Origin: a virus
Reading direction: 5' to 3' (one strand)
Length of the DNA: 57,073 nucleotides
Virus record (IMG/VR): IMGVR_UViG_3300036860_000377
Span: 1-57,073 of that record
Shown here: positions 1 through 57,073 of the stretch, piece by piece
Numbering within the stretch: the first letter of the stretch is position 1
Layout: the number at the start of each line of letters is the position of its first letter
Notes under the pieces: model-generated
Database searches by the model: none
Told to the model about the DNA's origin: nothing
What the model saw: the letters and a program-made list of their open reading frames with translations, nothing else
Position numbers and translations under genes: made by a program

Positions 1-127
1 TCCCGTGGACAAGCAGTCGAACCGCTACTACATCATCGATCCGGACTCGTGGCTCCGCGTGCCGGACACCCGGAGAGCGCCCAAGACCCGACCGAATCGT
101 ATCGAGTTCAAGGTGTCCTCGGACGCC
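1..127. repeat. Left copy of 127-bp terminal direct repeat
   Basis: The first 127 bases are identical to 56947-57073. The major capsid reading frame runs unbroken through the join, so this is the overlap of a circular assembly or a circularly permuted genome, not a gene duplication. The length, 127, equals a common assembler k-mer, which favours an assembly overlap over a true physical terminal repeat. Confidence 0.95.
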
Positions 128-835
128 TACTTCGCGAACAACTACGCGTTGGCGGGCGACATCGCGAAGGAGGATCTCGCCAACGCCGATCGCGCGCTCC
201 AGGTTCGTGAGAACACCACGAACATCGTGCTCCAGTCGCTCCTGCAAGACTTCGAGGTCCGGGTCGCGAACCAGGTGACCTCGGCCACCAACGTCGGCTC
301 GGGTGTGACCGTCTCCAGCAAGTGGAGCGATCTCACGAACTCCAACCCGCTCGTCGACGTGACGACGGCGATCGCCTTCATTCGACAGACGACCGGTATC
401 ATGCCGAACACCCTGGTGGTCGACGAGGATACCTACCAGGTGCTCCGACGCCATTCGAAGCTCCTGGAGCTGTATAAGTACACGTCCGGTGGCCTGCTCG
501 GTGACGACCAGATCGCCGCAGCGATGGGCGTGACGCGTCTGCTCCGCGGGCGCGGCATCGTGAACCGGGCCCTCGAAGGTCAGACGGCCTCGATGGTCAA
601 TATCTGGGGCAACAACGCCTTGCTGGCCTACGTGCAGCCGGGGCTCAGCATGATGACGGCCACGCTGGGGCTGGCCCTTCAGTGGACGCCGGAGGGCATC
701 CCGGGCCCGATGGCCGTCTATCGCTACGACGATCCGGACCCCGGAAAAAAGGTGGAGACGGTCGAAGCCTGTTACTACCAGGCCGAAAAGATCGTCGGCA
801 AGAACCTCGGCTATCTGATGGTGGCGCCGAGATAA
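2..835 (+). CDS. Major capsid protein, C-terminal part (continues from 56813)
   Basis: This is the rest of the gene that begins at 56813. Codons are in phase from base 2, and joining across the 127-bp repeat gives a protein of 322 residues, a usual size for an HK97-fold coat protein. An automatic start at the GTG at 5 would be false, because the frame is open upstream on the other end of the window. The call rests on length, on position after protease and decoration genes, and on composition; no diagnostic short motif is visible. It would form the icosahedral shell. The stop TAA (833-835) overlaps the next ATG. Confidence 0.8.
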   Translation, partial: PVDKQSNRYYIIDPDSWLRVPDTRRAPKTRPNRIEFKVSSDAYFANNYALAGDIAKEDLANADRALQVRENTTNIVLQSLLQDFEVRVANQVTSATNVGSGVTVSSKWSDLTNSNPLVDVTTAIAFIRQTTGIMPNTLVVDEDTYQVLRRHSKLLELYKYTSGGLLGDDQIAAAMGVTRLLRGRGIVNRALEGQTASMVNIWGNNALLAYVQPGLSMMTATLGLALQWTPEGIPGPMAVYRYDDPDPGKKVETVEACYYQAEKIVGKNLGYLMVAPR

Positions 836-1035
836 TGCAGCGCGTCTTCATCAGGCAGACTGCCGACTTTAGGGTCGGTGACCTGAGCCCAGAAAACTGG
901 TCCGACCCGCAGTGGGAGTCGTTTCAGCGCGCCCATGGTCCGCAGGAGACGTATTCGGTTACCGTGGAGGAGGCTCAGAAGGTTGGCGCCGAGACCATCG
1001 CGGCTCAGCGTGGTCGGCGTGGACCGCGCCCGTAG
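835..1035 (+). CDS. Small head-region protein, 66 aa
   Basis: The ATG at 835 overlaps the capsid stop, implying translational coupling. The frame is open further upstream, but that part lies antiparallel to nothing and overlaps the capsid gene, so 835 is the sensible start. The product is charged, ends in an Arg/Pro-rich tail, and has no signal peptide or membrane segment. No family is recognised. Its place directly after the coat gene suggests a minor head or head-tail joining role, which is inference only. Confidence 0.65.
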   Translation: MQRVFIRQTADFRVGDLSPENWSDPQWESFQRAHGPQETYSVTVEEAQKVGAETIAAQRGRRGPRP

Positions 1036-1044
1036 GGCGGCGCC

Positions 1045-1383
1045 ATGATCACGTACCCCACGATCCCGCTGAGCGGGACCGTGACCGACGTCATCGACGT
1101 CTCGCAGGCCCGCGACAACCTTGGGCTGTGGATTCCGACGATCACCAGTGGGCAGGTATTGCTTCGCGGCTCATTCGATCAGACGTCGGCCAACTTCGTG
1201 CCCGTCTTCAACCCGAATGCGACCCCGATCTCGTCCCGCTGGTACGTGGATGCGGCGGCGGGCAACCTCACCCTGGCCATCGACTGGCAGGCCGTCACGT
1301 TTCCGTTCATCAAGCTGGAGACGTCGGTAGTTCAGGCCGCCGTCCGTTCGTTCGCCGTGTTTAGCAAGGGGGCCGGGGCGTGA
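1045..1383 (+). CDS. Putative virion protein, 112 aa
   Basis: The product is rich in beta-forming residues, Thr, Ser and Val, and has no Cys, which suits a small beta-sandwich virion or head-completion protein. It lies between the coat gene and the large glycosyltransferase fusion, and its TGA overlaps the GTG start of the fusion (GTGA at 1380). No family motif is recognised. A head decoration or neck role is a guess from position. Confidence 0.65.
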   Translation: MITYPTIPLSGTVTDVIDVSQARDNLGLWIPTITSGQVLLRGSFDQTSANFVPVFNPNATPISSRWYVDAAAGNLTLAIDWQAVTFPFIKLETSVVQAAVRSFAVFSKGAGA

Positions 1384-4316
1384 CGGGCCTCGATATTTGT
1401 CTCCTTGTGTCAGGGCTGCCGTTTCAAGGCGATAGCCTGGAGAAAAAAAGCCTTGGGGGCGCGGAAACGGCCGGGCTTTGCCTGGCGCGGGAGCTCGCCC
1501 GTCTGGGTCATCACGTCATGATGTTCACGAACGGTGGATCCGGCGGCGTCTACGACGGGGTCGTGTATCGATCGGTCCACGAATTCACCGATTACGCCAC
1601 CTCGGCGCCCCATGACGTGACCATTGTCCAGCGGCTCCCGCAAGGGTTTGCCACGAGGATGGCGAGCCGGCTCAACGTGCTCTGGTGCCACGATCTGGCG
1701 CTGGTGCGCCAGGCCGCGACCTTCAAGGCCGTGCTCTGGAACGTCGACCGCGTGGCCGTCTTGTCGAAGTTCATGGCGGAACAGTACCGCGAGGTCTACG
1801 GCATCCCCGACGAGGTGCTCTGGACCACGCGGAACGGGATCGATCTGACCCTCTTCGATGGGTTGCACGATCGCCCGCGCGATCGCTGCACGCCGCTCGT
1901 CTACGGAGCTCGCCCGGAGCGCGGGATCGACGTGCTGTTGACGACGATCTTTCCGCGTCTGCTCCGCGAGGAGCCGGGTCTCACGCTGAAAATCGCGACC
2001 TACGATAATCCGGTCCCTAATCTCCGCCCCTTCTACGACAACGTTAACGCCCTGATCGAGCGGTTTGGGGACCGGATCGTCTTCCTTGGATCGCTCCCGA
2101 AGCGCCAGTATTACGAGCATCTTGCGACTGCCGGCGTGTACGTGTATCCGACGCCCTCGCCGGCCGAACCGATGTTCGCCGAGATTTCCTGCATTACCGC
2201 CATGGAGTGCCAGGCGGCAGGGTTGCCGATCGTGACGAGTCGCCGCGGCGCGCTTCCAGAGACGATCGCGCCCGCTGCGGGGGTCTTGATCGACGGCGAG
2301 CCGGGCACGGAGGCGTACGCCGATGCATTCTGTGACGCTGTCCTGCGCTACGTGCGTGACGACGCGTTCTGGCGCGCGGCCTCCACCGCTGGGCGCGAGC
2401 GCGCGTCCTCGCTCGACTGGCGCGGGGTTGCCGAGGAATGGTCGGACGAATTCCATCGACTGATCCGGACGCGGAACGAGAGTCCACATCGACTCGTTCA
2501 TCATTTCATCAAGCGGTCTGACATCATGGCGGCGCAGGCGGTCCTCGATCGCGAACTCGCCGAAGCGCCAGTTCTGATTGAGTCCGGGTGGCTCAAGCGA
2601 CGCGAACCATTCGTAGAGCTCCGCGACCGCATCGCGCGCGACTGGGCCTTCAGCTCGACTCGCGACGCGATCCGCGAACAGTACGAGAAGATCGGCCAGA
2701 CCCATACCGACGTCTTCGAGCAGGTGCCACGCGAGCCCCGGTTCCAGATGCTGGAGCAGTGGTTCACGGCCCATCCAGAGATCACGCGCGTCCTTGATTT
2801 CGGCTGCGCGCATGGGGGCTACGCCGTCAACATGACCAATCGCGTGGGACGGGAATGGGTCGGAGTCGACGTCGACAAGTATTCGATCGAATGGTGCGAG
2901 AAGAATCGCCGGGAACGGTCCACGAATCCCGAAGCGCTCCGGTTCGTCGTCGGCGACGATCAGGTTGATCTGTCGAACGAAGCGCCCTTCGATTGCCTCC
3001 TGCTCTTCGAGATCCTGGAGCACGTGCCCGATCCGACTACGCTAATCGACCGGCTCGAGCGGTGGGTCAAACCGGACGGCTATGTGTTGATCACCGTGCC
3101 CTACGGCCCGTGGGAATGGATGTCGTACGAGACGTATCCCCATCGGTGCCATCTCTGGGAATTCGACGCGCATGATCTCCGCGATCTCTTCGGGAAGAAG
3201 CGGCAGCGCATCACGCAGGTGATGCGGGCGGGAGCCTGCGAAGACCTGAATGAGCCGATCGGCTGGAACATCATCGAATACCGCGTTGACGGCACGCCGA
3301 CCGGCCGGATCGATATGGAGCGAAAGCTCGCGCTTCAGCGTCCGCGGGAGACCGTCTCGGCCCTCATGATCGCGGGCCCAAACGCCGAGGAGACGCTCCA
3401 CTGGTCGCTGCGATCCATCAGGCACGTCGCCGATGAGATCGTAATCGCCGATACCGGCATGACCGACGAGGCCAGTCGGATCTGCGCGCAGTATCGCGCC
3501 CGCATCATTCCAGGCTCGAATCCGACCGAGGCTGGCTTCGAGACGCCACGGAACGAAGCGCTGGCCCACTGCCGGATGGACTGGGTGCTGTGGATCGACA
3601 CCGACGAGCGGCTGACCGATCCGCAGAAGCTCCACAAGTACCTCCGGACGAACATCTTCCGGGGCTATTCGATCAAGCAACATCATTTCGCGTGCGACAC
3701 CGCGATTGCGCAAGATCTACCGGTCCGGTGTTTCCGGCGGACGCCTGACGCTGAGGGTCGGATGCTCCGGTGGTACGGGATGATCCACGAACATCCCGAG
3801 GCCGAGCTGAACAAAGGCCCCGGACTCGCGATCGTGCTGTCGGATGTGCACATCGCCCATGTCGGGTATCTGATCGAGTCGGGACGGCGCCGACGGTTCG
3901 GGCGGAATTGGCCCCTGCTCCAGAAGGACATGGAGAAGTACCCGGATCGCATCATTCAGAAACATTTCATCTGCCGGGACAATCTCTTGCTCGCGCAGTG
4001 GGAACTTCAGCAGAACGACGGCGTGATGACGCCTGCGATTCGTGCGCGGCTTGAGGAAGTCAAGCGCCTGTACCGCGAGCACTTCCTCGGCAAAGGGACG
4101 TTCCTGGGCACGGATGCATTGCCCTATTACTCCGACGCGCTCCAGATGCTCGGGGAGGGCGTCGAGGTCGCCTTCGGCGTCGGCGCATCCAAGGAGCCCG
4201 GGGCGACCGTCGGGACGCCGATGAAGGCGAGGTTCGCGACGATCGAGGAGGCCGAGAAGGAGATTGCGTGGCGCACACGCGAGGCCATGGCGCCCTGGGT
4301 GTCGCCATGGTGGTAG
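1380..4316 (+). CDS. Three-domain glycosyltransferase-methyltransferase-glycosyltransferase fusion
   Basis: This is a single 978-residue frame with three catalytic modules. Residues about 1-365 look like a GT-B glycosyltransferase of family 4: GGAE near residue 26 and a late acidic E-x7-E region with AAGLPIVTS near 275-290. Residues about 440-620 look like a class I SAM methyltransferase: VLDFGCAHGG near 471, the acidic GVDVD near 494 and EILEHVPDP near 544. Residues about 655-960 look like a GT-A family 2 glycosyltransferase, with ADTG near 691 and the DTDE metal-binding motif near 738. There is no signal peptide or membrane segment. The fusion starts at a GTG overlapping the preceding stop and sits inside the head module, upstream of the connector. 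It probably builds or caps a glycan on virion proteins or host surface sugars; the substrate cannot be told. Confidence 0.85.
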   Translation: MTGLDICLLVSGLPFQGDSLEKKSLGGAETAGLCLARELARLGHHVMMFTNGGSGGVYDGVVYRSVHEFTDYATSAPHDVTIVQRLPQGFATRMASRLNVLWCHDLALVRQAATFKAVLWNVDRVAVLSKFMAEQYREVYGIPDEVLWTTRNGIDLTLFDGLHDRPRDRCTPLVYGARPERGIDVLLTTIFPRLLREEPGLTLKIATYDNPVPNLRPFYDNVNALIERFGDRIVFLGSLPKRQYYEHLATAGVYVYPTPSPAEPMFAEISCITAMECQAAGLPIVTSRRGALPETIAPAAGVLIDGEPGTEAYADAFCDAVLRYVRDDAFWRAASTAGRERASSLDWRGVAEEWSDEFHRLIRTRNESPHRLVHHFIKRSDIMAAQAVLDRELAEAPVLIESGWLKRREPFVELRDRIARDWAFSSTRDAIREQYEKIGQTHTDVFEQVPREPRFQMLEQWFTAHPEITRVLDFGCAHGGYAVNMTNRVGREWVGVDVDKYSIEWCEKNRRERSTNPEALRFVVGDDQVDLSNEAPFDCLLLFEILEHVPDPTTLIDRLERWVKPDGYVLITVPYGPWEWMSYETYPHRCHLWEFDAHDLRDLFGKKRQRITQVMRAGACEDLNEPIGWNIIEYRVDGTPTGRIDMERKLALQRPRETVSALMIAGPNAEETLHWSLRSIRHVADEIVIADTGMTDEASRICAQYRARIIPGSNPTEAGFETPRNEALAHCRMDWVLWIDTDERLTDPQKLHKYLRTNIFRGYSIKQHHFACDTAIAQDLPVRCFRRTPDAEGRMLRWYGMIHEHPEAELNKGPGLAIVLSDVHIAHVGYLIESGRRRRFGRNWPLLQKDMEKYPDRIIQKHFICRDNLLLAQWELQQNDGVMTPAIRARLEEVKRLYREHFLGKGTFLGTDALPYYSDALQMLGEGVEVAFGVGASKEPGATVGTPMKARFATIEEAEKEIAWRTREAMAPWVSPWW

Positions 4317-4327
4317 GGCGGTGAGCG

Positions 4328-4843
4328 ATGCCAGCGACCCTGCCAGTCTCCTATACGACCACGAGTCTGATGTTCATCACGTTGCCGGATCTCGGCAGCG
4401 TGACGACGCTGAGCAGCGCCCACATCGCGACCTTCGCTGGTGAGGCCGAGTCCGAGATCAATGCCAACATCGCGAGGTATTACGCACTCCCGCTGACGGT
4501 TGACGTTCCGCTCCTGACGACCCTCGCGACCGATATCGCGATTTACAAGATCTTGACTCGGCGGTTATTCACGGCCGAGCGTCTGGCCGCCAGCCCCTGG
4601 CCCGATCGGTACCGGGAATCTATCGCCATGCTGCTCAGGGTCGCGGCCGGCGAATTGCCACTCGTCGATGCGTCTGGCGCCATGCTTCCCGGACGCACCG
4701 ATGTGGCCGAGGTGTTCTCGACGACGAAGAACTACAAGCCGACGTTCTGGGAAGGCCCGAATCAGTATCAGTGGATCGATCAGCAGAAGGTGGAGGACGA
4801 GGCTGCCGCCCGGGACATCACGCTTCGGAACATGGTGCGCTGA
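4328..4843 (+). CDS. Head-tail connector, DUF1320 / Mu gp36-like
   Basis: The 171-residue product has the pattern of the DUF1320 family (phage Mu gp36): a short N-terminal strand, then a helix of the type ESEINANIARYYALPL, then helices with the DIAIYKILTRR pattern. Members sit at the neck where the head meets the tail. The gene is placed between head genes and the tail terminator candidate, as expected. Its TGA overlaps the next ATG (TGATG at 4841). Confidence 0.75.
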   Translation: MPATLPVSYTTTSLMFITLPDLGSVTTLSSAHIATFAGEAESEINANIARYYALPLTVDVPLLTTLATDIAIYKILTRRLFTAERLAASPWPDRYRESIAMLLRVAAGELPLVDASGAMLPGRTDVAEVFSTTKNYKPTFWEGPNQYQWIDQQKVEDEAAARDITLRNMVR

Positions 4844-5277
4844 TGCGGATTGATTACTGGGGTCTGGAAGAAGAGGTGAAGGCGATCCTCGATACCGAAT
4901 TGGTCGATGGGCACGTTGATATCGAGCGCGAGTTTCAGTTCGCGAGCGAATCGACACCATGGGTCGGGATCTATCTCGATCGCCGTGACGCCCCTGCCAG
5001 TCTGCAACCTCTCGCGGCTGGCAAGCAGACGCGGATGCTCGTCCGCCTTCGCCTCGACTGCCGAGCCTACAGCCTGGAGTCGATCGCTCGGGCGAGTCAG
5101 TTCCGCGATGAACTCATCGGGCGCGTGGAAGTCGCGCTCATGAAGCACCGAGACCTGAACGGGAAGGCGACGGCGAGCTGGCTGGAGGGCGGGTCGTTCT
5201 CGCGTGTGCCTCAGCAGGACGGCTGGATCAGTGGCGGCGAAGTGATGCTCGTGGCCGACGTGAAAGCGACGACGTAA
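4843..5277 (+). CDS. Putative neck or tail-terminator protein, 144 aa
   Basis: The start at 4843 overlaps the connector stop. The 144-residue product mixes helices and strands, has no Cys or membrane segment, and lies directly before the tail tube gene, the classic slot for the tail terminator or Mu gp37-like neck protein. The assignment is mainly positional; I see no diagnostic motif. Confidence 0.6.
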   Translation: MRIDYWGLEEEVKAILDTELVDGHVDIEREFQFASESTPWVGIYLDRRDAPASLQPLAAGKQTRMLVRLRLDCRAYSLESIARASQFRDELIGRVEVALMKHRDLNGKATASWLEGGSFSRVPQQDGWISGGEVMLVADVKATT

Positions 5278-5289
5278 AGGAGAGCCCGC

Positions 5290-6252
5290 ATGCCCTACGG
5301 ATTCGCGGGATTTATCGGTTTTGCGGAGGAGACGACGTGGGGCACCCCCGTCGGTGTCAACTCGGGCGATTTCATCGAGGCGATGAGCGAGAACGTCACC
5401 CTCGCGATCGATCGCTATGAGGCCCGCAACATCGTCGGCCGGTTCGTGGAGGGCGACGACTTCGCGGGAACACGGCGAATCGTCGGCGATCTTGTGTTCC
5501 CGGCCCATCCGCTGCATCTGGGCCGGTTCCTGAAAGCCAACTTCGGCAATATCTCGACGGTCACGGTGGTACTCTCCGGCTTCCTGTGGGAGGTGGACTT
5601 CCGCCCTGCCACAGCCGACGCGGCGGCGAACAATCCCCTGCCGCCTCTAACGCTGGAGATCTTTCGCGACGTTACGAGCTCCAACCGCTACGCCGGCGCG
5701 CAGGTCACGAAGCTGGGTCTGTCGGTGCAGCCGAACCAGGACCTTCGGGCGACGGCGAGCATTCTCGCGAAGACGACCAGCATGGTGGCGAAGTCGACCC
5801 CGACGTATCCGGCGACTGGAACCAACCCGTTCGTGTTCGACACCGCGAGCGTGCAGATTGCTGGCAGCGCCGTGGATTACGTCGAATCGCTGGCCATCGA
5901 GTTCGACAACCAGCTCGAGGGCATCCCGGTCTTGAACAACTCGACTGACATCGCGAGGGTGCGACGGCGCGGTGCCCAGCAGATTCGGGTACGAGGCACG
6001 GTTGGGTTCGAGACCGCGGCGGAATATGGGCGCTTCACGCAACAGAGCGAAGCCAACCTCGTCGCGTCCTGGGCCCAGACGAATTCGTTCGGGCTTGTGC
6101 TGCGGGTCCCGCGACTGATTTACACGGCGTTTCCGCTCGGAATGCCAGGCGATCAACGGCTCACGGTGGCCTTCGAGGGCATGGGGCGCTTTGACGCGAC
6201 GCTGGGCTTCGCGCTGCAGGCACGGCTGACGACCGTGAAGAGCAACTACTGA
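5290..6252 (+). CDS. Tail tube protein
   Basis: The 320-residue product follows a good ribosome site (AAAGGAGAG before ATG 5290). Its N-terminus, with GFAEETTWGTPVG, matches the usual opening of siphovirus tail tube proteins, and the rest is beta-rich with few charged clusters. It lies between the terminator candidate and the frameshifted chaperones, the conserved order in long-tailed phages. It would stack as rings to make the hollow tail. The stop TGA overlaps the next ATG. Confidence 0.75.
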   Translation: MPYGFAGFIGFAEETTWGTPVGVNSGDFIEAMSENVTLAIDRYEARNIVGRFVEGDDFAGTRRIVGDLVFPAHPLHLGRFLKANFGNISTVTVVLSGFLWEVDFRPATADAAANNPLPPLTLEIFRDVTSSNRYAGAQVTKLGLSVQPNQDLRATASILAKTTSMVAKSTPTYPATGTNPFVFDTASVQIAGSAVDYVESLAIEFDNQLEGIPVLNNSTDIARVRRRGAQQIRVRGTVGFETAAEYGRFTQQSEANLVASWAQTNSFGLVLRVPRLIYTAFPLGMPGDQRLTVAFEGMGRFDATLGFALQARLTTVKSNY

Positions 6253-6623
6253 TGAAATGCCTGACGCGCGATCAGATCCTCGCCGCAGAAGACCTCCCGC
6301 GGAAGCTCGTCGAAGTCCCAGAGTGGGGCGGGTCGGTCTACGTCCGACATCTAACGGCCCAGGAGCGGGTCGAGTGGGCCTCGCAGGCCGATGCGCCAAA
6401 AGGACACACCATCGCGAGCCTCTTGGTGCTCTGTCTTGTGGACGCGGATGGCCATCATGTATTCACGAAGGACGACATCCCGAAACTGCTGGAGAAAAAC
6501 GGCGTCGTGGTCGATCGCCTCGCCGGCGAAGTCATCGAGCTCAACGGGCTGCGGGCGCGGGACGAGGAGCGGATCCTAAAAAACTCCGGGGCCGGCCCGA
6601 GCGCCGGCTCCACCTCCGAATAG
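6252..6623 (+). CDS. Tail assembly chaperone (gpG-type)
   Basis: The 123-residue acidic product lies between tail tube and tape measure, the invariant position of gpG-type chaperones that coat the tape measure during tail assembly. The decisive evidence is a heptamer A AAA AAC at 6578-6584 in exact zero-frame phase, from which a -1 shift enters the frame ending at 6769. The unshifted product ends at 6623 with a Gly/Ser-rich tail. Sequence identity to known chaperones cannot be judged by eye; the architecture makes the call. Confidence 0.8.
   Translation: MKCLTRDQILAAEDLPRKLVEVPEWGGSVYVRHLTAQERVEWASQADAPKGHTIASLLVLCLVDADGHHVFTKDDIPKLLEKNGVVVDRLAGEVIELNGLRARDEERILKNSGAGPSAGSTSE
6578..6611 (+). 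promoter_or_regulatory. Programmed -1 frameshift site with downstream hairpin
   Basis: The heptamer A AAA AAC (6578-6584) fits the X XXY YYZ rule in the zero frame. Downstream is a hairpin with core arms GCCGGC at 6591-6596 and 6603-6608 and a 6-base loop, extendable outward by three pairs (one G-U) to 6588-6611. The 3-6 base spacing suits stimulation of slippage. Confidence 0.8.
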
Positions 6624-6769
6624 CGAGAGAGCTGGGGATGCCATCGGTGCGTGAGCTCTACCACCGGGTGACGAACGCGGAATTGGTCGAACTCGTCGCG
6701 CTCTATGTGCTGGAGGCGGAGGACATGCGGCGCATAGAGACCGAGGCGCGGTTAAGGAGCGCCCACTGA
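6584..6769 (+). CDS. Chaperone frameshift extension (gpGT-type)
   Basis: This stretch has no good independent start near its beginning and is read by -1 slippage from the upstream gene. The joined protein would be about 172 residues: 111 from the zero frame and 61 from this one. The extension is helical and charged. In lambda the equivalent T domain recruits the tail tube protein. An internal ATG at 6638 could give a short separate product but has only a moderate ribosome site. The stop overlaps the ATG of the next gene. Confidence 0.75.
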   Translation, partial: LRGRPERRLHLRIARELGMPSVRELYHRVTNAELVELVALYVLEAEDMRRIETEARLRSAH

Positions 6770-7338
6770 TGGAGGTCAGCGGCGATGTCCGGCTCACCGG
6801 CCTCAAGGAACTTGACGATGCGCTTCGCGGGATTTCCGCTGAGGTCCGCGGCCCGATCATGCGCGACGCCCTGAAAGCCGGGGGCGAGGTAATCCGCGAG
6901 GGTGCCGCGAAGAACATCCATAGCCGGAGCGGACAGACTGCCGCCGAGCTGAACGTCGAGATTCAAATCGGTGATGAAGAGGTCGGCGGCGCTGCGGCAA
7001 TTGGGGCGATCAAGGGCGGCCGTCCGACCAAGCGCAACCACATTCTGAACTTCCTGGAATTCGGCACGAAGGCCCATAACGAACCGAAGCGCCGGGGACG
7101 ACTTCGCCGATTCGAGGCGCGAGCCGGGAAGTCGCTGAAGTCGATCAACGCGGCGAAGCGCGTCGCCTTCGGCGGCCGCGTGTTCTCACGTGTGCATCAT
7201 CCCGGTATTCAGCCCCAGGCCCCCCTGACGAACGCGCTCGCGGATCAGGCCGGGGCCGCCATCGAAGCATTCATCCGGACAGCGTGGCGGGGTATCGAGG
7301 CCACGGCGGTCCGCTTCTCGGGGAAAGCGGGAGGATAG
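6769..7338 (+). CDS. HK97 gp10-family tail protein
   Basis: The 189-residue product shows the HK97 gp10 pattern: an N-terminal GLKELDDALRGI, a helix with DALKAGGEVIREGA, then FLEFGTKAH, and HHPGIQPQAPLTNAL near the end. Members are neck or tail-completion proteins. The usual place is between connector and terminator; here it lies after the chaperones and before the tape measure, a mildly unusual order. The start overlaps the preceding stop. Confidence 0.75.
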   Translation: MEVSGDVRLTGLKELDDALRGISAEVRGPIMRDALKAGGEVIREGAAKNIHSRSGQTAAELNVEIQIGDEEVGGAAAIGAIKGGRPTKRNHILNFLEFGTKAHNEPKRRGRLRRFEARAGKSLKSINAAKRVAFGGRVFSRVHHPGIQPQAPLTNALADQAGAAIEAFIRTAWRGIEATAVRFSGKAGG

Positions 7339-7366
7339 GGCAATCGCGACAGCCGGCGCCCTAATT

Positions 7367-9532
7367 GTGGAGTTAAGGCTCAACGCCGTCGCGTTCCATG
7401 CCGAGCTCGACAGGGCGCGTAGCAACCTGGGTCGTACCGGAAAATCGAGCGAGACCTTGGCCGGCCAGATGCGCGAAGGAACCGTCGCGATCCGAGCCAT
7501 GGGCGGCGAGGTTCTCTCTAAGTTCAACCCAGCGCTGGGGGGCGCGGTCTCGGCGTTCTCGGCCGTGACGCGCGAAGCGAAGACCCTGCCCATCGCCCTT
7601 GGCCTGACGACCCTGGCCGTGGGCGCTGCATCGATCGGCCTCAGCATCTACATCGAAAAACTGGATGAGGCCCAAAAGTTCACGGCCAAGCTCGGGTTCG
7701 CGCAGAAGTCGGCCGATCTCGGCGCCATCCGCGGACTGCTCTCCGATAACGCGCAGGCCATGGAGCTCTTCAGGATCCGCGCCGAGCAGGCGAGCAAAGC
7801 CTTGCAGGGCCAGCAGGTCTTTCGGGACCTCGCCCAAGGGAAGGTTGGCGGACTCCAGGACTTCGGGAAGGGCGCGCTGGCGAATATCCAGAACGCCCTG
7901 ACCGGCGCGATTGCCGCCGCGCAAAACTTCTTCGCGCCCAAAGGGCTTGAGCAACTGAAGAAGGAGAGCGCCGAAGCCGGCGAGGCCCTCAAGCACATCT
8001 TGCCGAGCGAGACGGTGCGGATCACGGCCGAATGGCGGGCGGCGCTCGACCGTGTCAATCTCTCCCTAGCGCAGATCCAGGCCGAGAGCGCCGCGACCCA
8101 GAACGATCTCGATGGGTTCACGCAGGCGATGCGTGTTCAGCAGGAGGCGGCGGGGAGCCTTGCGCTGAAGCTCGAAGAGGCGCGACGCGCGCGCGGTGAA
8201 TTCGAGTTGGCGCAGATCCGGGCTCGCACCGAGTTGGCCCCGGGGGCCCTCGACATTGAACTGGCTAACAAGCGGAGAGAGATCGAGACCGACATCGTCA
8301 AGATCCGGGGCGATGCGCTAACGGCGGAACTCCAGGGTCAAGAAAAACTCCGCGTAGGCCGGCTCGCCATCATCGAGCGTCGGCAGGCGGCGTTTCCGCC
8401 CGAGCCGGGCATCGAAGAGGCGGGGTTGCATGAGGCGCTCGGGGCTGGCATCCCGCTCGGGACGACGTTTCCTGAGGTTCTCGCCCGAGGCCGTGAGGCC
8501 GCGCGTGGATTCGACGATGCGATCGCCGCAATTATCAAGACGGGCCAATTGCTCGGGCCAACGATGGATGCGGCGGCAGAAGAATTATCGGCGGTCGAAG
8601 CCGAGTTGCGCCGCCTTGCAGCCACTGATCTTCCGGCCACCGACAGTGCCTTGCAAGCGCTGGCCAGCCGATTTCAGACGCTACAGGTTCGTCAGACGAT
8701 GCAGGAACTCTCGCGCGAGACGAAGATCGCTGAAGCTCAAGCCCGCCTGCTCGGGGGCGCGTTCGATGAGACGCCGCGGAAGATCGAGCTGATTCAAGCC
8801 GCAATGGTGTCGCTCCTCCGGGAAGGGATCGACCCGACCGATGCCAGACTCCAGCGACTGAAGGCCGACTTTGACCGGCTCCGCGATATCGAGGGCGTCA
8901 AGGACGCCTTCCGCGGGACGTTCCAGGACATTACCAGCAGCCTCATCAACACGATCCGCACGGCCCAGAACGCGGGCGACGCCATGCTCAAGATCGTCGA
9001 CAACGCCGTGACGGGCTTCGCCAACCGGATGCTCAACGTCGCGCTCAGGCCGCTCGAGGAAGAGCTTGCGCGACTCGCCGGGCGGCTCGGCGGGTTCATC
9101 TTCGGTGCCCCGTCCGGCACCCCGACTGCTGGGACCGATGTCGCCCTGGCCAAGGGCGGGGTCATCGGCGGTGACTTCCTCCCCTTCCGCGCCTTCGCCA
9201 CTGGCGGTGTCGCGCGACGGCCCACGTTGGGCTTGATCGCCGAACACCCGGGCATGCAGGAGGCGGTCATCCCGCTTCAGGGCGGCGCAATCCCGGTCGC
9301 GTTTCAGGGGGGCGGCGATGCCCCTCGCGGCGCAGTGCCCAGCGTGATTGTGCAGGTCATCAACCAGGTTCCGGGCGCCGAATCTACGACCCAGGAATCA
9401 ACCGGGCCCAACGGGGAACGACTGATCCAGATCCTCGTGGCAAAGGCGTTCCGCGATCAACTCCATCGTGGAGCCTTCGACCGCGATCTTGGCCTGGGCT
9501 TCGGGATGAGTCGCCGACCAGTGGGGCGCTAG
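7367..9532 (+). CDS. Tape measure protein
   Basis: This 721-residue protein is the longest of the tail shaft genes and is mostly alpha-helical, with a hydrophobic segment near residue 80-100. Its C-terminal third carries the Gly-rich patches GGVIGG and ATGGVARRPTLGLIAEHPG typical of lambda-like tape measures. By the usual 0.15 nm per residue it implies a tail of roughly 110 nm. GTG 7367 is the first standard start codon but has no ribosome site. A GGAGG at 7330-7334 instead points to an ATC at 7343, which would give an N-terminus reading ATAGALIVELRLNA after the initiator. Confidence 0.85.
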   Translation: MELRLNAVAFHAELDRARSNLGRTGKSSETLAGQMREGTVAIRAMGGEVLSKFNPALGGAVSAFSAVTREAKTLPIALGLTTLAVGAASIGLSIYIEKLDEAQKFTAKLGFAQKSADLGAIRGLLSDNAQAMELFRIRAEQASKALQGQQVFRDLAQGKVGGLQDFGKGALANIQNALTGAIAAAQNFFAPKGLEQLKKESAEAGEALKHILPSETVRITAEWRAALDRVNLSLAQIQAESAATQNDLDGFTQAMRVQQEAAGSLALKLEEARRARGEFELAQIRARTELAPGALDIELANKRREIETDIVKIRGDALTAELQGQEKLRVGRLAIIERRQAAFPPEPGIEEAGLHEALGAGIPLGTTFPEVLARGREAARGFDDAIAAIIKTGQLLGPTMDAAAEELSAVEAELRRLAATDLPATDSALQALASRFQTLQVRQTMQELSRETKIAEAQARLLGGAFDETPRKIELIQAAMVSLLREGIDPTDARLQRLKADFDRLRDIEGVKDAFRGTFQDITSSLINTIRTAQNAGDAMLKIVDNAVTGFANRMLNVALRPLEEELARLAGRLGGFIFGAPSGTPTAGTDVALAKGGVIGGDFLPFRAFATGGVARRPTLGLIAEHPGMQEAVIPLQGGAIPVAFQGGGDAPRGAVPSVIVQVINQVPGAESTTQESTGPNGERLIQILVAKAFRDQLHRGAFDRDLGLGFGMSRRPVGR

Positions 9533-9883
9533 ATGGCGGTCTGGCCCGCGTCCTTGCCGCAAGCCCCCAACGCGGATGGTTATGCCGAGCACGCACCGAA
9601 AACCATCATCCGTACCGAGATGGAGGCAGGGCCACCGAAGATGCGTCGGCGGTTCACGGCGGGTATCCGCCCGTTTGAGATGAAAATCGCGATGACGAAG
9701 TCGGAGACCCAGGTGCTTGACGCCTTCTTCGTTACGACGCTCGTTGGTGGATCACTCGCTTTTGACTGGATCCACCCGCGTACGGGAGCGGCGGCATCGT
9801 TCCGCTTTGTGAAGCCGCCCACGTATAGCGCGAAGAGCGATAACGCGTGGGATGTGGCTCTGAGCGTGGAGGTCCTTCCCTAG
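9533..9883 (+). CDS. Minor tail protein, gpM-like
   Basis: The 116-residue product follows the tape measure directly (TAG then ATG). It has the pattern of lambda gpM-type minor tail proteins: FPxxLP-like opening, a central RRRFTAGIRPF, a stretch with LDAFFVTTLVGGSLAFDWIH, and a late RFVKPP. Such proteins connect the tube to the tip. Confidence 0.65.
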   Translation: MAVWPASLPQAPNADGYAEHAPKTIIRTEMEAGPPKMRRRFTAGIRPFEMKIAMTKSETQVLDAFFVTTLVGGSLAFDWIHPRTGAAASFRFVKPPTYSAKSDNAWDVALSVEVLP

Positions 9884-9898
9884 ATGCTAGCGACCATC

Positions 9899-10342
9899 TC
9901 ACTGCGTCAATTCGATCGTGCCGCCCGTACACTTCTTCACGGTCGGCCACGCTTTTTCATCGATGTGCCGTGCCCCAGCAGCCGGCCCATTACCGCCGAC
10001 GAGTCTCGACAGTCGCGTCTCGATCACAACGCGCCCCTGCTCTTGAGTGAACGTCAGATCGAGAATCGGTACGGGATTCATGCTTCCGGGGACGTAGCCG
10101 GTCACCGTCGCGCGGTGCTCCTCGGGGCGTTGATGAACCTGATAGATGAGGTTTCCGGCTTGCAACGTCCACATGCTACTCGGGGCAGTCTGAAGCCCCT
10201 CCGCGACGCAATTGGCGATGATCCAATAGTCGCCGGTGGCTATTGCTTGGCGCGTTGGCGGCGTCTGTCGAACCTCTTGAAGGCTCATCGTGCATGCGGT
10301 ACTGAACAGCGCGACCAGTACAGGGAGAACCCGAGGATTCAT
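9899..10342 (-). CDS. Putative envelope lipoprotein on the opposite strand (moron)
   Basis: This 147-residue protein runs against all neighbouring tail genes. It opens MNPRVLPVLVALFSTAC, a short basic start, a hydrophobic core and a Cys at residue 17 in a lipobox-like STAC context (position -3 is Ser rather than Leu, so imperfect). The mature part is soluble-looking. A promoter-like TTGACA-17-TATCGT lies just upstream, and there is no ribosome site before the ATG, so the message would be almost leaderless. A plus-strand frame (9884-10396) fills the same space but is Arg-rich and reads as a shadow. A prophage-expressed superinfection-exclusion or host-altering lipoprotein is the likely role, by analogy only. 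Confidence 0.65.
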   Translation of the reverse strand: MNPRVLPVLVALFSTACTMSLQEVRQTPPTRQAIATGDYWIIANCVAEGLQTAPSSMWTLQAGNLIYQVHQRPEEHRATVTGYVPGSMNPVPILDLTFTQEQGRVVIETRLSRLVGGNGPAAGARHIDEKAWPTVKKCTGGTIELTQ

Positions 10343-10351
10343 GCGGCGGTG

Positions 10352-10380
10352 ACGATACCTCCGCGACGCGAGCGTGTCAA
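10352..10380 (-). promoter_or_regulatory. Sigma70-like promoter for the reverse-strand lipoprotein
   Basis: On the minus strand a perfect TTGACA (10380-10375) is followed by a 17-base spacer and TATCGT (10357-10352, four of six consensus bases). The predicted start of transcription lies only a few bases before the ATG at 10342. Confidence 0.55.
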
Positions 10381-10396
10381 GCGGAGCTGGCCGTAA

Positions 10397-10873
10397 ATGG
10401 CGCGCACACTGTCAGCCACGGCCGTCGCAGCCCTCATGGCGCAAGAGACAAGTGAGGTGTTCCTCGGTCTTTTGACCTTGAGCCATCCGGATCTATCGCC
10501 GCCAATCCGAATCGTGAACGACACCGTAAACGTCACGAGCCGCGGGAATATATATATCGCATTTCCGTATCGTCTTGAGATGCCGTGGGAGCGAGACGAC
10601 GAGCTCCCGCAAGTAACGCTCGAGATCGACAACGTGGACCGCACGATCGTCCAGGCTGTGCGGGCACTCTCGGCGCGCAAGGATCTGACGGCACTCTTCG
10701 AGGTCGTGCTGGCCAGTTCGCCGGACACTGTTGAACTGGCCGAGCTATTCACTCTGCGCGGCGCGGAGTACGACGCCCTCGTGGTCCGCGGCCGACTCCA
10801 GTTTGAAGATGTCCTGAACGAGCCGTTTCCGGCCGATTCGTTCACGCCGGCCACTACACCGGGAATCTTCTGA
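10397..10873 (+). CDS. DUF1833-family tail protein
   Basis: The 158-residue product shows the DUF1833 pattern: an early TLSHPDLSPPIRIVND, then SRGNIYIAFPY, then EIDNVDRTI, and near the end a DVLNEPFPADSF stretch. This family sits just upstream of the NlpC/P60 tail-tip gene in many phages and probably belongs to the distal tail, like lambda gpL. Its stop overlaps the ATG of the next gene. Confidence 0.75.
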   Translation: MARTLSATAVAALMAQETSEVFLGLLTLSHPDLSPPIRIVNDTVNVTSRGNIYIAFPYRLEMPWERDDELPQVTLEIDNVDRTIVQAVRALSARKDLTALFEVVLASSPDTVELAELFTLRGAEYDALVVRGRLQFEDVLNEPFPADSFTPATTPGIF

Positions 10874-13800
10874 TGGTGCCCCCCTGGACCCGTGACTATA
10901 TCGGCATCCCCTGGAAGAGCAAGGGGCGCGACCGAATGGGGTGCGATTGTCTCGGGTTGGCCCGGCTGGTCTGGGCAGAGCAATTCGGCCTGAAGATTCC
11001 GTCGTACGACGAATGCTATGCGACCGCTGAGGATCTTCAGGAAATCGCGCGCATCATCGCCGCCGAGAGTGGCTCCTGGCGCAAGGTTCCGACGGAGGAT
11101 GCGCGGGCGGGCGATGGCGTGCTGTTACGGGTCCTCGGTAACCCGAGTCACATCGGGGTCGTCGTGGAGCCGCCGACATTCTTGCATGTAGCGCCGGGGA
11201 TCAACGCGTGCCTCGATGATTACACGCGCCCGCACTGGGCCAAACGCTTGCTCGGCATCCATCGCCACGAGGATCTCTTGAGTGAGGCGTCACCGGACGC
11301 TCTCGCCTCACGGGTTATCGCGCCGGCCGAGATTCTTGATCCGAACTCCACGCTCAGGAGCCTTATCCTTCCGCACCCCTTCTCGAACGAGCGCATCGAC
11401 AGGACGATCAAGGTTGGCGCCACGCTCGCAGAGATTCTCGAGGATGCCGGGTTGCCCATCGGGCCGATGCGCGGATTCTCGATTCGCGTCTTTATCGACG
11501 GCCACGGGCCGATCCCTCGAGAGTGGTGGTCGCGCATCAAGCCGAAAGCGGGCCGGATAGTTACTGCGCGCATCATCCCGGCCAATGCGGGAGGGGGTGG
11601 CGGCAAGAACGTGCTCGGGATGGTTCTGATGGTGGCCGTCATTGTCGTGGCGATCGTCGCTCAACAGTACTACGCGGTCGCTCTCGCAGGGGCGCTTGGG
11701 GTCTCGGCGGCCACGGCGAGCGCCCTCATTGGTGCCGGCGTCATCGTCGCAGGCGGCCTCCTGATAAACGCGATTGCGCCCCCTCAGACCCCGAGCCTCG
11801 GGAGACTGAGCGGTGCGGCGAGTAGTCGATCATCACTCGACGGGTCAAGCCCGACGCTCTCTATTACCGGTACGCGCAATCAGATGAGCCCCTATGGCCC
11901 GATTCCGCGCGTGTATGGTCGACATCGCATGTTCCCGCCGCTTGGGGCATCGACGTTCACGGAAGTCGTCGGGAGTGATCAGTACTTGCGCATGGTCCTT
12001 GTGCCTGGCTATGGCCCGCTGAACATCACCACTATTCAAATCGGGGACAATCCGATCCTAAACTTCCAGGGCGTCGAGGTCGAGATCCGCCAGGGTTATA
12101 GCAACGACACGCCGCTGACGCTCTACACGGATGACATACACGAAGACCCGCTCTCCGTCGTGCTCACCCAGGCCGGAGGATCGGCCATCCGAACCACTCA
12201 ATCTGATGCCGATGAGATCAGTGTCGATATTGTGTTCCCGAATGGTCTCTTCGCGCTTGCATCCGATGGCACACGCCTGCTCGCTACGGTCGCCGTCACC
12301 GTCGAATATCGTCTCGTCGGCGCGACATCCTGGACGCTGCTCGCAGAGGACGGCGATTTCAACCCCAGTACATGGGTCTCGGGCGTGTTCCGACGCGGTC
12401 GCCGGTGGACTACCAACAAAGGACAGTATGAAGTCAAGCTGACCCGGACGACGGCCGACTCAAGCGATTTGAAGATTCACGATCAAGTGTTTTGGTCGGC
12501 GCTACGGACGATCCGTCATCGGGACCCGATTACGAAGACGGGCCTTGCCAAGATCGGGCTTCGGATTAAAGCGACCGACCAGCTTAACGGTGTCGTTGAT
12601 CAACTCAACTGCATCGTTGAGTCGATCATCCCGGACTGGGATGCGGGCAGCGGGACCTGGATCACGCGCGCGACGAGCAATCCAGCCTCGATTTATCGGG
12701 ACATTCTCCAGGGTTCTGCGAATGCTAGACCGGTCGCCGATGCGCGTATCGACCTTCCGGGACTTCAGGCATGGCATGAGGCGAACGCTACGGCCGGCCG
12801 CTTCTTCAACGCCATCATCGACTTTCGGACCACCCTGTTTCAGGCGCTCCGGGATGTCGCGGCAGTCGGACGAGCGTCCTTTGCCATGAAGGACGGGAAA
12901 TATTCCGTCGTTCGTGACATCCCTCAGACAGTGCCGATTCAGCATTTCACCCCAAGGAACAGTAAAGACTTCAAGAGCACCAAGGCGCTGCCGGATCTTC
13001 CTCACGCGTTCAAGGCGCGATTCATCAACCCGAACGCTAACTGGCAGCAAGATGAGCGGATCGTCTATGACGATGGCTTCAACGCCGACGGGAGCGGCGG
13101 CTTGACGCCGGCGTCAAAGTTCGAGGTCCTCGAACTGCTCGGCGTGACGGACTCTAATCAGGCGTGGCGGGACGGTCGCTATCACATTGCGGTGGCCCGT
13201 CTTCGTCCCGAGACGTACGAGCTGATGACGGATATCGAGCACCTCATCTGCCAGCGGGGCGATCTGGTGAAGGTCGTGCACGATGTGCCGCTCTGGGGGT
13301 TGGCGTATGGGCGGGTGAAGGCTGTCCAGGTCGACGGGAGTGGCAATGCCACCGGGGTGACGGTCGACGAGATCTGCACGATGGAGATCGGGAAGAGTTA
13401 TGCGATGCGCTTCCGGCGATCGACCGGAGCCTCGGTCATGCAGCAAGTGATCACCGCCGCCGGCGAGCAGACGACCGTGACATTCACCGTAGCCATCTTG
13501 GCGGCCAGTAAGCCGGCCGTTGGGGATCTCTTCCTATTCGGTCTGCTCAATAGTGAGAGCGTGGACCTCCTCGTCCAAGGCATCGACCCTGGACCCGACT
13601 TCTCGGCGAAACTGACCCTGGTCGACGCCTCGCCGGCCGTGCACACGGCCGATACGGGCCCGATTCCGGCCTTCGAATCCCAGATCACGCAGCCAGCGCT
13701 GATCCAGCGCCAGTCGCCCGCGCCGATTATCGATAGCGTCGTGTCGAACGAAGATGTGCTGACGCGGGCCATCGATGGTGCGCTCGAGAGCCGCATCCTG

Positions 13801-15078
13801 GTCGGTTTGCACTTCGTTTCGACGACCGACGTGCCCGCGATCTACATCCAGGCGCGCTATCGCGAGACCGCCGCTGCGGGAGCGGTCGAGAACAAGTGGA
13901 TCAACCTCGCGCCGGTACCCGCCGAAGCGGGCCAGGTCTCGATCGCGCCCGTGCAAGACGGCATTGCCTACGACATCCGGATACGTTCAATCGGGGGGCT
14001 GGGAGAAACATCCGAGTGGATCGATATTCTCAATCACACGGTGATCGGCAAGACATCCGCACCGCCAGACGTCTCGACGCTGTTCGTCATGGGCACACTA
14101 CTCTCGTGGAGCTATCCGAATCCTCCGCGCGACTTCGCCGGGTTCCGGGTCAAGGCTAGGGCAGGGACGGCGAGTGTTTGGTCGGGCGCCAATCAGCTCC
14201 ATGACGGCCTGATCACCCCGACCGAGCTCGACATCGCTGGCCGCCTCGGCGCCGGGACCCAGACGATCATGGTCAAGGCGGTGGACGTCGCCGAGAACGA
14301 GAGCGCGGGCGCGGCAGTCCTGACGCTCAATCTCGGCGACCCGACCATCGACAACATTATCCTCACGATCGACTACGGTGCACTCGGCTACCCGGGCACG
14401 ATCGTCAATGGCTCGGTCGTCGGTTCGGAGATCCGCGCCACGAGTGATGCGTCGCTCTACCTCCCGAAGGGCGAGGCCGCGTACCTGCCCGACGGCGCCG
14501 CACTCTACCTGCCCACGACGTACTTTGAGATGAGTTACGCGGCGGTCGTCATACCTGATGCCGATGCGGTACCGGCGGAACTTTCTGTCGCGGTCACGAC
14601 GCAGGGGGAGGACTATTTCCTCGAGTTCCGCGGCCGCGGCGACAACGCGCTCTATCTCCCGATCGGCAGCGATCTCTACCTGACGAACGGCGCCGGTCTC
14701 TATCTCGGCGGCCCAGAACCCTACCAGCCTTGGCCTGGGAAGCTCGAAGTCACGCGCGCGACCTACGATGTCCGCGCGACGGTCGCCGCCGGCGCCACGC
14801 AGGGGAAGATCACTTCCTTCGTGGCCAAGGTCGACGTGCCGGACATCGACGAGGTCCTGGAGGATGTGGCGCTCGCCTCCGGCGGCACGCGCCTGCCCAT
14901 CACGAAGCACTACCGGAAGATCGCGCACGTGGGCGCCGATCTTCAGGACACCGGCACGGGGGCGGTGAGCATCCTCCAGCTCGACAATGATCCGATGCTC
15001 GGGCCGCTGCGCAAGGCGATCAACGCTGCCGGCGCCGGCGTCGCCGCCGTGGTCGACTTCCGCGTCAGGGGCTACTGA
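10873..15078 (+). CDS. Tail-tip fusion: NlpC/P60 peptidase, gpI-like and gpJ-like host-specificity protein
   Basis: The 1401-residue protein combines parts that are usually separate (lambda K, I and J). Residues about 10-130 are an NlpC/P60 cysteine peptidase with the active Cys in GCDCLGL (about 22-28) and His in HIGVVV (about 93). Residues about 160-240 resemble the ubiquitin-like region of gpI. A Gly-rich linker and a hydrophobic double helix follow (about 245-300). From about 338 (SPYGPIPRVYGRHR) onward it is a gpJ-like tip protein with fibronectin-like beta domains. Near 1193-1216 and 1258-1280 it carries YLP-type repeats (LYLPKG, AYLPDG, LYLPTT, LYLPIG, LYLTNG). It would form the tail tip, cleave peptidoglycan locally and contact the host. 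Confidence 0.85.
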   Translation: MVPPWTRDYIGIPWKSKGRDRMGCDCLGLARLVWAEQFGLKIPSYDECYATAEDLQEIARIIAAESGSWRKVPTEDARAGDGVLLRVLGNPSHIGVVVEPPTFLHVAPGINACLDDYTRPHWAKRLLGIHRHEDLLSEASPDALASRVIAPAEILDPNSTLRSLILPHPFSNERIDRTIKVGATLAEILEDAGLPIGPMRGFSIRVFIDGHGPIPREWWSRIKPKAGRIVTARIIPANAGGGGGKNVLGMVLMVAVIVVAIVAQQYYAVALAGALGVSAATASALIGAGVIVAGGLLINAIAPPQTPSLGRLSGAASSRSSLDGSSPTLSITGTRNQMSPYGPIPRVYGRHRMFPPLGASTFTEVVGSDQYLRMVLVPGYGPLNITTIQIGDNPILNFQGVEVEIRQGYSNDTPLTLYTDDIHEDPLSVVLTQAGGSAIRTTQSDADEISVDIVFPNGLFALASDGTRLLATVAVTVEYRLVGATSWTLLAEDGDFNPSTWVSGVFRRGRRWTTNKGQYEVKLTRTTADSSDLKIHDQVFWSALRTIRHRDPITKTGLAKIGLRIKATDQLNGVVDQLNCIVESIIPDWDAGSGTWITRATSNPASIYRDILQGSANARPVADARIDLPGLQAWHEANATAGRFFNAIIDFRTTLFQALRDVAAVGRASFAMKDGKYSVVRDIPQTVPIQHFTPRNSKDFKSTKALPDLPHAFKARFINPNANWQQDERIVYDDGFNADGSGGLTPASKFEVLELLGVTDSNQAWRDGRYHIAVARLRPETYELMTDIEHLICQRGDLVKVVHDVPLWGLAYGRVKAVQVDGSGNATGVTVDEICTMEIGKSYAMRFRRSTGASVMQQVITAAGEQTTVTFTVAILAASKPAVGDLFLFGLLNSESVDLLVQGIDPGPDFSAKLTLVDASPAVHTADTGPIPAFESQITQPALIQRQSPAPIIDSVVSNEDVLTRAIDGALESRILVGLHFVSTTDVPAIYIQARYRETAAAGAVENKWINLAPVPAEAGQVSIAPVQDGIAYDIRIRSIGGLGETSEWIDILNHTVIGKTSAPPDVSTLFVMGTLLSWSYPNPPRDFAGFRVKARAGTASVWSGANQLHDGLITPTELDIAGRLGAGTQTIMVKAVDVAENESAGAAVLTLNLGDPTIDNIILTIDYGALGYPGTIVNGSVVGSEIRATSDASLYLPKGEAAYLPDGAALYLPTTYFEMSYAAVVIPDADAVPAELSVAVTTQGEDYFLEFRGRGDNALYLPIGSDLYLTNGAGLYLGGPEPYQPWPGKLEVTRATYDVRATVAAGATQGKITSFVAKVDVPDIDEVLEDVALASGGTRLPITKHYRKIAHVGADLQDTGTGAVSILQLDNDPMLGPLRKAINAAGAGVAAVVDFRVRGY

Positions 15079-16604
15079 TGACGACGCTCCCGGCAACCGG
15101 GTATTTCACCAATGCCTCGCGGACGAACGCAGAGGCCAAGCAGGGCCAGGACGACGTCCTCGCTTTCCTGCGGCAGATGCCGGGCGGCGATGCGCCCACG
15201 ACGCTCACGCTGGCCTCCGACCAGGTCACGCCGACCAAGGGCACGCACGCGATCGACACGGAAGCCGCCGCGTCCACCGACAACCTCGCGCAGATCCTCC
15301 AGACAAACTTGCCCGACGGCAGCTATCTCTTCATCCACAGCGCCAATAACTCGCGCACGGTGGTGGTCAAGCATGCCGCCGGCGGCACCGGGCAGATCTC
15401 GCTCAGCGATGGCCTCGACTTCTCTCTGACCGAAGTCACGATGTGGCTCCTCCTCCAGCGCAACGGCACGCTCTGGGAGGAACGCCTCCGTTACTACGGC
15501 AATGCGCCGGCGCGGCTCACGCGACGGCAGGACTGGTCGAAGGGCGCCAACATCGCCTCGGCTGCCACGATCACGCCCGGGAACGACGGGAACTACTTTG
15601 AAATCACCGGCACGACCACCATCACGGCGATCGCGAGCGTGGCGGCCGGGTCACTCATCGCCCTTGAGTTCCAGGGAATCCTGACCTTCACCCACAACGC
15701 CAGCACGCTCATCCTACCCGGAGCCGCCAACATCATCACGGCGGCCGGAGACACCGCGAGCTTCGTCAGCCTTGGCAGCGGCAACTGGCGATGCCTCTCC
15801 TATCAGAAGGCGAACGGAACCCCGCCGGTTGCCACGGCCCTCCCTCGCGGCTATGCTGCGGGCGGGCTCGTAACCTATATCAGCGGCACCTCGATCTCGA
15901 TCGGCCCCGGGTCCTTCCGCGATGACGCCGATACTGAAAACCTGTTACTCGCATCCACCCTGACGATGTCGGGCAATGGGGCTTGGGTCGTTGGCAACAA
16001 CCAGCCGAAGGACTCCAGCGATCTCACGCTTTCCAACGGGATGACGGTGCACTGGCACATCATCAAGCGTGTGGATACTGGCGTGGTCGATATCCTCCGG
16101 TCGGCGAGCGCCACGTCCCCCGTGCTACCGACGAACTACACGAAGTCCCGCCGCTGGAAGTCGTTCAAGTTCACGTCCGGCGCGCAGACGTTCCAGAGTT
16201 TCACGCACACGCCGTGGAACGACATGATCCGTTATGCCACGTCCACACTCGACGTCAATCTCACGTCCCCCGGTACCGGCTCTCAACTGCGAACGCTGAA
16301 TATTCCGACCGGCGTCGTCGTCGAGGTCTTCTTCAATGCCCGTGGCACCGGCCACGCGGGGGCTGGCTTCGCCGGCGTTGTCTTCAGTGATCCAGCGTCG
16401 GCAAACGAAACACCCTCACTGACCGCCGCACCTCTCTCGATGCTCTACAGCGACGCTGGCGTGGTCAACAACAGCCTGGGCTCGTTCAGGATTCTCTCAA
16501 ACACATCAGGCCAAATCCGGAGCACGAACGACGCCTCGGACGCCAGCACGACATTGGAGATCGCGACGTGGGCTTATATCGACGCGGGCGGGAGGAACGC
16601 GTAA
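15078..16604 (+). CDS. Tail fibre / receptor-binding protein candidate
   Basis: The 508-residue product is rich in Thr, Ser, Gly and Ala with beta-strand periodicity, has no Cys in its first half and lies directly after the tail-tip protein. Its start overlaps the previous stop. The N-terminal 100 residues would anchor to the tip, with the rest forming the fibre shaft and head. No enzyme motif is seen. Confidence 0.6.
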   Translation: MTTLPATGYFTNASRTNAEAKQGQDDVLAFLRQMPGGDAPTTLTLASDQVTPTKGTHAIDTEAAASTDNLAQILQTNLPDGSYLFIHSANNSRTVVVKHAAGGTGQISLSDGLDFSLTEVTMWLLLQRNGTLWEERLRYYGNAPARLTRRQDWSKGANIASAATITPGNDGNYFEITGTTTITAIASVAAGSLIALEFQGILTFTHNASTLILPGAANIITAAGDTASFVSLGSGNWRCLSYQKANGTPPVATALPRGYAAGGLVTYISGTSISIGPGSFRDDADTENLLLASTLTMSGNGAWVVGNNQPKDSSDLTLSNGMTVHWHIIKRVDTGVVDILRSASATSPVLPTNYTKSRRWKSFKFTSGAQTFQSFTHTPWNDMIRYATSTLDVNLTSPGTGSQLRTLNIPTGVVVEVFFNARGTGHAGAGFAGVVFSDPASANETPSLTAAPLSMLYSDAGVVNNSLGSFRILSNTSGQIRSTNDASDASTTLEIATWAYIDAGGRNA

Positions 16605-16969
16605 TGCCGCAATGCCTCTTCGACCGAGCGACTTTGCTCTTCGTGGGCGGCTCGATGTTCGACCAAATTCCGCACGACGAGGCAACGCATATCCAAATCA
16701 CGCTGGCGACCTATCCCGACCTCCGCACCGATCGCTGGGACGGCGCGACGGGTGTCCGTCCGGCCACCGGGGCCGAGTTGGCGGCCTTCGACGACGCGCA
16801 GAAGACGGCGCAGGCCGACCTGACGCCGAATAAGCTGTTGCTTGCAGCGGTGACCTATCTGACGGCTCGGATTAACGAGCTTCGCACACAGCCGACGACG
16901 GCCTTTCCGGCGCTGACGGCCTCCGATGTGAAGAACGGGATCATCACAGCATTCAAGGCGCAATCATAA
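16604..16969 (+). CDS. Small protein after the tail fibre, 121 aa
   Basis: The start at 16604 overlaps the fibre stop (TAATG). The product begins MPQCLFDRATLLFVGG and is then helical and acidic. Position just after a fibre gene is typical of fibre-associated or fibre-assembly proteins, but the family is not recognised. A strong terminator follows 100 bases later. Confidence 0.55.
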   Translation: MPQCLFDRATLLFVGGSMFDQIPHDEATHIQITLATYPDLRTDRWDGATGVRPATGAELAAFDDAQKTAQADLTPNKLLLAAVTYLTARINELRTQPTTAFPALTASDVKNGIITAFKAQS

Positions 16970-17069
16970 AGACGCGTGACATGACGGAGGGACTTCGGTA
17001 ACGATGTAAACAGACGATTCGCGCCGACCCGCCTGCCTGATCAGTGGGCGGGGGCGACAGCCGAGAAGA

Positions 17070-17109
17070 GGGGTCTTTGGGCGCCCAAGCCAAAGGCCCC
17101 TTTTCTTTT
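17070..17109 (+). terminator. Rho-independent terminator
   Basis: An 11-base stem (17070-17080 with 17090-17100, one G-U pair) closes a 9-base loop and is followed by TTTTCTTTT (17101-17109). It ends the tail operon that began in the head region. Confidence 0.85.
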
Positions 17110-17133
17110 GGCGCGGGATAAGGAGGACCGCGG

Positions 17134-17511
17134 ATGGGCGATGTCGAGCGGATCGAGACGGTGCGGGAGCGCCGGTTGGCGCTGACGCAGAGCTGTCCCG
17201 ATTGCCGGCGCCGTCAGGGGCTGCTGGAGCGTCAGGAGATTCTTCTGAACGCGGAGCGGCTCGCCTTCGCGCAGAAAAAGGCCGAACAGGACCAGCGCAT
17301 CGCCGTTCTCGGCCACGGCACGCTCGATGAGCTGCTTGAACAAGTCCAGGCGCTGGCCGTCGGGGGCTACGTGGAGGTGCGAATCAATCGGACCGGTGCC
17401 CATGTCGAGTGTCGACCGGCCGCGGGCCGGAACACGACGCTCCGAGCCAGTGGCGAGCGGATGGAGGCGGCGCTGGCGGCGCTACTCACGCAACTGGGAG
17501 CCCACACATGA
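17134..17511 (+). CDS. Hypothetical CxxC coiled-coil protein, 125 aa
   Basis: A strong ribosome site (AAGGAGG, 17118-17124) precedes the ATG. The product has one CPDC pair near residue 23 and a helical, Gln/Glu-rich middle that could form a coiled coil, then a short beta-rich end. It follows a terminator, so it starts a new transcription unit or is read through. No family is recognised. Confidence 0.65.
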   Translation: MGDVERIETVRERRLALTQSCPDCRRRQGLLERQEILLNAERLAFAQKKAEQDQRIAVLGHGTLDELLEQVQALAVGGYVEVRINRTGAHVECRPAAGRNTTLRASGERMEAALAALLTQLGAHT

Positions 17512-17663
17512 GCGAGCCCGAGATCCGCACGTGCGCGTTCCGGGGCTGCGGGCTGACGTTCATCGTCACCGCCGGGAGCCGGGGCCGACCCAAGCTCTAT
17601 TGCGCGACCACGTGCCGCCGACGCGCGGCCGCCGATGGGAAGAAACGTCGATCCACCAAATGA
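17508..17663 (+). CDS. Small zinc-finger-like protein, 51 aa
   Basis: The start overlaps the previous stop (ATGA). The product has four Cys in two knuckles (TCAFRGC and YCATTC) and a basic RRRAAADGKKRR tail, so a metal-bound nucleic-acid-binding fold is likely. The exact family is unknown. Confidence 0.65.
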   Translation: MSEPEIRTCAFRGCGLTFIVTAGSRGRPKLYCATTCRRRAAADGKKRRSTK

Positions 17664-17731
17664 GCCGCGCGATGAAGCGACTGGCAACGTTCCTGGGTGA
17701 ACTCGGATCTCGGCCCGGCTGGCCGCGATAG
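17660..17731 (+). CDS. Possible 23-aa mini-ORF
   Basis: An ATG overlaps the previous stop (ATGA) and gives a 23-residue basic peptide. Only the coupling supports it; it may not be a gene. Confidence 0.25.
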   Translation: MSRAMKRLATFLGELGSRPGWPR

Positions 17732-17797
17732 GCCCGGCGATGGATGCTCTTTTAACAAACCGATCGAACAACACACGTCGAATGCAGGAGACCTCCA

Positions 17798-17926
17798 ATG
17801 TTACTCGGCCTCCTCTTCTTCGGTGCGTTGGCTCTTTCGGAAGGGGACTTCTCGCATGGTGACAGGTGTCCGCGTGCCGTATTCACGCGGGGTCATCGCC
17901 TGGGCCGACACATTAAAGGCGGATAA
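17798..17926 (+). CDS. Small exported or membrane peptide, 42 aa
   Basis: AGGAGA lies 8 bases before the ATG. The product opens MLLGLLFFGALALSEG, a hydrophobic helix without basic residues, followed by a basic tail with one Cys. The stop TAA lies at the edge of the next terminator hairpin. No family is known; it could act at the membrane. Confidence 0.5.
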   Translation: MLLGLLFFGALALSEGDFSHGDRCPRAVFTRGHRLGRHIKGG

Positions 17927-17945
17927 GGCCGGGGCCTTTTCTTTT
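17925..17945 (+). terminator. Second terminator with the same T-tract
   Basis: A short stem AAGGC/GCCTT with a 4-base loop runs into TTTTCTTTT. Its 3' flank is identical over 16 bases (17935-17950) to that of the terminator at 17070-17109 (17099-17114). Confidence 0.6.
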
Positions 17946-17974
17946 GGCGCAGAGAGAGGAGCGCAGACGATTCG

Positions 17975-18454
17975 ATGACGATTGTCGTTGTCGCGGTCCA
18001 CGAGGAGTGCCCGGCGGTGGTCGCGCTCCGCTCATACCGACTGCCGTTCGATCTGGTGCGCGTGCGCGATGAGTTCACCTACGGCCAGACGCTCACGCGC
18101 TACTGGCAGGCGGGCGAGACGTTTATCAACGTTGAGCACGACATCGTGCCGTGGCCCGGCGCCCTGGAGGCGCTGTGGGCGTGCGATCGGCCCGCCTGGT
18201 GCGGCTACGAATATCCGGTCGGCTACTCGGGCAAATTCGGCCGGTCGCTCGGCTGTGTCCTTTTTCACGACGCATTCCTGCGCACGCATCCCGACGTGTC
18301 GTGGACCGATGTCCCCTGGTCCACCCTCGATGCGTCCATCTACCGGACGATGGGCCAGACGTGGCACACACACGTCCCGCCTGTCGCGCATCTCACGCCC
18401 CTCAAAACCCTGGCGGGCATCTCTGCAGTGCACTCAATCACGACCGAGTATTAG
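17975..18454 (+). CDS. Small GT-A-like glycosyltransferase candidate, 159 aa
   Basis: The product opens with a hydrophobic strand (MTIVVVAVHEECP) and carries INVEHDIVPWPGAL near residue 51, resembling the acid-x-acid metal site of GT-A glycosyltransferases, followed by WCGYEYPVGYSG. At 159 residues it is much shorter than a full enzyme, but similar short proteins occur in other phages. It lies between a terminator and a virion-like gene. Role in glycan transfer is inference. Confidence 0.5.
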   Translation: MTIVVVAVHEECPAVVALRSYRLPFDLVRVRDEFTYGQTLTRYWQAGETFINVEHDIVPWPGALEALWACDRPAWCGYEYPVGYSGKFGRSLGCVLFHDAFLRTHPDVSWTDVPWSTLDASIYRTMGQTWHTHVPPVAHLTPLKTLAGISAVHSITTEY

Positions 18455-18468
18455 AGAGGAGCACGACA

Positions 18469-18906
18469 ATGGCGAGGTATGCGTGCGGAGTCTTGACGGG
18501 GGCCGGGTCGACCACCCTGCCGATCATTTCCTTGTACAGCATTGCGGGCGTGAGCCCGTCCATTCGTGAGTGCGGGCTCACCAACACGACCGCGACCGCC
18601 GTCGCCCTGAAGCTCGTGTATCTGACGACCGCGGGTACCCAGGGCGCTGGCCTGACGGAGACGAAGTATCGCGATGGCGCGGCGGCGGCAAGCTCGACGG
18701 GCTTCACCACACACACGGTCGCCCCGACTCTGGGCAACGACCTCGGCTATCGTGCCTCGCTCGGCGCGGCCGTCGGGGCGGGCGTGATCTGGACCTTCGG
18801 CGATCAGGGCATCACCCCGCCCGTCGGAACGGCGAACGGCCTCGGTGTCATCGTGGAAAACGGTACGGGGCAGGCGATCCAGGCCTACATCGTGTTTGAC
18901 GAGTGA
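18469..18906 (+). CDS. Virion-like beta protein, 145 aa
   Basis: GAGGAG lies 9 bases before ATG 18469. The product is rich in Gly, Ala, Thr and Val with one strand after another (for example VALKLVYLTTAGT), suggesting a small beta-sandwich. It probably decorates the tail or tip. It overlaps the following methyltransferase (TGATG). Confidence 0.6.
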   Translation: MARYACGVLTGAGSTTLPIISLYSIAGVSPSIRECGLTNTTATAVALKLVYLTTAGTQGAGLTETKYRDGAAAASSTGFTTHTVAPTLGNDLGYRASLGAAVGAGVIWTFGDQGITPPVGTANGLGVIVENGTGQAIQAYIVFDE

Positions 18907-19400
18907 TGTCTCTCGACGAATTGTTTCTGAAGCATGGCACGGACAAAAGCTCGACGGGCCACAACTATGCGCCTATCTACGAGCGCTATCTCCAGCCGGA
19001 CACCATCACGTCACTCCTCGAGCTCGGGGTCGCTTCGGGCGCATCGCTCCGGGCGTGGCGGGATTGGTGTCCGCGAGCGCGGATTCACGGGATCGAGCGT
19101 GACGCTCACGTGGCTCTTGCTATCGAGGGCTGCGTGATTCATTACGTTGATGCGACAGACAAGAGACTGACCGACTTCCTCGGCGTGTTCGACGTCGTGA
19201 TCGACGACGCCTCCCATGAGGTCGCGCAGATCGAACGCGCCCTTGAACTGCTCTGGCCCCATCTCACTCCAGGGGGCTGGTACGTGATCGAAGACCTCGC
19301 GGCGCATGCCACTGTTGGAGGAGTGGCGCTCTTCCTCCGGCCGGGCGTGACCGAGTTGCATCGTCATGGCGAGATCCTCTTCGCCAGAAAGGCCGAGTGA
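18906..19400 (+). CDS. SAM-dependent methyltransferase, 164 aa
   Basis: The N-terminus has the signature KHGTDKSSTGHNYAPIYERY followed by LLELGVASGASLRAW (SAM-binding loop near residue 36) and an acidic GIERD, then FDVVIDDASHE near 99. This pattern is known from sugar and antibiotic O-methyltransferases. No target-recognition domain for DNA is present, so a small molecule or glycan is the likely substrate. It starts and ends with overlaps, inside the fibre region. Confidence 0.75.
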   Translation: MSLDELFLKHGTDKSSTGHNYAPIYERYLQPDTITSLLELGVASGASLRAWRDWCPRARIHGIERDAHVALAIEGCVIHYVDATDKRLTDFLGVFDVVIDDASHEVAQIERALELLWPHLTPGGWYVIEDLAAHATVGGVALFLRPGVTELHRHGEILFARKAE

Positions 19401-19648
19401 TGGATTACCGCTGTTTCAAGATCCGGGTCGGGCACGGAAGCCCCACGAACGACCACAACGGCGTGTCGGTGATGAAGACGTACTTCGACGTGTTCCTGGA
19501 GCCCGTCCATTCGCAAGCCGACACGTCAGGCGGGCTGGCGCAGATCCGCCTCGGCCTCTGGAACGACTGCGAGTTCAAGCAGGGCGAGGTGTACAGCATC
19601 GACCTCAGCGCGAAGCCGGTGACCTTCACGATGGTGCGCAACGCATGA
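19400..19648 (+). CDS. Hypothetical protein, 82 aa
   Basis: The start overlaps the previous stop and its own stop is overlapped by the next ATG. The product looks beta-rich and acidic, with no membrane segment. No family is recognised; by location it may be a minor virion part. Confidence 0.55.
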   Translation: MDYRCFKIRVGHGSPTNDHNGVSVMKTYFDVFLEPVHSQADTSGGLAQIRLGLWNDCEFKQGEVYSIDLSAKPVTFTMVRNA

Positions 19649-19863
19649 TGACACTCCACGCCGGGAATGGGCATTCCGTTTCCGCCAGCGAGCAGTCGTG
19701 GATCGCCGGCCTCGTCATGCTGCTCTCCGAGCAGGAGCGCGAGCGCCTGATGGAGATCGTCTCGACGCGGATGGAGGTGCCGAAAATCAGCAACCTCGAA
19801 GTGGAGACGGAGATTTTGAAGAATGGCACACGGGTGAAGTTGATCGGGGGGTCGATGGTCTAA
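19645..19863 (+). CDS. Hypothetical helical protein, 72 aa
   Basis: Two start codons in tandem (19645 and 19648) overlap the previous stop. The middle is a helix ending in LLSEQERERLMEIVSTRM, then a short strand-turn end. A tail-fibre accessory role is possible only by position. Confidence 0.55.
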   Translation: MMTLHAGNGHSVSASEQSWIAGLVMLLSEQERERLMEIVSTRMEVPKISNLEVETEILKNGTRVKLIGGSMV

Positions 19864-22436
19864 TGCCGGGCCCTAACGACACCGACAGTTACGGCGGCTG
19901 GAAGGACTTTCCGATCAGTCCACCGGGGACCGGGAAATGGGCTGTCTCCCGGCTGGGTCGTCAATGGCTCTTCGTCACGCCCGAAGGCTACGGGCTTTGG
20001 ATGAACGCTATCTTCGACGCCGAAGCGGATACGTCGACCGACGAAGGCGCGATCTCCTATTCGGCTACGGCGGGCAACCGCATTCCCGTACTGCTCTTAA
20101 AATACGGGAGCATGGCGAACTGGGCGGCGGCGATCAAGAAGAAGTTGACGTACTGGGGTTTCAACACCCTCGGGGACTATACGAACTTCAACCTCTGGAG
20201 CCTGATTCCCTTCACCCACATCATTAGCATAACGATCAACGCGGCGAAAAACCGAGATTTCGGTAGCGGAACATATGGCTCGGCCAGTGCAACCCGGGAC
20301 CTCACGTCGGGCACGCCGTCAACGTTCACAGGCTGGACGGGCTCACCATCGCCAGATGTTTATGCTCCGCAATACAAGACGTATGCGACAGGATACTGCG
20401 CTGACGACTCGGTCACGGGTCTCGGCACGGTGAATGGAGGAGGCCAGTTGATTGGCATCGCCACTGATGACATGGACTTCCTCTACGGCTTCAACCGGGC
20501 GACGACCGATGCCCTAAACGGGATGGCGACGTTCTCACCCCAGTGGCATATCGGCTACCTCGTCATGATCGGTCGCCCGGTCCAGGCCGAGGGGAACGTG
20601 TCGCAAGGCATCGGGCTCATCACCTACAACGATCCGATCCTCTACAGCAAGCGGGCTCTCCGCAACACGGTCGTAGGGCGCCATGGCACGCTCTCGGCGC
20701 TCGGCGTGACAGTCAGCACGAGCGGCACCGCCGCGACGTTCTCTGGCGTGCATGGCCTCGCCGTCGGGGATTTCATCACGATCACGAGCGGCCCCGAATC
20801 CGGGGACATCCGGCGCGTCAATGCCGTCCCGACGACGTCCACGGCCACGCTCGAATGGGCCTTCTATGCAGATCAATCAGCGGGGACCTCGGTCTCCAAG
20901 ATTCCGGCGACCGGGGCGTTGACGGCTCTCAATACCTCCTGGGGTTCAAGCTATACGACTTTCGCCGAGCAGGACATCGCCCGAACCGGTGATCCGTGGA
21001 ACGAGTCGCGCTTCGTCGACGGCACGGCCGGCTGTAACTGCGTAAATGGAAATACGACGGTGACGCTCGACGCCGGAGTCCGCGTGCCTTTACGCACCGA
21101 TGGCAGCGACGTCGACAAATTGTTCAAGATCATCAGCGGCCTTTCCGGAGGTGGGGATCTTCTGACGTCAATTGCGTCCGTCACGGATAGCCTGACGGCG
21201 GTTCTCCGGACGGCCCCCACCGTGACCGCCAAGCGTGACTATCGGATCGTCCGCGAAGCCGCCGCTGGCTTCCCGACGCTCGAAGCTCTCTGGGGCAACG
21301 GGGTCCGACTCGATTACTCGGGGCTCGCGAAACTGACCGTGGTGGCCTACGACTCAAACAACATGAAGAACACGTTCACCGTGAAGGTGAACGGCGTCAC
21401 CAAGGGTACGGATGACGGTGCCGGCAATATCACCGGCGCCACAATCGCCTCGGGCACCATCAATTACACGACCGGGGCCGTGGGTTTCACCTTTACAGCG
21501 GGCAACGCCCCGCCGGATGGCGCTACGCTGACCTTCAACTACACGGGCTCGGGCTATGGAATCGGCACGTCGTTCCTGGACGAAGATGGCCACAACTCTT
21601 GGATGCCCACGAACCATGACGGTCTGGAACCGTTTAGCGGGACCACATCGGGCTTCCGGGCAGACCTCGACGCATTTCTGTTTGACTTTGCGAAGCAGTA
21701 TGCCCGGGTCACATCCACGGCGATCAAGGCGCATTTCACGGGCCATCTCGTCTTCGGCCCCGTCACACTCGGCGCGCGCTCGCAGTCGGGGGCTCCACGC
21801 AAGGAAATCTATCAGGGACTCGCCACCTCCTTTGACGTTTTCAATGTCCAGGCGGCCGACCAGAATCAGCTCGACTGGGCGGTCACCTATCTCGGTGACA
21901 AGCCGTTCGTGACGTGGGAGGACATCACCGCGAATCCCGACTCTCGGATGCGGGGCAATCCGCCGGGGGTTGATCCAAGCACTCCTGCGGACTGGACCAA
22001 GCACGGCCAGAAGCAACGTGGCCAGTCGTGGCAAGCCGTAGTAGCTAACATTCACACGTTGAAGAGCGAAGCCGGGGTGGCGAATATTGCTGGCTTCAAA
22101 TGGTGGGAGTTCCGCGATCGACTCTCAGAGAGCGCAAATTACGGGTTTCTGTCGATCGCCGACAACTGGTACGACGGCTGCGAGGCGCGGCGGCATGGAT
22201 TAATGGTCAACGGTCTGGACGATCTCGCCTGTGGCGGGCCGATGGCGGCCCTCATGCGCCCCCGCACGGATCGCTGGGGCTGGACGCTGATCGATGAACG
22301 CACCGATTTCGGCGACTTCATGTCGGCGGTGCTCTCGGCCAACTTCTCGGCATATGCGGCCGTCGCGGCCAACGTCGGTATGCTAGGCACGCCGCCTCCA
22401 GGCGTCATCCATCGGTTCGCCCGGCGGTTTCGATGA
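19863..22436 (+). CDS. Tailspike with agarase-like glycoside hydrolase fold
   Basis: The 857-residue product starts at 19863 (TAATG overlap). Residues about 20-140 read like the first part of an agarase-type TIM barrel: WAVSRLGRQWLFVTPEGYGLW and LTYWGFNTLGDYTNFN. The barrel appears to resume after residue about 600 (FDVFNVQAADQN, FVTWEDITANP, GFKWWEFRDR, NYGFLSIADNWYDG). Between them lie beta-rich inserts, one immunoglobulin-like. Acidic residues in WEDIT and WWEFRD are candidates for catalysis. As a virion protein in the fibre cluster it probably cuts a capsular or exopolysaccharide. Confidence 0.65.
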   Translation: MPGPNDTDSYGGWKDFPISPPGTGKWAVSRLGRQWLFVTPEGYGLWMNAIFDAEADTSTDEGAISYSATAGNRIPVLLLKYGSMANWAAAIKKKLTYWGFNTLGDYTNFNLWSLIPFTHIISITINAAKNRDFGSGTYGSASATRDLTSGTPSTFTGWTGSPSPDVYAPQYKTYATGYCADDSVTGLGTVNGGGQLIGIATDDMDFLYGFNRATTDALNGMATFSPQWHIGYLVMIGRPVQAEGNVSQGIGLITYNDPILYSKRALRNTVVGRHGTLSALGVTVSTSGTAATFSGVHGLAVGDFITITSGPESGDIRRVNAVPTTSTATLEWAFYADQSAGTSVSKIPATGALTALNTSWGSSYTTFAEQDIARTGDPWNESRFVDGTAGCNCVNGNTTVTLDAGVRVPLRTDGSDVDKLFKIISGLSGGGDLLTSIASVTDSLTAVLRTAPTVTAKRDYRIVREAAAGFPTLEALWGNGVRLDYSGLAKLTVVAYDSNNMKNTFTVKVNGVTKGTDDGAGNITGATIASGTINYTTGAVGFTFTAGNAPPDGATLTFNYTGSGYGIGTSFLDEDGHNSWMPTNHDGLEPFSGTTSGFRADLDAFLFDFAKQYARVTSTAIKAHFTGHLVFGPVTLGARSQSGAPRKEIYQGLATSFDVFNVQAADQNQLDWAVTYLGDKPFVTWEDITANPDSRMRGNPPGVDPSTPADWTKHGQKQRGQSWQAVVANIHTLKSEAGVANIAGFKWWEFRDRLSESANYGFLSIADNWYDGCEARRHGLMVNGLDDLACGGPMAALMRPRTDRWGWTLIDERTDFGDFMSAVLSANFSAYAAVAANVGMLGTPPPGVIHRFARRFR

Positions 22437-22915
22437 CCACGAATAAGCAAGCCTTCGGGACCTCGACCAGCCTCACGATTACGCTGAACAGCCTGACCAG
22501 TTCATCCACGGCGGGACGGGAATCGACGGCCGGTGACAACACCACGGATCTCTTCTTCGATGTCCTGGTCAGCTTGCGTCTGAATGTGGCCGCGGGCACA
22601 CCCGCGAACGATCAAAGTATCTACCTGTACGCCTATGGCTCAGAAGATGGCACGAACTATACCGACAATGCCACCGGCACGGATGCACCGATCACGCTGC
22701 GCGATCCCTTCAACGTCTCGTCCCCATTGATCCTGCGCGTGCCCATCCTCGTCGGCGGGGTGACGTTTAAGACGCATCCCATCGGACTTCGCCAATGGTT
22801 CGGGGGCAGTCTGCCGAGGAAGTGGGGGATCATCGTGCGCAATAACTGCGGGCTCAGCCTAGCGGCGAGCGGCAACGCCGCGACTTATACCGGCATCTTC
22901 TCGACGAATACATAA
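22433..22915 (+). CDS. Virion-associated beta protein, 160 aa
   Basis: The ATGA overlap couples it to the spike gene. Composition is Thr/Ser/Asn-rich with regular strands and a single Cys late in the chain. It probably forms a small beta-sandwich of the tail tip or fibre set. No family is recognised. Confidence 0.55.
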   Translation: MTTNKQAFGTSTSLTITLNSLTSSSTAGRESTAGDNTTDLFFDVLVSLRLNVAAGTPANDQSIYLYAYGSEDGTNYTDNATGTDAPITLRDPFNVSSPLILRVPILVGGVTFKTHPIGLRQWFGGSLPRKWGIIVRNNCGLSLAASGNAATYTGIFSTNT

Positions 22916-23605
22916 ATGGCGCGCGAGTTCACGACGACTACGGATCAGGTTGCCTTTACCAGTGATGCCGGGCTGAACATCACCGGCGACATTACCATCT
23001 ATGCATGGATCTATCTGAACGCGGGAGCGGTCTATCACGAACTCGTCGCGAAGATGGCGACCAATCGCGGGACCGATGTCCCCTATCTCTTCCGGACCAC
23101 GAACGCGAATCCTCCTGTTCTCTTCTTCTCGCGGGCGCACGCATCGGCTCCGGCTTCAGCCAGTTCAACCGGAACGATTTCAATCGGGGCATGGCATTGG
23201 GTGTGCGTGACCCATGACGGAACCACGGCGACGTTCTACATCGATGATCCCGCGACCGCTGATAGTTCGCCCGGACTGAACCTCATCCCGACGACGACAA
23301 CCGACGATATGACGATTGGAGAAGGCGAGGGGAATCTTGGGGGGAATTGTCGCATCGCCTGGGTCGGCATTCATACCGCTGTTCTGGGAGCGGATGATCG
23401 CGCGACCGCCAAGAATGAAGGCGTCGTTTCGACCAGCGGGATTCTCGGATGCCAGCTCGGGTCGGACCCGGAGCCGGATACCCTCGGAAGTCGCTCCGGC
23501 ACGGTGACGGGAAGCACCGTCATCGATGGACCACCCGGCGTTCCGGCTGGGGCGCCGCCCTCCCCAACCATCATCGGCGTCCTGTCGAGCGGCCTCCGCT
23601 GGTAG
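22916..23605 (+). CDS. LamG-type lectin-fold protein
   Basis: The 229-residue product follows directly on the previous stop. It has the jelly-roll pattern of concanavalin A-like/LamG domains: ITIYAWIYLN, then GAWHWVCVTHDGTTATFYID, then RIAWVGIHTAVL. A short Pro/Ser-rich C-terminus follows. Such domains bind glycans, fitting a receptor-binding or accessory fibre role. Confidence 0.7.
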   Translation: MAREFTTTTDQVAFTSDAGLNITGDITIYAWIYLNAGAVYHELVAKMATNRGTDVPYLFRTTNANPPVLFFSRAHASAPASASSTGTISIGAWHWVCVTHDGTTATFYIDDPATADSSPGLNLIPTTTTDDMTIGEGEGNLGGNCRIAWVGIHTAVLGADDRATAKNEGVVSTSGILGCQLGSDPEPDTLGSRSGTVTGSTVIDGPPGVPAGAPPSPTIIGVLSSGLRW

Positions 23606-23608
23606 CGG

Positions 23609-23839
23609 ATGGCATCGGTGGCGTGGATGCAACTGAATAACGGGCTTCAGTCAGGCGCCGAAACGATCGCCATCGGGAATCAGTCGCTCGCCGATGCGAA
23701 CGCCTATCTCTCGGCGAAAGCCGCGAGTCATACGGCGGGTGGTTGGACGGTGACCTGGGCGGGCCTGACGGCCTTCACCGCAGTGAAGAGTTACCCGAAT
23801 GGAATGACGAAGAGCCGCACCTTCACGCTGAGTCTCTGA
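23609..23839 (+). CDS. Hypothetical protein, 76 aa
   Basis: A small protein between the lectin and the next virion-like gene. It looks like a helix followed by strands, with no Cys or membrane segment. Function unknown. Confidence 0.5.
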   Translation: MASVAWMQLNNGLQSGAETIAIGNQSLADANAYLSAKAASHTAGGWTVTWAGLTAFTAVKSYPNGMTKSRTFTLSL

Positions 23840-23840
23840 C

Positions 23841-24551
23841 ATGGCCGTCTCACCTGACGTCGCGACCGAGTCACATACTGGGACGGCAGGATCGGCGAGT
23901 GAAGCCTCCTTCTCGTGGTCGCACACCGGGGCGGCCTCCGGCGTCAAGGGCGTGCTCGTGTTCACCTTCGTCAATGCGAATGCGAATGACGCCCTCGGCG
24001 TCACCTATGGCGGCGTGCAGATGGCCCCCGTCTCGGGCGGGCGAGCCGTCGACACGGTGACTGAGCCCGGGGACTGCAAAGCCTGGTTCCTCAGTACCGG
24101 CGTACCGCAAGGGACGAAGACGGTTGTCGTGACTCGAAACAACAACGCCAATGTGATGTACGCCGTGGCCTGCACGGTCCTGGCGGCTTCCAACATGGAC
24201 ACGGACGTCCATACCGCTGGCATCGTGCTTGTGCAAGAGGACAACACGCTGGCCGAGCAGAGCGTGACGGACGGTTCGCCTGGCTCGAATAGCTTGCGCT
24301 ATGCCGGCGTCAATTCGGGGCTGGCCACGCCACCCGCGCAGGGCGCCAGCTCCACGGCGTTGCAGAGTATCGACTTCACGTCGCGGGGCTGCGCGGTCGT
24401 CCGCGAGACGACCGCGGGGCAGGGGGCTCGCTCCGTAGGATTCTCCTCCGGGACGAGCGACGACGTCGCGGCGGTCCATCTCGCCGTCAAAGAGATCGCG
24501 CAATCGCTTCCGACGCCTGACCGACACATGGCGCCGATGGTCCCTGAATGA
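23841..24551 (+). CDS. Virion-like beta-sandwich protein, 236 aa
   Basis: The product is Gly/Ala/Ser/Thr/Val-rich with periodic strands and resembles uncharacterised phage proteins from fibre regions. There is no enzyme motif. Its stop overlaps the start of the proline-repeat gene, which suggests joint expression. Confidence 0.55.
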   Translation: MAVSPDVATESHTGTAGSASEASFSWSHTGAASGVKGVLVFTFVNANANDALGVTYGGVQMAPVSGGRAVDTVTEPGDCKAWFLSTGVPQGTKTVVVTRNNNANVMYAVACTVLAASNMDTDVHTAGIVLVQEDNTLAEQSVTDGSPGSNSLRYAGVNSGLATPPAQGASSTALQSIDFTSRGCAVVRETTAGQGARSVGFSSGTSDDVAAVHLAVKEIAQSLPTPDRHMAPMVPE

Positions 24552-26608
24552 GGTTCCTCTATGGCGTGCCGCGAACGCCAGACGTCACGCCACCCTCGCG
24601 GTTCGTCAAGATTCCGACGCCGATCCCTCTAGCAGGCAAGCCGTACCGGATCATTGCCCCGCTCAAGCCGGACCCGGATCGCATTCTCCGGTCGACGTTG
24701 ATCGGCCAAGTGCTCCTCCCGATCCCGGCGTTGTTGTTCCTAAAGCCGCTCAAGGCGGTCGCCCAGCCGATCGCGACCGTAGCCGCCTCTGCGCTCCTCA
24801 CGTTCACCCTGCCCGCGGCCCCGCAAGTCACGACGGTCCCGAAGCCGCTGACCGCTGTCGTCCAATCAGCCGAGGATGCCCTTCGCCCGACGCGCCTGTT
24901 TGGCTCCGCGCCGGAGCCCGGCCTTCCGAATCTCCTGTTCCAGCGCCCGCTGGCCGGGATTCCACAGCCCGACATCGTGGTGCGGGCGCCCGCACTTGTC
25001 AGCGTGCCGGTTGCGGAGCGGACGCCGCTCTTCTTGCGCCCCCTGGTGGGCGTCGATCAGCCGATTCCATTCGTCGGGCCGCCGAGTCTCATCACAGTTC
25101 GATTCGCCGATCTGATTCCGCCAACCCGCCTCTTCGGCGTCGAGCAGCCGCCGTTTGTCAACCCGCCGTCCCGACTCCTTCAGGTGCCGGTGGCAGAGAC
25201 CCCGCCGTCGTTCCCGGACCTCCTTTTCTTCCGTCCGCTCGCAGGGGTCCTCCAGCCCGAGCCGGGACTGCGATCGATCTCGCTGCTTGTCGGCGGGCGG
25301 TTGCCGTTCACGGCGGCCCCTCTTGATCTCCTCTTCCAGCGGCCCCTGCAAGGCCGCCCGGTCGATCTACCCCAGGCGTCGGCTCCCGCGATCATTCGGG
25401 TGCCCTTCGCGGAGGCGGTGCCGACATTCCTCCGTCCACTCCGCGGGCTGTGCATTGAGCCGGAACCAGAGTTCGGCTCGGTTGTTCTCTTCGGACTTGA
25501 GCCAGACCGCGATGTGTTGTTCCTCCGGCCGCTCCAGGGCCGGCCCGCGCACTTCCCGCTGGTCGCCGATCCGCCGCGGATCATTCAAGTGCCCTTCGAA
25601 GTCCCCCTGCCGCCGCTCGACATCCTGTTTCAGCGCCCGCTGGCGGGGATTGTTCAGCGCCCGGTCGTGGTCCGGCCGGCCTTGCTGCTCCAGGTCCCGT
25701 TTGCGGAATTACCGCCCCAGAAGCCCCTCATCGGTATTCTGCAGGCACCGTTCCCCGTCGATCCCTCGCGGATCATCGGGGTGCCCTTTGCAGTGGCCGA
25801 GCCGCCGATTAATATCGGCTTCCAGCGCCCGCTCGTCGGAACGATTCAGCCCGAGGTCCTCGTTCCATCCCCGCGACTCCTCCGTGTTCCGTTCGCTGAC
25901 CTGATCCCATTCCGCCTCATCGTCGCGGGCCTGGACCAACAGCCCCTCATCACTGGTCTATCGAGAATCCTTCGGGTGACGTTCCCGGACGTCACGACTC
26001 CGGCGTTCGATGTTCTCTCTCAGCGTCCGCATCAAGGGGTGGCCCAGCCGGACATCGTCGTCTCACCGTCCTCACTGGTACAGGTTCCCTTTGCGGAGCG
26101 GATCCCGCTCTTCCTTCGCCCTCTGGTGGCCATCGTTCAGCCCGATGTCGTTGTGCCGCCATCGGGTATCGTCCGCGTGCCCGACGCAGAGCTCGTTCCG
26201 TTCCGCCTGGTCCTGCCAGGCATTGTGCAAGCGCCTTTCGTCACCGATCCCTCGCGGATCATCCGGGTACCGTTTGCGGTGCCGTTCATCCCGATCAACG
26301 TCTTGTTCCAGCGGCCGCTCCAGGGGATTCCGAAAGCGCCCTTCGTCGTATCGGCGCCCCTCATCATTCACGTTCTCTTTGCCGAGCGCACGCCGCCGCC
26401 GCGAGCGATGCGGGGCATCGAGCAGGCCCTCATTGAGGTCCGGCTACCGACGATCATTCCCAAGTGGCCGCTGGCCTCGGCGGCGCGGTTGCCTGATGTG
26501 ATCATCGGGAGTGCGCCGAATCTGCTGGCCCGTCGGACGGCGGTCTCGCTCAATCCTGACCGCCGCGCTCCCTCATTGAATCCGCGGAGGACAGCCCCCA
26601 ATGTGTGA
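24548..26608 (+). CDS. Proline-rich tandem-repeat protein of unknown family
   Basis: The 686-residue protein is built almost entirely of about 18 degenerate repeats of 30-37 residues. The core of each reads roughly LFQRPLAGIxQP, then a short variable piece, then a Pro-Ser/Arg pair and IIRVPFAE, ending in one or two Pro. Conserved points are RPL, G, QP and VPFA. The chain is extremely rich in Pro, Val, Leu and Ile, nearly free of Cys, Trp, Tyr and Met, and has a basic end (RRTAPNV). There is no signal peptide. The spacing suits a stacked or filamentous beta/polyproline structure, perhaps a fibre or spacer. It sits between virion-like genes, overlapping the first. I recognise no matching family. 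Confidence 0.75.
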   Translation: MRFLYGVPRTPDVTPPSRFVKIPTPIPLAGKPYRIIAPLKPDPDRILRSTLIGQVLLPIPALLFLKPLKAVAQPIATVAASALLTFTLPAAPQVTTVPKPLTAVVQSAEDALRPTRLFGSAPEPGLPNLLFQRPLAGIPQPDIVVRAPALVSVPVAERTPLFLRPLVGVDQPIPFVGPPSLITVRFADLIPPTRLFGVEQPPFVNPPSRLLQVPVAETPPSFPDLLFFRPLAGVLQPEPGLRSISLLVGGRLPFTAAPLDLLFQRPLQGRPVDLPQASAPAIIRVPFAEAVPTFLRPLRGLCIEPEPEFGSVVLFGLEPDRDVLFLRPLQGRPAHFPLVADPPRIIQVPFEVPLPPLDILFQRPLAGIVQRPVVVRPALLLQVPFAELPPQKPLIGILQAPFPVDPSRIIGVPFAVAEPPINIGFQRPLVGTIQPEVLVPSPRLLRVPFADLIPFRLIVAGLDQQPLITGLSRILRVTFPDVTTPAFDVLSQRPHQGVAQPDIVVSPSSLVQVPFAERIPLFLRPLVAIVQPDVVVPPSGIVRVPDAELVPFRLVLPGIVQAPFVTDPSRIIRVPFAVPFIPINVLFQRPLQGIPKAPFVVSAPLIIHVLFAERTPPPRAMRGIEQALIEVRLPTIIPKWPLASAARLPDVIIGSAPNLLARRTAVSLNPDRRAPSLNPRRTAPNV

Positions 26609-26617
26609 GGTGCTCTG

Positions 26618-26935
26618 ATGGCAACGACAGATCTCACGACCGGATGGACGGCACCGATCGATCACCAGCTCCTAGCAAATGACATCCCACTCGACGTGAC
26701 GGGTATGACGGTTGAGCTCGTCCTCACTGATCGTAACGGTGTGGCCATCGACACGTCCGGCGATATCACCGTCGAAGACGCCGCGACCGGGAAGGTGCGG
26801 TACAACCCGGACCCCGCGGATATCGACCACACGAGGGAACCGTATACGTGTCACTGGAAGGTCACCGACGGCGGCGGTAAGGTCGCTTATTTCCCGAACG
26901 GCGGGCCGGACGTGTACCGGATCTTTAAGGCATGA
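26618..26935 (+). CDS. Baseplate BppU-N-like beta domain protein, 105 aa
   Basis: The product resembles the small N-terminal beta domain of phage baseplate upper proteins: an early DITLDVTGMTVELVLTDRNG-like stretch, a central GKVRYNPDPADID and a late YFPNGGPDVYRI. Standing alone it may be an adaptor on the tail tip. Its stop overlaps the next start (ATGA). Confidence 0.55.
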   Translation: MATTDLTTGWTAPIDHQLLANDIPLDVTGMTVELVLTDRNGVAIDTSGDITVEDAATGKVRYNPDPADIDHTREPYTCHWKVTDGGGKVAYFPNGGPDVYRIFKA

Positions 26936-27189
26936 CCGACGTTCCCAAGAACGGCACTCGCTGGACGATCCTCGCGATGCTCGTCTTCGTGGCGAGCACG
27001 TTCATTGGCGGCTATACCTTCATTAATGCCAACTTCGTGACGCGCCGGGAGTTCGATGAAGTGAAGATGGAGCAGGCGCGCCGCACGCCGATCGTCTACG
27101 GATCCATCAACACGACAGCCTTCGAATTGGTTGAGATCAAACGGCGCTTGGAAATCATCGAGTCTCTACTCCGAAAGGAGCGGCGGTGA
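26932..27189 (+). CDS. Membrane-anchored coiled-coil protein, 85 aa
   Basis: A short basic start, one transmembrane segment (about residues 11-32) and a C-terminal helix with heptad character ending in RRLEIIESLLRKERR. The shape recalls XhlA-type lysis proteins that associate with holins. It opens the lysis-type cluster. Confidence 0.55.
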   Translation: MTDVPKNGTRWTILAMLVFVASTFIGGYTFINANFVTRREFDEVKMEQARRTPIVYGSINTTAFELVEIKRRLEIIESLLRKERR

Positions 27190-27479
27190 AGGCGTTCGTA
27201 GTGGGGCTCGCCAGCGTCAATTTGCTGCTCGTGCTCGTCACCTGGTACTACTACTTCCGGGTGTGGTGGGCGACCAGTGGGGACTTCGAGGGCGCCGTGC
27301 CTTTTCACGTCGTCATGGTTGGTCTCTCCTACGTCATCTTCGCCGGCTTGGCGCTGGAGCATGTCGACGGTTGGCGCGGCCTGGCAACCCTGTTCGCCTA
27401 TGCGATGGCGACCGGCTCTTTGGCCTGGGTGCTGTATTACGAGCGCATGCGGTTTCTGACACTGCGGAGGCTATCGTGA
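27186..27479 (+). CDS. Three-TM membrane protein, holin candidate
   Basis: A GTG start overlaps the preceding stop. The 97-residue protein has three hydrophobic segments (about residues 4-26, 40-58 and 66-86) and a basic C-terminus (RMRFLTLRRLS), the class I holin layout. It would permeabilise the inner membrane at lysis. Sequence identity to a named holin family is not apparent. Confidence 0.55.
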   Translation: MKAFVVGLASVNLLLVLVTWYYYFRVWWATSGDFEGAVPFHVVMVGLSYVIFAGLALEHVDGWRGLATLFAYAMATGSLAWVLYYERMRFLTLRRLS

Positions 27480-27643
27480 GAGAGATCCTCGTCGCCGAGC
27501 CGACGCTTGTTCGGCATTGTCCCTACTGCGGGGCGGAGATCATCGGAGACCGGATGTGTCTGGTCCATCTGATCGTCGATGATGAGTGGGCGGCGGGCAA
27601 TCGAGCGATGTGCGCCTTCCTGCACCGGAGGAGGGAAGAATGA
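27476..27643 (+). CDS. Zinc-ribbon mini-protein, 55 aa
   Basis: GGAGG is placed well before the GTG at 27476, which overlaps the previous stop. The product has HCPYCG near residue 14 and later CLVH and a lone Cys, giving one possible metal site. Unknown role. Confidence 0.55.
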   Translation: MREILVAEPTLVRHCPYCGAEIIGDRMCLVHLIVDDEWAAGNRAMCAFLHRRREE

Positions 27644-27993
27644 GAAAGACACTGGTCGCCGCGCTGCTCTGCTGGACCGTCGTCGCCGAGCCCGGCCGTG
27701 TTCTCGACGGCGATACCTTCGACGCGAAGCTCTGGATCTGGCCCGCGATCTACACGCTCGACAAGGTGCGCGTGCTGGGCGTGGACACGCCGGAGATAAC
27801 TGGCGGCACGCCAGAGACGCGGGCTGCCGCCCAAGCGGCGAAGGCGTTCACGGCCGCATGGCTCGCGAAGGGCGAGATCTTGGTCGAAGTGTGTAAAAGA
27901 GACAGCTTCGGCCGGTTGCTTGGAAGAGTAACTCGACAAGGTGAAGATTTAGCCGATGCGCTGATAAAAACCGGAATGGGAGTGCCGCGTTGA
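27640..27993 (+). CDS. Secreted thermonuclease-like (SNase) protein, 117 aa
   Basis: The start is at 27640 after GGAGGGAAG. Residues 1-16 are a signal-peptide-like MRKTLVAALLCWTVVA. The rest shows the staphylococcal nuclease motifs: VLDGDTF, KVRVLGVDTPE (catalytic Arg and Glu) and RDSFGRLLGRV (second catalytic Arg), so all key residues are present. The fold is a little shorter than full SNase. It would degrade nucleic acid outside the cytoplasm. Its place among lysis genes is unusual and suggests clearing of host DNA at release or blocking of competing DNA. Confidence 0.75.
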   Translation: MRKTLVAALLCWTVVAEPGRVLDGDTFDAKLWIWPAIYTLDKVRVLGVDTPEITGGTPETRAAAQAAKAFTAAWLAKGEILVEVCKRDSFGRLLGRVTRQGEDLADALIKTGMGVPR

Positions 27994-28268
27994 CCGTCGA
28001 GCGGCCCGTCGGAATGCCAGATTACATGCGGCCGGATTTGGACCTGGGCGGCGACGTCTATGTCGAATTCACGCATTGGTCGAAGGAGCATCACCCCGAT
28101 GCGCCGGATCCAGCCGGCGGCCTGCTTTGGCGTCCTGAGAACGAACGCTTCGGGCGCCCGATCTGGACGCTCAGCGCCATGGAGCCGCTCGATCTCGCGC
28201 CGTCTTTTCTCTGTCACTGCGGCTTCCACGGATTCATTCGGCAAGGGCGATGGGTGTCGGTGTCATGA
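27990..28268 (+). CDS. DUF6527-like protein, 92 aa
   Basis: A TTG start at 27990 overlaps the preceding TGA. The C-terminal half has LDLAPSFLCHCGFHGFIRQGRW, which resembles the conserved end of DUF6527 proteins common in phage and mobile-element clusters. The quoted stretch includes Cys/His residues that may bind metal. Function unknown. Confidence 0.5.
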   Translation: MTVERPVGMPDYMRPDLDLGGDVYVEFTHWSKEHHPDAPDPAGGLLWRPENERFGRPIWTLSAMEPLDLAPSFLCHCGFHGFIRQGRWVSVS

Positions 28269-28702
28269 ATCTCCACCTCACCCGCAAGTGGTTCACCGAT
28301 CACTCGACCATCGGCGAGTTGATGCTCGATGGGAAGTGGGAGTGTCTGGTTCTGGAGCCCGCAGCGAAGGGCGAGCACCCACGCATCCCGACAGGCCGCT
28401 ACCGTGTCGTCCTCACGCCCAGCGGCCGCGCGAAAGCTGGGACGCTCTGGTCACCGCGGCCTGATCACGCGCTGCCGCTGCTGCTCGATGTGCCAGGGCG
28501 CGAAGCGATCCGCGTCCACGCGGGGAATTCATCGAAGGACACCGAGGGCTGCCTACTCGTTGGTGAGCGCCGCTTCGCAGACACACTCGACGGCAGCCGG
28601 ATCGCGCTCATCGCCCTGATGGCGGAGCTCGACATGGGCCTGGCCGATGGAGGCGAGGTCTACATCACGATCGTCGATGCTGACGAAGGGGTGCTCGCAT
28701 GA
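28265..28702 (+). CDS. DUF5675-family protein, candidate cell-wall enzyme
   Basis: The 145-residue product fits DUF5675: an early STIGELMLDG, then LEPAAKGEHPRIPTGRYRVV, and the strongest motif IRVHAGNSSKDTEGCLLVG. The His-x-Gly-Asn and Gly-Cys pair recalls the active site of L,D-transpeptidase (YkuD) folds. The gene lies in the lysis cluster, which lacks a classical endolysin, so a wall-cleaving role is attractive but unproven. Confidence 0.65.
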   Translation: MNLHLTRKWFTDHSTIGELMLDGKWECLVLEPAAKGEHPRIPTGRYRVVLTPSGRAKAGTLWSPRPDHALPLLLDVPGREAIRVHAGNSSKDTEGCLLVGERRFADTLDGSRIALIALMAELDMGLADGGEVYITIVDADEGVLA

Positions 28703-28890
28703 AGCACTGCGCGACGTGCAATTGCCCAGAGGCGAACGATACCGCCCATCCCTACGGGACCTGCTCGGGATGTGGCGCCGCCATGCCTTCGCCGGCTGCG
28801 ACGCACGTCTGCGTGGTCTGGAGCCGGTTCATCATCGACAACACGGGATGCCGTCCAATGCCCGGACTGTTCTTCACGGTCAAGATGTGA
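28699..28890 (+). CDS. Cys-rich mini-protein, 63 aa
   Basis: ATGA overlap with the previous gene. The product has CATCNC and CSGCG, enough for one zinc site, and a short hydrophobic end. Unknown role. Confidence 0.5.
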   Translation: MKHCATCNCPEANDTAHPYGTCSGCGAAMPSPAATHVCVVWSRFIIDNTGCRPMPGLFFTVKM

Positions 28891-29195
28891 CCGGCCTCCT
28901 CCCTCCCCTCGACAAGACGACGCTCACGCTGCTCATCGCGGGTATGGTCGGCTCGTTCCTCCATGCGCTGGTGACCTTCGATCGCCGGACACTCAGCCGC
29001 CAGACTGCCGTCGAGACGGTGCTGGGGGGGCTCGCCGGTCCATTGCTTCAGAGCATCCCGGTATTCCTGGACCTACGGCCGTGGGGCCAGGTCGTGGCCA
29101 CACTCGTCATCACCTACGCGGTGCCGGACGTCGTCATCAACCTGATCCGACAGCTCGCGGCCAAATGGGGCGCGAAAGCCGGAGGTAGCCCATGA
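28887..29195 (+). CDS. Second holin-like membrane protein, 102 aa
   Basis: The GTG at 28887 overlaps the previous stop (GTGA). The product has hydrophobic segments at about residues 11-28, 41-60 and 68-88, then a basic end (RQLAAKWGAKAG). Shape and place fit a holin or holin partner to the protein at 27186. Confidence 0.5.
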   Translation: MTGLLPPLDKTTLTLLIAGMVGSFLHALVTFDRRTLSRQTAVETVLGGLAGPLLQSIPVFLDLRPWGQVVATLVITYAVPDVVINLIRQLAAKWGAKAGGSP

Positions 29196-29338
29196 GCCAC
29201 TTCGTGCTCGGCCTCGCCATCGGGCTCGTGTTCGGGATCGTGACCGGCGGTATTCTCACGCATCTCTACGCCGATAACCTCGTCAACCAGTTTCGCGCCG
29301 AGATTCAATCTCTCGAAGCACGACTGCGGCCAAGGTGA
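29192..29338 (+). CDS. Single-TM mini-protein, 48 aa
   Basis: ATGA overlap at 29192. The product is one transmembrane helix (VLGLAIGLVFGIVTGGILTH) and a short amphipathic tail ending RLRPR. It is likely part of the lysis set, perhaps an antiholin or accessory peptide. Confidence 0.5.
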   Translation: MSHFVLGLAIGLVFGIVTGGILTHLYADNLVNQFRAEIQSLEARLRPR

Positions 29339-29772
29339 TTTGCGCCTTTCTCCTCTCAAGGTCCTTGCGTTGCTGGGTTATCACTGGTGGCATACTCTTG
29401 GCGCTTGCTGCCGGCTCCTGGGCACTCGGCAAGGTCACGGATTGGAGGATCGGCCTGCCCGCGGCCATCAAGGAGGACCAGGGCGTCCGCCAAGAGCTCC
29501 AGGACACCAAGGAGCAGCTGGCCACGTCTCAGGGCGCTATCCGGGAGATGAGCAAGCAGATCGGCACGCTGACCGTGGAGGCGAACGGCCACAAGGCGAA
29601 GGCGCTCGCGGCCGCGGCGCGGGCCCAGACCGCGGCGGGCGAGGTGGCGAGGCTGCGGGGGCTGGTCAGCGACCTGGAGGCGGCGAGAAAAGCCACCCCG
29701 GTGCCCAGGAGCGCCGAGGAGGCCGCGGCCGCGCTCAGGGCCTTGGGCTACCCCGCGGAGGCTCGCCCTTGA
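29335..29772 (+). CDS. Rz-like inner-membrane spanin candidate, 145 aa
   Basis: A GTG start overlaps the previous stop. A transmembrane segment (about residues 13-30) is followed by a long charged helix with coiled-coil character and an Ala-rich end. This is the i-spanin layout: anchored in the inner membrane and reaching through the periplasm. The next gene would be the partner. Confidence 0.55.
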   Translation: MICAFLLSRSLRCWVITGGILLALAAGSWALGKVTDWRIGLPAAIKEDQGVRQELQDTKEQLATSQGAIREMSKQIGTLTVEANGHKAKALAAAARAQTAAGEVARLRGLVSDLEAARKATPVPRSAEEAAAALRALGYPAEARP

Positions 29773-30230
29773 GGCGCGCCGTGCTGGCGGCGGCCATCTT
29801 GGCGGTGACCACGGGATCGGCTGCGGCACAGGGACCGGCCGTGATCCTGCCCGAGGAGTCGGCGGTACGAGCTGCCGCCGACCTCGCCAGCGCACGCAAG
29901 GCCGACGCGATCATCGAAAGTCTCAAGGCCGAGATCGAGGCGCAGCGCCGGCAGATGACCGAACTCCAGGCCCAGGTCGACGAACTCCGCGCCGAAGCCC
30001 ACGCCCGCGAAATCGCAATGGCGATCGCCGAGGACCGGGAGAAGCGGCGGCAGGAGGATGATGGGCGGGTGGCCACGGCCTTTGCCCGAGCCGAGGCCAC
30101 CATCGAACGGAGCGAGAAGGCACTGGAGAAGGCACAGGCGAGGATCGAGTCGCTCGAACGTCGGCAGTTCTGGTCGGCGATCCTCGGTCCCCTCGGCCTG
30201 GTGATCGGGTTCCTGGCTCGAGGGTTCTAG
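29769..30230 (+). CDS. Exported coiled-coil protein, possible spanin partner, 153 aa
   Basis: A TTG start at 29769 overlaps the previous stop. Residues 1-21 resemble a signal peptide ending AAAQG. A long coiled coil follows (about 35-130), and a C-terminal hydrophobic helix (FWSAILGPLGLVIGFLARGF) ends the protein. There is no lipobox, so it is not a standard o-spanin; a unimolecular-spanin-like or phage envelope role is possible. Confidence 0.5.
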   Translation: MRRAVLAAAILAVTTGSAAAQGPAVILPEESAVRAAADLASARKADAIIESLKAEIEAQRRQMTELQAQVDELRAEAHAREIAMAIAEDREKRRQEDDGRVATAFARAEATIERSEKALEKAQARIESLERRQFWSAILGPLGLVIGFLARGF

Positions 30231-30231
30231 C

Positions 30232-30873
30232 TCACTTGGATACGAGCGACCTCGTCGTCGAGACGAGGTCGCGGCCCGCCTCCGTCGTGAGGCGATTCAG
30301 GATCGGTGCGAAGCCCGGATCGATTCTGAAGTAGTATGCCTGTCGCGGTTCAGCGCGTAATGCCTGGGTGATCTCCTCGCGGGTGAAGAACATGCTGTAG
30401 TACACGACGCCGAGCACCCGATCACCCGGCGGGATCTTGATGGCGGCGTGTTCCCCGGCCGCGATGGCGTAGAGTTCCGTGCCATCAACAGTCACGGTGA
30501 GGATCGCTCCGCCACCGATGAAGCGAAGCTCTCGGGCGATGATGACCTCGGCAGCATCGTCCTGAACAACAGGCAGCGTCCCGACCAGCCCATGGGCGCA
30601 GCCGGCGAGCATGAGGAGGCCAGCAAGACAGAGCAGCTTCGACGTTAACCGGCCATGTGGCCTCTCCGGATCGACCTCTTCATACTCGTCGTCGTCATCC
30701 TGCACGGGCCCGAGCCCGAACAGCATCGCGAACGTCACGATGGGCGAGAAGACAAGGCTGAGGAAGAACCAGCCGCCGCGATTTCGGTGTAGCCGACCGG
30801 CGTAGAACATCGCCGCGAGGCTCAGCGGAATCGTAAGGAAGACGTAAACGACGATCAAGTCGATGAAGTTCAT
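30232..30873 (-). CDS. Membrane protein with internal lipobox, DUF2846-like
   Basis: The 213-residue reverse-strand product has a very strong ribosome site (GGAGGAGG before the ATG). Residues 1-60 form two membrane helices (IDLIVVYVFLTIPLSLAAMF and WFFLSLVFSPIVTFAMLFG). An acidic linker follows, then a second hydrophobic run ending LLMLAGC, a perfect lipobox, at about 84-95, and a mature domain with the DUF2846-like pattern DGTELYAIAAGEHAAIKIPPG. It looks like a fusion of a membrane protein with a lipoprotein. No standard start codon lies just before the lipobox helix. Envelope function in the lysogen is likely. Confidence 0.65.
   Translation of the reverse strand: MNFIDLIVVYVFLTIPLSLAAMFYAGRLHRNRGGWFFLSLVFSPIVTFAMLFGLGPVQDDDDEYEEVDPERPHGRLTSKLLCLAGLLMLAGCAHGLVGTLPVVQDDAAEVIIARELRFIGGGAILTVTVDGTELYAIAAGEHAAIKIPPGDRVLGVVYYSMFFTREEITQALRAEPRQAYYFRIDPGFAPILNRLTTEAGRDLVSTTRSLVSK
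30246..30272. terminator. Perfect hairpin at the convergent gene junction
   Basis: Two perfect 11-base arms (30246-30256 and 30262-30272) close a 5-base loop, just past the end of the plus-strand lysis operon and inside the 3' end of the reverse-strand gene. No T-tract follows on either strand, so intrinsic termination is doubtful. Its place suggests a barrier between converging transcripts. Confidence 0.45.
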
Positions 30874-31059
30874 TGCCTCCTCCTCACCACGGAATGAAGT
30901 CTAGCAGACGCGTACCTAGCGCAGCTATGAAGGCGGGCTACCACCACCCAGATCCCCCGATGTAGTTGAGTAGCCTCGCCACGGGTACCAGCCACATGGC
31001 CGCCTCGGTCACGCCCCGAAAGAAATCGACGTAGATTACGTTTCCCCGCCGGGCCCGCG
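30874..31059. other. Non-coding stretch between two reverse-strand genes
   Basis: These 186 bases hold the ribosome site of the 30873 gene at one end. I see no convincing gene. TAGACT on the minus strand near 30900 could be a -10 box, but no -35 partner fits. The stretch probably holds the promoter of the lipobox gene. Confidence 0.4.
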
Positions 31060-31401
31060 CTACTTTTTGACCGGGATGGCGGAACGTCGTCCCGATGCCG
31101 GCACATCCTCAATGGCGAGCACCGTCTCGATGAGGGTCCAGTCTCGGCCCGACCCGCGCGTTCGTCTCCATAAACTGTCCAGCAGGCGATGCGCCCTCGC
31201 GAGCGGAGCCGCCTGGGGATCCGGCCGAGCCACCTGCTCCTTGATAAGTGCGAGCAGCCGATAGGCCGGCACGTTGTCCGTCTCCCTCCATCCCCTCCAC
31301 GTCTTCTCGTTCACGCCGTGGATGAGGCGGTCTTCCGAGCCGGCCAAGCGTTCCGCCTCGGCCCACGTAAATGGCGTGGAGTGCGTTCCCTTTCGGCCCA
31401 T
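31060..31401 (-). CDS. Putative lysogeny regulator, 113 aa
   Basis: The reverse-strand product starts at the edge of the divergent promoter region. The first half has FTWAEAERLAG and EKTWRGWRETDNVPAYRLLALI, reading like a small helix-turn-helix with a recognition helix near 32-40. The rest is helical. There is no ribosome site, so it may be read from a leaderless message as lambda cI is. Facing a Cro-like gene across paired operators, it is the natural repressor or repressor-like partner. It lacks a RecA-cleavable peptidase domain, so induction would work some other way. Confidence 0.6.
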   Translation of the reverse strand: MGRKGTHSTPFTWAEAERLAGSEDRLIHGVNEKTWRGWRETDNVPAYRLLALIKEQVARPDPQAAPLARAHRLLDSLWRRTRGSGRDWTLIETVLAIEDVPASGRRSAIPVKK

Positions 31402-31452
31402 ATTTGGTGCCGAAACATTCGGTTGACAAAGGCCGAATCATTCGGCTACGCT
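31400..31452. promoter_or_regulatory. Divergent switch region with two 15-bp operators
   Basis: Operator O2 (31432-31446) is a perfect palindrome with arms GCCGAAT/ATTCGGC around a central C. Operator O1 (31409-31423) is the same sequence with two changes. Rightward, TTGACA (31423-31428) and TACGCT (31447-31452) are 18 bases apart with O2 as the spacer. Leftward, TTGTCA (31429-31424) has O1 in its spacer and a weak AT-rich -10 next to the ATG. A further half-site, TTTCGGC, lies at 31391-31397. Confidence 0.8.
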
Positions 31453-31470
31453 CTGCACCTGAACCTGAAC

Positions 31471-31710
31471 ATGAGGACGGCCACGCGGGAAGTCAAGCGA
31501 CGCACGACGCAGCGCAAGAACGCGCTCAAGACCAGCGGCCACACCTATGACGACCTCGCGCGGCTCGCCGGCGTCTCGTGGCGAATGGTCAAGTTTTGGA
31601 TCGACGGTGAACGGACCAGCGCAAAGATTGCGAAAGCCTTTACCACGCTGACCGGAGAATCGGATTCCATCGACCGTCAACCCCTATCTATCCCATCTGG
31701 TCGCGCGTGA
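31471..31710 (+). CDS. Cro-like helix-turn-helix protein, 79 aa
   Basis: The product is basic at the N-terminus and holds a helix-turn-helix (TYDDLARLAGVSWRMVKFWI, about residues 25-44). It is the first rightward gene after the operators, the cro position, and would repress the regulator on the other side to favour lytic growth. The ATG lacks a clear ribosome site. The frame stays open upstream, but that part runs through the operators and the opposite gene. Confidence 0.7.
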   Translation: MRTATREVKRRTTQRKNALKTSGHTYDDLARLAGVSWRMVKFWIDGERTSAKIAKAFTTLTGESDSIDRQPLSIPSGRA

Positions 31711-31782
31711 TGTCCAGCGAAGCCTCCTCTTTTTTTGTTCTTCGTCTTCACATGGCTTCAACACGCTTCACGGTCCTTCACG

Positions 31783-32157
31783 ATGGCCGGGCGCGTTTTT
31801 CCTAGCCTGAGGGAGGCGCTGCATGGAACTGCGACCGGATATAGCCACGGCATGAAGATGCTCGCTGCGGCACTGGATTACTCGCCCTCCGAACTTTCGA
31901 TGCGCACCACCCTCGGAGGAGACAGCGCGCGTCCCTATCCGGCCGATGACGAACACCTCCTCAAGATCATGCAGGAGACCGGAGATCATAGCTTCTTACT
32001 GACGCTCTGTTCGCTCCTCGGCTACGAGCCGCCGGCGCCGAAGAAGGAGCGTATCGGCGAGCTGGTGCAGCAGCTCGAGGGGGACCTACGACGCGTGGAA
32101 TCAGGCATGCAGCAATTGCGCCTAGCCTTTGGCGACGAGAAGGGGAAAAAGCGGTGA
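31783..32157 (+). CDS. CII-like (phage CP76-type) regulator, 124 aa
   Basis: The pattern SLREALHGTATG, MKMLAAALDYSPSELSMR, EHLLKIMQETGDHSFLLTL and LCSLLGYE matches the Phage_CP76/CII-type regulators of P2-like phages, which act in the lysis-lysogeny decision. A coiled-coil C-terminus follows. ATG 31783 is the preferred start; an upstream TTG at 31735 adds 16 residues. Position after the Cro-like gene supports the call. Confidence 0.65.
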   Translation: MAGRVFPSLREALHGTATGYSHGMKMLAAALDYSPSELSMRTTLGGDSARPYPADDEHLLKIMQETGDHSFLLTLCSLLGYEPPAPKKERIGELVQQLEGDLRRVESGMQQLRLAFGDEKGKKR

Positions 32158-32372
32158 CCCACTTCGACCCTTGGCCGGCCACACAGGTCGAGAGGAACTT
32201 CCGCACCTGGATCGAGATGGCGCCCCTGGAGCATGTCGAGTCCGTCGTGCGGGCGCTGGTGTGGGCGACGACCCTCCGCCGGATTCCGGGCTCGACGCAT
32301 CTCCAGTGTGCCCTCTCGGAGATCGAAGAGGCCAACCGCTCGGCGCGGTCGGTGACGGATGGGATGGCGTGA
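32154..32372 (+). CDS. Hypothetical protein, 72 aa
   Basis: A GTG start overlaps the previous stop and the stop overlaps the next ATG. Soluble helical protein with several Trp residues. Unknown role in the early region. Confidence 0.55.
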   Translation: MTHFDPWPATQVERNFRTWIEMAPLEHVESVVRALVWATTLRRIPGSTHLQCALSEIEEANRSARSVTDGMA

Positions 32373-32682
32373 TGACCATTCGCAAACTCGCCGTATGGCT
32401 CTGGGGCGCCCCGAGACCGCTCCCTCCTCCCAGGGCCGCGGCGAGTCATTTCGGCCCGTTGCTGTGGCGCCACATCGACGTTCCGCCGCGCACGAGCCGG
32501 CACATGACCGCGTGGCTCTGTGCGGGCGTGCTGGTCGCTGGCTCGGGTCTGTTCGCCGTCCAGAAGGCTCACGACGCGGCGAAGGCAAGAGCCGAGGCGT
32601 GCGTACATAGATTCGCTCGGGAATCCGCGCGCGATCCGATCGTCAGGCGGCTGGACCTGCGGATGCTGAAGGGGGAGGAGCC

Positions 32683-32686
<4 letters not shown>
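32372..32686 (+). CDS. Single-TM membrane protein, 104 aa
   Basis: A basic N-terminal half is followed by one transmembrane helix (about residues 50-66, AWLCAGVLVAGSGLFAV) and a charged C-terminus. Coupled to both neighbours by overlaps. Unknown function. Confidence 0.55.
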
Positions 32687-33420
<734 letters not shown>

Positions 33421-33482
33421 CCGAGTTCCGTCTGCTGGTGAACGCGCTGGGGGCGATGGACCGGGCGCTCGAAAGGAGAGTC

Positions 33483-33689
33483 ATGGAACGGTACATCGGG
33501 ACAAAGATCGTGCTGGCCGAGCCGGAAATGAAGGATGGTCGCGACGGATACGCCGTCGTGTATGAGGACGGCTATCGCTCGTGGTCACCGAAGGAGACGT
33601 TCGAGCACGCGTATCGGCTACTGACCTACGGCGAGCTCAATCTGGTCATCGACAAGTCGCCAACCCCGGCGTGGAAACGCGGTTCCTGA
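33483..33689 (+). CDS. Conserved small phage protein, 68 aa
   Basis: AAGGAGAG just before ATG 33483 decides the start; an in-frame ATG at 33417 overlapping the previous stop is the alternative and would add 22 residues. The product starts MERYIGTKIVLAEPEMK and has DGYRSWSPKETFEHAYR, a pattern seen in many phages. Function unknown. Confidence 0.65.
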   Translation: MERYIGTKIVLAEPEMKDGRDGYAVVYEDGYRSWSPKETFEHAYRLLTYGELNLVIDKSPTPAWKRGS

Positions 33690-33814
33690 TGAACCCCCTC
33701 GCCGCCGTGCGCGACCGCGCGTTCGATCGGGACGACGAGCCGGAGGTGAGGCGGGAGGTGAAGGAGCAGGAAGCGGAGAGGAACGCGGAGTGGCGGAAGC
33801 GCCATACGCCGTGA
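33689..33814 (+). CDS. Charged mini-protein, 41 aa
   Basis: TGATG overlap with the previous gene. The product is a highly charged Glu/Arg helix. Unknown role. Confidence 0.4.
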   Translation: MNPLAAVRDRAFDRDDEPEVRREVKEQEAERNAEWRKRHTP

Positions 33815-33891
33815 GTGTCAAGTGGGGCGGTGATCGATACGTTCGGGGTATCAATTGGCGGCGCGTCGCCCAGATGAAAAGGAAGGACGCC

Positions 33892-34194
33892 ATGACGATC
33901 CAGAAGATTGATGTCGGGAATTACGTCGAGTGCGACTTCTGCTCAAAGCAGTACACGGGAAAGCCCGATGTCGGCGGACTCCTTTTCGGATCGAAGGGCG
34001 CGTGCCCGGAGTGCGCGCCGAGACTGGAACAAGATGCCGAGAAGTACGGTGAGACGGAGCACATCAAGGCGAGATGTCCCGAGGGGATGTCATTTGCCGC
34101 GTGGATAGTGTGGCTTCGGGATGGCAACAACACGATCACGATTCGGACCGGGGACGATGCTCTCGATATGTTTCGTCCCCGGCGCCGGCCGTAG
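33892..34194 (+). CDS. Zinc-binding phage protein, 100 aa
   Basis: AAGGAAGG before ATG 33892 supports this start; GTG codons at 33811 and 33790 are alternatives in the same frame. The product has CDFCSKQ and CPECAP, a two-knuckle metal site, then CPEGMSFAAWIVWLR. Similar proteins are common in phage early regions. Function unknown. Confidence 0.6.
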   Translation: MTIQKIDVGNYVECDFCSKQYTGKPDVGGLLFGSKGACPECAPRLEQDAEKYGETEHIKARCPEGMSFAAWIVWLRDGNNTITIRTGDDALDMFRPRRRP

Positions 34195-34204
34195 AGGAGA
34201 ACAC

Positions 34205-35032
34205 ATGGCAGAGACAGTGATCGCGACCCGAGAGGCAACCCTGATGCGCCTCGATCCCCAGGCGCTCATCGCCAAAGCCATCGACGCTGGCGCCGGCATC
34301 GATACCATCGAACGCCTCGTCGCACTGGCGAAAGATATCCGCGAGGTGCAGGCCAAGGAAGCCTGGTACGCCGCGATGGCGGAGTTTCAGGAGACCTGCC
34401 CGACCATCTACAAGACGAACAAAGCGAACATCCCAACGCGTAGCGGTGGCGGGTTCTCATACAGCTATGCCCCGCTGGACGAGATCCTCAGCGTCGTTCA
34501 GCCCGTGATGGGGAAGCTCGGTCTGTCGGTGTCGTGGACGCATCGTTTCGAGGCAGCGACTGCGGTATCGAATTGCCGCATCTCCCACGAACTCGGTCAC
34601 CACGAGGAATCCGGCGACGTGACCATTCCCATCGACAAGAGCGAGGACGGCCGCGGGGCCAGCTCCGCGCAGCGCGTGGGCATCGCCATGACCTATTCCA
34701 AGCGGTACTCGCTACTCGCCGCCATCGGCAAGGCGCCAGAGGACGACGAGGACGGCGACGCGGGTGACACCCGTGATACCAGGCAGGCCAGCGATTCCCA
34801 GGGCGCTCGGAAGCCAGCCGGTTCGGGGAGCGGCGCCACCGAGTCGCCCGTCATCAGCGGGCCGCAGCTCAACCGTTTTTGGGCGATCGCGCGCGGGATG
34901 AAGCCTGTCGGCTGGACCGAGGAGCAGGTTCACGACTTGTTGACGGCGCATCAGATCAACCACGCGAAAGAGATCCCAGTCGTCAAGTACGAGGCGCTGT
35001 GCGACGTTCTCAAGGCGGGGCCGAAGAAGTGA
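34205..35032 (+). CDS. erf: ERF-family single-strand annealing protein
   Basis: The 275-residue product follows AGGAGA. Residues about 40-190 have the ERF pattern: AMAEFQETCPTIYKTNKAN, then SYSYAPLDEILSVVQPVMGKLGLSV, then SSAQRVGIAMTYSKRYSLLA. A Ser/Gly/Asp-rich linker and a small C-terminal helical domain follow. ERF proteins anneal single strands during phage recombination, usually with an exonuclease; the next gene is such a nuclease and overlaps the stop. Confidence 0.9.
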   Translation: MAETVIATREATLMRLDPQALIAKAIDAGAGIDTIERLVALAKDIREVQAKEAWYAAMAEFQETCPTIYKTNKANIPTRSGGGFSYSYAPLDEILSVVQPVMGKLGLSVSWTHRFEAATAVSNCRISHELGHHEESGDVTIPIDKSEDGRGASSAQRVGIAMTYSKRYSLLAAIGKAPEDDEDGDAGDTRDTRQASDSQGARKPAGSGSGATESPVISGPQLNRFWAIARGMKPVGWTEEQVHDLLTAHQINHAKEIPVVKYEALCDVLKAGPKK

Positions 35033-35571
35033 TCTTCCCGCGGGTGACCGAGATTCTGCGCGCTACCGGGCTGGCTGGCGACTTCTCCCGCATCCCGGTG
35101 CCGGTGCTGGAGGCGGCGCGCGTCCGCGGGGTCGCAGTCCATGAAGCGATCGAAGCGCTTGTGTACCACTACGAAGGGGAACCGCTTGCCGCCGACGAGG
35201 TGCCATACGTCGGCGCCTACGAGCGATTCGTCAAGGATTCGGGTTTTGATCCCATCGCCTGTGAGATCGAGGTCATTCACGCGGCGTGGGGCTACCGGGG
35301 TCACCCCGATCTGGTCGGCTGGCTGGTCAGCAAGCGAGCGATTCTCGACGTCAAGACCGGAGACCAGACCGGCGCCGCTTATCAGCTCGCCGCGTATCGG
35401 CTGGCCTGGAACGCCGAGCATCCTACGGAGCCTGTGGAGGTCATCGCGGTGCTGGAGCTTCGCGACCACGGAGACCCTCCGTATAGGCTGCACGAGATCG
35501 AGAGCGCGGGCGCCGAGCGCGTCTGGCTCGCCGCGATGATCGTGTTCCAGGCGCAACAGGAGGCCGCATGA
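35029..35571 (+). CDS. PD-(D/E)XK exonuclease (Cas4/RecB-type)
   Basis: The GTG at 35029 overlaps the ERF stop. The 180-residue product has an active His-rich early helix (RGVAVHEAIEAL) and the catalytic core RGHPDLVG, then AILDVKTGDQTGAAYQLAAYR, that is D, D-x-K and the following Q/Y helix, all intact. It would trim DNA ends to create single strands for the ERF protein. Confidence 0.85.
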   Translation: MIFPRVTEILRATGLAGDFSRIPVPVLEAARVRGVAVHEAIEALVYHYEGEPLAADEVPYVGAYERFVKDSGFDPIACEIEVIHAAWGYRGHPDLVGWLVSKRAILDVKTGDQTGAAYQLAAYRLAWNAEHPTEPVEVIAVLELRDHGDPPYRLHEIESAGAERVWLAAMIVFQAQQEAA

Positions 35572-36290
35572 GCACCGAAGTCGTCGCACTCGAACGTCAG
35601 GCGTCGGACATGGTGACGGAGATCAATGGGCTGGCGGTGATCGACCCGCCCAGCTTCGAGCGGGCGGGCATCATGGCGCGCACCGTGGCCGGCTACATAA
35701 AGCGGGTCGGCGAGGTGCTTGACCCGATCGTGGCCGCTGCCCATGATGCGCACAAGATCGCGGTCGCGCAGCGGGACGCCCTCCTGAAGCCCGCGCAGGG
35801 CGCCAAGCGTGTTCTCGGCGACCGGATGGCCGCCTACGAAGCCGAGCAGGCCAGGATTCGACGCGCGGCCGAGCTGGCGGTCCAACGGGAGCGGGAGCGC
35901 CTGGAGGCTGAGGAACGGGCCCGCGTTGCCGTTGAGGAGCGCCGACTCCGGCAAGAGGAAGAGGACCGACGGTTGGCCGAGGCCTCCGCCGCCGAGGCGA
36001 TCGGCGACACCGTCCGGGCCGAGGCCATCGTGTCGGCGCCCATTGTGACCGCTCCGGTGGTGCCTCGGCCGGTATTCGTCGCGCCCCCGCCCGTTCAGGT
36101 CACGAAGGCCGAGGGTGTGTCCTTCCGCGAGGAGTGGGACTTCGAGGTCACCAACGCGGCGGTCATTCCCCGCGAGTACCTCTCGGTCGACGAGGTGAAG
36201 ATCCGGCGCGTGGTCAAGGCGATGAAGGGCCAAACGAACATCCCTGGCGTGCGCGCCTTCTCCAAGCCCACGGCGGCGATGAGGGCGTAG
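35568..36290 (+). CDS. Coiled-coil recombination-associated protein, 240 aa
   Basis: ATGA overlap with the exonuclease gene. Residues about 10-85 are helical, about 85-150 form a strong charged coiled coil (Glu/Arg/Ala), then a Pro-rich linker and a C-terminal domain with EEWDFEVTNAAVIPREYLS and NIPGVRAFSK. Similar proteins accompany phage annealing proteins. The exact role is unknown. Confidence 0.65.
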   Translation: MSTEVVALERQASDMVTEINGLAVIDPPSFERAGIMARTVAGYIKRVGEVLDPIVAAAHDAHKIAVAQRDALLKPAQGAKRVLGDRMAAYEAEQARIRRAAELAVQRERERLEAEERARVAVEERRLRQEEEDRRLAEASAAEAIGDTVRAEAIVSAPIVTAPVVPRPVFVAPPPVQVTKAEGVSFREEWDFEVTNAAVIPREYLSVDEVKIRRVVKAMKGQTNIPGVRAFSKPTAAMRA

Positions 36291-36503
36291 GGGAATGACG
36301 ATGTGCTCGCTGCGACGTGGCAGCGCCGATGCTGGGTTCCCCCATCACAAGGCCGCAAGCGGACGGCTGCCAACGGTGGGGAATCCGGCCAGCGAGCATT
36401 TCTCATATCGGAGGGCCAGTTGAGCCCCCAAGCGCGCGCGGATAGAGTGCAGGCCACCCGGCGTCCTACACAGGACGCGACTCATCCTCAAGGGTGGCCC
36501 AAC
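36291..36503. other. Stretch before the integrase gene
   Basis: A 42-codon frame at 36295-36423 and an upward extension of the integrase frame are the only reading frames, and neither has good coding character. The stretch probably holds the integrase promoter, but I see no strong box. Confidence 0.35.
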
Positions 36504-37451
36504 ATGCTCATGAGCAAGGCGGCAGCAGATTTCCTCGACGATTGCAAGACGCGCGGGCTCTCGCAGGCGACCAGGGATTCCTATCGCTCTGACCTGACCC
36601 TTCTTTACGGACTCGCCGCGGTGATCGCCGCCGATAACGTCATCCACTTCTCGCCCGAACTGGTCCGCGACTACTTCGTCAAGCTCGCAAGTAAGGGCCT
36701 CAGTGCAGCGACGCTCCATCGGCGCCGGGCGAGCATCAACCAATTCGCCCAGTGGTGTCTCGTGCGGCGACTCATCTCAGACAATCCGATGGCCCATACG
36801 CCGGTGATCAAGCGACCGAAGCGGCGGCCCCGGCCCTTCGCAAGCGTGACGCGGGAGAAACTTGAGGCGCTCGAGTTGGCGCCAGTCGATGCGGTGATCC
36901 GCGGGCTCCTCTTCCATGCGGGTCTCCGCGTGTCCGAGGTCTGCGGTCTGCTCGTGAGGGACGTGGAGTTTGGGGCGCATGAGCACGATGGCGCGATCCG
37001 GGTGCTCGGGAAAGGCAACAAGGAGCGCGTGATCCCATTGACCGCCGAGCTCTGGCACCACCTGCGCGACTACATGCTGGCCCATTCCGCCATCGATCAC
37101 TTGGACGCCTGCGTCCTGACCTGGGGTCTGGCACGTCCCTTCTCGCGGCGGATGATCGAACGCAAGACTCGGATGTGGGGTCGAGCGGCGAAGGTCGATG
37201 ACCGCGTGATTCCCCATAAATTCCGGCATTCTTTTGCGACTCGGCTGCTCGACCGCGGCGCGGATCTTCGCCAAATCCAAGAACTCATGGGTCACGCCGA
37301 CCTGAATACGACGGCCGGCTACTTGGATGCGACTCGGCTGCGTGATGCCGTCGACCTGCTCTCACAGAGGCCGGCGACAGAAAAGATTCTGGACCTCGGT
37401 TCTGCGCCTCCCGCACTTCCGGATGACTGCGAGGGAAGCGGTGCCACGTAA
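36504..37451 (+). CDS. int: Tyrosine integrase (XerC/D-type)
   Basis: The 315-residue product has a SAM-like core-binding domain (about 1-95) and a catalytic domain with all expected residues: Arg in GLRVSEVCGL (about 140), Lys in GKGNKERVIPL (about 170), HKFRHS (about 237-242), His in MGHADLNTT (about 264) and Tyr about 272. It would integrate and excise the phage genome. The start is ATG 36504 with a second ATG two codons on. It is followed directly by the candidate attP. Confidence 0.9.
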   Translation: MLMSKAAADFLDDCKTRGLSQATRDSYRSDLTLLYGLAAVIAADNVIHFSPELVRDYFVKLASKGLSAATLHRRRASINQFAQWCLVRRLISDNPMAHTPVIKRPKRRPRPFASVTREKLEALELAPVDAVIRGLLFHAGLRVSEVCGLLVRDVEFGAHEHDGAIRVLGKGNKERVIPLTAELWHHLRDYMLAHSAIDHLDACVLTWGLARPFSRRMIERKTRMWGRAAKVDDRVIPHKFRHSFATRLLDRGADLRQIQELMGHADLNTTAGYLDATRLRDAVDLLSQRPATEKILDLGSAPPALPDDCEGSGAT

Positions 37452-37488
37452 GAGCCCGATACCACTGAGGAATAGTGGAAGTGCGTCA

Positions 37489-37509
37489 GAGACGGCCTGT
37501 AAGCCGGGT
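37489..37509 (-). other. Candidate attP core resembling the 3' end of rnpB
   Basis: On the minus strand the sequence ACCCGGCTTACAGGCCG, followed by TCTC, closely resembles the conserved 3' end of bacterial RNase P RNA genes (AACCCGGCTTACAG and variants). It lies 38 bases after the integrase stop, the usual place of attP. Attachment sites often copy the 3' end of the host RNA gene they enter. A 7-base inverted repeat (GGTTGCC/GGCAACC, about 37511-37540) lies beside it. Confidence 0.45.
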
Positions 37510-37544
37510 GGGTTGCCCCTCCCTGTTTCGATCGGCAACCGCTC

Positions 37545-38057
37545 GTGAAATCAGACGAGCCGACCGGTATAGTTCTGGACCTCGCGCCGAAGCCGGTAAC
37601 ACGGTCCGAAGGTTCTGTGCCCCACCGCCGCGGCGTTCCTGCCCGACCGCCTGAAGAACGATTCTGGGAGCACGTCGATCAAGAGAACGCCGCGCCTTGC
37701 TGGCGCTGGACGGGGAACATCAGCCCACAGACCGGGTATGGGCGGCTCTGGTCCGCCGCTTTGGGTCGCAACGTCCAGGCCCATCAGATCGCCTACGAAC
37801 TCTTCAAGGGCCCGATCCCACCCGGACTCCAGCCCGATCATACCTGTCGCAACCGCTGGTGCGTGAACTGGGACCACCTCGAGGCCGTTACGCGCAGGGT
37901 CAACATTCTCCGCGGCGACAGCCCGAGCGCCCAGAACGCGCGGAAGACTGAGTGCAAGGCCGGCCATCCGTTCACGCCTGAGACGACTCACATCACGACG
38001 CAGGGCCGCCGCCATTGCCTCCTCTGCCGCCCTATCCGCAGGCTCCCATGTCCATGA
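37545..38057 (+). CDS. HNH endonuclease (homing type), 170 aa
   Basis: A GTG start follows the attP candidate. The pattern CWRWTG, TGYGRLW, AHQIAYELFKGPIPPGL, DHTCRNRWCVNWDHLEAVT matches the HNH_3 family: the first His of the motif in PDHTC, Asn in CVN and His in DHLE are intact. Two CxxC pairs near the end (KTECKAGH, CLLC) add a zinc site. It is probably a selfish or genome-editing nuclease near the integrase. Confidence 0.8.
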   Translation: MKSDEPTGIVLDLAPKPVTRSEGSVPHRRGVPARPPEERFWEHVDQENAAPCWRWTGNISPQTGYGRLWSAALGRNVQAHQIAYELFKGPIPPGLQPDHTCRNRWCVNWDHLEAVTRRVNILRGDSPSAQNARKTECKAGHPFTPETTHITTQGRRHCLLCRPIRRLPCP

Positions 38058-38434
38058 CCCGCACGGTGCTCGGGCGCAAACGCCTTCAGGCGGTCGACAC
38101 GGCCGAGGCGATCGCGATCAACGGTCTCCCCTCAGACGCGGAGCTGAACGAGACGGTGAAGAAAACGCTGACAGATACCCACAAAAGGGGGTGCGACAGC
38201 ACGGCGACGTCGTTGGGTGCGGCCCAAAGCGCGGAGGACATGGGTGAAGTGTGGAAGCCGATGCTGGCGGTGCGCGGGGATTCGACCCCGCCGGCCACGA
38301 AGCACAGGCCCGCGAGCTTGAGACGCGGCGCTTCCCGCGCTGTAGAGACCGTCACCAGAGTCAACGGCCCCCGACATGACGCAGAACCGGCGGTAGCCAG
38401 CACTGCCGCCGGCTTTATATCCAAGGAGTCCCCG
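38058..38434 (+). other. Weakly coding stretch upstream of 38435
   Basis: A frame opened by ATG 38048 or 38054 runs through this stretch into the gene at 38435. The first 50 codons look protein-like, but the rest has poor character, and a terminator-like hairpin lies at 38387-38418. I treat the gene at 38435 as separate. Confidence 0.35.
38387..38418 (+). terminator. Terminator-like hairpin
   Basis: Arms CCGGCGGTAG (38387-38396) and CTGCCGCCGG (38403-38412) pair with one G-U, closing a 6-base loop, followed by the AT-rich CTTTATAT. The T-run is weak. Confidence 0.5.
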
Positions 38435-38737
38435 ATGCCTCAATGCGGTTACTGCCACCGGGTCGACGGCACGCACAGCAAGAGCTGCAAGAGTGGCCAG
38501 CCGTGCAAGCTCTGCGCGAAGCGGGCGCCGGAGAAGTGTCTCCATCACGGCGGCGCATCCGTGGACAAGACGGCCGGGCGGCGCGAGCGGATTGTGGTCG
38601 CACGTGGCAAGGTGCCCCGCGTCGCGCCCGTGGACGGCGTGCGAGCCCTGTTGATCGACACACTCGAGGAGGAACTGGTCCAGACGCGCGCCGAAGTCCG
38701 TGTGCTGGAGTCGATGCTCGGGAAAGCACGGGCATGA
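38435..38737 (+). CDS. Zinc-finger protein, 100 aa
   Basis: AAGGAG lies 7 bases before ATG 38435. The first 40 residues hold CGYCHR, SCKSGQPCKLC and KCLHHGG, a Cys/His array for one or two zinc ions. A basic middle and a coiled-coil end (TLEEELVQTRAEVRVLE) follow. Probably binds nucleic acid; family not recognised. Confidence 0.6.
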   Translation: MPQCGYCHRVDGTHSKSCKSGQPCKLCAKRAPEKCLHHGGASVDKTAGRRERIVVARGKVPRVAPVDGVRALLIDTLEEELVQTRAEVRVLESMLGKARA

Positions 38738-38853
38738 GGCGGTTCTGCCTCTGTGACTGTTGCGGCGACCGCGTGGAGTTGCCGCCATTCGTCCTCGATT
38801 TCACGTGCAGTGGTCGCCGACGATGCCGGCCGTGCTTCTTGTGGTGTCGCTGA
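38734..38853 (+). CDS. Cys-rich mini-protein, 39 aa
   Basis: ATGA overlap with the previous gene. Seven Cys in 39 residues (CLCDCCGD, TCSG, CRPCFLWC) with several Arg make a compact zinc finger likely. Confidence 0.55.
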   Translation: MRRFCLCDCCGDRVELPPFVLDFTCSGRRRCRPCFLWCR

Positions 38854-38864
38854 GGAGGCCCGCC

Positions 38865-39188
38865 ATGATCCTCCAGGCCGAGTATGAATCGATCCTCCGT
38901 CGGTTGGCTGATCTCCGGCCAAGCGCCGCCCAGCAGCACGGCGACGAGCAGGACGTGGCGGTAGCCACCGAGGTCCAAGAGTTGACCCTGCTGCAGCGGG
39001 AACGGCTCCAGAAGCGCGCTCTGGCGCTGGAGGCGGCCCTGGAGCGGGTGAAAGACGGCTCCTGGGGCATCTGTCTTGCCTGCGATCACAAGGTTGAGCC
39101 ACGGCGGCTCCAAGCGGCTCCAGAGGCTGAATACTGCCTGCGTTGTGCTGAGCGTCTGGAGCGCGACGCCAAGGCCCAGCGGCGATGA
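38865..39188 (+). CDS. DksA/TraR-like zinc-finger protein, 107 aa
   Basis: GAGGAGG lies before ATG 38865. A helical N-terminus is followed by CLACDHKVEPRRLQAAPEA and YCLRCAE, the C4 zinc finger of the DksA/TraR family. Such proteins bind RNA polymerase through the secondary channel and alter transcription of host genes. It may retune host expression during infection. Confidence 0.75.
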   Translation: MILQAEYESILRRLADLRPSAAQQHGDEQDVAVATEVQELTLLQRERLQKRALALEAALERVKDGSWGICLACDHKVEPRRLQAAPEAEYCLRCAERLERDAKAQRR

Positions 39189-39400
39189 CCGACGCGTTCC
39201 GCCAGATCAAGGATGGGGCGCTTCTCCAGAGCGGGAGCGACACGGAGAGGGCCATGGCGATGCTCGTCGTGCCGGCGCTACATTACACCAACACGCTATT
39301 CCGTCCGAACCTCCTCATCAATACTGGTGAAGGTTTCTTCCTCGCTCTCACGCTGAAAGATCAGTTCATTCCCCCGACGGTCCGGCGCGAGGCGCAGTGA
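39185..39400 (+). CDS. Hypothetical protein, 71 aa
   Basis: Overlaps at both ends. Soluble protein with no motif that I recognise. Confidence 0.5.
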   Translation: MTDAFRQIKDGALLQSGSDTERAMAMLVVPALHYTNTLFRPNLLINTGEGFFLALTLKDQFIPPTVRREAQ

Positions 39401-39849
39401 TGGGTGACAAGAGCGCGATCGAGTGGCGAAAGCCTGGTCAAGCCGGCGAAAAGAATCACCAGTGGAGGGGCGGGCGCGTCATCGCCTCTAATGGTTACGT
39501 CCTTCTGAAAATGCCGGGCCACCATCTCGCCGACGTGCGCGGCTACGTGTATGAGCATCGACTCGTCGCAGAACAGGTACTTGGTCGGAGGCTCAAGCGC
39601 GGCGAGATTCCGCATCACAAGAACGGCTGGAAGCGCGACAACCGCCCAGAAAACATCGAGGTCATGTCGTCGATCGCCGAACACCGCTTTCACCATCGCG
39701 CGATCGGGTCGAAGCGCCGGCTGCCCGGAGAGGCCAATAGGATTATCCAGTGCGCTTACAACTGCGGACATGACCTGGCCCTGTTCGACGACTCCGGGCG
39801 CCCGCGGACGTTCATCAGCGGTCACAACATGCGGCGCGCCGATGGCTGA
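39400..39849 (+). CDS. HNH endonuclease, 149 aa
   Basis: The pattern KNHQWRGGR, NGYVLLKMPGHHLADVRGYVYEHRLVAEQVLGRRL (in pieces), PHHKNGWKRDNRPENIE matches phage HNH homing endonucleases; the HH and the N-x-x-x-N part of the active site are intact. A CAYNCGH near the end may bind zinc. It ends over the start of the DUF5131-like gene, whose disruption lies about 130 bases downstream. Confidence 0.8.
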   Translation: MGDKSAIEWRKPGQAGEKNHQWRGGRVIASNGYVLLKMPGHHLADVRGYVYEHRLVAEQVLGRRLKRGEIPHHKNGWKRDNRPENIEVMSSIAEHRFHHRAIGSKRRLPGEANRIIQCAYNCGHDLALFDDSGRPRTFISGHNMRRADG

Positions 39850-40727
39850 TACCGCGATCGAGTGGAGCGACAAGGTTTGGAACCCGATCATCGGGTGTAG
39901 CCGCGTCTCGGCCGGGTGTACTGCGTGCTATGCAGAACGCCAAGCGTACCGCAACGCGGCGATGGGGATCAGCCGCTATCGACCGGATCTTCGCCGTGAT
40001 GGCGCTCGCCGATCGGCACACGTTTCAGATCCTCACGAAGCGGCCCGAGCGGATGCGCGCCTACTTCGCTGACGGCTGGGATGGGGTGTTCTACCGATTC
40101 GAGGACACGCCGGAGCATCGCCGAATAGACCACGAGGGCAATAGCGGCAACAAGGAGTGGAGCCAGGAAGCTGCCGACCGAGTGAGCCACGCGCGGCAGG
40201 CGATGCACGGCGCGCCCCTCCCGAACGTCTGGCTCGGCGTCTCCGTCGAGAACCAGGCGACGGCGGACGAGCGCATCCCGCTACTGCTCCAGACGCCGGC
40301 GGGGGTTCGGTTCCTCTCCGTAGAGCCGCTATTAGGGCCGGTCAATCTCATGGGGCGCGGACGCTACCTAGCGCACGTGGGTGAGCATGGAATCGGCTGG
40401 GTGATTATTGGCGGCGAATCAGGCCCCGGCGCGCGGCCGTGCGATCTGGCGTGGATTCGCTCCGTCGTCGCGCAGTGCAAGGCGGCCGGCGTCCCGGTGT
40501 TCGTCAAGCAACTGGGGAGTCTCCCGATCTGGGACGGCTGTGGCCTCATGGCTAACAACACTCCAGGGCCGACCGAGCGCGTTCTCATGCGCGAGAAGGT
40601 CACCGACAGCGACGGTTACCGCCCCGTCGTCGACGTCGAGATGCTGCGGCTGCGCCTCCGCGACCGCAAGGGCGGCTCAATGGAAGAATGGCCCGAGGAT
40701 CTGCGCGTGCGGGAATTCCCGAAGTGA
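39842..40727 (+). pseudogene. Disrupted DUF5131 (phage Gp37/Gp68-like) gene
   Basis: The frame from ATG 39842 begins as an intact DUF5131 protein (TAIEWSDKVWNPIIGC, then GCTACYAERQAYRNA), with the family's Cys cluster. It then runs out of phase. The family continues in the +1 frame from about 39978: IDRIFAVMALADRHTFQILTKRPERM, and on to RFLSVEPLLGPV and GWVIIGGESGPGARP, ending at 40727. About 50 residues expected between the two halves, the part with the SMSDLFH-like motif, are absent. So the gene has a deletion plus a frameshift. The second half alone could start at ATG 39930 (265 aa). Confidence 0.75.
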
Positions 40728-41089
40728 GCCCGACCGCGCGCACGCTGAAGCACTGCCGGGAGCTCGGCTGGGTCGCCGATGTCGTCGAGCGGTTCATCCC
40801 GGGCGCACGGGTTCGTCGCGACCTATTCGGATTCATCGACGTCGTGATCCTCGACGGCAAGCCGGGCGTGTTGGGCGTCCAAGCATGCAGCACAGGGGAT
40901 CAGTCCACAAGACTCGCCAAAATCGGCCAGGAGCCGAGGGCGGGGCTCTGGCTGGCCGCTGGGAACCGGGTGCAGGTGTGGGGCTGGGCCAAGCGAGGGC
41001 CGAGGGGCAAGCGCAAGCTGTGGGAGCTGACGATGACCGACTGGTGTCCGGGTGCCAATGCCCCCCGCGCGCCCGAGCCGCAGGGATGA
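40724..41089 (+). CDS. PD-(D/E)XK-like nuclease fold protein, 121 aa
   Basis: A GTG start overlaps the previous stop. The product has RRDLFGFIDVVILDG, then GVLGVQACSTGDQSTRLAKI and VQVWGWAKRG, the layout of small phage PD-(D/E)XK proteins where the usual acidic residue before the Lys position is replaced by Gln. Holliday-junction or VRR-type nuclease action is possible, but the altered site leaves activity open. Confidence 0.55.
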   Translation: MSPTARTLKHCRELGWVADVVERFIPGARVRRDLFGFIDVVILDGKPGVLGVQACSTGDQSTRLAKIGQEPRAGLWLAAGNRVQVWGWAKRGPRGKRKLWELTMTDWCPGANAPRAPEPQG

Positions 41090-41226
41090 GCCGCACGCAG
41101 ATGTTCCCGGCACTCTTGATCGTGCTGGATCTCGGCGCGTCGGCCGTCTACGCCTTTGATGCGGACGCTCGGCGATCAGTCTACTGGCTCGCGGCGGCGA
41201 TCCTGACGTTCGTGGTGACGTTTTGA
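41086..41226 (+). CDS. Two-TM mini-protein, 46 aa
   Basis: ATGA overlaps at the start and a TTGATC start of the next gene at its end. Two short hydrophobic helices (LLIVLDLGASAVYAF and YWLAAAILTFVV). Unknown role. Confidence 0.5.
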   Translation: MSRTQMFPALLIVLDLGASAVYAFDADARRSVYWLAAAILTFVVTF

Positions 41227-43757
41227 TCGACGACTACCGTGCGTTCCTCGAGGCCAAGGCCGTGCTCGCGCCGCAGGCCGGCTTTACGGTGGAGGATGCC
41301 GAGATTCATCCGCTGCTGAAGCCGCATCAGCGCGTGATGGTGCGATGGGCGGTGGCCGGTGGACGGCGCGCTATCTTCGCCGCCTTCGGACTCGGCAAGA
41401 CCATGATTCAGATCGAGGCGGTGCGGCTGACGCTCTCGCGGATGGGTGGACGCGGGCTCATTGTGCTCCCGCTCGGCGTTCGTCAGGAGTTCACGCGCGA
41501 CGCGGCCAAGATCGGTGTCCCACTCACGTTCATCCGGCGCATCGAAGAGGCGGCGGACCCGACGGGTATCTATCTCACCAACTACGAGACCGTACGCGAC
41601 GGCAAGCTGGATGCCACCCAGTTCTCCGTCACGAGTCTCGACGAGGCCTCGACGCTGCGAGGGTTCGGCGGCACCAAGACCTTCCGCCAATTCATGCGCC
41701 TGTTCGAGGGGTCCGGGAAGTTCCGGTTCGTGGCCACGGCGACGCCAGATCCGAATGAGTATATCGAGCTGCTTGCCTACGCGGCCTTTCTCGACGTGAT
41801 GGACGTCGGCCAGGCCAAGACCAGATTCTTCAAGCGCGATAGTGAGCACGCCGATGCTCTGACGATCCATCCGCACAAGGAACGCGAGTTCTGGCTGTGG
41901 GTGTCGTCGTGGGCGCTCTTCGTTCAGCGGCCGAGCGATCTGGGATTCTCCGACGAAGGCTACGCGCTCCCGCCCATGACGGTCCGCTGGCACGAACTGC
42001 CGAGCGATCACGCGCAGGCGGGCCAAGAATCAGACGGCCAGGCCAGGATGTTCCGCAGTGCGGCCTATGGTGTCAGCGATGCCGCCCGGGAGAAGCGGGA
42101 CACGCTGCCGGCGCGGATCGAGAAGCTCCTGGCACTGCGTGCCGAGGACCCGGGCGCGCATCGCGTGATCTGGCACGACCTCGAGGCCGAGCGCCACGCG
42201 ATCGAACGGGCGATGCCCGAGGCCGTGTCGGTCTACGGCAACCAAGACCTTGGGAATCGTGAGGCCGCCATCATCGCGTTCTCCGACGGCGAGATTGCCG
42301 AGCTGGCGGCCAAACCCGTCATCGCTGGGAGCGGCTGTAACTTTCAACGGTTCTGTGCGTGGGCTATCTTTCTCGGGATCGGCTTCAAATTCAATGACTT
42401 CATTCAGGCCGTTCACAGGATTCACCGTTTTCTGCAGGAGCGGCCGGTGCGTATTGACCTGATCTACACAGAAGCGGAGCGGCCGATCCGCCAGATCCTC
42501 GAGGCGAAGTGGGCGCGGCACGTCGGCCAGGCAGAGAAGATGGGCGCGCTCATCCGGGAATACGGGCTCGCGGAGGCGGCCATCGTCGGAGCGATGCGGC
42601 GCAGCATCGGCGTGGAACGCGCGGAGGTTGCGGGCGAGATGTACCAGCTCATCAATGGCGATGCCGTGGAGGAGACGCGGGCGATGCATGACGGCATCGC
42701 GGACCTTATCATCACGTCGATCCCGTTCGCGAGCCAGTACGAGTACACGCCGAGTTACAACGATTTCGGCCATACGGACGACAACGCGCACTTCTGGCAA
42801 CAGATGGACTTCCTCACGCCGCACTTGCTGCGCGTCCTCGAGCCCGGGCGCGTCTGTGTCATCCACGTCAAGGATCGAGTGACGCCAGGTGGCTTGACGG
42901 GGCTCGGATTTCAGACTGTGCAGCCATTCCACGCTGAGGCGATCGCTCATTACCGGCAACATGGCTTTGCCTACCTCGGCATGAAGACCGTCGTGACCGA
43001 CGTCGTGCGCGAGAACAATCAAACCTATCGTCTCGGCTGGACGGAGCAATGTAAGGACGGGTCGCGGATGGGGTGCGGCATGCCGGAATATCTGCTGCTG
43101 TTTCGCAAGCCGCCGACGGACGCGACGAACGGATACGCCGACGTGCCGGTGGTGAAAGACAAGAAACTCTGGCGCGGAGATCACTGGGACCACGAGAACG
43201 GCTACAGCCGGGCGCGCTGGCAACTCGATGCCCATGGATTCATGCGCTCGAACGGGAATCGACTGCTGGCACCTGATGAGTTGGTCGGGCTCCCGGCGGA
43301 TCAGGCATTCAAACGATACCGCGAGCACTCGCGGTCAACCGTCTATGACTTTGAGCATCACGTCGCGTGCGGCGAAGCACGCGAGTCGGCGCGCCAGCTC
43401 CCGCCGTCGTTCATGCTGCTCCCGCCGCAATCATGGCATCCGGATGTCTGGACCGACGTGGCGAGAATGCGGACGCTCAATATGATGCAGGAGCGGCGCG
43501 GCCAGCAAATGCATCTGTGTCCTCTTCAGTTTGATATCGTCGAGCGGCTGATCGCGCAATTCAGCATGCCGGCCGAGACGATCTTCGATCCCTTCGCGGG
43601 GCTCATGACGGTTCCGTATTGCGCCGTGAAGATGGGGCGCCATGGCGTCGGCGTCGAGCTCAGCCCGACCTACTACGCGGATGGGGTGCGGTACGTCGAA
43701 GCCATGGCACGAGAGATCGCGATGCCGACGCTCTTCGATCTGGCGCCCCGCCCATGA
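41223..43757 (+). CDS. SF2 helicase fused to a DNA methyltransferase, 844 aa
   Basis: Residues about 30-450 form an SF2/SNF2-type helicase: AFGLGKT (Walker A, about 55-61), SLDEAS (motif II, about 138-143), TATPDP (motif III, about 173) and QAVHRIHRF (motif VI, about 394-402). Residues about 470-840 form an N4/N6 amino-methyltransferase: ITSIPFASQYEY (motif IV, about 497-508) and IFDPFAGLMTV (motif I, about 786-796) with GVELSP after it, the beta-class order. Motif IV reads SIPF where SPPY or SPPF is usual. Such fusions may track along DNA and methylate to dodge restriction. It starts at TTG 41223. Confidence 0.8.
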   Translation: MIDDYRAFLEAKAVLAPQAGFTVEDAEIHPLLKPHQRVMVRWAVAGGRRAIFAAFGLGKTMIQIEAVRLTLSRMGGRGLIVLPLGVRQEFTRDAAKIGVPLTFIRRIEEAADPTGIYLTNYETVRDGKLDATQFSVTSLDEASTLRGFGGTKTFRQFMRLFEGSGKFRFVATATPDPNEYIELLAYAAFLDVMDVGQAKTRFFKRDSEHADALTIHPHKEREFWLWVSSWALFVQRPSDLGFSDEGYALPPMTVRWHELPSDHAQAGQESDGQARMFRSAAYGVSDAAREKRDTLPARIEKLLALRAEDPGAHRVIWHDLEAERHAIERAMPEAVSVYGNQDLGNREAAIIAFSDGEIAELAAKPVIAGSGCNFQRFCAWAIFLGIGFKFNDFIQAVHRIHRFLQERPVRIDLIYTEAERPIRQILEAKWARHVGQAEKMGALIREYGLAEAAIVGAMRRSIGVERAEVAGEMYQLINGDAVEETRAMHDGIADLIITSIPFASQYEYTPSYNDFGHTDDNAHFWQQMDFLTPHLLRVLEPGRVCVIHVKDRVTPGGLTGLGFQTVQPFHAEAIAHYRQHGFAYLGMKTVVTDVVRENNQTYRLGWTEQCKDGSRMGCGMPEYLLLFRKPPTDATNGYADVPVVKDKKLWRGDHWDHENGYSRARWQLDAHGFMRSNGNRLLAPDELVGLPADQAFKRYREHSRSTVYDFEHHVACGEARESARQLPPSFMLLPPQSWHPDVWTDVARMRTLNMMQERRGQQMHLCPLQFDIVERLIAQFSMPAETIFDPFAGLMTVPYCAVKMGRHGVGVELSPTYYADGVRYVEAMAREIAMPTLFDLAPRP
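43739..43757 (+). repeat. 19-bp direct repeat, first copy
   Basis: This copy encodes the LAPRP-stop end of the helicase-methyltransferase gene plus the next ATG. The exact second copy is at 44452-44470, where it does the same for the C5 methyltransferase. Confidence 0.9.
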
Positions 43758-44470
43758 CTGTGAACGGCCCACTCATCCTCAGCATCTTTCCTGGTCTCGA
43801 CCTCTTGGGCCGCGCCTTCGAGGAGGAATGGCCGGAGGCGTGTATCGTGCGTGGCCCTGATCTCCTCTGGGGCGGGGACATCAAGCGCTTTCACCCACCG
43901 GCCGGGAAGTTCGACGGCGTGATCGGCGGGCCACCGTGTCAGTTCGCATCAATCGGGAATCGCGGCCCCAATCGTATCATCACGGCGGAGAATCTAACTC
44001 CGGAGTTAGAGCGCTGCGTGGCAGCTGCCGAGCCCGAATGGTTCCTAATGGAGAACGTCCCGCCGGCGCCCCTACCTGAAGTTGCGGGCTACATCGTCAA
44101 GGACATCCTGCTCCAGAATCGGTGGCTCGGCCAGGCTCAGCAGCGGCAACGCCGATTCTCCTTCGGCACGCACGACGGGCGGGAGTTGCACGTGCAGCTC
44201 GCGGCACTCGAATCAATCGAGCGCGAGTACGCCGTCCTAGCGACGGAGCATAAAGGGCAGACCCACCCAGGAGCGAAAGGTCGCAAGCGCTATCTGAAGG
44301 GGCGGCCGCTCTCGCGTCGGTGTGAACTCCAGGGATTGCCCGCGGATTTCGCTGACCGCCTTCCGTTTACGGACAAATGGCGCGGCATCGTCATCGGCAA
44401 CGGCGTCCCGCTTGCGATGGGCCGGGCCATCGCGAACGCCGTGAAGCGCGCTCTGGCGCCCCGCCCATGA
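43754..44470 (+). CDS. C5 cytosine DNA methyltransferase, 238 aa
   Basis: Motifs are in order: LSIFPGLDLLGRAFEEE (I), GVIGGPPCQFAS (IV, catalytic Cys about 62), MENVPP (VI, about 99) and QQRQRRFSFG (VIII, about 130). The target-recognition region is short, so the protein is small for the family but complete. It would methylate cytosine in phage DNA as a shield against host restriction; no partner nuclease is next to it. The gene is flanked by 19-bp direct repeats. Confidence 0.85.
   Translation: MTVNGPLILSIFPGLDLLGRAFEEEWPEACIVRGPDLLWGGDIKRFHPPAGKFDGVIGGPPCQFASIGNRGPNRIITAENLTPELERCVAAAEPEWFLMENVPPAPLPEVAGYIVKDILLQNRWLGQAQQRQRRFSFGTHDGRELHVQLAALESIEREYAVLATEHKGQTHPGAKGRKRYLKGRPLSRRCELQGLPADFADRLPFTDKWRGIVIGNGVPLAMGRAIANAVKRALAPRP
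44452..44470 (+). repeat. 19-bp direct repeat, second copy
   Basis: Identical to 43739-43757 and in the same position relative to stop and start codons. Together the copies bracket the C5 methyltransferase gene. Confidence 0.9.
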
Positions 44471-44532
44471 TCGCGGAGCTGGAGATTGCTGAGCACAAGG
44501 CGCGCCCCGCGTCGCGGAGAGGGAAGCGGTGA
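44467..44532 (+). CDS. Possible 21-aa leader peptide
   Basis: An ATGA overlap opens a 21-codon frame that ends with a TGATG overlap onto the next gene. It is basic and may only serve translational coupling. Confidence 0.3.
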   Translation: MIAELEIAEHKARPASRRGKR

Positions 44533-44663
44533 TGTTTGAGCACGAGCGGATTGTGGAGATGGAGTGCGGCTGCCGCTATGATACGGGGACTGGAATCCGT
44601 ACAGCGCCCTGTGAGGACCATCGCGACTGGCCGCCGGTGACCACCGCGCGGAGGCGGGGATGA
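44532..44663 (+). CDS. Cys-containing mini-protein, 43 aa
   Basis: TGATG start. The product has CGCRY and a later Cys and His (PCEDH), one possible metal site. Its stop overlaps the next ATG. Confidence 0.5.
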   Translation: MFEHERIVEMECGCRYDTGTGIRTAPCEDHRDWPPVTTARRRG

Positions 44664-44842
44664 CGTGCAACGAGTGCAATAAGCCGATCGGGGAAGGCGA
44701 GCCGATGGTGGTGCTTTACATCGCGCTGAACGAGATACCTCAACGTGAGACGTTCACCGGGATCGTCTGGCATCCAGCGTGTGCGCCCGCCGAGCGAAGC
44801 CATCTTCTCGATGAAGCGGAGCAGATCAGCCATGCAGCCTGA
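44660..44842 (+). CDS. Zinc-binding mini-protein, 60 aa
   Basis: CNECNKPIGEGE near the start and HPACAP near residue 39 resemble a half LIM or treble-clef finger. Unknown role. Confidence 0.55.
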   Translation: MTCNECNKPIGEGEPMVVLYIALNEIPQRETFTGIVWHPACAPAERSHLLDEAEQISHAA

Positions 44843-44858
44843 CCCGCCGGAGGGCGCG

Positions 44859-45353
44859 ATGAGCGAGGGGATCCACATCACGGCAACTTGCGAACACGCC
44901 GGGGATGGATTCGCGTGTACGGAGTGTATCGAGCAGGCCCTCAATGGACAACTGGCGGCGACGCTTCGTGTTCGCGAGGACGCCAACAAGTGGTTTCGCG
45001 CCTATCAGGAAGAGTTCAGCGAGAGCACGCGGCTCCGTTCTGAGGTCGCCCGCCTGAGCGAGGAGCGGGATCGCGAGAAGGCCAACGCGGAAGACGGCTA
45101 TCGCCGCGCGATTCAGGTGACGCGCCACGTCGGTGAGCAGGAGGCCGAGGTCGCCCGCCTGCGTGGGGCGCTCCAGGCAGTGTCGGACTATGCGACCGCG
45201 CCTTATCGACTTAACCAGCCGTGGTGCTATTGCCTCGTCTGTGATGCGCCGGCCGCTCAAGCATGGCGGGATGTCGCCCACGCTGAAGATTGCCCGATGC
45301 CCGCGGTAGACGCCGCCCTCGCCGCCTCCGACGCGGGCCGGGAGGGGACGTAG
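44859..45353 (+). CDS. Coiled-coil protein with Cys pairs, 164 aa
   Basis: GGAGGG before ATG 44859 decides the start; ATG 44832 in the same frame is the alternative. Early Cys residues (CEHAGDGFACTEC), a long coiled coil (about 50-110) and a late CYCLVC. The last residues (ASDAGREGT) are duplicated in the next gene. Confidence 0.6.
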   Translation: MSEGIHITATCEHAGDGFACTECIEQALNGQLAATLRVREDANKWFRAYQEEFSESTRLRSEVARLSEERDREKANAEDGYRRAIQVTRHVGEQEAEVARLRGALQAVSDYATAPYRLNQPWCYCLVCDAPAAQAWRDVAHAEDCPMPAVDAALAASDAGREGT

Positions 45354-45356
45354 ATG
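45323..45356 (+). repeat. 34-bp direct repeat, first copy
   Basis: The copy holds the end of one gene (ASDAGREGT-stop), a strong ribosome site (GGGAGGGG) and the next ATG. The second exact copy is at 45506-45539, 183 bases downstream. Confidence 0.95.
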
Positions 45357-45536
45357 CGAATAAAAGTAGCACCGAAAATGTGGCTACACGTCTGGATTCG
45401 CCATCCAGTCGCGCAGAAATATCAAGTCTGGCCTCGTGGCGTCTGGAGAGGTCTCGGCGCTGTGGGTCTTTCGGTGTATCGCCTTCAGGTTATGTTCACA
45501 TATCGCGCCTCCGACGCGGGCCGGGAGGGGACGTAG
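45354..45536 (+). CDS. Inserted small ORF, 60 aa
   Basis: The product is basic and Trp-rich (WLHVWIRHP, WPRGVWRGLG) and unlike its neighbours, and its first part is less GC-rich. It ends with the same nine residues as the gene before it because of a 34-bp direct repeat. The gene thus looks like a 183-bp insertion that kept the frame. Its function is unknown; a small peptide acting on nucleic acid or membrane is possible. Confidence 0.55.
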   Translation: MRIKVAPKMWLHVWIRHPVAQKYQVWPRGVWRGLGAVGLSVYRLQVMFTYRASDAGREGT

Positions 45537-45539
45537 ATG
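45506..45539 (+). repeat. 34-bp direct repeat, second copy
   Basis: Identical to 45323-45356, and supplies the stop, ribosome site and ATG for the junction with the gene at 45537. Confidence 0.95.
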
Positions 45540-46055
45540 AGCAAGGCGAGCGAGTGGGTTAAACAGAGAGATGAGACAAGCCGCCTACGAATCAGAGGAC
45601 GCAATGGTCGGATTCACGCGGATGTGTGCACGGATTGGCAGGGCTCATCCCCGCGTCTGCACATCAGGGATAGGGAGTTGGCTCCCGATGAGGCGCTGAC
45701 TCTCGCTCGCTGGATTGTGGATATGTTCGCAGAGCCCACCCCCGAGAGCGTGATGAACTGCGGATGTATCTCGTTCTGCTTCGTGCGCTCAAGACGTGGC
45801 GAGCGACCGGGGGCCGCTGAGGAGGAAGGAATGGACCCTGACTACAGCATCGAGGACCGCGCGATGGAAGAGTGCCCGCACGACCTCATTTCGTGCGTGG
45901 ATTGCGGTCGGCCATTCGCGTACGCGCGTGGGGATGTCGTGCCGGAACAGCGGACCGGCACGCAGAACGCGATGATCTACGCCACGATGACGTTCGGAAG
46001 CGCCGTCGAGGCGGCGCGCCCAGGAGGGGCCGCGCCCGAACAGGAGACGCCGTGA
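45537..46055 (+). CDS. Hypothetical two-part protein, 172 aa
   Basis: The first 65 residues read like a small domain (RIHADVCTDWQG, TLARWIVDMF). The second part starts near an internal ATG at 45831 that has its own strong ribosome site (GAGGAAGG) and carries CPHDLISCVDCGRPFAY, a zinc knuckle. It may be one protein or two nested products. Confidence 0.55.
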   Translation: MSKASEWVKQRDETSRLRIRGRNGRIHADVCTDWQGSSPRLHIRDRELAPDEALTLARWIVDMFAEPTPESVMNCGCISFCFVRSRRGERPGAAEEEGMDPDYSIEDRAMEECPHDLISCVDCGRPFAYARGDVVPEQRTGTQNAMIYATMTFGSAVEAARPGGAAPEQETP

Positions 46056-46087
46056 ACAGGCCAGCTGAGAGTCCACGAGGCGCCACG

Positions 46088-46399
46088 ATGAATCACACGC
46101 CAGGGCCGTGGCACGTTAGCAAGCGCAGTCACGGCGGCGCCATCTGCGGCGTCGATGGGCCGAATGGTGAATGTGTAGCCGTGATCTGGGCTGATGCCGG
46201 CGACGGCATGAAGGCCCACCTTCCCGAATGGGAAACCAATGCTCACGTGCTCGCCGCCGCGCCGGAGATGCTAGAAGCGTTGCGAGATATCCTTGAAAAG
46301 ATCGAACGCAATGAAGGGCCGCTTACCGGCCTTGAGATCTATATCCGCGATCGCGCCCAGGCCGCCTCCACCTCGTCGGCGCGTCGGAAGGTCCCATGA
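46088..46399 (+). CDS. HTPGPW-family phage protein, 103 aa
   Basis: ATG 46088 gives the usual opening MNHTPGPWHV, followed by ETNAHVLAAAPEMLEALRDI, the hallmark of a common phage protein family of unknown role. A GTG at 46052 overlapping the previous stop is the alternative start. A reverse-strand relative is at 47196-47474. Confidence 0.65.
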   Translation: MNHTPGPWHVSKRSHGGAICGVDGPNGECVAVIWADAGDGMKAHLPEWETNAHVLAAAPEMLEALRDILEKIERNEGPLTGLEIYIRDRAQAASTSSARRKVP

Positions 46400-46554
46400 G
46401 TGACCCGGAGCGGGCGGTGGACGCTGCGGAAAGAATCAGCGCCGTCGTTGACATGCACGACAACGCGGTCACGGTCTGCGGGTGTTCGTGGCCAGCGATC
46501 TGTCCCCACGTTCCAGCGCCCTCCCTCCAGGTCGCATCCGTGGACAAGGCGTGA
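46396..46554 (+). CDS. Small protein with Cys pairs, 52 aa
   Basis: ATGA overlap. CGCSWPAICPH gives a possible metal site. Unknown role. Confidence 0.45.
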   Translation: MSDPERAVDAAERISAVVDMHDNAVTVCGCSWPAICPHVPAPSLQVASVDKA

Positions 46555-46564
46555 GGAGGAAGGG

Positions 46565-46711
46565 ATGAAGAAGCATCGTTGCGGCGGCGACTTGGTACCA
46601 GCAATTGTTGCTGTCGTGGGCGAAGGTACAGCGGCGACTTTATACGAAGGATTCCGCTGTAGTCACTGCCACGGTGAGTTGATTCCCGCTGCTGAGGGGC
46701 CGGGGGCATGA
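46565..46711 (+). CDS. Zinc-ribbon mini-protein, 48 aa
   Basis: A very strong ribosome site (GAGGAGGAAGG) precedes the ATG. One early Cys (HRCGGD) and CSHCHGE near residue 32 form a possible zinc ribbon. Confidence 0.5.
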   Translation: MKKHRCGGDLVPAIVAVVGEGTAATLYEGFRCSHCHGELIPAAEGPGA

Positions 46712-47058
46712 GCGCACGCTGTCTTCGCTGCGGTGCTGGTAATGAGTGGATCGAGGGAAAAGCGACGCATCGCGCTGAGGCCGCCCCCCAGGCCAGCGGC
46801 GGGCGGGAAGATGTCGTTGTAGCAGCACGAAAGATCGCAGCGGCGTTTGGCTCTGGCAATCACCATCGTCACGTTCACGAACTCGTCGCCGCCGTCGAGA
46901 ATCTCAAAGATGACGTCCCCCGCAGCCTGACGCGGAAGGAGATCGCGACCATTACGAAGAAGACCTATTACGCGTGGCGTGCGGCGCAGCCCTATTCAGC
47001 AGTCGACACGGTCTGGATTGCCATCGCCGACGCGATCCTAGCGCGGGGGAAGGGATGA
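46708..47058 (+). CDS. Zinc-knuckle and helical domain protein, 116 aa
   Basis: CLRCGAG at the start is followed by a linker and a helical part (VVVAARKIAAAF, LTRKEIATITKKTYYAWRAAQ). Last rightward gene before the reverse-strand cluster; its stop lies next to the stop of the opposing gene. Unknown role. Confidence 0.5.
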   Translation: MSARCLRCGAGNEWIEGKATHRAEAAPQASGGREDVVVAARKIAAAFGSGNHHRHVHELVAAVENLKDDVPRSLTRKEIATITKKTYYAWRAAQPYSAVDTVWIAIADAILARGKG

Positions 47059-47199
47059 TCACGGCGGCTTCTCCTTCCTCGGCCGCCCGCCCTTCTTCCC
47101 GTTCGCGCGAACGGCGAGGGTCTTGGCAGGGGACTTCGCCTGGCCGCCTTTGCGGCCGAGTATCGCGGCAGCGTTCTGGCGTTCCTTGCGCGTGCTCAT
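47059..47199 (-). CDS. Basic mini-protein, 46 aa
   Basis: The product is Lys/Arg/Gly-rich (LGRKGGQAKSPAKTLAVR, GKKGGRPRKEK), a pattern seen in many phages and plasmids, and probably binds nucleic acid. ATGA overlap with the gene upstream on the same strand. Confidence 0.55.
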   Translation of the reverse strand: MSTRKERQNAAAILGRKGGQAKSPAKTLAVRANGKKGGRPRKEKPP

Positions 47200-47474
47200 G
47201 CTCCCTCGATCCTGGAGAGCAGGGCGCGGGCATCATCTTCCAGGCCGCGGTGAAGCGCCTTGCCGTCGGCTATCTCGACCACCTGACGAATGATCGCCAG
47301 CATCTCCGGCGCGGCGGCGATCAGACAGGCGTTGGCTTCCCGTTGCCCGTCTTCTTGTCCTTCGGCGACGGTCACAATTTCATAGCCCGACTCGCCCGGT
47401 CCGCAAACCCAGACGCCATCGCGGGCTATGTCATGTATATTCACCGTCCACGGTCCCGGCGTGTGCTTGGTCAT
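47196..47474 (-). CDS. HTPGPW-family phage protein, 92 aa (reverse strand)
   Basis: The opening MTKHTPGPWTVN and the later ANACLIAAAPEMLAII mark it as a relative of the protein at 46088-46399, about 1 kb away in the opposite direction. It lies in the middle of the reverse-strand ParB-like operon. Function unknown. Confidence 0.65.
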   Translation of the reverse strand: MTKHTPGPWTVNIHDIARDGVWVCGPGESGYEIVTVAEGQEDGQREANACLIAAAPEMLAIIRQVVEIADGKALHRGLEDDARALLSRIEGA

Positions 47475-47477
47475 GGC

Positions 47478-47840
47478 TTACCGCTCCTTGTCCATCAGCG
47501 CGACGGCGTCAGCCAAGTTCGTCTCGCCGAGGACGATACGCCGATCATCGTCATCGTGGGCGGACAGCAGCGCTTCGAGCACCTCGCCATCCGCCTGCCA
47601 GTCTGCTCCCGCCTCGATCAACAGGACGGGCACCCGGATAAGGCCCGCGGCGCGGGCGGCAGCCAGGCGGTGCGAGCCTGTAAGGGCGCGATCAGTGCCG
47701 TAGCGCACGACGAGGAGGGGTCGGCCTGCCCAGCCGCGTCGCTCCATCGCTTTGGTCAGGCGAGCCAGTTTGCGAGCGTCGCGCACCTCGTGCCGCTCCT
47801 CAATCGCGTGGGGGCTCAGCTCCGTCGCCTGGAGCACCAT
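47478..47840 (-). CDS. ParB/Srx-like nuclease-domain protein, 120 aa
   Basis: AGGAGG six bases before the ATG at 47840 decides the start; ATG 47879 is in frame upstream. The product has GRPLLVVRYGTDRALTGSHRLAAARAAG, close to the ParB N-terminal core (here read in pieces), but no helix-turn-helix DNA-binding domain. Proteins of this type are modification or regulatory enzymes in phages more often than partition proteins. It leads the reverse-strand operon. Confidence 0.7.
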   Translation of the reverse strand: MVLQATELSPHAIEERHEVRDARKLARLTKAMERRGWAGRPLLVVRYGTDRALTGSHRLAAARAAGLIRVPVLLIEAGADWQADGEVLEALLSAHDDDDRRIVLGETNLADAVALMDKER

Positions 47841-47885
47841 ACCCGCCTCCTGCCCGTGCGTCGTCATGCCCGTCGTCATGCCCTG

Positions 47886-47914
47886 AGAATATCAAAGCGC
47901 TTAGGATATTGCAA
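47886..47914 (-). promoter_or_regulatory. Reverse-strand promoter with palindrome in its spacer
   Basis: TTGCAA (47914-47909) and TATTCT (47891-47886) are 17 bases apart. A 23-base interrupted palindrome (47888-47910: arms AATATC/GATATT around AAGCGCTT) fills the spacer, so a repressor bound there would shut the operon. Confidence 0.6.
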
Positions 47915-47994
47915 GCGGAATCTTCACGCAAGATGTGGGGGCGCCGCGTGAGGAGCTACCACCGGTGGGCGCACATGCTCCAGCATGCTCCGGC

Positions 47995-48213
47995 ATGTTG
48001 GCCAAGCCCATGACTCGCCCCTGCGGCCACTGCAACGGACGCCGGCCCGTCGAGATCCTGGGCGCCAGCTCGACGTTCCCATGTCCCGCCTGCGGCGCCA
48101 TCAGCGTCCTATTTTGCCACCGCTGCGGAGCCCGCGGCGTGCCCACGGTCCAGGTCGATGACAGCCCCGAACGCCTCTGCTCGGGGTGCCGGGTGGAGAG
48201 AAAGGCGGGGTGA
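47995..48213 (+). CDS. Zinc-finger protein, 72 aa
   Basis: Four Cys-x2-Cys pairs (CGHCNG, CPACGA, CHRCGA, CSGCRV) make a double zinc ribbon. ATG 47995 or 48010 are both possible starts, with none having a clear ribosome site; a GTG at 47935 would add 20 residues. It faces the reverse operon. Confidence 0.55.
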   Translation: MLAKPMTRPCGHCNGRRPVEILGASSTFPCPACGAISVLFCHRCGARGVPTVQVDDSPERLCSGCRVERKAG

Positions 48214-48214
48214 G

Positions 48215-48490
48215 ATGAAGCCGAGCATCCGATTTGAAATCTTCAAGAGAGATGGGTTCACATGTGCGTATTGTGGGCGCCGAAGCCCCGATGTCATTCT
48301 TGAAGTTGATCATGTCCTCGCTACGGTGAACGGTGGTACCGACGATAGCGAGAACTTGGTCACCTCCTGCTGGGAGTGTAATCGCGGGAAGGCGGCACGC
48401 CGGCTCGATCAAACCGCACCCGTCATTGATGTCAAGGAGCGCGCGGAGCGCCTGGACGAACATGAGCGGCAGATCACCGAGTATGCTTGA
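48215..48490 (+). CDS. HNH nuclease (McrA type), 91 aa
   Basis: The pattern IRFEIFKRDGFTCAYCG, LEVDHVLATVNGG, DSENLVTSCWECNRGKA is the classic McrA-type HNH with both CxxC zinc pairs and the DH...N active site intact. It is a single-domain nuclease. Confidence 0.85.
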   Translation: MKPSIRFEIFKRDGFTCAYCGRRSPDVILEVDHVLATVNGGTDDSENLVTSCWECNRGKAARRLDQTAPVIDVKERAERLDEHERQITEYA

Positions 48491-48530
48491 TCCTCTTCCA
48501 GCAAGACGCCAGCCTGAGTCTGGACTATAA

Positions 48531-49211
48531 ATGGCTCGTGGCACGTACCGCGGCGTCTACAGCGTCTTGGTCGACGACCCGGACTTTCGACGGCTTTCAC
48601 CCCCGGCGCGCCATACGCTGCTCACCATGCGCGTCAGCAAGGAGGTCGGGATAGCCTGCCTCTGGGTGCTCGAGCCCATCACGGTGGCCAAGCAGACAGG
48701 CCTTCCCCTGGAGACGGTCGAGGGCGCCCTTGGCGAGTTATCCACATCACCATCGGCCGCTCGTCCGTGGCTCTACCGTGATGGCGACGTTGCGTGGCTT
48801 CGCAACGGCTTGCGACACGATCCTTCCACTTCGTTGCGGTCCGCGCCCGTTCGCGCCCATTGCCTTCGAGTAGTCTCGTCACTCCCGGTGTGTGCCCTAC
48901 TCAGAAAGTTCTGTCGTTATTACAAACTGCCATACCCTCTGGCCAAGGGTCACCGTACCCGTATCGAGGCGGTCTCACCTCCGAGTCCTAAGAACCGAAG
49001 AACCGATACTCCGAAGAACCGAACTACAGAACCGGTGGACGGTGTGGATAACTCCTCGCTCGTCGCCCAACCTCCCCAACAACCCGACCCGTTGCTCTCG
49101 CAACCGGACCCGAACGGCAACGACCCGACCCACGACACCGCGACTGCGGTCGCCGTCTCCCGGTTCAAAGCCGAGTGGGCCATCCGCCATCCCGACGAGG
49201 CGCAGCCGTAA
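48531..49211 (+). CDS. Replication initiator candidate, 226 aa
   Basis: Residues about 1-75 resemble the winged-helix N-terminal part of phage replication proteins (YSVLVDDPDFRRLSPPARHTLL, then ITVAKQTGLPLETVEGALGEL). The middle is Cys-containing and basic, and the C-terminal third is a Pro/Asn/Asp-rich disordered stretch. The gene contains iteron-like repeats at 48990-49035, as in lambda O where the origin lies in the gene. No helicase loader follows. Confidence 0.6.
   Translation: MARGTYRGVYSVLVDDPDFRRLSPPARHTLLTMRVSKEVGIACLWVLEPITVAKQTGLPLETVEGALGELSTSPSAARPWLYRDGDVAWLRNGLRHDPSTSLRSAPVRAHCLRVVSSLPVCALLRKFCRYYKLPYPLAKGHRTRIEAVSPPSPKNRRTDTPKNRTTEPVDGVDNSSLVAQPPQQPDPLLSQPDPNGNDPTHDTATAVAVSRFKAEWAIRHPDEAQP
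48990..49035 (+). repeat. Iteron-like repeats, candidate origin
   Basis: AAGAACCGA occurs at 48990-48998, 48998-49006 and 49014-49022, with a partial copy AGAACCGG at 49028-49035. The copies lie inside the initiator candidate gene. Confidence 0.5.
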
Positions 49212-49213
49212 AA

Positions 49214-49618
49214 ATGCCCACTCGCCCGAAGTCGCCATGCCGAATCCCAGGGTGCCCGAAGCTCGGCTGCCAAGAGCATCGCCGGGCGCCGGACCTGAGG
49301 CCCTCAGCAGCGGCCAGGGGATACGACGCGAGGCATCGCAATGAGTGGCGACCCGGCGTGCTGGCTCGCTATCCGGGCTGCACCGATCCAGACGGGCGAC
49401 ATCCGGATGAGCGACGCGCCTCAGTGGAGGCCGATCACATCGTGCCGATACGAGACTGGCGTGATCACCCCTGGGCGCAACGCCGGCTTGCTGAGATTCT
49501 CACCAAGCGGCGTCGAGTATGGACATGGCTGGACTGCTGGTCGCTCGACAACGGCGATGGACTTTGCAAGCCGTGTCACACCGCGAAAACGTCACGCGAA
49601 CGCGTGAAAAATCCTTGA
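49214..49618 (+). CDS. HNH endonuclease next to terminase, 134 aa
   Basis: CRIPGCPKLGCQEH opens the protein, then AADHIVP-like EADHIVPIRD and LCKPCHTAKT give the HNH core. Phages often encode such an HNH nuclease just before the terminase, where it helps packaging at cos-type ends. The start ATG 49214 follows the previous stop. Confidence 0.8.
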   Translation: MPTRPKSPCRIPGCPKLGCQEHRRAPDLRPSAAARGYDARHRNEWRPGVLARYPGCTDPDGRHPDERRASVEADHIVPIRDWRDHPWAQRRLAEILTKRRRVWTWLDCWSLDNGDGLCKPCHTAKTSRERVKNP

Positions 49619-49698
49619 CGATCTCAAATCCTAGACCTGTTCAAAGGCAATTTTCACCGGGCGCACGTTCTGGGCCCGGTCTAGGGTAAAGTAACGCC

Positions 49699-50040
49699 AT
49701 GGGACTGCACGGGCCGCTTGCGCTCCTGGATGTTTCGCGCGGCAATCCTGGCCGGCGAAGTTCCCCGGGTCCGAAGGTCCCGCCTGAGGTCGTCGAGGAC
49801 GCGAAGGGCATTTACAAACGCCTGAAGGCCCTCGGGGATTACTACGGGACTGAGGCGGAGGCCCAGATGGCCCAGAAGTCAAAGCGCCCATCGCCTGCGC
49901 TCTGGGCCGCGCTGAAGTGCTGGAAGGAGGCGCTGTACGTGGCCTACCGGATTGCCGGGGTGGCGGTCGACCCGACGGAGCGAGACACGCTGGCCCTTCA
50001 CCTTGCGAAACGGCCGAAAGTCCCGCGCCCGTCCGCCTGA
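49699..50040 (+). CDS. Terminase small subunit candidate (P27-like), 113 aa
   Basis: A Gly/Pro/Lys-rich start (GRRSSPGPKVPPEV) and a helical body lie directly before the terminase large subunit and after the HNH nuclease. The layout fits P27-type small terminases, which recognise the packaging site. About 80 bases before it hold a short GC-rich inverted repeat (CCGGGC/GCCCGG, about 49658-49679). The identity is mainly positional. Confidence 0.65.
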   Translation: MGLHGPLALLDVSRGNPGRRSSPGPKVPPEVVEDAKGIYKRLKALGDYYGTEAEAQMAQKSKRPSPALWAALKCWKEALYVAYRIAGVAVDPTERDTLALHLAKRPKVPRPSA

Positions 50041-51829
50041 GGATCCCGTCACCGCCTACGCGCGTGACGTAGTGGAAGGACGTATTGTCGCCGGGATTCC
50101 CGTCACGCTCGCTTGTCGACGCCATCTCCGGGATCTTGAGGACGGCGTCACCCGCGGTTTGGCATGGCATCCCGAGCGAGCGCAGCATGCGCTCGACTTC
50201 TTCCGGGACTTTCTCGTCTTGCCTGATGGGCCCCAGGCCGGCGAGCCGTTTGTCCTGAGCTCATGGGCCCTCTTCACCGTCGGCAGTTTGCACGGATGGT
50301 TCAACCCCGATGGCTACCGACGATTCCGGCAGGCATTCGTCCTCACAGGGAAGGGCAGTGGCAAAACGCCGGTTGGGGCGGGGCTCTGCGTCTACGCGAT
50401 GGTGGCGGACGCCATGACCGGGGCCCAGTGCTTCGTCGCCGCGACCTCGAGGGATCAGGCGGGTATCCCGTTTACCGACTGCAAACGGATTCTTGGTCCC
50501 GAGCTGAAGGCCCGGCTTGAAATCCTCGAGCACAATATCGCGATGCCGGCGACGGGCGCGTTCATCCGGCCGATTTCTTCGGAGGCCCGAACGCTGGATG
50601 GTAAACGGGTGTACTTCGCGCTGATGGACGAGCTCCACGAGCATCGGGATCGGGAAGTGGTCAACAAGATGCGGGCCGGGACCAAGGGGAACCGCGAGAG
50701 CCTCCTCTTCGCGATCACCAACGCGGGGGAGAACCGGGAGTCGATCTGCTGGGATTTCCACGAGAAGAGCCTCAAGGTGCTGAACGGCACCCTCGAGGAT
50801 GACGAGTGGTTCGCCTACGTCTGTCAGCTCGACCCGTGCGCGAAGTGCCGAAAGGCCGGTCATATCGCCCGGCAGGATGGCTGCCCAGACTGCGATGACT
50901 GGCGCGACGAGCAGATATGGGTGAAAACCAATCCGCTCGTCGGCGTGACAATCCCCGAGTCCTATCTGCGTGCGGAGGTTAAGAACGCCGTCGATATTCC
51001 GTCGAGCGAGAGCATGGTCAGACGCCTGAACTTCTGCGAGTGGCTCACCGGAGCCTCCAGGTGGTTCACGGCTGACCAATGGGCGGCGTGTGGCATGCCG
51101 GTGGATCAGGAGGCCCTCAAGGGCCGGCCGTCCGTGCTCGGCATCGACCTTGCCAACACGCGGGATCTGGCGGCGGCGGTGCTCATCTGCCCGACGCCGG
51201 ACTTCTTCGCCGAGATCACGACCGATTTGGACGGGAATGTCACGATCGGAGAGGTCGCCGGCGGGCTGGACGTGCTCTGCTGGGTGTGGTGTCCCGAGGC
51301 CACAGTTCTTGAGCAGAGCAAGCGGGGCGTGCCCTACGATGCGTGGGTGCGGAGCGGCGCGCTTATCGCCACGTCAGGGGATGCGATCGACCACCGAGCG
51401 ATCCGCCGGCACATCGTGGCGCTCCGATCGGCGGGCTACTGGATTCAGGAAATCGCCTATGACCCTGCATTTTCGGTCCAGTTTGCGCAAGATCTGCAAG
51501 ATCAGGACGCATTTGTCGTCGTTCCGATCGCCCAGGACTACCGAATGATGACGGAGCCGTGCTCGATCTTGGAGACGCTCGTCGTGACCCGCCGTCTTCG
51601 ACACGGCAATACCCCAGTGCTTCGTTACGCTGCGGCCAACGTGATCCTTGAGCGGGATGGCGGGGGACGAATGCGCCCGAGCAAGAAAAAGAGCGACCCG
51701 AATGGCAAGATCGACCCGATTTCGGCCCTGGTGACGGGCCTGAAGCGGCTCCACGTCCTGCGGATGTCGCAACAGCGGGCGGAGCCGATCATGGGTCCCC
51801 CGCGAGCAACGGCAGGGATGCCGTGGTGA
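50003..51829 (+). CDS. terL: Terminase large subunit
   Basis: The ATPase domain has VLTGKGSGKTPVGAG (Walker A, about residues 112-126) and VYFALMDELHEH (Walker B, about 204-215). The nuclease domain has GIDLANTRDLAA (first Asp near 380) and a late DPNGKIDPISALV (about 564). The early ACRRHLRDLEDG is typical of the P27/HK97-type TerL. The protein pumps DNA into the head and cuts it. TTG 50003 is my preferred start since it includes the DPVTAYARDVV stretch; it overlaps the small subunit. Other TTG/GTG starts are possible. Confidence 0.9.
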   Translation: MRNGRKSRARPPEDPVTAYARDVVEGRIVAGIPVTLACRRHLRDLEDGVTRGLAWHPERAQHALDFFRDFLVLPDGPQAGEPFVLSSWALFTVGSLHGWFNPDGYRRFRQAFVLTGKGSGKTPVGAGLCVYAMVADAMTGAQCFVAATSRDQAGIPFTDCKRILGPELKARLEILEHNIAMPATGAFIRPISSEARTLDGKRVYFALMDELHEHRDREVVNKMRAGTKGNRESLLFAITNAGENRESICWDFHEKSLKVLNGTLEDDEWFAYVCQLDPCAKCRKAGHIARQDGCPDCDDWRDEQIWVKTNPLVGVTIPESYLRAEVKNAVDIPSSESMVRRLNFCEWLTGASRWFTADQWAACGMPVDQEALKGRPSVLGIDLANTRDLAAAVLICPTPDFFAEITTDLDGNVTIGEVAGGLDVLCWVWCPEATVLEQSKRGVPYDAWVRSGALIATSGDAIDHRAIRRHIVALRSAGYWIQEIAYDPAFSVQFAQDLQDQDAFVVVPIAQDYRMMTEPCSILETLVVTRRLRHGNTPVLRYAAANVILERDGGGRMRPSKKKSDPNGKIDPISALVTGLKRLHVLRMSQQRAEPIMGPPRATAGMPW

Positions 51830-52086
51830 ACAACGGATTATATCGGTGTAGTGGATGCCACCAACCCGCCCGGCCCTGTAACTGCGGGGAGCGAAAACTC
51901 GGGACGAGATGTCCTAGCGAGGGCTGTGTCATTGATCGCCGCATTTACCATCCCGAATGTTGTCCGCGGCGCCGTCGGCATCGGTCCAGATTTCAGGGCG
52001 CATGCTGTCGTCACGGAAGTAGCCTGGTGCTGGCTAGGCGGTACGTGGCCTATCGAACGAGTCTTGAACGGCGACCCCTGTGGTAG
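51823..52086 (+). CDS. Cys-rich protein, frame uncertain, 87 aa
   Basis: A GTG start overlaps the terminase stop. The first 50 residues hold CSGCHQP, CNCGE, RCPSEGC and ECCPR, a likely zinc array; the rest is Arg-rich and less convincing. A competing frame opened at 51851 looks better over 51930-52080. Either the gene changes frame or one frame is a shadow. Confidence 0.4.
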   Translation: MVNNGLYRCSGCHQPARPCNCGERKLGTRCPSEGCVIDRRIYHPECCPRRRRHRSRFQGACCRHGSSLVLARRYVAYRTSLERRPLW

Positions 52087-52181
52087 CGCCCCGGCTCCCC
52101 GACGAAGACGAGGACGAGATCGAAGAGGAGGAAGAGGCGGAGGAGCGTCGGCAACGGGAACGGAGGCACGAAGAGGCGTGA
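52080..52181 (+). CDS. Possible acidic mini-protein, 33 aa
   Basis: A GTG at 52080 overlaps the end of the preceding frame, and its stop forms TGATG with the next gene. The peptide is mostly Asp/Glu followed by Arg/Glu. Only coupling and its extreme composition support it. Confidence 0.3.
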   Translation: MVAPRLPDEDEDEIEEEEEAEERRQRERRHEEA

Positions 52182-52372
52182 TGGAACCGGGATTTTACTG
52201 GGCGACTTATCCCGACGGAAGCTGGAGCGTGGTGGAAGTCTACGACCTGGCTGGCGTTGACGAGCGCTACGTCCGCTTCATCGGCTCCGATCAGGATTGT
52301 TCGCTGAGCACGTTTGCGCATGAGCGTCACGCATTCGGGCCGCGCATTACGCCCCCGGAAGGACCACGATGA
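52181..52372 (+). CDS. Hypothetical protein, 63 aa
   Basis: TGATG start. MEPGFYWATYPDGSWSVVEVYD reads as beta strands, then ERYVRFIGSDQD. A small beta-fold protein common in appearance to phage hypothetical proteins. Unknown role. Confidence 0.6.
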   Translation: MEPGFYWATYPDGSWSVVEVYDLAGVDERYVRFIGSDQDCSLSTFAHERHAFGPRITPPEGPR

Positions 52373-52722
52373 GCCCCTGCCCGAGCACGCACGGCGGTGC
52401 CGGCTACTCGGTCGGCACGTACTGGGACGGCACCGCGCTGATCTGTGGCCTGTGCGGCGCGCGCATCGAGAACCCGCAACCGACGGGCAGCCGAGAAATC
52501 TACCGATCCACGGTGGTGTGGTGGAAGCCGTGGACGTGGCTCCGTCAGGAAATGATCACCACCGCCCTCTGGCCTGACTTCATCGGCCAGCCTCCGATCA
52601 CGGGAGAGTGGTGTCACTGCCGCTGCCTGCACCGCAACTGCAAATCTGTCCTATCGATCGGCCCGAATGACTCCCACAAGCACTATCCCGGGCTCCCGTG
52701 CCCCCTACAGTGCCCCCGATGA
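52369..52722 (+). CDS. Cys-rich protein, 117 aa
   Basis: ATGA overlap. CGLCGAR near residue 26 and CHCRCLHRNC near 82 give metal-binding pairs; Trp-rich middle (WWKPWTWLRQE). Between terminase and portal, but function unknown. Confidence 0.55.
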   Translation: MSPCPSTHGGAGYSVGTYWDGTALICGLCGARIENPQPTGSREIYRSTVVWWKPWTWLRQEMITTALWPDFIGQPPITGEWCHCRCLHRNCKSVLSIGPNDSHKHYPGLPCPLQCPR

Positions 52723-53192
52723 GCCTCGCCAGCTTCCTGAAGCGACGAGCGCGTCCGCACGACTGGCTGGCGCACGAAACCGGCCGCTCGCTACCGCAGT
52801 GGCTACGCTACGTCGAGGACCGCATCGCGGCCCATACGACGCCGCCCGATGATCCGAACCACGGCCACACCGACTCGTCTTGGATTGCGGATCTCGTGCT
52901 CGAAATCAAGCGCCTCGGGACGATCGGGAAGCGGCCCTTCGACGAAAACATGCGCATCTCGCGCATCACGGGCCTGATTCTCTGCGCGTGGTATGCGCAC
53001 GTGCACCGCGCGAAAGTAATGGACCCGAGACGGCCGATCGCGCTGCGCCGCGAAGCCTATGAGCGCCGGCAGTCCTGGCTCGCCGAACTCGCTCTCGCCC
53101 TGCACGATGAGCGGCACGACCCAGAGCTCTGGCCCGATCAGGAATGGGAGTCGCCGTTCCTGCCGAATGCGAGGAACGGAGACTTCGTGTGA
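52719..53192 (+). CDS. Hypothetical helical protein, 157 aa
   Basis: The start at 52719 overlaps the previous stop. The product is helical with several Trp and Arg residues (DWLAHETGRSLPQWLRYVED, ITGLILCAWYAHVH). Lies just before the portal gene; the GTG of the portal overlaps its stop. Unknown role. Confidence 0.6.
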   Translation: MSLASFLKRRARPHDWLAHETGRSLPQWLRYVEDRIAAHTTPPDDPNHGHTDSSWIADLVLEIKRLGTIGKRPFDENMRISRITGLILCAWYAHVHRAKVMDPRRPIALRREAYERRQSWLAELALALHDERHDPELWPDQEWESPFLPNARNGDFV

Positions 53193-54547
53193 GCCTGGTC
53201 AGCCGCGTCCGCTCCTACTTCCGCCCCGCGCCGTCGCCGCCTCCGCCATCGGCCGGCGAGGTCGCCTTCGCCGATCCGCGCCGGCTGTTCCCCTCCGGCT
53301 ACTCGACGCCGTACAACCCGTCGGCGCTCGTCCGCGGCCGCGGCATGCGCATTTTCGAGGAAATGCGCAAGGATGATCAGGTCAAAGCGGCGCTCGCATT
53401 CAAAAAACACACGGTGATCGCGACCGGATGGACGGTGTCGAGCCCGGAAGGGCAGCCCGATGATTGGGAGCCAACGCGATTCGTGCGATGGGTCCTGGAG
53501 AATCTTGACCCCACGGAGATCGGGAGCGTCACGCTCGACGGGGATTTGTATGAAGTCTTGGGGGCCCTCGACTTCGGCTTCAGTCTCACCGAAAAGATCT
53601 GGGCGCCCATCGAATTCGGCGAGTTTTCGGGGAAAATCGGCCTGAAAAGCCTGAAAACGCGGGCACCGCATGACTTCCGCTTCGAGCAAGACGTCTACGG
53701 CAATCTGAATCCTGACGGGATCGTGCAGCCGGCAAACCCGAACTTTCCGGGCGGCAAGCTTCCCAGAGAGAAGTTCGCGCTCTTTACGTACCAGTCTGAA
53801 TTCGGCAATCCGTACGGGAGTTCGGATCTCGAAGCTGCGTATTTCCCATGGTGGATCAAGTCCAACGCCCAAAAATGGCTCGCGATGCTGCTCGAACGGC
53901 TCGGAATCCCCCCGATCTTTGGCCTCTACAATCCGAATATGTACAGCGGCGGGGCCGTTATCGATGAACTGAAGAAAGTGATGCAAAACCTCCAGGCTGC
54001 GACGTTCGGCGTGATTCCGCGGCCGACGAAAGACGCGCTGGAGTTCTGGGCACCGGAACTCGCGGGGCAAGCGACGCGCGTCTTCATCCCCTCGATGGAG
54101 TATCTGAACAACGCGATCGCCCGGGCGTTGCTCATGCCGGGGCTCTTGGGGATGACGTCGGACACTGCCGAGGGGTCGTTTGCCCGCGCGAAGGTCCATT
54201 TTGACGTCTTCATGCTGGTCGTCGAGAAGATTCGGAAGGATCTTGAGCTCGTCGTGATGATGCACCAGATCGTGCGCCCGCTGGTCGATCTGAACTATCC
54301 TGGGATCGCGGAGTATCCGCTCTGGCGGTTCATGCCGTTGACCGATGATCTGCGGATCGAGCTGCTCGACCGGTGGGAGAAACTTGTCAACGCGAAGGTC
54401 GTGGTCCCGCAACAGGACGACGAGCCCTACATCAGAAAACTGGTGAAGTTTCCCGAGAAAAAACCGGGCACGGAGATTCCTATCGAGGAGCCTGCGGCCT
54501 CGAACGGACGCGCTGCTGAGGCGGTCACGACGGAAGGCGAGGCGTGA
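53189..54547 (+). CDS. Portal protein, DUF935 / Mu gp29-like
   Basis: The 452-residue product starts at GTG 53189. It has the DUF935 pattern: MRIFEEMRKDDQVKAALAF, DLYEVLGALDFGFSLTEKIW, and SLKTRAPHDFRFEQD, then the FPWWIKSNAQKWLAMLLERLG helix. It would form the dodecameric DNA gate at one head vertex. Confidence 0.85.
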   Translation: MSLVSRVRSYFRPAPSPPPPSAGEVAFADPRRLFPSGYSTPYNPSALVRGRGMRIFEEMRKDDQVKAALAFKKHTVIATGWTVSSPEGQPDDWEPTRFVRWVLENLDPTEIGSVTLDGDLYEVLGALDFGFSLTEKIWAPIEFGEFSGKIGLKSLKTRAPHDFRFEQDVYGNLNPDGIVQPANPNFPGGKLPREKFALFTYQSEFGNPYGSSDLEAAYFPWWIKSNAQKWLAMLLERLGIPPIFGLYNPNMYSGGAVIDELKKVMQNLQAATFGVIPRPTKDALEFWAPELAGQATRVFIPSMEYLNNAIARALLMPGLLGMTSDTAEGSFARAKVHFDVFMLVVEKIRKDLELVVMMHQIVRPLVDLNYPGIAEYPLWRFMPLTDDLRIELLDRWEKLVNAKVVVPQQDDEPYIRKLVKFPEKKPGTEIPIEEPAASNGRAAEAVTTEGEA

Positions 54548-54744
54548 TGGCGACGGAGTTCAACGATCTCGTCCCGCTGACGGAGATCGCTCGGCGTCTG
54601 GAACTCCATCCGAAAACGGTGAAACGTCTGCACCGTGGCGAAGGTCTCCCGCTGATCCGCTTGACCGACGGCGGCCCCTACTACGGCTTCTGGTCCTCCG
54701 TGCAGGCGTGGGCTCGCAAACGAGGGGATATCGTGAAAACCTGA
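54547..54744 (+). CDS. Small HTH (MerR/excisionase-like) protein, 65 aa
   Basis: GTG 54544 and ATG 54547 both overlap the portal stop. The product has LVPLTEIARRLELHPKTVKRL, a helix-turn-helix of the excisionase/MerR kind, and a basic end. Finding a DNA-binding protein between portal and protease is unusual; it may be an excisionase or a late regulator. Confidence 0.65.
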   Translation: MATEFNDLVPLTEIARRLELHPKTVKRLHRGEGLPLIRLTDGGPYYGFWSSVQAWARKRGDIVKT

Positions 54745-54869
54745 CCTCGTGTCAAGGGTATAAATCGGAATCTAGCGGCACAACCCCCCCCTCCAACCGG
54801 AACATCTCGGCTTTCCTGAAAATCGACCCTTTACGGTAGTAGCGGCATGGGCACTGTGCTCGATTGCAG
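54745..54869. other. Short stretch before the protease gene
   Basis: The stretch holds TATAAA (54759-54764), a possible -10 box with no good -35, and a run of seven C. It may carry a promoter for the head operon. Confidence 0.3.
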
Positions 54870-56396
54870 GTGAGCGCCGTCGCGACCTACGTCATCGAAA
54901 AACGCGGCGAGAAATGGTGTCTGCTTACCCATGACCGCAGTCGCGTCCTCGGTTGTCACGATAGCCAGGCGGACGCCGAAGCCCAGGAACGCGCCGTCCA
55001 GGCGCGCAAACACGCCGAAAAGGACCTCTACACGGTTCCCGCGGTCGAGATCTTCCGCACCGGCAAGTGGAACGGGGATGACTACAGCACACAGGACCTC
55101 GACGCGATGGTCGCTGCGGCCTCGACCGTTGGGTTCACGCCGCCGATCAAGGCGGGGCATGAGGACGCGGGCGGGAAGCCCGCGCTCGGCTGGGTCGAGA
55201 ACCTCCGGCGGGTTGGCTCGACGCTCGTGGCCGATCTGGTCGCGCTGCCGAAGAAGGTGTACGACGCGATCAAGCGGCGCTCGTACGATCGCGTGTCGGC
55301 CGAGATCTACTGGGATCTGGAGCGCAACGGCCAGACCTTCCCGCGCGTCCTGAAGGCGCTGGCCCTGCTCGGCGCCGAGATTCCGGCGGTTGATCTCCAG
55401 CCGCTCCACGCGTTTCTGTCGATGCCGCCGATGCCGTCCCTTCCCGCCGCGAAGTTTGCGACCTACGCGGTGGATCTGAAAGCGCACGCGGTCGTCATCA
55501 CCCGGGAGCAGATGGCCGCGCTTTGTCCCGAGTGCGCCACGCAGATGACGGCAAAGAAGATCACGGCGCTGCGGATTCCGCGTGACGACGCTGGGACCTA
55601 TGACTTCGCGGAGGCGTTCAAGCCTTACGCGGGTTTCTCGGACGCGCTCTGCGAGAAATTCTCCCCGGCCGAGGGGTTCCGGACACGCTGCGCCGGCACC
55701 ATGGCGGCCAATGTGGACGATGCCGAAGCGTTCTGTAACAGCCTCAAAGAGTGGTGCGGCCTCATGGCCGAGCGCCGGAGGGCGAAGATGGCCGACGACA
55801 ACAAGGACCAGGCGATCGCGGATCTCACGGCCGAGGTGGCCCAGCTCAAGCAGCAATTGCAGGCCAAGGACGGCGAGATCGTGGTGCCCCTCACGCAGCT
55901 GAAGGAGATGCAGGAGAAGATCGCTCGCCTCGAGCCGCTGGAGGCCGTTGAAGTCAAGCTCCAGCAGAAAGAAACCGAGCTCGACGAGGTCCAGGAGCAG
56001 CATCGCCGGGAGCGGGTGGCGCACAAGGTGGCGGGCCTGAAGATCCCCGCCCTGCGATCCTTCGCTCGGGTGTTCTACGACCTGGCGTTGCACACCAACG
56101 GCGCTCGGACCTACACGCTTCTCGGTGAGGGCAAGAAGCAACTGAGCGCCGAGGACATCGTCGACGCCTGGATCGGCGAGATGAACCAGAAAGCCGACTG
56201 GCTGTTCCAGACGTTCTCGACGAAGTCGAAGCCGGTGGACACCGACGAGCCGGATGAGCCCGGAGCCCGGGTGGCCTATCGCGTTCAGAAGTACCTCGAG
56301 CAGAACAAACTCGATCGCGTGAAGGACTACCGCAAGGCGCTCACCACCGTGCTCGATGCGGACCCAGAACTGAAGCTGGCCTACAGCACCTCGTAG
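54870..56396 (+). CDS. Head maturation protease fused to coiled-coil scaffold, 508 aa
   Basis: Residues about 45-185 resemble Mu gpI-type proteases: VEIFRTGKWNGDDYSTQDLDAM-like opening in pieces, KAGHEDAGGKPALGWVENL (catalytic His candidate), DRVSAEIYWDLE (catalytic Ser candidate) and LALLGAEIPAV. A middle region with several Cys (CPECATQM, RCAGTM, EWC) looks like an inserted domain. Residues about 305-400 form a long coiled coil as in scaffold proteins, then a helical end. It would template and mature the head. GTG 54870 is preferred; TTG 54864 is two codons upstream. Confidence 0.75.
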   Translation: MSAVATYVIEKRGEKWCLLTHDRSRVLGCHDSQADAEAQERAVQARKHAEKDLYTVPAVEIFRTGKWNGDDYSTQDLDAMVAAASTVGFTPPIKAGHEDAGGKPALGWVENLRRVGSTLVADLVALPKKVYDAIKRRSYDRVSAEIYWDLERNGQTFPRVLKALALLGAEIPAVDLQPLHAFLSMPPMPSLPAAKFATYAVDLKAHAVVITREQMAALCPECATQMTAKKITALRIPRDDAGTYDFAEAFKPYAGFSDALCEKFSPAEGFRTRCAGTMAANVDDAEAFCNSLKEWCGLMAERRRAKMADDNKDQAIADLTAEVAQLKQQLQAKDGEIVVPLTQLKEMQEKIARLEPLEAVEVKLQQKETELDEVQEQHRRERVAHKVAGLKIPALRSFARVFYDLALHTNGARTYTLLGEGKKQLSAEDIVDAWIGEMNQKADWLFQTFSTKSKPVDTDEPDEPGARVAYRVQKYLEQNKLDRVKDYRKALTTVLDADPELKLAYSTS

Positions 56397-56411
56397 GGGA
56401 GGGACTAACAG

Positions 56412-56801
56412 ATGGCGGAATTTGGCGCTCCGGAACTCCTCACGTTGACGCTGGAGGCGGCGGCCGATCTGAGCGCGGTCCAGTACCACGTCGTGCGCCA
56501 TTCGGCGGCTCAGAAGTGCAACGTGGCCAGTGACGCCACCAACAGCGGCGTCCTCGGGATTCTTCAGACGAAGCCGAAGTCGGGCGAGTTCGGTACGGTG
56601 GCCGTCGGGGGCAAATCCAAGGCCGTCGCGGGAGCGGCGATCACACTGCCGGCAGTCATCACGCATAACAGCAGTGGGCGGGTGGCGACGGTCACGTCCG
56701 GTCAGATGGCGATCGGCCGGGCGCTCGAAGCCGCCTCGGCTGATGGCGACATCATCACCGTCCTCCTGTTCCAGCCGGTGCGCTGGGCGGGCGCGGCGTA
56801 A
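56412..56801 (+). CDS. Capsid decoration protein candidate, 129 aa
   Basis: The product is Ala/Gly/Val/Thr-rich with repeated strands (YHVVRHSAAQKCN, GVLGILQTKPKSGE, VAVGGKSKAVAG), the pattern of DUF2190-type proteins, which sit just before the coat gene in many phages and bind the outer capsid. GGGAGGGA precedes the ATG. Confidence 0.7.
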   Translation: MAEFGAPELLTLTLEAAADLSAVQYHVVRHSAAQKCNVASDATNSGVLGILQTKPKSGEFGTVAVGGKSKAVAGAAITLPAVITHNSSGRVATVTSGQMAIGRALEAASADGDIITVLLFQPVRWAGAA

Positions 56802-56812
56802 GGGGGCCGATT

Positions 56813-57073
56813 ATGGAGAAGCGCTACGCCGTCGCCGCCGCCAGTGGACGGGACGCCCATCTCGACGCACCGCTGACCAACCTCGCGGTCGCGGCCTTCG
56901 CCTCCGGGGCGGAGGGCTACATCGCCTCCCAGATCTTCCCGGCCGTTCCCGTGGACAAGCAGTCGAACCGCTACTACATCATCGATCCGGACTCGTGGCT
57001 CCGCGTGCCGGACACCCGGAGAGCGCCCAAGACCCGACCGAATCGTATCGAGTTCAAGGTGTCCTCGGACGCC
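56813..57073 (+). CDS. Major capsid protein, N-terminal part
   Basis: ATG 56813 opens MEKRYAVAAASGRDAHLD and runs off the window; the frame continues at base 2 of the window. Joining the two parts gives 322 residues. The first 46 codons are found only here, because the copy at the left end starts inside the gene. Confidence 0.8.
   Translation, partial: MEKRYAVAAASGRDAHLDAPLTNLAVAAFASGAEGYIASQIFPAVPVDKQSNRYYIIDPDSWLRVPDTRRAPKTRPNRIEFKVSSDA
56947..57073. repeat. Right copy of 127-bp terminal direct repeat
   Basis: Identical to bases 1-127 and in the same reading frame of the capsid gene. It marks the circular join. Confidence 0.95.

Follow-up and report, generated by a model that had tools for sequence, protein, structure and literature searches.

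A near-constant GT4-methyltransferase-GT2 fusion in the head module of uncultured tailed phages, a candidate enzyme of virion glycosylation

The window, i.e., the whole stretch of 57,073 bases analysed here, starts within the major capsid gene, and the features of its first part are collected in Table 1. The first 127 bases are identical to the last 127 and the N-terminal part of the capsid protein is encoded at the opposite end of the window, so the genome looks complete, with a size of about 56.9 kb. The gene encoding the fusion of two glycosyltransferases (GTs) and a methyltransferase shares its first 4 nt with the end of the 112-aa gene, and the adaptor gene starts 11 nt past the fusion stop codon. 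No promoter-like sites were found in a pattern scan of positions 1-6300. The preliminary description had placed a 978-residue ORF with three catalytic modules (1380-4316) between coat and connector genes; Pfam matches and motif residues bear out the modules, and the PHROG matches, to a head protein before the ORF and an adaptor after it, bear out the placement. An antisense ORF of 537 aa overlapping the fusion (1410-3023) was taken as a probable high-GC frame artefact. Further genes of the window encode an integrase, DNA methyltransferases, and a LamG-like protein (22916-23605).

Table 1. Features in the first part of the window.
Feature	Position	Strand	Basis
Major capsid protein, 5'-truncated at the window edge	2..835	+	phrog_1005, 1.3e-56
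Short ORF, 66 aa, from the capsid gene to the 112-aa gene	835..1035	+	Short-ORF cluster in 13 loci; membership by eye
Small beta-rich protein, 112 aa; candidate decoration protein of the virion, candidate substrate	1045..1383	+	Family in 14 loci
GT4-methyltransferase-GT2 fusion	1380..4316	+	978 aa, GTG start; Pfam, AlphaFold2 model
GT4 domain, residues 5-362, EX7E at E268/E276	1392..2465	+	Pfam, structure matches, conservation
Class I SAM methyltransferase domain, roughly residues 430-640	2667..3299	+	Pfam, PDB profile, conservation
GT2 domain, residues 655-872; DxD D740/D742, HEHPE 803-807	3342..3995	+	Pfam, PDB profile, conservation
C-terminal helical region, residues 873-978, family-specific, variable	3996..4313	+	Identity 0.264; helices in model
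Head-tail adaptor (connector)	4328..4843	+	phrog_195, 4.6e-13; after the fusion in relatives too
Tail protein, order kept behind the fusion	5290..6252	+	phrog_290; relatives

Every Pfam domain match of the fusion exceeds its curated cut-off. Two GT4 halves (PF13439, 1.3e-10, residues 26-157; PF13692, 1.1e-11, residues 179-319) and the EX7E motif identify a retaining GT4 enzyme of GT-B fold, the Methyltransf_23/11 profile (Methyltransf_23, 2.6e-19, residues 463-605) and the SAM-binding motif residues a class I SAM-dependent methyltransferase, and Glycos_transf_2 (3.8e-9, residues 668-748) together with DxD a GT2 enzyme of GT-A fold. In the NCBIfam scan of the fusion, no model reached its cut-off. 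The structure prediction proposed in the preliminary description gave a good model of the whole chain (AlphaFold2 with a 14-sequence alignment; mean pLDDT 86.5, pTM 0.85). The fusion has no long hydrophobic segment, the best 19-residue mean being 1.41.

A scan of IMG/VR with the single protein found 15 relatives, and an alignment-based scan matched 303 stretches, 289 of them encoding a relative, of which the best 80 were taken further. In 84,980 species genomes, 10 loci with relatives were found, all in MAGs by title, labelled Myxococcales, Deltaproteobacteria, SAR324, Desulfobacterales, and cyanobacteria. Profiles of four segments, run over 168 loci, revealed 126 ORFs that each encode GT4, methyltransferase, and GT2 in this order. 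Repeats of some contigs are included; 101 ORFs are distinct and 88 are complete and non-redundant, with a median stop-to-stop length of 983 in the 101-row alignment. The domain order that the preliminary description had suggested looking for in other phages is thus common to many of them, and the number of same-order open frames rules out a chance or assembly join as its origin. A common bacterial enzyme that was merely acquired was likewise rejected, as each of 5 MAG genomes had one full-length match and otherwise matches of single-domain size. None of the 50,697 phage records or 72,556 plasmid records covers 80% of the fusion. Of the 152 records with a capsid match, five cultured relatives were read, CRP-6, Ottawa, ValentiniPuff, RSP, and RDJL Phi 1; in none of them is a GT annotated in the stretch from the capsid gene to the tail genes, and gp102 of Ottawa (767 aa) gave no GT match in Pfam.

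The capsid gene precedes the fusion gene in every one of the first 14 IMG/VR fusion loci (L001-L014) with a capsid match, and the adaptor gene follows it in 13 of the 14; it was not matched in L001, which has only about 0.5 kb of sequence past the fusion. Measured from profile match to profile match, the median distance was 760 nt from capsid to fusion (96 ORFs) and 41.5 nt from fusion to adaptor (88 ORFs, 45 of them with less than 60 nt). To select loci by the capsid, the best 80 of 205 capsid relatives were taken, and 39 had at least 5 kb downstream of the capsid gene. All 39 carry at least part of the fusion and 34 carry it complete in one ORF, in a set that is biased to the fusion's lineage because the capsid profile (A2) was derived from fusion-carrying loci. 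The fusion is incomplete at L033 and L062, and the same contigs hold it complete in L121 and L125, respectively; it is cut by the contig end in L055, longer in L075, and interrupted in frame in L013. In L040 the adaptor stands before the fusion. Six loci (L018, L019, L151, L152, L153, and L155), each with at least 6 kb of upstream sequence, gave no capsid match in the 8 kb read. In L151 the fusion has as neighbours a radical SAM gene and further ORFs that are not head genes, indicating that the module can move.

Loss of catalytic residues had been named as a possible objection to the fusion being an enzyme, and the motif residues of both GTs proved nearly invariant in 101 sequences. In the GT4 EX7E motif, E276 is present in 101/101, and position 268 holds E in 92 sequences and D in 9, while D740 and D742 of the GT2 DxD motif are present in 100/101 with one gap. 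The methyltransferase residue D497 is present in 84 and is N in 15. Of the 101 sequences, 71 retain every one of the twelve motif residues examined, and the other 30 comprise 15 with D497N, 9 with E268D, and 6 truncated sequences. The mean pairwise identity was 0.40 for GT4, 0.32 for the methyltransferase, 0.47 for GT2, and 0.26 for both the linker and the C-terminus. Identities of the three domains vary together (Mantel r 0.785, 0.706, and 0.640; 88 complete non-redundant proteins) and also co-vary with the capsid protein (r 0.836, 0.761, and 0.675; 65 proteins with capsid), the latter values being close to that of capsid versus adaptor (r 0.827; 39 loci). The domain and domain-capsid tests gave 0 of 2000 shuffles each, counts that are not probabilities of function since relatedness inflates such correlations. 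The co-variation fits one old fusion inherited together with the head genes.

The genes around the fusion vary between relatives. The 112-aa protein belongs to one family, placed between capsid and fusion in 14 loci counting the window and duplicated in L001; its model is of low confidence (pLDDT 63.7), and Pfam gave a match below the cut-off only. A second family of small, apparently beta-rich proteins (97-210 aa) occupies the capsid-fusion stretch of 16 loci. This stretch also carries extra GT4 genes (e.g., L021 and L147), separate methyltransferases (L088), radical SAM proteins (e.g., L129), and a glycosidase-like protein (L011). Short ORFs similar to the 66-aa ORF stand at its place in other loci, and HNH-like genes were noticed by eye in the stretch in some relatives. 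Between fusion and adaptor, L121 encodes a UDP-glucose/GDP-mannose dehydrogenase (1.5e-20) and a GDP-mannose dehydratase-like enzyme (8.5e-69). That genes for nucleotide-sugar enzymes adjoin the fusion favours the cytoplasm as the site of sugar transfer.

To place the GT2 domain, a profile of 16 domains was searched against all PDB chains. Three entries matched almost the full length of the domain: GmaR (5.4e-27), SunS (6.1e-23), and 7msk (2.8e-20). The next match, chondroitin synthase (1.1e-7), covered under half of it, and matches were partial from there on. The GT2 domain of the distant member L151, searched alone, gave the same top four. Judged among solved structures, its full-domain kinship is closer to GmaR and SunS than to other GT2s, so that by sequence comparison it appears to belong to the clade of protein and peptide GT2 enzymes; similar lipopolysaccharide GT2 enzymes may exist beyond the structures compared. 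The NCBIfam model of the SunS family (TIGR04195) scored 17.5 bits, far below its cut-off of 350. A relative of the GT2 domain on an enterococcal plasmid adjoins an ORF that reads by eye as a C39-peptidase ABC transporter, an arrangement like that of glycocin loci.

GmaR, the top full-domain PDB match, carries a GT domain that moves GlcNAc onto Listeria flagellin; it differs from the fusion in having TPR, linker, and antirepressor domains (PMC9638930) and no GT4 or methyltransferase. SunS, prophage-derived according to its PDB name, is classed as a glycocin glycosyltransferase (PMC12457901) and differs in its single GT domain and its target, a secreted peptide.

The nearest structures of the GT4 domain were tied and include PimB', a methylmannose polysaccharide mannosyltransferase, TarM, SdgB, and GtfA. 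SdgB and GtfA are protein O-GlcNAc transferases, level with many others, and the ties extend across protein, lipid, and small-molecule enzymes, MshA and BshA among them, so the acceptor of GT4 is not readable from the fold. The VIA-align list of structures mostly covered residues 1-366 and says little on the methyltransferase and GT2. The methyltransferase profile had 181 PDB matches of generic class I type, among them a D-glucose O-methyltransferase (5.2e-15) and WbdD (9.4e-11), the latter related at a generic level only. WbdD caps a glycan chain.

GT and methyltransferase functions encoded within the virion structural region of a phage are already known. In the Cluster O mycobacteriophage Corndog, gp35-gp38 comprise an O-methyltransferase and GTs between portal and protease (PMC4351075). 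A later note states that the targets of Corndog-type enzymes are the capsid and the tail tube (PMC11600133, with reference to Freeman et al. 2023), and a comparable suggestion has been made in a Rhodococcus phage paper (PMC13313380). The fusion resembles this type in its location, a likeness drawn by description, but it is one chain instead of four genes and lies between capsid and adaptor instead of portal and protease. Two long uncultured-phage proteins in BFVD, A0A6J5T3W3 and A0A6J5M7M7, are named for GT or methyltransferase domains and align with the fusion over about 900 columns. Their TM-score of 0.31 by query and rmsd near 29, at 13-15% identity, indicate another domain arrangement.

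We lean towards reading the fusion as a soluble enzyme with three functions, which together would assemble a short methylated glycan on a virion protein. In this scheme, whose activity, acceptor, sugars, and order of steps are predictions, the fusion would be made late, along with the head genes, and would work in the host cytoplasm with SAM and host nucleotide sugars as donors, the latter phage-encoded in some relatives. The C-terminal GT2 domain would prime a head or tail protein by linking a sugar to one of its side chains, in the manner of GmaR on flagellin and SunS on a peptide. The N-terminal GT4 would then add one or more further sugars, and the methyltransferase would O-methylate a sugar and so cap the chain. 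Candidates for the modified protein are the capsid, the 112-aa protein, the adaptor, and the tail tube. The preliminary description had the chain possibly add a sugar, methylate it, and extend or cap it; its three modules stand, while the kinship with GmaR and SunS suggests a different order, with GT2 priming on protein and GT4 and the methyltransferase acting later. Its suggestion of virion glycosylation is supported, as a predicted role, by the capsid linkage and co-variation, the extra sugar enzymes at the same spot, and the Corndog-type precedents. Against this reading stand the generic methyltransferase matches, N in place of D497 in 15/101, the tied GT4 structures, and the six loci lacking a capsid match. 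A further objection, by analogy, is that WsaE of Geobacillus stearothermophilus, the best-known trifunctional GT-methyltransferase, is described as using a lipid-linked glycan and not protein directly.

WsaE also bears on the second role that had been suggested, late alteration of the host surface. The fusion might extend and methyl-cap a lipid-linked host glycan, an O-antigen or capsule, and alter receptors during or after infection, which we consider unlikely. WsaE, like the fusion, combines two GT domains and a methyltransferase in one soluble polypeptide; it acts on the lipid-linked chain of an S-layer glycan (PMC2943079, PMC3898925) and methyl-caps it (PMC2943079). The joining of two GTs with a methyltransferase thus has a bacterial precedent. 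WsaE differs, however, in its order, an N-terminal methyltransferase followed by two GTs, which the fusion does not share, and in its ABC export, its lipid-linked polyrhamnan, and its place in a bacterial S-layer gene cluster. The match of the methyltransferase profile to WbdD also favours action on the host surface, and so does the integrase in the window, which would make lysogenic conversion possible. However, the fusion stands near-constantly in the head operon and co-varies with the capsid protein, its GT2 domain is akin to protein and peptide GTs, and no flippase or membrane partner was noticed adjoining it in the loci read. Host-surface alteration is less supported than virion glycosylation.

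Still less probable is another cytoplasmic target, such as modified DNA bases, a host protein, or a small molecule, with the head operon serving late expression only. MshA and BshA among the GT4 neighbours and the DNA methyltransferase genes of the window would agree with such a target, but no base-hydroxymethylating enzyme was seen among the window proteins scanned (part of the ORFs), and the GT2 clade is again one of protein and peptide enzymes. It is very improbable that the fusion is itself a virion component, structural or sugar-binding, with catalysis secondary, as its head-operon position, the glycosidase-like gene at the same spot in L011, and the LamG-like gene might suggest, given that both GTs keep their motif residues almost without change across 35-76% identity and that Corndog's separate enzymes were reportedly not found in purified virions (PMC4351075).

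To our knowledge, glycosylation of phage coats has been described chiefly in actinobacteriophages, where the enzymes are encoded by separate genes. What appears new is the one-chain GT4-methyltransferase-GT2 order, encoded by a gene that is near-constant in the head module of a phage lineage; our literature search, with subscription papers mostly outside its reach, recognised no description of it. As a single compact enzyme, the fusion would allow priming on protein, extension, and capping to be assayed at once. Tentatively, we suggest that in a widespread lineage of uncultured tailed phages virion glycosylation may be a near-core part of head assembly, carried out by one priming, extending, and capping polypeptide, while the variable genes nearby (extra GTs, nucleotide-sugar enzymes, radical SAM proteins, and small beta proteins) tune the coat glycan, which would then differ from phage to phage. 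This gives a testable reason for the variable genes adjoining the capsid gene and, if true, coat glycans would appear common among uncultured phages.

The 127 bases at one end of the window (1-127) are identical to those at the other (56947-57073), and the capsid gene continues across the record ends. The record therefore appears to hold the whole of a genome whose map is circular. Among its other genes, a LamG/concanavalin-like lectin-domain gene lies downstream of the tail genes (22916-23605), and a DUF5131 protein is encoded at 39930-40727.

Several variants of the GT4-methyltransferase-GT2 fusion were found among the fetched loci. The open frame on the L075 contig is a five-part, extended form of the fusion: it has a methyltransferase and a pair of GT4 regions, and it finishes in a methyltransferase/GT2 part. 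On the contig shared by L125 and L062, three tandem copies follow the capsid gene; the first two are GT4-GT2 proteins in which no methyltransferase was recognised, while the third is a complete fusion. In L013 the frame is broken, which could reflect either decay or a sequencing error.

Coordinates of the features found at the related loci
Feature	Coordinates	Location or remark
1562-aa open frame	G006:C1:22720-27312 (L075 contig)	longer variant of the fusion
Broken fusion frame	L013:1797-4717	break between GT4 and methyltransferase regions
Nucleotide-sugar dehydrogenase and GDP-mannose dehydratase-like genes	L121:11128-15706	between fusion and adaptor
Weak capsid-like match	G001:C115:101990-102562	~39 kb away in G001
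Long protein, N-terminal GT2, TPR repeats, C-terminal GT4	L171:1656-7307	downstream of capsid gene
Long protein, TPR repeats, C-terminal GT4	L015:4396-9083	downstream of capsid-like gene (by eye)

Besides the sugar-nucleotide genes of L121, radical SAM proteins adjoin the fusion in several phages, as called by Pfam (L129, L105 and L151) or by cluster membership (L131 and L143). One of these phages has no capsid neighbour. The same is seen in Myxococcales MAG loci (L018, L019), where the fusion is preceded by small ORFs and no capsid gene was found in 8 kb; of these MAGs, G001 has its weak capsid-like match about 39 kb from the fusion. These MAG loci possibly represent a domesticated or satellite element.

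The TPR-and-GT proteins of other phages, L171 and L015, constitute a second layout within a head module, one like that of GmaR, the Listeria flagellin GlcNAc transferase.

Follow-up and report, generated by a model that had tools for sequence, protein, structure and literature searches.

The virus sequence IMGVR_UViG_3300036860_000377, a single IMG/VR record of 57,073 bases that was analyzed over its whole length (the window), encodes a long protein made almost entirely of proline-rich repeats directly behind a small all-β gene. This locus raises the question of what such a chain is for and whether it belongs to the tail. A preliminary description of the DNA had proposed a fiber, spacer, or sheath. 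Our analysis favors, at a probability of roughly 60%, a reading in which the repeat ORF is the stalk or spacer half of a two-part tail appendage and acts as an interchangeable module of the tail-fiber cluster. The features on which the argument draws are collected in Table 1.

Table 1. Features of the tail-fiber region of the window, in order of position
Feature	Coordinates	Strand	Basis or remark
Central tail fiber/tail-tip J protein	10873..15078	+	PHROG 31, E 1.4e-109; Pfam FNIII-A_GpJ
160-aa gene	22433..22915	+	Relatives in L025, L026, and L029 directly precede LamG-like genes with 20-aa repeats
LamG/ConA-like lectin gene	22916..23605	+	Pfam PF13385, E 7.8e-15
Head-domain gene, ~215-236 aa, all-β	23841..24551	+	AlphaFold pLDDT 92; BFVD matches
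ATGA stop/start overlap, head-domain gene/repeat gene	24548..24551	+	Sequence
Pro-rich repeat protein, 686 aa	24548..26608	+	ATG start and stop codon; repeats by leave-one-out profiles
Degenerate N-terminal units, residues 1-128	24548..24931	+	Profile match of 18 bits at residues 62-88
Core array, residues 129-616, 14 clear units, modal length 32 aa	24932..26395	+	Profiles; synonymous sites saturated
Basic C-terminal tail, residues 651-686	26498..26605	+	Net charge +5 over the last 30 residues
BppU_N-like gene (upper baseplate N-terminal domain)	26618..26935	+	Pfam PF10651, E 2.3e-6, above cutoff
DUF5675 protein	28250..28702		Further downstream of the slot, towards the lysis region

The repeat unit has the consensus LLFQRPLxGxxQPDxVVxPxxLIxVPFAExxP and varies in length from 29 to 36 aa, with a mode of 32. 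It occurs about 18–20 times, the clear copies being joined by degenerate ones at either end. A profile built from ten units marks 19 stretches of the chain, and 13 of these exceed 18 bits. Because this count is circular, the profile being scored on its own source chain, a leave-one-out test was carried out in which each of the 14 units was scored by the profile of the other 13, with 200 composition-preserving shuffles per unit as the control. Thirteen of the 14 score 16–51 bits, as compared to maxima of 7–11 bits for the shuffled proteins, the highest being 10.7; the unit at residues 455–486 is marginal at 10.8 bits. The first repeat, at residues 4–23 (LYGVPRTPDVTPPSRFVKIP), gives a very weak profile match and was aligned by eye with the units at 195 and 557. 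Self-similarity of the protein peaks at lags of 31, 65, 162, 191, and 199 residues, and a separate period analysis gives lags of 31 and 35; the 162-residue lag hints at duplication of a five-unit block. The leave-one-out profiles and the open frame agree with the earlier count of about 18 Pro-rich units over nearly the whole chain, which is a fair one.

The divergence among the copies reveals how the array has been kept. Differences between nine well-aligned units at codon positions 1, 2, and 3 are 0.42, 0.31, and 0.65, and identical residues share the same codon in 157 of 403 cases, as compared to the 165 expected from the codon usage of the gene. Tandem Repeats Finder detects no DNA-level array in the repeat ORF, in which the longer ungapped DNA copies are 60–79% alike, short stretches excepted. 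Since the residues persist and the synonymous codons are randomized, the array is old and held at the protein level. The preliminary description had claimed as much, and the saturation of synonymous sites, together with the two DNA-level results, bears it out.

The same data bear on whether the frame is a gene at all. The ORF could be spurious or decayed, with its Pro and Leu codons merely reflecting pyrimidine-rich DNA and no product being made. The coding strand is pyrimidine-rich, with a GC skew of −0.11 and an AT skew of −0.17 in 24001–26000, and the unit lacks a homologue in all collections searched. However, 686 codons stay open, the other five frames across the ORF contain 8–32 stops each, and G+C at the three codon positions (0.73/0.47/0.78) is similar to that of neighboring genes. 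Conservation at the protein level with random codons, the ATGA overlap, and the presence of a repeat module at the same place in relatives argue further for a real protein, and this explanation is very improbable.

The unit had been called unfamiliar, a description that survives every search made. Pfam returns no match to the repeat protein at E 0.01, Collagen (PF01391) included, and neither PHROGs nor NCBIfam matches the unit above cutoff; a consensus 64-mer affords two subthreshold matches in PHROGs, at E 0.014 and 0.11. No match was found with the repeat protein in a PDB sequence search or by tblastn against 50,697 phage records and 72,556 plasmids. Pattern scans of viral contigs, with the protein, the consensus 64-mer, and a two-unit alignment as queries, and, with the consensus as query, of 84,980 genomes from bacteria and archaea were likewise negative, although such scans demand near-exact matches of 8–10 residues and diverged relatives could escape them. 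The literature on Pro-rich phage tail repeats yielded nothing relevant besides a paper on phage Tweety (PMC2884959). On sequence comparison, the lack of a close relative can be regarded as established, whereas the lack of any relative would go beyond these scans. So far, the Pro-rich unit appears to be unique to the IMGVR_UViG_3300036860_000377 virus.

The gene immediately upstream, whose product we call the head, does have relatives. Its best structural matches in BFVD include minor tail proteins of the mycobacteriophages Gaia, TChen, DroogsArmy, and Tweety (E 3e-9 to 3e-8, TM about 0.6), and the predicted β-sandwich resembles these proteins. PDB fold matches, XepA and viral jelly rolls among them, were rejected as the identity of the head because they are too weak (best E 8.8e-3, Z about 5). 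The head domain has no match in bacterial genomes or named phage records. Among viral sequences, 90 candidate relatives of the head gene were found and 80 were kept (identified here by L numbers). The head protein aligns with 15 relatives at 50–63% identity, and in the head-domain tree the window groups with L033 and L013 at a modest support of 0.69.

A repeat array recurs at the same place in these relatives. Dereplication at 95% identity left 62 relatives that could be judged, a protein being counted as repetitive at a z of at least 6. An array is fused to the head gene or lies next after it in 47 of the 62, as compared to 12 of 221 other long ORFs of the same loci that reach this threshold, several of the 12 being collagen-like fibers or repeat genes beside the slot. 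Head and repeat form one fused protein in most relatives and separate proteins in the window; the same split arrangement, with the same ATGA junction, is found in L002 at 7278–7281. About a quarter of the head relatives carry no array at the slot, so the array is dispensable or replaceable. The place of the array had been read as suggesting a fiber or spacer, and the frequency of arrays at the slot, in about three quarters of the head relatives, upholds that suggestion and makes position a much stronger argument than that description could have known: it points to a fiber, spacer, or other tail appendage. For the role of sheath, which had also been proposed, no evidence was found.

The arrays that share this position differ in kind. 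Their period is 20–22 aa, or double that, in 45 of the 47 repetitive relatives, 33 in L033, and 9 in one collagen-like protein, and unit sequences are wholly different even among relatives whose heads share 50–63% identity. In the window, the head lies immediately upstream and the array directly after it, the two features that define the slot, and the period of 31–32 aa falls outside the usual class; the array is thus classed by its place in the slot and kept apart from the 20–22-aa class. Slot arrays such as those of L017, L021, L044, L013, and L019 are like that of the window in place after the head, length, codons randomized in nearly all of them, and basic C-terminus but unlike it in their 20–22-aa units, a Pro content of 0–10%, their other sequences, and their usual fusion to the head. 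The closest head relative, L033 (IMGVR_UViG_3300010391_001666, 62% identity), has an array that is likewise Pro-rich (15%) and has a 33-residue period. However, its unit, EEYWxNPxxPxxxWxPPxQAxxADDEI, is acidic, Trp-rich, and fused to the head, whereas the window array is a separate protein. Profile comparison detects no similarity between the L033 units and the window unit, BLASTP scores of the window array against the relatives' arrays are no better than those of a reversed-sequence control, and the repeat profile finds no match in 16 whole records behind the relatives. A Pro-rich class common to the window and L033 is possible. Pro/hydrophobic autocorrelation was also examined for a common sub-period of 10–11 aa uniting the 20–22- and 32-aa arrays, and this idea was dropped since no clear shared sub-period emerged. 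The window array is therefore not an isolated oddity; it sits in a slot where repeats of other types are the rule. The preliminary description had named absence from virions together with a lack of related proteins in other phages as grounds for refuting its proposal; no related repeat was found in other phages, but positional counterparts do exist.

The slot arrays share two further properties. Codon reuse is near random in nearly all of the relatives' arrays as well, L013 and L088 being more recent exceptions. Selection for codon scrambling between units was rejected as the cause: observed over expected reuse is mostly 0.75–1.25 with no consistent deficit, and saturation suffices. The second property lies at the C-terminus, where 37 of 44 slot relatives are more basic than they are in the body of the protein. 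Endings of RRRNVLIF, RRRNILIF, or close to these occur in 25 of the 44 nonredundant slot proteins (for example, L017, L021, L036, L038, L044, and L064), and a few others end in RRRVVFIF and the like. These endings constitute a conserved C-terminal signal, which perhaps serves assembly. The C-terminus of the window protein reads RRAPSLNPRRTAPNV, and an ending of the RRRNVLIF type is absent from it.

The genes around the slot are those of a tail-fiber region. The best cultured counterpart of the J protein is in Bradyrhizobium phage ppBdUSDA122-1, where a tail fiber gene lies between J and an amidase. A BppU_N domain directly downstream of the array is found in L015 as well (E 2.2e-8). In L037 and L039, the head gene is closely preceded by collagen fiber genes, and in L010 such genes occur in its vicinity; of the collagen fibers upstream of the head, one carries an Mtd_N domain and one a YadA_head domain. 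These surroundings bear on the idea that the repeat protein acts in the infected cell, as a moron or an envelope-acting or secreted repeat protein that sits in the tail operon by chance. Repeat genes outside virion modules do exist, Tweety gp54 being an example (PMC2884959), and the genes downstream lead to the lysis region, where the DUF5675 protein is encoded. The fusion of the array with a minor-tail-like head in most relatives and the fiber genes on both flanks weigh against this idea, which we consider improbable.

Repeats also occur elsewhere in these loci. In L025, L026, L029, and L031, the LamG-like genes downstream of the relatives of the 160-aa gene carry GIASAEAFGTPELxxxLKPT arrays with a 20-aa unit and lengths of up to 1,200+ residues, so a second fiber gene of the cluster also takes repeat stalks. 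L034 encodes, at 3208–5625, a repeat protein whose 19-aa unit is similar to TSVANSTASVSSPVPxIT; the head gene downstream of it has no fused array. Within the window, the 9-bp sequence CGCCGACGC is repeated ~22 times at 33144–33350, inside the ORF at 32683–33420. A 978-aa ORF ahead of the tail genes (1380–4316) has glycosyltransferase-like and methyltransferase-like segments by PHROG, and two small genes of the fiber region look, by appearance, methyltransferase-like (18903–19400) and glycosyltransferase-like (17975–18454).

The composition and predicted structure of the chain bear on whether it could form a stalk. The protein contains 18% Pro, 13% Leu, 11% Val, and 4.5% Gly, and its mean scaled hydropathy is 0.54, as compared to 0.42 at the boundary between folded and disordered chains. 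Four units were modeled with AlphaFold using an alignment built from non-overlapping segments of the protein itself; overlapping, shifted segments had collapsed onto themselves and were therefore avoided. The model has a pLDDT of 47, a pTM of 0.12, and no notable strands or helices. The preliminary description had envisaged a new fiber type with a regular stacked fold. The prediction lends that no structural support, and a pLDDT of 47 from an alignment of four rows neither backs nor excludes order. An alternative consistent with these values is a Pro-rich chain that lacks a regular stalk fold, is disordered for the most part, and has an adhesive or cushioning role; carried on the virion or released by the cell, it could serve, for example, as a flexible linker or as a decoy or adhesin. 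The Pro content and the variable length of the unit fit it as well as the AlphaFold values do. However, that alignment held just four rows, all of them the protein's own units; the high hydropathy is unlike that of typical disordered Pro-rich regions, which argues against ordinary disorder; and the unit has been retained despite saturated synonymous change. We regard a disordered chain as rather unlikely.

Known repetitive phage proteins offer partial parallels. The collagen-like proteins of E. coli O157:H7 prophages form rods between globular domains and are likely trimeric side-tail proteins (PMC3368898). The role proposed here is like that of these collagen-like stalks (PF01391), which in a side-tail fiber link globular domains through a rod of repeats. 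Collagen-like stalks have Gly-X-Y repeats, whereas the window protein, with its low Gly content, lacks them, has a unit of ~32 aa, and gives no Collagen match. EBPR siphovirus 2 gp72 (JF412297, L095; 5017–7776) is a long repetitive protein of 919 aa encoded between tail protein and lysozyme genes, and it provides a counterpart of the slot arrays in an annotated genome. It is annotated as hypothetical and has β-type repeats of 18–20/38 aa (VFTLVGG...); the Pro-rich unit of the window is absent from it. Tweety gp54 and VR2 of Bordetella phage BMP-1 bbp36 contain repeat regions that vary among relatives (PMC2884959). Their units are short (4 aa; 24 bp) and their repeats are kept at the DNA level, unlike the 32-aa unit of the window, in which DNA identity is largely lost.

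Together, these comparisons allow us to add detail to the proposed stalk or spacer. The upstream gene would supply a compact β-sandwich head of the minor-tail-protein kind, and translation of the repeat ORF is probably coupled to it through the ATGA overlap. The long, Pro-rich, hydrophobic, and weakly charged chain could then set the reach from the head, or from the tail tip, to another piece of the appendage. The repeat half may be swappable, as its sequence changes completely between relatives and the head and the place stay. We infer from position and comparison that the protein is present in the virion, that head and repeat make contact, that the chain functions as a stalk, and that the repeat module is swapped by recombination. 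Because the arrays are old internally yet unlike one another behind similar heads, exchange of whole modules likely explains their diversity better than fresh expansion in place. Given its unusual period and the lack of profile similarity to the L033 units, the window array need not do the same job as the others. More tentatively, the locus may represent a site that phages reserve, downstream of a conserved tail head, for stalk modules of distinct repeat classes, mostly of 20–22 aa and of 32–33 aa and Pro-rich in the window and L033, all of them old and swapped whole; the window would then hold the Pro-rich class, whose stalk fold would be one still to be described. We view this wider picture as possible but doubtful.

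The length and the spacing of its tail fibers help determine the cells that a phage can reach. If whole stalks are exchanged at a fixed place, the slot would be a natural catalogue of stalks and would allow a direct test of how fibers change in length and material during evolution. Tandem arrays are usually pictured as fresh expansions, a view that the saturated synonymous sites of nearly all slot arrays speak against. If it folds, the Pro-rich unit could be a new rod material, and the slot as a whole is of more interest than the single 686-aa protein.

Follow-up and report, generated by a model that had tools for sequence, protein, structure and literature searches.

Within the virus record IMGVR_UViG_3300036860_000377, which the analysed stretch of DNA (57,073 bp, referred to here as the window) covers whole, a predicted open reading frame of 60 codons is enclosed by two copies of the direct repeat CGCCTCCGACGCGGGCCGGGAGGGGACGTAGATG, identical at 34 of 34 positions and spaced 183 bp from start to start (Table 1). 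Copy 1 encodes the final residues ASDAGREGT and the stop codon (TAG) of the upstream gene, followed by the Shine-Dalgarno stretch GGGAGGGG and an ATG, this tail of the upstream gene constituting the coding part of the repeat. In copy 2 the same ASDAGREGT and stop codon close the small frame, whose product reads MRIKVAPKMWLHVWIRHPVAQKYQVWPRGVWRGLGAVGLSVYRLQVMFTYR followed by these nine residues, and the ATG is that of the downstream gene. The preliminary description of the locus had pictured a mini-gene between exact 34-bp repeats, each repeat holding a gene end, a ribosome site and the next ATG, with the last nine residues of the small protein borrowed from the repeat; this picture is correct.

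Table 1. Positions of the features discussed, numbered from the first letter of the window
Feature	Position	Strand	Remarks
ERF-family single-strand annealing protein gene	34205..35032	+	PF04404, E 4e-17
Helicase/N4-N6 methylase gene	41223..43757	+	Ends in LAPRP, from which the second junction repeat derives
Second case, junction repeat copy 1	43736..43757	+	22 bp, agreeing with copy 2 at 21/22; exact over the 19 bp from 43739
C5-cytosine methyltransferase gene inserted in the second case, 238 aa	43754..44470	+	LAPRP tail in common with the helicase
Second case, junction repeat copy 2	44449..44470	+	22 bp, pairs with 43736..43757
Upstream gene, about 164-173 aa	44832..45353	+	Coiled-coil-like middle, Cys-containing C-terminus; start uncertain (44832 or 44859)
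Junction repeat copy 1	45323..45356	+	Upstream gene's final 9 codons with stop; ribosome site embedded in the copy; mini-gene ATG
Mini-gene, predicted frame of 60 codons	45354..45536	+	No relative found
Insert core, unique, 149 bp, about 52% GC	45357..45505	+	Scanned for composition, inverted repeats, RNA, promoters and terminators
Junction repeat copy 2	45506..45539	+	Gives the mini-gene its borrowed tail and stop; ribosome site; downstream-gene ATG
Downstream gene, predicted frame of 172 aa	45537..46055	+	No relatives found

The insert core differs from its surroundings in composition, with a GC content of 52% against 64% for the genome, and only 0.2% of windows of equal size are that low, which confirms the odd composition noted earlier and marks it as foreign. 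The region yielded no Rfam match, no tRNA and no promoter or terminator match, and relatives of the mini-gene were found neither in viral contigs, GTDB genomes, phages and plasmids nor in Pfam, PHROGs, NCBIfam and the PDB. The mini-gene is likely to be coding, although this is not proven, because an open frame of the same length also occurs in 14% of dinucleotide-shuffled inserts. The upstream gene has no significant match to a Pfam, PHROGs or NCBIfam family, its sole match being an internal stretch of 84 bp (44944-45027) that is 89% identical to positions 5005-5088 of one related locus, L023; the two genes are otherwise unrelated, and the stretch forms a mosaic patch within a coding region. 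Searches for closer relatives of the phage returned none by way of the terminase, and a second helicase scan of GTDB genomes gave 67% as its best value.

The first and last 127 bp of the record are identical, which a circular or complete assembly would be expected to show, and the genome is circular-looking. When this terminal repeat is set aside together with an array of 9-bp units (CGCCGACGC) at 33144-33350, which codes for an alanine- and aspartate-rich segment close to the end of a protein of 245 aa, no other exact direct repeat in the genome is as long as the 34-bp repeat. No further copy with up to 3 mismatches lies elsewhere in the window, none appeared in 100 shuffles, and the repeat contains no hairpin or unusual fold. 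Among the proteins encoded by the phage are a PD-(D/E)XK nuclease and a single-strand annealing protein of the ERF family, the latter being a candidate for carrying out recombination at short repeats.

The runner-up among the direct repeats (19 bp exact, 22 bp at 95%) surrounds the C5-methyltransferase gene 1.6 kb upstream, and this is the second case of the same architecture that had been placed within 2 kb of the first. The helicase/methylase ends in ...LFDLAPRP and its gene overlaps the start of the methyltransferase gene through ATGA; the methyltransferase ends in ...KRALAPRP, and its gene overlaps the start of the next gene in the same way. Conservation among homologues stops approximately where the shared stretch starts, at LFDL in the helicases and in the KRAL region in the methyltransferases, so the LAPRP tail is foreign to at least one of the two proteins.

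Relatives carrying a single copy of the junction and no gene between, a comparison to which the preliminary description had pointed, were found for other cases in related loci and not for the mini-gene, neither of whose flanking genes has a relative usable for the purpose. In L107, a gene of 58 aa lies behind a C5-methyltransferase gene between 25-bp junction copies spaced 184 bp apart, and it ends in EEARRGT, a repeat of the LEARRGT tail of the methyltransferase; when the flanks are rejoined in silico, they match L002 (the same contig as L113) at 118 of 118 bp, with a single junction copy and no gene. The L107 case is a near twin of the mini-gene. Further pairs of filled and empty sites are L062 with L086 (89% over 160 bp) and L135 with L167 and L159 (78-80% over 148 bp). 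L095 and L096 are likewise filled, and in L090 and L063 the homologue of the downstream gene directly follows the helicase gene. The inserted DUF4406 gene of L095 is cut after ...RLGLRIL and continues into EAA, which is the helicase tail, and since its closest homologues keep longer tails of their own, this case points to an insertion in which the end of the newcomer was replaced, rather than to loss elsewhere.

To count how often this arrangement occurs, genes in the window and in related loci were called with a simple codon-usage caller of our own, and the start flank and the stop flank of each gene were searched for their longest exact match, which was compared with a control formed by the flanks of other genes in the same locus. 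In the window and the first loci, 20 genes are flanked by junction repeats of at least 14 bp where 3.0 would be expected, a count that includes the window from which the question arose. An independent set of 66 further methyltransferase loci gave 15 against 1.8 expected. The effect was weaker in 80 loci from bacterial genomes (prophages of cultured bacteria and MAGs), where 5 were found against 1.4 expected, and this counts against the insertion reading. Pooled, 40 genes were found against 6.2 expected among 4779 genes in 265 related loci, about 0.8% of genes and some six times expectation, in loci that had been picked for their homology to two genes and that, being related, do not represent independent events. 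The preliminary description had suggested scanning other junctions for similar duplications and had hinted at a general way in which this phage family gains genes: such duplications do occur in clear excess in the related loci, whereas the restriction to one family does not hold, the pattern having been known in mycobacteriophages since 2011.

Two counts made from other starting points agree in direction. Repeats of at least 15 bp whose two copies both lie at gene boundaries form 22 pairs against 2.0 for random positions, and neighbouring genes with at least four identical last residues number 18 against 3.9 expected among 3146 pairs. The nine residues shared by the mini-gene and the upstream gene are the longest tail of all these pairs, and the five shared by the methyltransferase and the helicase fall within the top eight. 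In the 38 unique cases the repeat spans the ribosome-site zone in 23 and reaches the start codon in 15. The junction repeats range from 14 to 34 bp and differ in sequence from site to site, as do the inserts, and the inserted genes are not significantly shorter than the remaining genes (median 114 versus 125 aa, p 0.33).

The kind of structure has been described before, although rarely. Gene 68 of mycobacteriophage Island3 is an orphan whose last 18 residues match those of the upstream gene 67, and it is missing from the near-identical phage Brujita (PMC3029335). In LRRHood, a repressor segment of 1.35 kb with four genes lies between 29-bp direct repeats, of which relatives such as Cali have a single copy; Pope et al. 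presented the phenomenon in 2011 as, by their own account, the first example in mycobacteriophages (PMC3029335). Our re-measurement of Island3 and Brujita agrees with their description in the shared gene ends and in the single copy. Like the mini-gene, Island3 gene 68 is a small orphan with the last residues and the 3' DNA of its upstream neighbour, but its repeat is about 50-60 bp long, imperfect and confined to gene ends, whereas the 34-bp repeat is exact and includes the next ATG. LRRHood resembles the window in that its insert stands at the end of a gene, enclosed by direct repeats, and in having relatives with a single copy; it differs in its four genes, its longer insert and its 29-bp repeat. 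The start-associated sequences of cluster K mycobacteriophages, with a 13-bp consensus, many copies per genome and conservation between phages (PMC3203893), share with the window repeat a ribosome site adjoining a start codon. The window repeat, in contrast, is private, extends into coding sequence and exists in two copies only, even with up to three mismatches allowed, and we rejected an assignment to this class.

In lambdoid phages, boundary or linker sequences are short repeated DNA at gene junctions that serve as places of exchange. These sequences, on which work is cited in PMC3029335, are shared among phages at the same place, whereas the 34-bp repeat turned up in no other IMG/VR contig. 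A limited literature search returned no systematic count of the junction-repeat architecture. The mini-gene site is a new and unusually sharp member of a kind already described. The earlier reports are extended here by the count of scars, about six times expectation in these phages, and by the polarity signal in the borrowed tail.

We consider it probable that a short foreign segment was inserted at the junction of two tightly packed early genes and that the junction was duplicated in the process. In a packed operon of this type the ribosome site of each gene lies inside the coding tail of the preceding one, and because of this a plain insertion at the junction would destroy either the preceding tail or the next start. 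A newcomer would be tolerated only with the junction (tail, ribosome site and start codon) on both sides, which would leave all three genes readable: copy 1 would supply its ribosome site and ATG, and copy 2 would supply its last residues and stop codon and would also provide the following gene with a ribosome site and an ATG. The likely route to this arrangement is a pair of off-register joins, one at the start codon and the other inside the 3' end of the newcomer and upstream of the same junction. Replicating phage genomes would form these joins through illegitimate recombination or through annealing at short homologies, and selection would then filter the products. Later annealing between the identical 34-bp copies could excise the cassette precisely. 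We infer the joins, the enzymes and the selection step from the arrangement as it stands, and the polarity at the mini-gene locus likewise, since no relatives of its flanks were found.

Homologous recombination could instead have occurred at a boundary that donor and recipient already shared, the donor having carried the mini-gene with the same 34-bp boundary behind it and the crossover having taken place there. Pope et al. proposed such an event for Island3 (PMC3029335), the ERF protein is encoded by the phage, and in the Pseudomonas phages L062, L081, L079 and L086 one intergenic boundary stands beside different genes. The repeats of some Pseudomonas phages resemble shared boundary sequences rather than fresh duplications, which counts against the insertion reading. 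In most of the cases, however, what is repeated is a tail private to the upstream gene and no shared linker, and the 24-bp core of the mini-gene repeat is absent from all IMG/VR contigs searched; a shared boundary also leaves unexplained why the same boundary ends two unrelated genes. We therefore hold this account to be unlikely for the mini-gene.

The reverse direction, in which junction, gene and junction were the ancestral state and the single-copy relatives lost the gene through deletion between the repeats, draws on a well-known type of deletion, and pairs of filled and empty sites alone give no direction, which Pope et al. also left open (PMC3029335). It nevertheless offers no account of the origin of the repeat, its 34/34 identity or the foreign composition, and the tail of the inserted gene in L095 is cut relative to its homologues; we regard it as very improbable. 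Had the upstream gene duplicated its 3' end in tandem as a 183-bp unit, with the middle then diverged or replaced, this would fit the spacing of whole codons and the common frame of the copies, yet the 149 bp preceding each copy are no more similar than shuffled sequence (score 45 against a mean of 51) next to 34 identical bp, so that this origin can hardly be entertained and its diverged form, with insert and copy-1-side sequence sharing nothing outside the repeat, was rejected. The record is a metagenome-type virus contig in which an assembler might have joined two strain variants at a shared junction, but the same architecture exists in the isolate phages Island3 and Brujita. Moreover, the overlap of 127 bp between the ends suggests that the final k-mer was 127, longer than the repeat; a false join should therefore not arise from the repeat alone, and an artefact is scarcely to be expected.

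Several classes of mobile element were also considered and rejected. A transposon or miniature element with target-site duplication does not fit junction repeats whose length varies from 14 to 34 bp around differing inserts, nor an insert core that has no inverted arms or repeats at its ends and no second copy in the window. Against an integron gene cassette stand the lack of a conserved attC-type site, the variation of the repeat from site to site and the absence of an unusual fold. As for a homing endonuclease element, the mini-gene has no family match, and the HNH genes lie elsewhere: two HNH_3 endonuclease genes (37617-38057 and 39400-39849), possibly free-standing homing endonucleases, occupy a span of less than 2.5 kb.

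These results bear on how phages add small genes to operons without spare DNA. Insertion with duplication of the junction may, as a tentative generalization that we put forward without strong commitment, be a general and previously uncounted route of gene gain in packed phage operons, in which private repeats and borrowed tails would make new genes exactly removable by single-strand annealing, that is, self-made reversible cassettes. The scar of junction repeat and borrowed tail makes recent gene gains detectable from a single genome, polarity included, and annotators should be aware that the last residues are not native to such proteins. The size of the excess suggests a countable process and not a curiosity.

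Some of the related loci have features of their own. In L115 (3094-7435), three genes within 4.3 kb are each flanked by a junction repeat of their own (21, 14 and 20 bp), which suggests that this one place gained genes in series. L036 (12462-13988) holds a 28-bp sequence six times, mostly at or near the starts of small open reading frames, as an array of short frames with the common N-terminal leader RPPASGEP. In L055 (14170-14819) and L195 (12190-12819), GCATAGGAGAAC is repeated ahead of successive genes as a small multi-copy ribosome-site boundary, comparable to start-associated sequences. A segment of 1.3-1.4 kb is present in the Pseudomonas phages L062, L065, L072, L085 and L086 (about 10670-12140) and missing in L068, with an overlap of at most 40 bp at the empty site. 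Finally, L186 and L188 come from JAHFTW010000006.1, a 109-kb contig binned as a Thermoplasmata archaeon that contains the phage helicase region twice; it is probably a phage contig, perhaps misassembled or misbinned.
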